Made by a program: the position numbers and the translations under genes. This document shows, piece by piece, positions 1 to 21,101 of a DNA stretch of 21,101 nucleotides (position 1 is its first letter; every line of letters starts with the position of its first letter). Location of the stretch: NCBI GenBank assembly GCA_022539475.1, contig VCMS01000522.1:1-21101 (forward strand), in the 5' to 3' direction. Source of the DNA: Gracilaria domingensis. Taxonomy: Eukaryota; Rhodophyta; Florideophyceae; Gracilariales; Gracilariaceae. The notes beneath the pieces are model-generated. The model was not told where the DNA came from. It worked only from the letters and a program-made list of their open reading frames with translations, and did not search any database.

Positions 1-1466
1 CACAGTCATCACTTGCCTTGTACATCAAATCCCCAAAGCTTCTGCAGCATCGAGACAGGTACCTCCTGTTGCTTTTCCAGAACACACAACGTTCGAAGCA
101 TTTCCCGAATCGGGTACGTAAAAGGCTTTCCTGACTCCGTCTCTCCTTTCCATCGACGCTCAAGTACTGACATCGAAGTATCAACCACGTTCCTTATCGC
201 ACCGTAACCGGGCCAGTGTTCCGTAACCAGTGACTTCTTTGTGGTCTGCAATTCTTCATGATACATACTCAGTGCATCCTCTTTTGCTTCCGCCATTCGT
301 CTCACGTACTTTCGAACACCGGCACCGGTCACAGCCAAAAGTAAAGGTATTCCTGCACAAGTCAACAGAATCTCCTCCAACGCCTCCATATTGCTCGGGT
401 TCTGAATCCTGCACTCCTCCAACTCAGCGTGATTCAGAAACATGATTCGCGAATCCTCTTCTTTTCTGGCTTCAAACGTTATGAATTCGTCGGCCTTCCG
501 AGCGAGCTCAAGGTCCCTCGTCGTGTACACAAGACGACTGTCAGCGTTCATCATATGTGCAAGAATGCGAAATGTCTCCCCATCAAACCCGTTCTCTTCC
601 CATACATCGTCAACCAGGAAGAGACATGTGTGATTCACGAACCATTGCCTGGCCTTGTCCACAGCTTCCTGCAGTTTCCTTCCACGTATAGTGTTCGCGA
701 GCTTCTGGTTTCCGGTCTTTTCAACAATCTCCGCAATCTTTCCACTGAGATCAACCATTTTAGCATCCGCTCCCAGTTGCATAAACTGCACACCATCCGG
801 AAACCTGCTTTTCACATCAGCCAAACTACTGTTCAATCCCCGGAGCGCGCACGTCTTTCCAACTCCGCCCCGCCCGGCAGCCACAACCGCTAGCACTTTG
901 TGCTCCGATGTTCGCAGTACCGCTGCCTTGAGCTTTCCTTCAGACGTCTGCAAAGATTCGTAATCCAGAGTGAGTCGTGGTGGATTGGGCGGCACAGTTC
1001 CATGTTTCAGAAAATGCACATCAGTTTGTGCCAAATCATCACCGTCTGTCACTGCCGCTTCTCTCTCTTTTACAAACTCTTCAAACTTCTCCACAGTGCC
1101 CTCGACTTCGGTCAAAGTTTGGTTCGCGAGCTGTACTCGATGCAATAGCGTAGCACTCGCAACGTCTGGCGCTAGCTTGACACACCTTTCCCTCGCCTGC
1201 TGCAACCTAGTTCTCCAAGTGCACAACATATGAGACGAAGAGTGTTGTCCACTTGGCTCGTTGATCCAAACTTGAACACGTTGCAGATGTTGATCGAGCA
1301 GTTGTTGAACGTGTCTCAATCTTTCGCGGTTGCGCGAGGCCAGGTCGTGGTGGCGAACAGGGGCTTTGAGTTTGTCCTCCACGTACATGAGAGCGGCTGG
1401 GGCCGCAGCTGCGACTGCAGCGGCCGCGGCTGCGACTGCAGCGGCCGCGGAGACTGGCTCTGCCAT
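1..1466 (-). CDS. G1: NB-ARC STAND/NLR-like receptor, N-terminal part, runs off left edge
   Basis: This is the N-terminal third of an NLR-like ATPase receptor. The start is the ATG at 1464-1466, chosen because the paralogs share it and it sits in an ATGGC context. Residues 4-26 are an Ala/Val-rich hydrophobic stretch. Residues 27-140 are helical and charged, a possible signalling bundle of unassigned family. A Pro-rich linker (158-163) leads into the NB-ARC domain: Walker A GRGGVGKT at 198-205, Walker B/kinase-2 LFLVDDVW at 282-289, RNBS-B-like SRLVYTTRD at 310-318, and GLPL-like CAGIPLLLA at 370-378. The winged-helix region begins near 450. These motifs predict a nucleotide-dependent oligomerisation switch (family knowledge). 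The apparent stop at 9-11 is probably spurious: the first 30 bases carry five extra bases relative to G3, so the real frame should continue leftward into the WD40 part. It is over 99% identical to the start of G3. Confidence 0.85.
1408..1449. repeat. 21-bp tandem duplication in the Ala-rich N-terminal codons of G1
   Basis: Two perfect adjacent 21-bp copies (1408-1428 and 1429-1449) encode the AAVAAAA-type repeat of the N-terminal hydrophobic stretch. G2 has a single copy, so its helix is 7 residues shorter. An in-frame 21-bp unit keeps the reading frame, so the tract can change length without breaking the gene. Confidence 0.9.
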
Positions 1467-1643
1467 TCAAGCGTTGAGCTAATGTGAGTGATTCAAACTC
1501 GAAAGTAGCAATGGTAACCGGAGCGGCGTGCGACCGGTGCTTGTGATGCCGAGGCGCGTTCGTTCGGAAAAGCGGGAAACGAGCAGAAAAAAGTCGAGTC
1601 GTTCGATTTCGGCAACGAGAAGGTTCGACGACGTATGAGCTGG

Positions 1644-1654
1644 ATTTATTCGAC
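1644..1654 (-). promoter_or_regulatory. Candidate TATA-like core promoter element of G1
   Basis: On the coding strand this reads GTCGAATAAAT, 178 bp upstream of the G1 ATG. The same 11 bases occur 177 bp upstream of the G2 ATG although the surrounding DNA has diverged. AT-rich sequence is otherwise scarce here. The role as a TATA-like element is inferred from conserved sequence and spacing only. Confidence 0.35.
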
Positions 1655-2348
1655 TGAGCAAACCAGCTGCGCCATAGTGGCCAATCTGGTACATCAGAAA
1701 TGCACGGAGAGGCGGTTTGCGAGGGAATGACGGATAGATGAGTGGAGGAGAGAAGGAGACACTGATGGAGACGATTGATCGACAGCGAAGACTGTCAGTT
1801 GGAAGCCCAAGTGATCGCGAGACGCTGATGCCTGCTTGAGGAGTTTGAGAGACATGCTGGTGTTGCTAGCTAGTTGTCATACTACAGCAAGGGCACTTGC
1901 GCATTGATGTCATGCGATCGTGGCGTGTGCACATGTACACGTATACGCCGTCATCCATCAATGGCAGATGTGACACTTCGGAACTGAAATCCCTAATTCC
2001 CACATGCTGCCTTTTCGTCTTCTCCAACAGTTGTGTACTCCCACAGGCAGCTCCATGATGCTTCTCCTTCATGTTGACGAATGCAGAATTGACTACTTTT
2101 GTCCGTTGTCAACATACCTGGGGACCCTTCTGCAAATCGCACAATGCATCGCGCCCGTGTCAAGCTCGGAAGAAAAACGCATATGCGGCGAGACGGCGAG
2201 CTACGTGTTGTTGTGCGCCATGTGGCGCTTTCCGCACACGCCAATAAAGCGCCGGCAACAAAACGCGCTCGCCGAGTGTGTCGCGCCAAGCGCCGTGTGA
2301 CCCGCGCGCCACGCCCGGCACGTGGCACGCGTCCCTCCCGCACGGGCG

Positions 2349-2362
2349 GCGCGCGCGCGCGC
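2349..2362. repeat. (GC)7 dinucleotide run
   Basis: This is an alternating GC run inside the GC-rich shared intergenic block. It is absent from the type-B counterpart near 9860. Alternating GC can adopt Z-DNA (general knowledge). It recurs at 16100-16113 in the second copy. Confidence 0.8.
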
Positions 2363-2395
2363 ATCGGCGGGTGGGCGGCACGGGCCGCGGGGAGG

Positions 2396-3220
2396 CCAAA
2401 ACTAGGACATCGAGAGACACATGGCCACAAATAGCCTACATTTTTCTGTCGTCTCGGCCTCTTTGTTGAATTTCGATGTAGTACACAGTGTACGCTACAG
2501 CCGGGATAGCTATCAGTACCTTTGGTATCTCAATGGCTCTCTGCGCGCCGTAACCCTGATGGTCTTCCAGCGTTGGCACATAATTTCTAACGAGGCAAGA
2601 GGGCCCCATAGCACAAAGACGGCGGTATAGGCGTCAATGACGAACCTCGGTTGGTCTGGGCGATTGAGCGGACCATTGCGGTCGACGAGGTCACAAATGG
2701 GCTCCCTGGCGACACTCCGGCGAAGATGCTTGCCAACTGTGTGGCCCACGCCCGAATCTCGAGAGCCAGCGCGAGCATGTCAGTTGACTGGCACACATGT
2801 CAGTAGGTGCCCACGTGGACGCGCTGTCGAAAGGCAGCAATTCCACAACGGCAGCTCCAGGCGGCGGCACGCGAGGCCGACGCGTGGCGTCGCCGCGTCG
2901 AATCGAATCGCGGCCGTCGAGTTGGCAGCGCGCGCCGCGCTCCCGCCGTCGGGAGCGACAGCACGGCTGTGACAGCCGCCAGTTGGGCGTCCCTCGCGCA
3001 GCTTTTCCTCCCGCAGCTGTTCGATCTCGCGGGGAGCATTTCCCGGGATGCCGCTCGCACGTGCTGCTCAGCGCGGCTGACTCGCCCTCTGCGGGGCTTC
3101 GCGATGGGTCGAGCCCTCCTCGTCAAAGCTTTCGGTCACGGCCGCGTATGACCTTGCGCAGTGAGTGGCACTGCCTCGGACCACCGCCGGAGAGAGACAC
3201 GCGACGACAGTTGTTCGGGG
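2396..3220. other. Type-A-specific stretch of about 825 bp, absent from type B
   Basis: Sequence flanking this stretch aligns to type B near 9905 and 10045, but the stretch itself does not. It includes a less GC-rich half (2430-2800) with several small palindromes (2481-2493, 2505-2514) and a GC-rich half (2800-3150) with an unassigned 114-codon plus-strand frame (2807-3151). I see no transposase motif and did not find terminal inverted repeats. It may be an insertion in type A or a deletion in type B. Ends are approximate. Confidence 0.5.
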
Positions 3221-3250
3221 GAAGCAGCCCTCGTCTGTACATCGTCGCAA

Positions 3251-3288
3251 GTGTATGCAGCCATCGCTCGCAACATGGCTGCATACAC
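3251..3288. repeat. Long perfect hairpin, type A
   Basis: Arms of 14 bp (GTGTATGCAGCCAT and its complement at 3275-3288) flank a 10-base loop. The structure is kept in type-B DNA at 10084-10121 with a different loop, although flanks there are poorly conserved. It sits about 1.6 kb from the G2 stop and 1.8 kb from the G1 start. It could be a structured RNA element, a terminator-like signal or a mobile-element remnant; I cannot decide. Confidence 0.85.
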
Positions 3289-4087
3289 CGCTCCTAATGC
3301 CAATAGCTCGTGTTGAAGGAATCCTTCAATGATCGGTCTCCCAGCCCTTCTGTCCAGTCGGTACTCGCATGTATACCTCCTGACAGCTCTCTGCCACGCA
3401 ATTGCCCTTATGCGCTTCCAACTGGCGGAAATGATGGCGTATCTTACAACCAAGAAGGGCGCATGGGACAAACCCGAAAAGGGTGGGAGCCAATTGAGAT
3501 TCGTGGTTGTTTCGAGCGTCTCAGAGAACATTGCTGGCGAACTGACGGATACGTGGACACGCCTGCAAACTCATGCAGCGTAATCTCAATTCTGGCTTAC
3601 ACAAGGAACTGGAGCCAAAACTGCAAAACTTGCTTCAATTTTTGCCTTTCTTCGCAAATGATGCTGATCTCTTCAATTCTACGCCGCGTCTTCCCCATCG
3701 CGCCCGTCTCCCTTTTTGCGACGACCTCTTTCACTTGGGATGTACCAAACGCAGAAACCGTCGCTCACTCCGACAGCCCGCTCCTTGTTTTCTCCGCACT
3801 TGCCGCACATGGCCTAACCTTTTCCTCGCTCCATGTGTGCGAGTAAAACGTGTACAACGGTACGGTACCTCGAATGCTTGCATTCATGTCTGCGCGCATG
3901 CCACAACGCAACTCCACCCCCAACACGGAGGACCAATTCTTCTTTCTGACAGAGTGCCCCCATAGCTGAGTGACTGTCGGCGTGGGCCGAGTCATGTCGC
4001 AGACGCACAAACATGATATCAAGAAGCGCACTTGTTTGCCAGACAGTTGAAAATCGATCCGGTCACTCAGGCAGATAACGATGTTTC

Positions 4088-4195
4088 CCTGCGCAGGTGC
4101 AACCCACGCAGCACGTGGGTAGCCTACGCAATTCAGTTTACAAACTGAATTCGGTGACGGTGGAACATCTCCACCTACGCAGTGCCTACACTGCG
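4088..4195. repeat. Run of five consecutive perfect inverted repeats
   Basis: In order: CCTGCGCAGG (4088-4097); ACCCACG with its complement around a 5-base loop (4102-4120); arms AATTCAGTTT around AC (4130-4151); GGTGGA around ACATC (4159-4175); CGCAGTG around CCTA (4178-4195). These cover 86 of 108 bases and are separated by only 2-9 bases. The type-B region has unrelated sequence at this place (10464-10545). The function is unknown. Confidence 0.88.
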
Positions 4196-4289
4196 AAGCC
4201 ATCAACAGCTACTTCAATTTGTTTGGGGGTTAGCGCTTCGCAGACCAAGCCAGAATCGAAAGTGCCTCGCACCCAGGCATACTAAAACA

Positions 4290-4309
4290 GGAAGCGTGGC
4301 CAGGCTTCC
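4290..4309. repeat. 20-base near-perfect palindrome downstream of G2
   Basis: GGAAGC and GCTTCC flank the palindrome TGGCCA with one G opposite G on each side. It is identical in type B (10614-10633) and in the second type-A copy (18041-18060). A perfect ATGAGCTCAT palindrome follows at 4325-4334 in type A and is also kept in type B. Confidence 0.75.
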
Positions 4310-4573
4310 AGTGTGGACTGCAAAATGAGCTCATGTGGTCAAGCGTACCGTTACTCTATCCCTCTGATGATCGCAGCTCCTCGAAAGACAATGGTCTCTA
4401 TAACAGAGCTCAAATCTTTGTGGATTGCTCCCCTCTTTCTTTTGCAACTCAAGTACTCTCTTTTTCATTCTTTTACGGCTAATCGAAGCTTTACGACCTT
4501 CTCGATGAATGCGTTTTTGAGGTTTGCTCTATGATTTAGATGGCACAAATTGGAAGTCGACCTCTGCCACACT

Positions 4574-4714
4574 CTGTTTCAGCAAGCTCCGTTGCACTCG
4601 TTCTGTTTTGGCGTTGTTTGGCCGTCCGTTTGTACACGCACGCTCCAACCGGTATGGAGTGATACGACTGTGCGTTGCGCACATTGGGCAGGCAGCTGAG
4701 GCAAGCTTGGCGAC
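4574..4714. other. 141-bp block, 100% identical between types A and B, downstream of G2
   Basis: Every base matches 10912-11052, while sequence on both sides differs at roughly one base in ten. It begins about 135 bp past the G2 stop on the coding strand, so it could be part of the 3-prime UTR. It holds two short inverted repeats: CTCCA/TGGAG around an ACCGGT core (4643-4659) and TGTGCG/CGCACA (4669-4683). No open frame is convincingly shared through its flanks. Confidence 0.85.
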
Positions 4715-4848
4715 GTGGAGCGGTGCTTTGATGTAAATGTGTTGAGAAAAAGATGGCACTGTCATGAGGCGCGCAATGCGTGAAATGACGAGTTTGATGT
4801 TTCTGTTCGTGGCGATTCTGGCATATGGCGATGTGACAAAACAAACGA

Positions 4849-6276
4849 TCATTGCTGCGGAAGACAGAATCGCAAACCTCTGCCGGGATTGACCAATGGG
4901 GCGAGGAAGAAGCCAAACTGGTAGCGGCGGCAGGGATGTTCGGATGTGCCAAGCCACAGCTTGCCCTTGTGCGGGGCGTCGAACTCCAGCCTTCTTGACC
5001 GCTGCCACCACAGCGGCAGCTGGTGCGGCGCCGGGTGTGGCACGCACGTGTCGTCGTGCAAGCTGCACAGCTGCGAGGAGTTATCCGCAAGCATCACATC
5101 GACAGCGCCGGCGCGCAGCGACACGAAAATCGGAATTTTGCCCGCGAGCGAGAAGCGGTGCGTGGCCACGCGCTGCGCCACGTCCCACACGACCAACACG
5201 TCGTCGTCGTATCCCGCCGCCACTCGCGCGCCGTCGTCGCACATGGCCACGCACCGTGTCGGCACGGGCTGCAAGTGCGCGCGCAGCGCGCCGCCGACAG
5301 CGGCGCCGCGGCGCGTGTCCCACACGCGCACGTCGCCGTCACCGTCGCCCGACGCGGCGCGCGAGCCGTCCGCGCACAGCGCCACGCACAACACGTGCTC
5401 ACCGTGGCCGAGCAGCGCGTCGCACACGGCGGCGCCGGAGCGCACGTCCCACACGCGCACCGCACGGTCGTGCCGACCGCCGGACGCGAGCCGCCGCGCG
5501 TCCGCGCTGAACGAAAGCGCCGCCACGGTGCGCTCGTGCGCGCGCAGCACCTGCGGCCGCAGCGCGCCGCTGGCGCCGTCCCACAGCCGCACCGTCCCGT
5601 CCAGCGACCCCGTCGCAATCCACCGCCCGTCAGCGCTCACGCACACACACTCAATCGCCTCCTCATGCGCGTCCTCACCGCGGCTGCCGCTCTCCGCCTG
5701 CGCGCCCCTCACATCCCACACTCGAACGCTTCCGCCATCCATCCCGGCAAGCCCGACAGAGCCGTCTTCACTTGCACCCACGAAACGAACCCAACCACCC
5801 CCCGTACCCCCTTGTATCACGCCTCTTTCGCTCCCATGCTCCCACACGCCATAGCCTCCATCAACTGCACCCCAAAAAACCAGTTTCCCATCTTCACTGA
5901 GCGCTGCGCTACTCCCAGAAAGTCCGGCTTCAACAAAGTTCAAGTAACTTCCGCTCTCAGCGTCCAGCACTCCAATCATTCCACCATACAAAGTTCCCGT
6001 TACAATCAGTTCCCCATTTCCACTGAACGCCACACTTGCCACAGAACCATCATTCTCACAGATCTTTTCGCCGCTCTCTGCGTCCCATACGTAAACTCCA
6101 CCCTCTTCCAACCCACAACACACCTTCCTTCCCGTCGAGCTCACAGCAACGCACTCGACATTCCCTTCTTTCCCACTCACAAGTTCCCGAGCAGTTCCAT
6201 CGCCCTGCAGGTCCCACGTTACCACATTGCCAACATCTGCCAGCCCACACGCAACCCATCTCGAATCCTCGCTCAC
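4849..6276 (-). CDS. G2 segment: WD40 beta-propeller, C-terminal part
   Basis: This 475-residue open segment holds roughly ten WD40-like blades, each ending in variants of VRVWD or VRLWD followed by a GA or SG turn. It then has a Cys/His/Pro-containing tail that closes with RFCLPQQ and TGA. The first residue shown is an internal Met after the frameshift at about 6300. WD40 propellers in STAND proteins act as ligand-sensing or autoinhibitory surfaces. The last five blades (about 5100-5690) are far richer in GC than the earlier ones. Differences from G3 cluster after the AH/GH dipeptide and after the SG/AG dipeptide of each blade. The sequence is identical to the corresponding part of G4. Confidence 0.85.
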   Translation of the reverse strand: MSEDSRWVACGLADVGNVVTWDLQGDGTARELVSGKEGNVECVAVSSTGRKVCCGLEEGGVYVWDAESGEKICENDGSVASVAFSGNGELIVTGTLYGGMIGVLDAESGSYLNFVEAGLSGSSAALSEDGKLVFWGAVDGGYGVWEHGSERGVIQGGTGGGWVRFVGASEDGSVGLAGMDGGSVRVWDVRGAQAESGSRGEDAHEEAIECVCVSADGRWIATGSLDGTVRLWDGASGALRPQVLRAHERTVAALSFSADARRLASGGRHDRAVRVWDVRSGAAVCDALLGHGEHVLCVALCADGSRAASGDGDGDVRVWDTRRGAAVGGALRAHLQPVPTRCVAMCDDGARVAAGYDDDVLVVWDVAQRVATHRFSLAGKIPIFVSLRAGAVDVMLADNSSQLCSLHDDTCVPHPAPHQLPLWWQRSRRLEFDAPHKGKLWLGTSEHPCRRYQFGFFLAPLVNPGRGLRFCLPQQ

Positions 6277-7130
6277 ACAAATGCACCAAATCGCTTCCTC
6301 CTTCCCACACTACTCTCCACGTCCCTCGCAGCGTCCCACTTCTTCACGTTATTATCAGCATCCACGTACACAACCATTCGTCCATCTTTTGACAACGCAG
6401 CGGATCCATACCTTCTTATCTTTCTTTCAAAACGGTTTAGACTGCCGTGCGTTAAGTTGTACTTCACTATTTCCAACTTCTCACCATACCTGACCAAGAT
6501 TGTCAACTCACTCTTATGTTTATGAATACCCAATACGTCCCCCTCCACTTGTATGCTCTCCAAATCAGCGCCCCCAGCAGCCGTCAGGAACCCTTCTTCC
6601 GCTCTCAACCATGCTTCTTCTCTCTTCTCTGCAATCTCCGCAACTTGCTCCAAAAACTCACGCGTCGTCTTACACTTCTTTGAATGCGTTATCAGTCGTC
6701 CATACAGCTGGAACCACACCTCCCGTGGGTTTCGTGACACTGCGACCTGGCTTAGTCTCGCCGCATGTGCAATCACTTCCAGTGCCCTCTTCTTCTCTTC
6801 CTTCCTTTCCATGCTTGAACGAACGAGTGCTGTTTGCCCATTTGAAACTTCACTCTCAACAGCAAAGATTCCACTCTCTGTGAGACGCTTCGCTATCCAT
6901 TCAGGCTTCAGTAGCAGCCAAACCAATTCTTCATCTTCTCCGGCGTCCTTGAGCAGTCGGCAAACGTTGCTCTCCAGGTACCCATCTCTGTCTTCCACAC
7001 CCCACCATTCTCGTCTTCTGCATTCCTTCATACAGTCTACAACCGGTGCGTCTTCCACAACTGCCGCATTCTGGACAATATCGGCCCTACCTTTGTCCGG
7101 CTTCCAACAGCACACTTTCCTTAACTTCAT
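6273..7130 (-). CDS. G2 segment: helical linker and first WD40 blades
   Basis: This 285-residue open segment starts with LRKVCCWKPDKGR. It continues with an acidic and aromatic helical region containing LVWLLLKPEWIAKRL, which resembles the helical domain that follows the winged helix in APAF-1-like and bacterial NB-ARC-WD40 proteins (family-level resemblance). A Lys/Glu-rich, coiled-coil-like stretch follows (TREFLEQVAEIAEKREEAW), and then the first two propeller blades, ending at VKKWDAARDVESSVG. The frame is lost near 6300, where one C is missing from a CCC run that is intact in G4. About 98-99% of its bases match G3, clearly more than in the WD40 part. Confidence 0.75.
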   Translation of the reverse strand: MKLRKVCCWKPDKGRADIVQNAAVVEDAPVVDCMKECRRREWWGVEDRDGYLESNVCRLLKDAGEDEELVWLLLKPEWIAKRLTESGIFAVESEVSNGQTALVRSSMERKEEKKRALEVIAHAARLSQVAVSRNPREVWFQLYGRLITHSKKCKTTREFLEQVAEIAEKREEAWLRAEEGFLTAAGGADLESIQVEGDVLGIHKHKSELTILVRYGEKLEIVKYNLTHGSLNRFERKIRRYGSAALSKDGRMVVYVDADNNVKKWDAARDVESSVGRRKRFGAFV

Positions 7131-7790
7131 CCAAATCCTGCTCTTCTCACCTCAGCAGCTCCTAAACTATTCGGAACCACTTCGGATATTCTGTCAACTT
7201 TAGCAGTATCATCTCCAATGTACCCATTCAATAATCGCTTAATGTACCTGCGCTTCTCATCTCCCGAATCATGACGCAACACATCCAAAATGTCGTCATG
7301 CACACGCAGCACCTTCTTCTTCCCTCGAATCGCAATCTCCACCACAGCCACCGAGTCTAGAGCTTCCATCACCTTCACAGCCTCACCTGCCTCACTCAAT
7401 CCCCAAAGCTTCTGCAGCATCGAGACAGGTACTTCCTGCTGCTTTCCAGAACACACAATGTTCGAAGCATTTCCCGAATCGAGTACGTAAAAGGCTTCCT
7501 GACTCCGTCTCTCCTTTCCATCGACGCTCAAGTACTGACATCGAAGTATCAACCACGTTCCTTATCGCACCGTAACCGGGCCAGTGTTCTGTAACCAGTG
7601 ACTTCTTTGTGGCCTTCAACTCTTTATGATACATACTCAGTGCATCCTCTTTTGGTTCTGCCATTCGCGTCACGTATTTTCGAACACCGGCACCGGTCAC
7701 AGCCAAAAGTAAAGGTATTCCTGCACAAGTCAACAGAATCTCCTCCAACGCCTCCATATTGCTCCTATTCCGAATCTCCCACTCCTCCAA
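7127..7790 (-). CDS. G2 segment: end of NB-ARC and winged helix with VHD motif, two internal frameshifts
   Basis: This stretch joins two overlapping open segments (7790-7392 and 7552-7127). It encodes the GLPL-like CAGIPLLLA, a Trp/Tyr-rich helix, and the winged-helix region ending in VLRVHDDILDVL. The VHD there stands where the MHD motif of NLRs lies. Two single T losses, near 7492 and 7437, put about 55 bases out of frame between them. A third loss near 7152 ends the segment. Reading through these sites by comparison with G3 and G4 gives a continuous homologous protein. Confidence 0.7.
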
Positions 7791-7801
7791 CTCAGCGTGA
7801 T

Positions 7802-8596
7802 TCAGAACATGATTCGCGAATCCTCTTCTTTTCTGGCTTCAAACGTTATGAGTTTGTCGGCCTTCCGAGCGAGCTCAAAGTCCCTCGTCGTGTACACAAG
7901 ACGACTGTCAGCGTTCATCATATGTGCAAGAATGCGAAATGTCTCCCCATCAAACCCGTTCTCTTCCCATACATCGTCAACCAGGAAGAGACATGTGTGG
8001 TTCACAAACCATTGCCTGGCCTTGTCCACAGCTTCCTGCAGTTTCTTTCCACGTATAGTGTTCGCCAGCTTCGGGTTTCCGGTCTTTTCAACAATCTCCG
8101 CAATCTTTCCACTGAGATCAACCATCTTAGCATCCGCTCCCAGTTGCATAAACTGCACACCATCCGGAAACCTGCTTTTCACATCAGCCAAACTACTGTT
8201 CAATCCCCGAAGCGCGCACGTCTTTCCAACTCCGCCCCGCCCGGCAGCCACAACCGCCAGCACTTTGTGCTCCGATGTTCGCAGTACCGCTGCCTTGAGC
8301 TTTCCCTCAGACGTCTGCGATGATTCGTAATCCAGAGTGAGTCGTGGTGGATTGGGCGGCACGGTTCCATGTTTCAAAAAGTGGACGTCAGTTTGTGCCA
8401 AACCATCACCGTCTGTAACCGCCACTTCTCTCTCTCTTACAAACTCTTCAAACTTCTCCACGGTGCTCTCGACTTCGGTCAGGGTTTGGTTTGCGGGCTG
8501 TACTCGATGCAATAGCGTAGCACTCGCAACGTCTGGCGCTAGCTTGACACACCTTTCCTTCGCCTGCTGCAACCTAGTTCTCCAAGTGCGCAGCAT
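7802..8596 (-). CDS. G2 segment: helical bundle and NB-ARC ATPase core
   Basis: This is the open segment of G2 holding the second half of the N-terminal helical region and most of the NB-ARC domain. Walker A is GRGGVGKT, the Walker B strand is LFLVDDVW, and the RNBS-B-like motif is SRLVYTTRD. Compared with G1 and G3 it differs at scattered single residues, such as TGNPKL for TGNQKL and RGKKL for RGRKL, so the ATPase core is strongly conserved. The visible ATG at its beginning is an internal Met, not the true start. The segment ends at the lost A near 7803. Confidence 0.8.
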   Translation of the reverse strand: MLRTWRTRLQQAKERCVKLAPDVASATLLHRVQPANQTLTEVESTVEKFEEFVREREVAVTDGDGLAQTDVHFLKHGTVPPNPPRLTLDYESSQTSEGKLKAAVLRTSEHKVLAVVAAGRGGVGKTCALRGLNSSLADVKSRFPDGVQFMQLGADAKMVDLSGKIAEIVEKTGNPKLANTIRGKKLQEAVDKARQWFVNHTCLFLVDDVWEENGFDGETFRILAHMMNADSRLVYTTRDFELARKADKLITFEARKEEDSRIMF

Positions 8597-8986
8597 ATGA
8601 GACGAAGAGCGTTCTCCACTTGACTCGTTGACCCAACTTCAACATGTTGCAGTGTTGATCGAGCAGTTGTTGAACGTGTCTCAATCTTTCGCGGTTGCGC
8701 GAGGCCAGGTCGTGGTGGCGAACAGGGGCTTTGAGTTTGTCCTCCACGTACATGAGAGCGGCTGGCGCCGCGGCTGCGACTGCAGCGGCCGCGGAGACTG
8801 GCTCTGCCATGGGAAGGTTGAGCTGATGTGAATGAGCTAAACTCGAAAGTAGCAGCGGTAACGCGCGCGCCGTGCTACAGCTGTTCGTGATACCGGGACA
8901 CGTTCTTTCCGAAAAGCGGAACGGGGCACAAGAACTTGTAGGGGATCGATTGCGCGAGCGACAACGTCTGACGACGAATGAGCTAA

Positions 8987-8997
8987 ATTTATTCGAC
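8987..8997 (-). promoter_or_regulatory. Candidate TATA-like core promoter element of G2
   Basis: This is the counterpart of the element at 1644-1654, with the same 11 bases and nearly the same distance to the G2 start (8810). Confidence 0.35.
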
Positions 8998-9890
8998 GGT
9001 GCGAGCCAGGTGCGCGAGATCGCAATAGTGACCAATCTGCCACATTAGAAATGCAATGGGAGGCGGTTCGCAGAAGGACCGAGAGATGAGTGGAGAGAAC
9101 GAGAAACTGATAGAGACGGGTGGCCTGATGAGATTTGGAGATTTGGGGATTTGGAGGTGGTGGCAGTTGACAGCACAGTAATGGCACTTGCGCGTTGCTG
9201 TCATGCGATGGTGCGATGCGCTCGGCCGCGAACGAAGCCTCTGATATTGCATTTTGTGACTGGAAGTATGGTGCAGCGGCGTCACACAGAGCGTTCTAAC
9301 GCAAGCCGGTGCGCCATGCTCAGCACCGCTGCTGGGGTTCATTGTCTTGCTGTGGGGCCCCACATGCAGCGGTTGCGTTACTCGGCTGACCAGGAAAGTG
9401 CTTTGTTCGTTTGGCAGTGGGCGGAGAAGCGGCTAAAGTGGAAGAAGAAGCAAGTGAGCAACGACAGGGCGGCTGCCCTAATTGGGTACTCGAAGGCGTC
9501 CAACTGACTTTGTTTGGGAGAAGCTGAAGACATATGCTTCGGCCATCATGGCGCAGCGATATGAGGAACACACCAGGGCTGGAACGCACGCTCTGCATCC
9601 GGGATGCGCGTGAAAGGTACCTTTAGTAACGAAGACGATGGTGCTTGGCGGGGGATGCTTGACTGTCAAACATGAACTGGTGGCAAGACTGCGACACGTG
9701 CCAACCGCGGCGAGCTACGTGTTCCTGTGTGCCACGTGGCGCGTTGCGCTCACGCCAATCAAGCGCCGGCAACAAACGCGCTCGCCGAGTATGTCGAGAA
9801 AGCGCAACCCGCGCGCCACGCCCAGCACGTGGCCACGCGTCTCTCCCGAACGAGCGGAGCGCTCGCCCGCATCGGCGTGTGGGTGGCGCG

Positions 9891-9922
9891 TGCCGCGCGT
9901 GCCGCGCGTGCCGCGCGTGCCG
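9891..9922. repeat. 9-bp tandem repeat (TGCCGCGCG, about 3.5 copies)
   Basis: Three perfect units plus a partial unit lie in the GC-rich part of the type-B intergenic region. They are not present at the type-A counterpart. This is probably a simple slippage repeat. Confidence 0.8.
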
Positions 9923-10083
9923 TGGCGGCGGCCGGCGCAGTCGGCGGTGCGGAGCGTCGCGGCGATGCGCGACACACGCGAGCGGCGGGCGGCCACGCGC
10001 GGGTGGCGAGCAGCGCGCAGCCGCCAACGGCGCGCTGCGCCGCGACGCGCAGTAAGGGAGCTCTCGTTTGTCAATCGTCGCCA

Positions 10084-10121
10084 GTGTAGGCAGCCATCCC
10101 TGGCAGGATGGCTGCATACAC
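10084..10121. repeat. Long hairpin, type B
   Basis: Arms of 16 bases pair at 15 positions (one G/A mismatch) around a 6-base loop. It shares the GCAGCCAT core with 3251-3288, but the stem extends two base pairs further into what is loop in type A. Confidence 0.85.
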
Positions 10122-10613
10122 GCAAATGTTGGGAGGCAATTGCGAGCTTTGGCGGCTTCGAGCCGTCAATTTTTCTCTTCTGCAATTGCACTCCGTGTCT
10201 TCCCCCATCGCTCGCGTCTCCGCACATGGCGCAACCCTTTCCTCGTGTCTGCGAGTACGACATGTGCAACGGTACCCTTGAACGGAGGCATTCATGTCTG
10301 CGCGCATGCCACACCGCCACTCCACGCCCAACGCGGGGACCAATTTTTGTTTCTGACAGAGTGCCACCATAGCTGAGTGGTTGTCGGCGTGGGCCGAGTC
10401 ATGTCGCCGACGCACAAAAAGGATATCAAGATGCGCACTTGTTTGCCAGACAGTTGAAAATCGATGCAGTCATCCACTTTGAGCAGAACTGTTGACAAGA
10501 CAAGAACTCATTCGCAGTGCGCCTGAGTTGGTATCATCTACTTTAATATGTTTGAGGGTTAGCGCTTCGCAGAACAGAATCGAAAGTGCATCGCATCCAG
10601 GTATAGCAAAGCA

Positions 10614-10633
10614 GGAAGCGTGGCCAGGCTTCC
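10614..10633. repeat. 20-base near-perfect palindrome downstream of G3
   Basis: This is the type-B counterpart of 4290-4309. The adjoining TCCAGTCTGGA is a perfect palindrome here but has one mismatch in type A. Confidence 0.75.
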
Positions 10634-10789
10634 AGTCTGGACTGCGAAATGAGCTCATGTGATCGAGCTTACCGTCACTCTATTCCTCTGATGACTGCAG
10701 CTCCTCGAAAGACACGGGTCTCTATATCAGAGCTCAAATCCTTGTGGGTCGCTCCCCTCTTTCTTCTGCAACTCAAGTACTCTTTTTTT

Positions 10790-10795
10790 TTTATT
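10790..10795 (-). terminator. Possible AATAAA polyadenylation signal of G3
   Basis: On the coding strand AATAAA is followed by a run of A residues (T run at 10783-10792 on the plus strand), about 395 bp past the G3 stop. The type-A counterpart reads AATGAA, so conservation is weak. Algal and protist signals often differ from AATAAA. Confidence 0.2.
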
Positions 10796-10911
10796 CTTTT
10801 ACGGCTAATCGAAGCTTTACGACCTTCTCGATGATTTCATCGATGCATGTGTGTCTGAGGTTTGCTCTATGATTTAGGTGGCATCAATTAGAAGTCGACC
10901 TCTGCCACACC

Positions 10912-11052
10912 CTGTTTCAGCAAGCTCCGTTGCACTCGTTCTGTTTTGGCGTTGTTTGGCCGTCCGTTTGTACACGCACGCTCCAACCGGTATGGAGTGA
11001 TACGACTGTGCGTTGCGCACATTGGGCAGGCAGCTGAGGCAAGCTTGGCGAC
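10912..11052. other. 141-bp identical block downstream of G3
   Basis: This is the type-B copy of 4574-4714. It lies the same distance past the G3 stop and carries the same two stem-loops. Confidence 0.85.
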
Positions 11053-11186
11053 ATGAGGCGGTGCTTTGATGTAAATGGGTTGAGAAAAAGGTGGCGCTGT
11101 GATCAGGCGCGCAATGCGTGAAAGGATGAGTTTGATGTTTTTGTTCGTGGCGATTCTGGTATATACGGATGTGACAGAACAAACGA

Positions 11187-14003
11187 TCATTGCTGCAGAA
11201 GACAAAATCGCAAACCGCGATTGAGCCGTGAGACAAAGAAGAAGCCAAACTGGTAGCGGCGGCAGGAGTGCTCGGATGTGCCAAGCCACAGCTTGCCCTT
11301 GTGCGAGACGTCGAACTGCAGCGTTGTTGACCGCTGCCACCACAGCGGCAGCTGGTGCGGCGCCGGGTGCGGCACGCACGTGTCGTCGTGCAGGCTGCAC
11401 AGCTGCGGGGAGTGATACTTGAGCATCACATCGACAGCGGCGGCGCGCAGCGACACGAAAATCGGCCAACTGCCCGCGAGCGAGAAGCGGTGCGTGGCCA
11501 CGCGCTGCGCCACGTCCCACACGAGCAACACGTCCTCAAGGTGTCCCGCCGCCACTCGCGCGCCGTCGTCGGACATGGCCACGCACTCGACGAACTTCTG
11601 CTCCGGGTGCGCGCGCAGCGCGTCGCCGACGGCGGCGCCGCGGCGCGTGTCCCACACGCGCACGTCGCCGCCCACACTGCCCGACGCGGCGCGCGAGCCG
11701 TCGGCGCACAGCGCCACGCACAACACGCGGTCACCGTGGCCGCGCAGCGCGTCGCACACGGCGGCACCGGAGCGCACGTCCCACACGCGCACCGCACGGT
11801 CGAGCCCACCGCCGGACGCGAGCCGCCGCGCATCCGCGCTGAACGAAAGCTCCGCCACGTAGCCCAAGTGCGCGCGCAGCACCTGCGGCCGCAGCGCGCC
11901 GCTGGCGCCGTCCCACAGCCGCACCGTCCCGTCCCTCGACCCCGTCGCAATCCATCGCCCGTCCGCGCTCACGCACACACACGCAATCGCCTCCTCGTGC
12001 GCGTCCTCACCGCGGCTGCCGCTCTCCGCCTGCGCGCCCCTCACATCCCACACTCGAACGCTTCCGCCCCACATCCCATCCCACACTCGATCGCTTCCGT
12101 CATTCATCCCGGCAAGCCCGACAGAGCCGTCTTCACTTGCACCCACGAAACGAACCCAACCACCCCCCGTACCCCCTTGTATCACGCCTCTTTCGCTCCC
12201 ATGCTCCCACACGCCATAGCCTCCATCAATTGCACCCCACAAAACCAGTTTCCCATCTTCGCTGAGCGCTACGCTACTCACCCAAACTCCGACTTCAACA
12301 GAGTTCAAGTAACTTCCGCTCTCAGCGTCCAGCACTCCAATCATTCCACAATACGAAGTTTGCGTTACAATCAGCTCCCCATTTCCACTGAAAGCCACAC
12401 TTGCCACAGAACCATCATTTGGTGCCCGCGCCTCACAGATCTTTTCGCCGCTCTCTGCGTCCCATACGTAAACTCCACCCTTTTCCAACCCACAACAAAA
12501 CTTCCTTCCCGTCGAGCTCACAGCAACGCACTCGACATTCCCTTCTTTCCCACTCACAAGTTCCCGAGGAGATCCACCGCCCTGCAGGTCCCACGTTACC
12601 ACATTGCCAACATCTCGCAGCCCACACGCAACCCATCTCGAATCCTCGCTCAAACAAACGCACCAAATCGATGCCGTAGTCTTTCCAACACCCGTTCCCA
12701 CGTCCTTCGCAACGTCCCACTTCTTCACATTATTATCAGCGTCCACATACACAACCAATCGTCCATCTCTCGACAACGCAGCGGATTTATAGAAACCCAT
12801 CTCCGTCCCAAAACGATTTAGACTGCCGTGCGTTAGGTTGTACTTCACTATTTCCAACCGCTCATCATACGAGACCAAGATTGTCAACTCACTTTTATGC
12901 TTTTGAATATCCAATACGTCCCCCCCCACTTGTATGCTCTCCAAATCAGCCCCCCCAGCAGCCGTCAGAAACCCTTCTTCCGCTCTCAACCATGCTTCTT
13001 CTCTCTTCTCTGCAATCTCCGCAACTTGCTCCAAAAACTCACGCGTCGTCTTACACTTCTTTGAATGCGTTATCAGTCGTCCATACAGCTGGAACCACAC
13101 CTCCCGTGGGTTTCGTGACACTGCATCCTGGCTTAGTCTCGCCGCATGTGCAATCACTTCCAGTGCCCTCTTCTTCTCTTCCTTCCTTTCCATGCTTGAA
13201 CGACCGAGTGCTGTTTGCCCATTTGAAACTTCACTCTCAACAGCAAAGATTCCACTCTCTGTAAGACGCTTCGCTATCCATTCAGGCTTCAGTAGCAGCC
13301 ATACCAATTCTTCATCTTCTCCGGCGTCCTTGAGCAGTCGGCAAACGTTGCTCTCCAGGTACCCATCTCTGTCTTCCACACCCCACCATTCTCGTCTTCT
13401 GCATTCCTTCATACAGTCTACAACCGGTGCGTCTTCCACAACTGCTGCATTCTGGACAACATCGGCCCTACCTTTGTCCGGCTTCCAACAGCACACTTTC
13501 TTTAACTTCATCCAAATCCTGCTCTTCTCACCCCCAGCAGCTCCCAAATTATTCGGAACCACTTCGGATACTCTGTCAAGTTTAGCAGTATCATCTCCAA
13601 TGTACCCATTCAATAATCGCTTAATGTACCTGCCCTTCTCATCTCCCGAATCATGTCGCAACATATCCAAAATGTCGTCATGCACACGCAGCACCTTCTT
13701 CTTCCCTCGAATCGCAACCTCCACCACAGCCACCGAGTCTATAGCTTCCATTACCTTCACAGTCTCACTTGCCTTACTCAATCCCCAAAGCTTCTGCAGC
13801 ATCGAGACAGGTACCTCCTGTTGCTTTTCCAGAACACACAACGTTCGAAGCATTTCCCGAATCGGGTACGTAAAAGGCTTTCCTGACTCCGTCTCTCCTT
13901 TCCATCGACGCTCAAGTACTGACATCGAAGTATCAACCACGTTCCTTATCGCACCGTAACCGGGCCAGTGTTCCGTAACCAGTGACTTCTTTGTGGTCTG
14001 CAA
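11187..14003 (-). CDS. G3 3-prime segment: winged helix, linker and WD40 propeller
   Basis: This 938-residue open segment begins just after the frameshift, at what is residue 406 of the full protein; its first Met is an artefact of the break. It has the winged helix with VLRVHDDILDML, the KVCCWKPDKGR and LVWLLLKPEWIAKRL linker region, and about 11-12 WD40-like repeats. It is the only uninterrupted linker-to-stop reading frame in the window, so it is the best reference for this family. Confidence 0.87.
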   Translation of the reverse strand: MQTTKKSLVTEHWPGYGAIRNVVDTSMSVLERRWKGETESGKPFTYPIREMLRTLCVLEKQQEVPVSMLQKLWGLSKASETVKVMEAIDSVAVVEVAIRGKKKVLRVHDDILDMLRHDSGDEKGRYIKRLLNGYIGDDTAKLDRVSEVVPNNLGAAGGEKSRIWMKLKKVCCWKPDKGRADVVQNAAVVEDAPVVDCMKECRRREWWGVEDRDGYLESNVCRLLKDAGEDEELVWLLLKPEWIAKRLTESGIFAVESEVSNGQTALGRSSMERKEEKKRALEVIAHAARLSQDAVSRNPREVWFQLYGRLITHSKKCKTTREFLEQVAEIAEKREEAWLRAEEGFLTAAGGADLESIQVGGDVLDIQKHKSELTILVSYDERLEIVKYNLTHGSLNRFGTEMGFYKSAALSRDGRLVVYVDADNNVKKWDVAKDVGTGVGKTTASIWCVCLSEDSRWVACGLRDVGNVVTWDLQGGGSPRELVSGKEGNVECVAVSSTGRKFCCGLEKGGVYVWDAESGEKICEARAPNDGSVASVAFSGNGELIVTQTSYCGMIGVLDAESGSYLNSVEVGVWVSSVALSEDGKLVLWGAIDGGYGVWEHGSERGVIQGGTGGGWVRFVGASEDGSVGLAGMNDGSDRVWDGMWGGSVRVWDVRGAQAESGSRGEDAHEEAIACVCVSADGRWIATGSRDGTVRLWDGASGALRPQVLRAHLGYVAELSFSADARRLASGGGLDRAVRVWDVRSGAAVCDALRGHGDRVLCVALCADGSRAASGSVGGDVRVWDTRRGAAVGDALRAHPEQKFVECVAMSDDGARVAAGHLEDVLLVWDVAQRVATHRFSLAGSWPIFVSLRAAAVDVMLKYHSPQLCSLHDDTCVPHPAPHQLPLWWQRSTTLQFDVSHKGKLWLGTSEHSCRRYQFGFFFVSRLNRGLRFCLLQQ

Positions 14004-15217
14004 TCTTCATGATACATACTCAGTGCATCCTCTTTTGCTTCCGCCATTCGTCTCACGTACTTTCGAACACCGGCACCGGTCACAGCCAAAAGTAAAGGTA
14101 TTCCTGCACAAGTCAACAGAATCTCCTCCAACGCCTCCATATTGCTCGGGTTCTGAATCCTGCACTCCTCCAACTCAGCGTGATTCAGAAACATGATTCG
14201 CGAATCCTCTTCTTTTCTGGCTTCAAACGTTATGAATTCGTCGGCCTTCCGAGCGAGCTCAAGGTCCCTCGTCGTGTACACAAGACGACTGTCAGCGTTC
14301 ATCATATGTGCAAGAATGCGAAATGTCTCCCCATCAAACCCGTTCTCTTCCCATACATCGTCAACCAGGAAGAGACATGTGTGATTCACGAACCATTGCC
14401 TGGCCTTGTCCACAGCTTCCTGCAGTTTCCTTCCACGTATAGTGTTCGCGAGCTTCTGGTTTCCGGTCTTTTCAACAATCTCCGCAATCTTTCCACTGAG
14501 ATCAACCATTTTAGCATCCGCTCCCAGTTGCATAAACTGCACACCATCCGGAAACCTGCTTTTCACATCAGCCAAACTACTGTTCAGTCCCCGGAGCGCG
14601 CACGTCTTTCCAACTCCGCCCCGCCCGGCAGCCACAACCGCTAGCACTTTGTGCTCCGATGTTCGCAGTACCGCTGCCTTGAGCTTTCCTTCAGACGTCT
14701 GCAAAGATTCGTAATCCAGAGTGAGTCGTGGTGGATTGGGCGGCACAGTTCCATGTTTCAGAAAATGCACATCAGTTTGTGCCAAATCATCACCGTCTGT
14801 CACTGCCGCTTCTCTCTCTTTTACAAACTCTTCAAACTTCTCCACAGTGCCCTCGACTTCGGTCAAAGTTTGGTTCGCGAGCTGTACTCGATGCAATAGC
14901 GTAGCACTCGCAACGTCTGGCGCTAGCTTGACACACCTTTCCCTCGCCTGCTGCAACCTAGTTCTCCAAGTGCACAACATATGAGACGAAGAGTGTTGTC
15001 CACTTGGCTCGTTGATCCAAACTTGAACACGTTGCAGATGTTGATCGAGCAGTTGTTGAACGTGTCTCAATCTTTCGCGGTTGCGCGAGGCCAGGTCGTG
15101 GTGGCGAACAGGGGCTTTGAGTTTGTCCTCCACGTACATGAGAGCGGCTGGGGCCGCAGCTGCGACTGCAGCGGCCGCGGCTGCGACTGCAGCGGCCGCG
15201 GAGACTGGCTCTGCCAT
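11187..15217 (-). CDS. G3: complete NB-ARC-WD40 receptor, one frameshift near 14004
   Basis: This is the most intact copy, predicted at about 1,343 residues. The start is the ATG at 15215-15217 and the stop is TGA at 11187-11189. Approximate order: Ala-rich helix 4-26, helical bundle 27-160, NB-ARC 185-400 (GRGGVGKT 198-205, LFLVDDVW 282-289), winged helix to VHD at 512-514, helical linker 560-775, WD40-like repeats about 780-1260, and a tail ending RFCLLQQ. The only break is a missing T near 14004 (CAATCTTC, against CAATTCTTC in G1). It splits the frame into 15217-13946 and 14003-11187. The blade-7 region carries an extra 33-bp duplication. I infer a STAND receptor whose propeller senses a ligand and whose N-terminal bundle signals after NB-ARC oligomerisation. 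Target and partners are unknown. Confidence 0.87.
12044..12101. repeat. 33-bp-spaced internal duplication in blade 7 of G3
   Basis: A 25-base stretch at 12044-12068 recurs at 12077-12101 with two differences. It adds 11 residues, giving GSDRVWD then GSVRVWD where G2 and G4 have only GSVRVWD. It looks like slippage within a WD strand motif and could alter one edge of the propeller. Confidence 0.8.
13946..15217 (-). CDS. G3 5-prime segment: Ala helix, helical bundle, NB-ARC
   Basis: This 423-residue open segment is identical in protein sequence to G1 up to the frameshift near 14004. Beyond it the last 19 or so residues (from DCRPQRSH) are out of frame and should not be read as a real C-terminus. 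The rest of the gene continues in the 14003-11187 segment. The one base difference noted from G1 in this part (near 14587) is synonymous. Confidence 0.8.
   Translation of the reverse strand: MAEPVSAAAAVAAAAAAVAAAAPAALMYVEDKLKAPVRHHDLASRNRERLRHVQQLLDQHLQRVQVWINEPSGQHSSSHMLCTWRTRLQQARERCVKLAPDVASATLLHRVQLANQTLTEVEGTVEKFEEFVKEREAAVTDGDDLAQTDVHFLKHGTVPPNPPRLTLDYESLQTSEGKLKAAVLRTSEHKVLAVVAAGRGGVGKTCALRGLNSSLADVKSRFPDGVQFMQLGADAKMVDLSGKIAEIVEKTGNQKLANTIRGRKLQEAVDKARQWFVNHTCLFLVDDVWEENGFDGETFRILAHMMNADSRLVYTTRDLELARKADEFITFEARKEEDSRIMFLNHAELEECRIQNPSNMEALEEILLTCAGIPLLLAVTGAGVRKYVRRMAEAKEDALSMYHEDCRPQRSHWLRNTGPVTVR
15159..15200. repeat. 21-bp tandem duplication in the Ala-rich N-terminal codons of G3
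   Basis: This is the same two-copy repeat as in G1, carried in the right copy of the 7.35-kb segment. Confidence 0.88.
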
Positions 15218-15394
15218 TCAAGCGTTGAGCTAATGTGAGTGATTCAAACTCGAAAGTAGCAATGGTAACCGGAGCGGCGTGCGACCGGTGCTTGTGATGC
15301 CGAGGCGCGTTCGTTCGGAAAAGCGGGAAACGAGCAGAAAAAATTCGAGTCGTTCGATTTCGGCAACGAGAAGGTTCGACGACGTATGAGCTGG

Positions 15395-15405
15395 ATTTAT
15401 TCGAC
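15395..15405 (-). promoter_or_regulatory. Candidate TATA-like core promoter element of G3
   Basis: This is the second copy of the 1644-1654 element within the 13.75-kb repeat, upstream of the G3 start at 15217. Confidence 0.35.
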
Positions 15406-17001
15406 TGAGCAAACCAGCTGCGCCATAGTGGCCAATCTGGTACATCAGAAATGCACGGAGAGGCGGTTTGCGAGGGAATGACGGATAGATGAGTGGAGGA
15501 GAGAAGGAGACACTGATGGAGACGATTGATCGACAGCGAAGACTGTCAGTTGGAAGCCCAAGTGATCGCGAGACGCTGATGCCTGCTTGAGGAGTTTGAG
15601 AGACATGCTGGTGTTGCTAGCTAGTTGTCATACTACAGCAAGGGCACTTGCGCATTGATGTCATGCGATCGTGGCGTGTGCACATGTACACGTATACGCC
15701 GTCATCCATCAATGGCAGATGTGACACTTCGGAACTGAAATCCCTAATTCCCACATGCTGCCTTTTCGTCTTCTCCAACAGTTGTGTACTCCCACAGGCA
15801 GCTCCATGATGCTTCTCCTTCATGTTGACGAATGCAGAATTGACTACTTTTGTCCGTTGTCAACATACCTGGGGACCCTTCTGCAAATCGCACAATGCAT
15901 CGCGCCCGTGTCAAGCTCGGAAGAAAAACGCATATGCGGCGAGACGGCGAGCTACGTGTTGTTGTGCGCCATGTGGCGCTTTCCGCACACGCCAATAAAG
16001 CGCCGGCAACAAAACGCGCTCGCCGAGTGTGTCGCGCCAAGCGCCGTGTGACCCGCGCGCCACGCCCGGCACGTGGCACGCGTCCCTCCCGCACGGGCGG
16101 CGCGCGCGCGCGCATCGGCGGGTGGGCGGCACGGGCCGCGGGGAGGCCAAAACTAGGACATCGAGAGACACATGGCCACAAATAGCCTACATTTTTCTGT
16201 CGTCTCGGCCTCTTTGTTGAATTTCGATGTAGTACACAGTGTACGCTACAGCCGGGATAGCTATCAGTACCTTTGGTATCTCAATGGCTCTCTGCGCGCC
16301 GTAACCCTGATGGTCTTCCAGCGTTGGCACATAATTTCTAACGAGGCAAGAGGGCCCCATAGCACAAAGACGGCGGTATAGGCGTCAATGACGAACCTCG
16401 GTTGGTCTGGGCGATTGAGCGGACCATTGCGGTCGACGAGGTCACAAATGGGCTCCCTGGCGACACTCCGGCGAAGATGCTTGCCAACTGTGTGGCCCAC
16501 GCCCGAATCTCGAGAGCCAGCGCGAGCATGTCAGTTGACTGGCACACATGTCAGTAGGTGCCCACGTGGACGCGCTGTCGAAAGGCAGCAATTCCACAAC
16601 GGCAGCTCCAGGCGGCGGCACGCGAGGCCGACGCGTGGCGTCGCCGCGTCGAATCGAATCGCGGCCGTCGAGTTGGCAGCGCGCGCCGCGCTCCCGCCGT
16701 CGGGAGCGACAGCACGGCTGTGACAGCCGCCAGTTGGGCGTCCCTCGCGCAGCTTTTCCTCCCGCAGCTGTTCGATCTCGCGGGGAGCATTTCCCGGGAT
16801 GCCGCTCGCACGTGCTGCTCAGCGCGGCTGACTCGCCCTCTGCGGGGCTTCGCGATGGGTCGAGCCCTCCTCGTCAAAGCTTTCGGTCACGGCCGCGTAT
16901 GACCTTGCGCAGTGAGTGGCACTGCCTCGGACCACCGCCGGAGAGAGACACGCGACGACAGTTGTTCGGGGGAAGCAGCCCTCGTCTGTACATCGTCGCA
17001 A

Positions 17002-17039
17002 GTGTATGCAGCCATCGCTCGCAACATGGCTGCATACAC
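17002..17039. repeat. Long perfect hairpin, second type-A copy
   Basis: This is an identical copy of 3251-3288 within the 13.75-kb repeat. Confidence 0.85.
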
Positions 17040-17838
17040 CGCTCCTAATGCCAATAGCTCGTGTTGAAGGAATCCTTCAATGATCGGTCTCCCAGCCCTT
17101 CTGTCCAGTCGGTACTCGCATGTATACCTCCTGACAGCTCTCTGCCACGCAATTGCCCTTATGCGCTTCCAACTGGCGGAAATGATGGCGTATCTTACAA
17201 CCAAGAAGGGCGCATGGGACAAACCCGAAAAGGGTGGGAGCCAATTGAGATTCGTGGTTGTTTCGAGCGTCTCAGAGAACATTGCTGGCGAACTGACGGA
17301 TACGTGGACACGCCTGCAAACTCATGCAGCGTAATCTCAATTCTGGCTTACACAAGGAACTGGAGCCAAAACTGCAAAACTTGCTTCAATTTTTGCCTTT
17401 CTTCGCAAATGATGCTGATCTCTTCAATTCTACGCCGCGTCTTCCCCATCGCGCCCGTCTCCCTTTTTGCGACGACCTCTTTCACTTGGGATGTACCAAA
17501 CGCAGAAACCGTCGCTCACTCCGACAGCCCGCTCCTTGTTTTCTCCGCACTTGCCGCACATGGCCTAACCTTTTCCTCGCTCCATGTGTGCGAGTAAAAC
17601 GTGTACAACGGTACGGTACCTCGAATGCTTGCATTCATGTCTGCGCGCATGCCACAACGCAACTCCACCCCCAACACGGAGGACCAATTCTTCTTTCTGA
17701 CAGAGTGCCCCCATAGCTGAGTGACTGTCGGCGTGGGCCGAGTCATGTCGCAGACGCACAAACATGATATCAAGAAGCGCACTTGTTTGCCAGACAGTTG
17801 AAAATCGATCCGGTCACTCAGGCAGATAACGATGTTTC

Positions 17839-17946
17839 CCTGCGCAGGTGCAACCCACGCAGCACGTGGGTAGCCTACGCAATTCAGTTTACAAACTGAA
17901 TTCGGTGACGGTGGAACATCTCCACCTACGCAGTGCCTACACTGCG
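17839..17946. repeat. Run of five inverted repeats, second copy
   Basis: This is an identical copy of 4088-4195, offset by 13,751. Confidence 0.88.
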
Positions 17947-18324
17947 AAGCCATCAACAGCTACTTCAATTTGTTTGGGGGTTAGCGCTTCGCAGACCAAG
18001 CCAGAATCGAAAGTGCCTCGCACCCAGGCATACTAAAACAGGAAGCGTGGCCAGGCTTCCAGTGTGGACTGCAAAATGAGCTCATGTGGTCAAGCGTACC
18101 GTTACTCTATCCCTCTGATGATCGCAGCTCCTCGAAAGACAATGGTCTCTATAACAGAGCTCAAATCTTTGTGGATTGCTCCCCTCTTTCTTTTGCAACT
18201 CAAGTACTCTCTTTTTCATTCTTTTACGGCTAATCGAAGCTTTACGACCTTCTCGATGAATGCGTTTTTGAGGTTTGCTCTATGATTTAGATGGCACAAA
18301 TTGGAAGTCGACCTCTGCCACACT

Positions 18325-18465
18325 CTGTTTCAGCAAGCTCCGTTGCACTCGTTCTGTTTTGGCGTTGTTTGGCCGTCCGTTTGTACACGCACGCTCCAAC
18401 CGGTATGGAGTGATACGACTGTGCGTTGCGCACATTGGGCAGGCAGCTGAGGCAAGCTTGGCGAC
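18325..18465. other. 141-bp identical block downstream of G4
   Basis: This is the second type-A copy of 4574-4714. Confidence 0.85.
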
Positions 18466-18599
18466 GTGGAGCGGTGCTTTGATGTAAATGTGTTGAGAAA
18501 AAGATGGCACTGTCATGAGGCGCGCAATGCGTGAAATGACGAGTTTGATGTTTCTGTTCGTGGCGATTCTGGCATATGGCGATGTGACAAAACAAACGA

Positions 18600-20129
18600 T
18601 CATTGCTGCGGAAGACAGAATCGCAAACCTCTGCCGGGATTGACCAATGGGGCGAGGAAGAAGCCAAACTGGTAGCGGCGGCAGGGATGTTCGGATGTGC
18701 CAAGCCACAGCTTGCCCTTGTGCGGGGCGTCGAACTCCAGCCTTCTTGACCGCTGCCACCACAGCGGCAGCTGGTGCGGCGCCGGGTGTGGCACGCACGT
18801 GTCGTCGTGCAAGCTGCACAGCTGCGAGGAGTTATCCGCAAGCATCACATCGACAGCGCCGGCGCGCAGCGACACGAAAATCGGAATTTTGCCCGCGAGC
18901 GAGAAGCGGTGCGTGGCCACGCGCTGCGCCACGTCCCACACGACCAACACGTCGTCGTCGTATCCCGCCGCCACTCGCGCGCCGTCGTCGCACATGGCCA
19001 CGCACCGTGTCGGCACGGGCTGCAAGTGCGCGCGCAGCGCGCCGCCGACAGCGGCGCCGCGGCGCGTGTCCCACACGCGCACGTCGCCGTCACCGTCGCC
19101 CGACGCGGCGCGCGAGCCGTCCGCGCACAGCGCCACGCACAACACGTGCTCACCGTGGCCGAGCAGCGCGTCGCACACGGCGGCGCCGGAGCGCACGTCC
19201 CACACGCGCACCGCACGGTCGTGCCGACCGCCGGACGCGAGCCGCCGCGCGTCCGCGCTGAACGAAAGCGCCGCCACGGTGCGCTCGTGCGCGCGCAGCA
19301 CCTGCGGCCGCAGCGCGCCGCTGGCGCCGTCCCACAGCCGCACCGTCCCGTCCAGCGACCCCGTCGCAATCCACCGCCCGTCAGCGCTCACGCACACACA
19401 CTCAATCGCCTCCTCATGCGCGTCCTCACCGCGGCTGCCGCTCTCCGCCTGCGCGCCCCTCACATCCCACACTCGAACGCTTCCGCCATCCATCCCGGCA
19501 AGCCCGACAGAGCCGTCTTCACTTGCACCCACGAAACGAACCCAACCACCCCCCGTACCCCCTTGTATCACGCCTCTTTCGCTCCCATGCTCCCACACGC
19601 CATAGCCTCCATCAACTGCACCCCAAAAAACCAGTTTCCCATCTTCACTGAGCGCTGCGCTACTCCCAGAAAGTCCGGCTTCAACAAAGTTCAAGTAACT
19701 TCCGCTCTCAGCGTCCAGCACTCCAATCATTCCACCATACAAAGTTCCCGTTACAATCAGTTCCCCATTTCCACTGAACGCCACACTTGCCACAGAACCA
19801 TCATTCTCACAGATCTTTTCGCCGCTCTCTGCGTCCCATACGTAAACTCCACCCTCTTCCAACCCACAACACACCTTCCTTCCCGTCGAGCTCACAGCAA
19901 CGCACTCGACATTCCCTTCTTTCCCACTCACAAGTTCCCGAGCAGTTCCATCGCCCTGCAGGTCCCACGTTACCACATTGCCAACATCTGCCAGCCCACA
20001 CGCAACCCATCTCGAATCCTCGCTCACACAAATGCACCAAATCGCTTCCTCCCTTCCCACACTACTCTCCACGTCCCTCGCAGCGTCCCACTTCTTCACG
20101 TTATTATCAGCATCCACGTACACAACCAT
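18600..20129 (-). CDS. G4 segment: WD40 beta-propeller to stop
   Basis: This 509-residue open segment spans the second blade (VKKWDAARDVESS) to the stop. It reads through the site where G2 is frameshifted near 6300, so it is the best reference for the type-A propeller. It is identical to G2 in the region they share. The first Met is internal; the true frame continues upstream past the base lost near 20141. Confidence 0.83.
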   Translation of the reverse strand: MVVYVDADNNVKKWDAARDVESSVGREEAIWCICVSEDSRWVACGLADVGNVVTWDLQGDGTARELVSGKEGNVECVAVSSTGRKVCCGLEEGGVYVWDAESGEKICENDGSVASVAFSGNGELIVTGTLYGGMIGVLDAESGSYLNFVEAGLSGSSAALSEDGKLVFWGAVDGGYGVWEHGSERGVIQGGTGGGWVRFVGASEDGSVGLAGMDGGSVRVWDVRGAQAESGSRGEDAHEEAIECVCVSADGRWIATGSLDGTVRLWDGASGALRPQVLRAHERTVAALSFSADARRLASGGRHDRAVRVWDVRSGAAVCDALLGHGEHVLCVALCADGSRAASGDGDGDVRVWDTRRGAAVGGALRAHLQPVPTRCVAMCDDGARVAAGYDDDVLVVWDVAQRVATHRFSLAGKIPIFVSLRAGAVDVMLADNSSQLCSLHDDTCVPHPAPHQLPLWWQRSRRLEFDAPHKGKLWLGTSEHPCRRYQFGFFLAPLVNPGRGLRFCLPQQ

Positions 20130-20467
20130 TCGTCCATCTTTGACAACGCAGCGGATCCATACCTTCTTATCTTTCTTTCAAAACGGTTTAGACTGCCGTG
20201 CGTTAAGTTGTACTTCACTATTTCCAACTTCTCACCATACCTGACCAAGATTGTTAACTCACTCTTATGTTTATGAATACCCAATACGTCCCCCTCCACT
20301 TGTATGCTCTCCAAATCAGCGCCCCCAGCAGCCGTCAGGAACCCTTCTTCCGCTCTCAACCATGCTTCTTCTCTCTTCTCTGCAATCTCCGCAACTTGCT
20401 CCAAAAACTCACGCGTCGTCTTACACTTCTTTGAATGGTTATCAGTCGTCCATACAGCTGGAACCAC
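20096..20467 (-). CDS. G4 segment: coiled-coil-like linker and first WD blade
   Basis: This open segment holds the Lys/Glu-rich helix TREFLEQVAEIAEKREEAW and the first propeller strands. It lies between the frameshifts near 20437 and 20141. Its first nine or so residues and its last dozen are out of frame. It is not a separate gene. Confidence 0.6.
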   Translation of the reverse strand: MVPAVWTTDNHSKKCKTTREFLEQVAEIAEKREEAWLRAEEGFLTAAGGADLESIQVEGDVLGIHKHKSELTILVRYGEKLEIVKYNLTHGSLNRFERKIRRYGSAALSKMDEWLCTWMLIIT

Positions 20468-20670
20468 ACCTCCCGTGGGTTTCGTGACACTGCGACCTGG
20501 CTTAGTCTCGCCGCATGTGCAATCACTTCCAGTGCCCTCTTCTTCTCTTCCTTCCTTTCCATGCTTGAACGAACGAGTGCTGTTTGCCCATTTGAAACTT
20601 CACTCTCAACAGCAAAGATTCCACTCTCTGTGAGACGCTTCGCTATCCATTCAGGCTCAGTAGCAGCCAA
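20356..20670 (-). CDS. G4 segment: APAF-1-like helical linker fragment
   Basis: This open segment lies between the frameshifts near 20657 and 20437. It encodes PEWIAKRLTESGIFAVESE through REVWFQLYGRLIT, matching G2 and G3 exactly or nearly so. The residues before PEWIAKRL and after RLIT are out of frame. Confidence 0.6.
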   Translation of the reverse strand: MAATEPEWIAKRLTESGIFAVESEVSNGQTALVRSSMERKEEKKRALEVIAHAARLSQVAVSRNPREVWFQLYGRLITIQRSVRRRVSFWSKLRRLQRREKKHG

Positions 20671-21101
20671 ACCAATTCTTCATCTTCTCCGGCGTCCTTG
20701 AGCAGTCGGCAAACGTTGCTCTCCAGGTACCCATCTCTGTCTTCCACACCCCACCATTCTCGTCTTCTGCATTCCTTCATACACTCTACAACCGGTGCGT
20801 CTTCCACAACTGCCGCATTCTGGACAATATCGGCCCTACCTTTGTCCGGCTTCCAACAGCACACTTTCCTTAACTTCATCCAAATCCTGCTCTTCTCATC
20901 TTCAGCAGCTCCTAAACTATTCGGAACCACTTCGGATATTCTGTCAACTTTAGCAGTATCATCTCCAATGTACCCATTCAATAATCGCTTAATGTACCTG
21001 CGCTTCTCATCTCCCGAATCATGCCGCAACACATCCAAAATGTCGTCATGCACACGCAGCACCTTCTTCTTCCCTCGAATCGCAACCTCCACCACAGCCA
21101 C
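20643..21101 (-). CDS. G4 segment: winged helix (VHD) and start of helical linker, cut by right edge
   Basis: This open segment enters from the right edge. It carries the winged-helix end VLRVHDDILDVL and the linker to LVWLLL, where the base lost near 20657 shifts the frame. It matches G2 and G3 closely. The right edge lies only about 24 bp in gene phase from where the left edge cuts G1. Confidence 0.7.
   Translation of the reverse strand: MAVVEVAIRGKKKVLRVHDDILDVLRHDSGDEKRRYIKRLLNGYIGDDTAKVDRISEVVPNSLGAAEDEKSRIWMKLRKVCCWKPDKGRADIVQNAAVVEDAPVVECMKECRRREWWGVEDRDGYLESNVCRLLKDAGEDEELVWLLLSLNG

Follow-up and report, generated by a model that had tools for sequence, protein, structure and literature searches.

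Among the closest described counterparts of the receptor genes analyzed here are the fungal HNWD/NWD proteins (HET-D, HET-E, and HET-R of Podospora anserina), which are likewise NLR-type receptors with a WD40 sensor and govern vegetative incompatibility. In the parts of the literature accessible to us, the positively selected WD40 codons of the HNWD receptors are given as 7, 9, 25, and 27 (Paoletti et al., 2007), and the conservation of their internal repeats as 80%. Bacteria and other organisms have highly repetitive WD40 proteins, most of them something other than eukaryotic NB-ARC receptors, that also vary at the hotspot registers of the top face. The accessible part of one study describes these sites as diverse (Hu et al., 2017), and we found no dN/dS values for close paralogues in the portion of this literature consulted. 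NB-ARC–WD40 genes of red algae were already known, and the part of one survey that we consulted counts WD40 repeats in 58 of the 61 NB genes of Chondrus crispus, 23 of the 58 also with a TIR domain (PMC7145615). The consulted sections of the red-algal literature cover architecture, phylogeny, or expression; site-wise selection and hypervariable registers were not found there, nor was any report of WD40 diversification in red-algal receptors.

The window, i.e., the whole stretch of DNA analyzed, is a 21.1 kb contig in its full length. Its genes lie on the minus strand, and their coordinates, taken from the ORF list, agree with those of the preliminary description. The contig start (1–7351, unstranded) repeats positions 13758–21101 at 99.76% identity, with 7 mismatches and 11 gap openings, and two other contigs, C70 and C74, match stretches of the window contig at 99.6–99.8%. 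G1 (9–1466, 485 aa), which encodes an N-terminal domain and an NB-ARC domain (PF00931, above the cut-off, E = 6.5e-17), is truncated by the contig start and repeats about 13760–15217 of G3. The propeller ORF of G2 (4849–6276, 475 aa, type A; WD40, E = 9e-39) is identical to that of G4 (18600–20129, 509 aa, type A) at 1,428 of 1,428 bases. Upstream, G2 (6273–9035) consists of several overlapping ORFs in different frames (6273–7130, 7127–7552, 7392–7790, 7802–8596, and 8574–9035), and Pfam places an NB-ARC domain at 7853–8305. The preliminary description counted G2 and G4 as separate type-A observations. We rejected this count because the contig overlaps itself and the two propeller ORFs are one sequence; since G2 equals G4, the comparison made there was between two sequences and not three. 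Because G2 and G4 count as a single observation, the selection tests were moved to the gene family in the whole genome. The explanation that we regard as quite probable, taken as a whole, is that the window carries two distinct genes of a red-algal NLR-type receptor family, whose propeller sensor is under diversifying selection and is renewed by exchange between paralogues.

The domain layout was resolved best in G3, all parts of which are on the minus strand. The first ORF (13946–15217, 423 aa) contains a helical N-terminal domain and an NB-ARC domain (14030–14689, residues 177–396; PF00931, above the cut-off, E = 8.2e-17, 63 bits). It overlaps the second ORF (11187–14003, 938 aa) in a different frame, and the corresponding region of the locus L002 is one open frame of 1,341 aa. 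The second ORF comprises the region after the NB-ARC domain, the WD40 repeats (PF00400, E = 8.7e-37), and a C-terminal tail. The N-terminal domain (14705–15217, 171 aa) was predicted to be entirely helical (AF2 with 16 family members, mean pLDDT 73), with helices at residues 5–69, 78–104, and 108–155. A Foldseek search with this model gave nothing below E = 0.001; the plant NLR resistosomes 6j5t (E = 0.15) and 7xc2 (E = 1.9) appeared amid many helical bundles, and we dropped the attempt to name the domain. In the AF2 model of residues 345–938 of the second ORF (mean pLDDT 78, pTM 0.55), we read the WD40 region as two predicted propellers. Based on the modeled strands and the blade registers, propeller 1 (approximately 12039–12950) would hold blades 1–6 and one preceding blade, and propeller 2 (approximately 11364–12008) would hold blades 7–10 and one more.

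An NB-ARC domain followed by two WD40 propellers is also the order found in APAF1 of the apoptosome. Full-length Apaf-1 was among the Foldseek matches, with a poor overall superposition (TM 0.33–0.46). Winged-helix and APAF1_C-like helical parts gave below-cut-off matches in two sister genes, L061 and L062, and nothing in L002. The APAF1 propellers bind cytochrome c, and we know of no diversification of APAF1 comparable to that described below; it is a conserved gene, unlike the diversifying red-algal family.

The genome contains 88 NB-ARC matches above the cut-off, a count that includes fragments and duplicate contigs, and in a hand count 27 of the 30 TIR matches lay within 1 kb of an NB-ARC match. 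The first 430 residues of L002 gave 11 matches, five of which are Gracilariopsis chorda entries with 34–40% identity. Red-algal NB-ARC–WD40 and TIR–NB-ARC–WD40 genes of Chondrus crispus, Pyropia yezoensis, and Gracilariopsis chorda (the “HET-E-1” entries) have the same architecture as the window family and are homologous to it, and the window family belongs to these red-algal NB-ARC–WD40 receptors. It differs from HNWD in its other domains: in the N-terminal parts, Pfam gave NB-ARC and no NACHT domain, and no HET domain either, its place being taken by a TIR domain in L061 and by the helical domain in the window genes. Pfam gave no TIR match in the window genes or L002.

The preliminary description compared 330 bp of G2 (5401–5730) with G3 and reported about nine replaced codons against about five synonymous changes; the counts are exactly nine and five. 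It described several codons as changed at two or three bases; three have two changed bases, six have one, and none has three. It placed the replacements at two sites per blade, and this is borne out: eight of the nine replaced codons are at registers 5, 6, 7, 9, 10, 24a, or 25, soon after AH/GH or immediately after SG/GS, and the ninth, L/R in DAL-GH, is just ahead of GH. Over the whole propeller region, G3 and the G2-type copy C70_d72k differ by 85.2 non-synonymous and 29.8 synonymous changes. At the seven HNWD registers these numbers are 38.2 and 6.8, vs. 31.5 and 15.5 at the other blade registers.

Selection was analyzed among paralogues inside one genome. Of the 26 gene copies projected, ten close paralogues formed the main set (C522_G3, C70_d72k, C74_a, C74_c, C74_d, C70_a, C70_b, C70_e, C70_f, and C96) and five others the replicate set (three of C148, C39, and C232). 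The remaining 11 were left out: C522_G2, C522_G4, and C70_c are near-identical to copies used (C70_c also has stops); C74_b, C123_a, C143, C144, and C339 have stops; C331 is partial; and C84 and C160 are more divergent. The site models were run with our own code in place of PAML or HyPhy. For residues 396–845, M8 was preferred over M7 with 2ΔlnL = 224.9 in the ten paralogues and 250.7 in the eight that remain without two mosaic copies. In 30 simulated null datasets, 2ΔlnL was 0–6.0, compared with 287 for the real data under the same simplified optimizer, the simulations using a coarser grid and a model without recombination or multi-base mutations. All 25 M8 sites are within blades, at registers 5–9 or 24–26, and 19 of them are at registers 7, 9, 25, and 27 (8, 6, 5, and 0, respectively). 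Register 27 had no M8 site, and FUBAR-like support at one of its nine codons.

When registers 7, 9, 25, and 27 (39 codons) were fixed in advance, ω was 5.88 there and 0.75 in the rest (2ΔlnL = 179 against ω = 1). With a separate tree for each blade the values were 5.17 and 0.58 (2ΔlnL = 182), and in the five replicate paralogues 2.79 and 0.61 (2ΔlnL = 49). Among the shifted-register controls, a shift of -2 gave ω = 4.53, which is expected because the set {5, 7, 23, 25} overlaps the hot registers; shifts of -1 and +2 gave 2.38 and 2.10. When the blade registers of the ten paralogues were rotated at random, none of 20,000 rotations reached the observed non-synonymous rate of 0.356 at the four registers, and the highest value was 0.253. 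By the counting method, pN/pS was 2.58 for registers 7, 9, 25, and 27; for blade codons other than the seven HNWD registers it was 0.57, for residues 1–395 it was 0.37, and for the tail 0.99. The contrast with the N-terminal part is based on this method and on a full-length FUBAR-like run, in which 43 sites exceeded 0.9, six of them before residue 395 and 12 after residue 845. Natural selection alters the same few spots of the propeller, blade after blade. The refuting outcomes named in the preliminary description, dN/dS below 1 at these positions or variable sites lacking blade periodicity, were not observed: dN/dS exceeded 1 there across the ten paralogues, and the sites recur periodically.

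Assembly or sequencing artefacts, or decaying copies, could in principle produce the differences: the contig overlaps itself and nearly duplicates parts of C70 and C74, and some copies have stops and frame breaks. Artefacts would not recur at identical blade registers across ten copies from four contigs, the copies include open frames of 1,328–1,341 aa (L002, L005, and L008), and decay would leave dN/dS near 1 throughout, against the pN/pS of 0.37 and 2.58 given above; we give this reading hardly any credence. Local hypermutation or biased conversion of the hot codons, in the absence of protein-level selection, would account for the somewhat raised pS at the four registers (0.138 vs. 0.085) and for the three of nine codons in 5401–5730 that differ at two bases. 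This is very improbable, because the synonymous rise is 1.6-fold against a non-synonymous rise of about 7-fold, and no site is supported at the adjoining registers, 8 and 10.

The positions of the selected registers in G3 can be given blade by blade, all on the minus strand, with M8 posteriors that are naive and not full Bayes. In blade 7, registers 7–9, on the side of the d–a loop, are at 11982–11990 (register 7, 0.99), and registers 25–27, in the b–c loop, at 11928–11936 (register 25, 1.00). Registers 5–9 of blade 8 are at 11853–11867 (registers 5, 6, and 7; 0.99, 0.95, and 1.00) and read AH-LGYVA in G3 vs. AH-ERTVA in G2/G4; registers 24a–27, in the b–c loop at 11796–11807, read GLDR vs. 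RHDR, and here register 27 has a FUBAR-like value of 0.93 and no M8 site. Blade 9 has registers 5–9 at 11721–11735 (registers 7 and 9; 0.96 and 1.00) and registers 24–27 at 11667–11678 (registers 24 and 25; 0.98 and 1.00). For blade 10, registers 4a–9 are at 11586–11606 (registers 7 and 9; 0.97 and 1.00) and registers 24–27 at 11532–11543 (register 25, 1.00). On the predicted secondary structure, the M8 sites are in or beside the d–a and b–c loops, both on one side of the propeller, as the preliminary description had anticipated in speaking of one face. The a–b and c–d loops (registers 14–18 and 34–36) contain none of the 25 M8 sites. The proposed likeness to HET-D/HET-E is confirmed for three of the four codons listed by Paoletti et al. 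(2007), namely 7, 9, and 25, which are common to both families; register 27 is weak in the window family.

We also compared the repeats inside single genes. The repeat finder uses a simple pattern that overlooks blades, and 82 of the 207 proteins and genes had the required six repeats. Among nine sister genes of the same genome, the mean pairwise identity of the internal WD40 repeats was 0.82 in L072, 0.72 in L073, and 0.71 in L062, and L072 alone passes the 80% level of HNWD. As in HNWD, some sister genes with very similar internal repeats vary at the same registers, 27 included, and genes of Chondrus and Gracilariopsis do likewise; in the window genes themselves, the blades have diverged from one another. 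Between internal repeats, pN/pS was 1.25 in C45 and 0.78, i.e., not above 1, in C220c (its repeats 1 and 2 excluded). In all six repetitive WD40 sets that bear no red-algal name (≥60% internal identity), the four registers were more variable than the rest, with higher entropy. A hot register alone does not mean immunity, because other repetitive WD40 proteins vary there too, and more weight falls on ω above 1 among close paralogues. The variability could reflect relaxed constraint on exposed top-face loops, as in any repetitive WD40 family, and would then say nothing on selection; these six sets and the hotspot diversity of Hu et al. (2017) speak for it. Relaxed constraint caps ω at 1, compared with the 5.9, 5.2 (blade trees), and 2.8 (separate subgroup) obtained here; pN exceeds pS at the same codons (0.356 vs. 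0.138), and the a–b and c–d loops are free of M8 sites, which together make this reading improbable.

Selection on the propeller appears to be accompanied by exchange. In a compatibility test, from which C70_f was excluded, nearby sites were more compatible than permuted sites (0 of 2,000 permutations, for nine genes and for seven). In both C74_a and C74_c, the first part is G3-like and the second part is type A, and repeats 3 and 7 of C45 share 99% DNA identity, vs. 62–86% in other pairs. These observations point to exchange between repeats and between paralogues, as in the concerted evolution of HNWD, although some of the mosaic copies may be assembly chimeras.

A further possibility is that selection is real but fitted the propellers to different endogenous partners after duplication, with no sensing of non-self. 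Paralogues of one genome were compared, and specialization to fixed partners could give the same signal. Against this, the family is numerous, lies in clusters, and includes broken as well as mosaic copies; the architecture is that of NLRs, with TIR in many members; and nine of ten blades have 5–8 residue combinations at the four registers among 8–10 genes. We consider such specialization unlikely and favor a diversifying receptor family. In this family, the N-terminal domain is helical in the window genes, NB-ARC would serve as the switch, and the two predicted WD40 propellers would act as the sensor. Diversifying selection keeps changing registers 7, 9, and 25, and less often 5, 6, 24, 26, and 27, with little alteration of the scaffold, and on the predicted model the selected residues jointly line one side of the propellers. 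New combinations probably also come from paralogues exchanging segments as short as a few blades. A varying target, perhaps non-self or a pathogen product, would bind the selected side; this would release the NB-ARC switch, after which the N-terminal domain (helical or TIR) would signal, with cell death as the probable result.

As a multicellular lineage, red algae are old, and to our knowledge their immune receptors have been little studied. Cell fusion, sporeling coalescence, and fusion parasites occur in red algae and provide a biological setting for such receptors; parasitic red algae enter host cells by fusion and pass on nuclei. We tentatively suggest that florideophytes may have a self/non-self system built on NB-ARC–WD40 receptors that reached the fungal-type hypervariable residues independently, is renewed by exchange of repeats and propellers, and polices thallus fusion and parasitic red algae. 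Selection on HNWD-type blade residues in proteins with another NTPase and other N-terminal domains would argue strongly for convergence in receptor design. With a known set of codons to resequence, red-algal immunity and allorecognition also become directly testable.

The assembly comprises 680 contigs with a total of 77.9 Mb, and the window is the entire contig C522 (21,101 bases). Four partial copies of a single gene family (G1–G4), with a predicted helical N-terminal domain, NB-ARC and WD40 repeats, lie on its minus strand. The first 7.35 kb (1–7351) and the last 7.35 kb (13758–21101) are 99.76% identical, with a period of about 13.75 kb; the two ends are one sequence, and therefore the contig overlaps itself, G1 being a repeat of G3 and G4 a repeat of G2. 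Because stretches of C522 match contigs C70 and C74 of the same assembly at 99.6–99.8%, C522 may represent the C70/C74 cluster assembled redundantly or with over-wrapping. The preliminary description had counted the type A propellers of G2 and G4 as separate observations, but the propeller ORF is identical across 1428 bases. This leaves the type A–type B (G3) comparison unaffected, except that it involves two sequences instead of three. An exact recount agreed with the nine replaced and five synonymous codons reported between the types in 330 bp; several replaced codons were also said to have changed at two or three bases, and we found two changed bases in three of the nine and three in none.

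Elsewhere in the assembly, C104 (8173–9464) and C494 (17449–18740) have equal NB-ARC and TIR scores and are probably duplicate contigs. Four consecutive TIR-NB-ARC copies with equal TIR scores occur in C28 (271976–298307), the first three spaced by 6236 bases, and C680, which contains the sole RuBisCO large subunit match in the assembly (67190–68110), is probably the plastid contig.

For one sister gene, the best relatives that carry a name were Gracilariopsis chorda entries called “Vegetative incompatibility protein HET-E-1” and, from Chondrus crispus, NB-ARC/WD40 proteins; the first 430 residues of a close paralogue, L002, were 34–40% identical to five Gracilariopsis entries. These relatives point to a florideophyte red alga as the source. 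Because neither NACHT nor HET domains were found with Pfam in the window genes or the sister genes searched, the window genes are not members of the fungal HNWD (HET-D/HET-E) family; they are red-algal NB-ARC-WD40 NLRs. The N-terminal domain differs among family members: the sister gene L061 has a TIR domain (residues 13–123) followed by NB-ARC and WD40 repeats, and the window subfamily is predicted to be helical. A TIR match also lies within the open frame of sister gene L073, and Pfam gave no TIR match in the N-termini of L062, another sister gene, and L002. At the N-terminus of G3 (window about 15179–15199), G3 and L002 have an alanine-rich run exceeding that of the 14 remaining aligned members by 7 or 8 residues, probably through repeat slippage.

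Ten blades could be numbered in the family, with the conserved V after GHxxx set to register 8 and the D of SGSxD to register 26. Work on fungal HNWD genes describes codons 7, 9, 25 and 27, flanking conserved codons 8 and 26, as positively selected (Paoletti et al., 2007; PMC1805685), and we infer that our numbering corresponds to the fungal one. A later set of seven positions (10, 11, 12, 14, 30, 32 and 39), given in PMC12222747, would become 5, 6, 7, 9, 25, 27 and 34 when shifted by five. Both sets derive from fungal work and are independent of the present data. An 11-residue insert doubling the RVWD motif was seen in blade 6 of G3 (window about 12060–12101) and in C74_d; the remaining 13 members of the 15-member alignment lack it.

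Selection was analyzed in a codon alignment of ten close paralogues, of which C74_a and C74_c are mosaics of others. For residues 396–845, M8 was favored over M7 (2ΔlnL 224.9), with 25 sites of naive posterior > 0.95, every one in the blades: eight at register 7, six at 9, five at 25, two each at 24 and 6, and one each at 26 and 5. Without the mosaics, 2ΔlnL was 250.7, and 17 of 22 sites fell at the four fungal registers, the remainder lying at 24 (two), 6, 26 and 28. In 30 null simulations using simplified code and 60% neutral sites, the maximum was 6.0, versus 287 for the real data under the same code. A FUBAR-like analysis of the same residues gave 27 sites with posterior > 0.9, of which 23 were inside numbered blades, at 15 of 39 codons of the four registers vs. 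8 of 303 elsewhere (Fisher p = 1.2e-10). When the four registers were treated as a fixed class, ω was 5.88 vs. 0.75 for the rest, 5.17 vs. 0.58 with a separate tree for each blade, and, for a further five paralogues, 2.79 vs. 0.61. Shifting the register set in eleven ways yielded ω of 0.23–4.53, the maximum being at shift −2, a set overlapping the hot registers. A counting method put pN/pS at 2.58 for the four registers, against 0.57 for the blade codons lying outside the set of seven; the values for residues 1–395 and for the tail were 0.37 and 0.99. The selection pattern at the blade registers is strong. The full-length FUBAR-like run detected 43 sites > 0.9, six before residue 395 and 12 after 845, and therefore selection extends beyond the numbered blades.

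Exchange between copies was also apparent in the alignment. Near sites were more compatible than permuted ones (0/2000 both with nine genes and with seven, mosaics removed). C74_a is identical to G3 across residues 397–633 and to type A across 646–793, C74_c is similar, and C70_b, with 93.7% overall identity to G3, is identical to it for 302 bp (residues 508–608); these individual cases may be assembly chimeras.

A structural model of residues 345–938 of the second ORF of G3 (mean pLDDT 78, pTM 0.55; final 57 residues < 50) reads as two predicted propellers. Apaf-1, double propellers and one highly repetitive propeller were among its Foldseek matches, superposing poorly overall (TM < 0.5). Sites were placed by predicted secondary structure alone. 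In nine of ten blades, registers 8–13 form predicted strand a and 19–24 strand b, blade 1 being less well formed, and registers 5–7 and 25–27 are predicted loops with single exceptions. In WD40 blade geometry, the loops at these registers share one side of the propeller. None of the 25 M8 sites fell in the other loops (registers 14–18 and 34–36), where the FUBAR-like analysis placed one site at 15 and one at 34. Past the numbered blades, sites 862, 863, 864 and 866 fall within or next to a loop of one more predicted blade, and sites 891–928 are in the unreliable tail of the model.

Mean pairwise repeat identity exceeded 0.70 in three of nine sister genes examined in the same genome (L072, 0.82; L073, 0.72; L062, 0.71), with two others at 0.61 and four lower. 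Repeats 3 and 7 of L062, four units apart, share 99% DNA identity, other pairs having 62–86%, which points to a recent internal exchange or duplication. In 12 red-algal repeat sets with identity of at least 0.70 (three from this genome, three from G. chorda and six from C. crispus), mean entropies were highest at registers 7, 25, 9, 6 and 27, and the entropy sum of the fungal four-register set was reached by 2 of 91,390 such sets, itself included. At the codon level, pN/pS at the four registers and outside the seven was 1.25 and 0.27 in the L062 repeats, and 0.78 and 0.44 in those of C220c. As a control, the four registers were more variable than the rest in all six sets with identity of at least 0.60 whose names do not mark them as red-algal (bacterial in some cases, unnamed in others); therefore, such repeat variability is a general property of highly repetitive WD40 proteins, as also noted by Hu et al. 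(2017; PMC5587647).

In previous studies, C. crispus is reported to have 61 NB genes, 58 with WD40 and 23 of these 58 with TIR (PMC7145615); Pyropia transcripts for NB-ARC + WD40 increase during red rot, and NBS + WD40 is also attributed to Porphyra umbilicalis (PMC6928737). Rhodophyte NB-ARC/WH/APAF1_C/WD40 proteins and C. crispus TIR-NBARC-WD40 are likewise mentioned in PMC8891106 and PMC9806590, and PMC4986451 quantified how well internal repeats are conserved in Viridiplantae, metazoa and Dikarya. PMC9218822 does not mention “Chondrus,” “rhodophy” or “red alga,” and searches of an open-access library, which leaves most subscription papers and preprints outside its scope, yielded no account of selection by site, nor of hypervariable repeats, in the NLRs of red algae.

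The proposed analogy with fungal HNWD genes holds well, down to the codon level, for three of the four codons; register 27, with no M8 site among the 25, is weak in this family. The window genes look to work like HNWD genes, though with no NACHT or HET found, and their likeliest putative use is non-self recognition.
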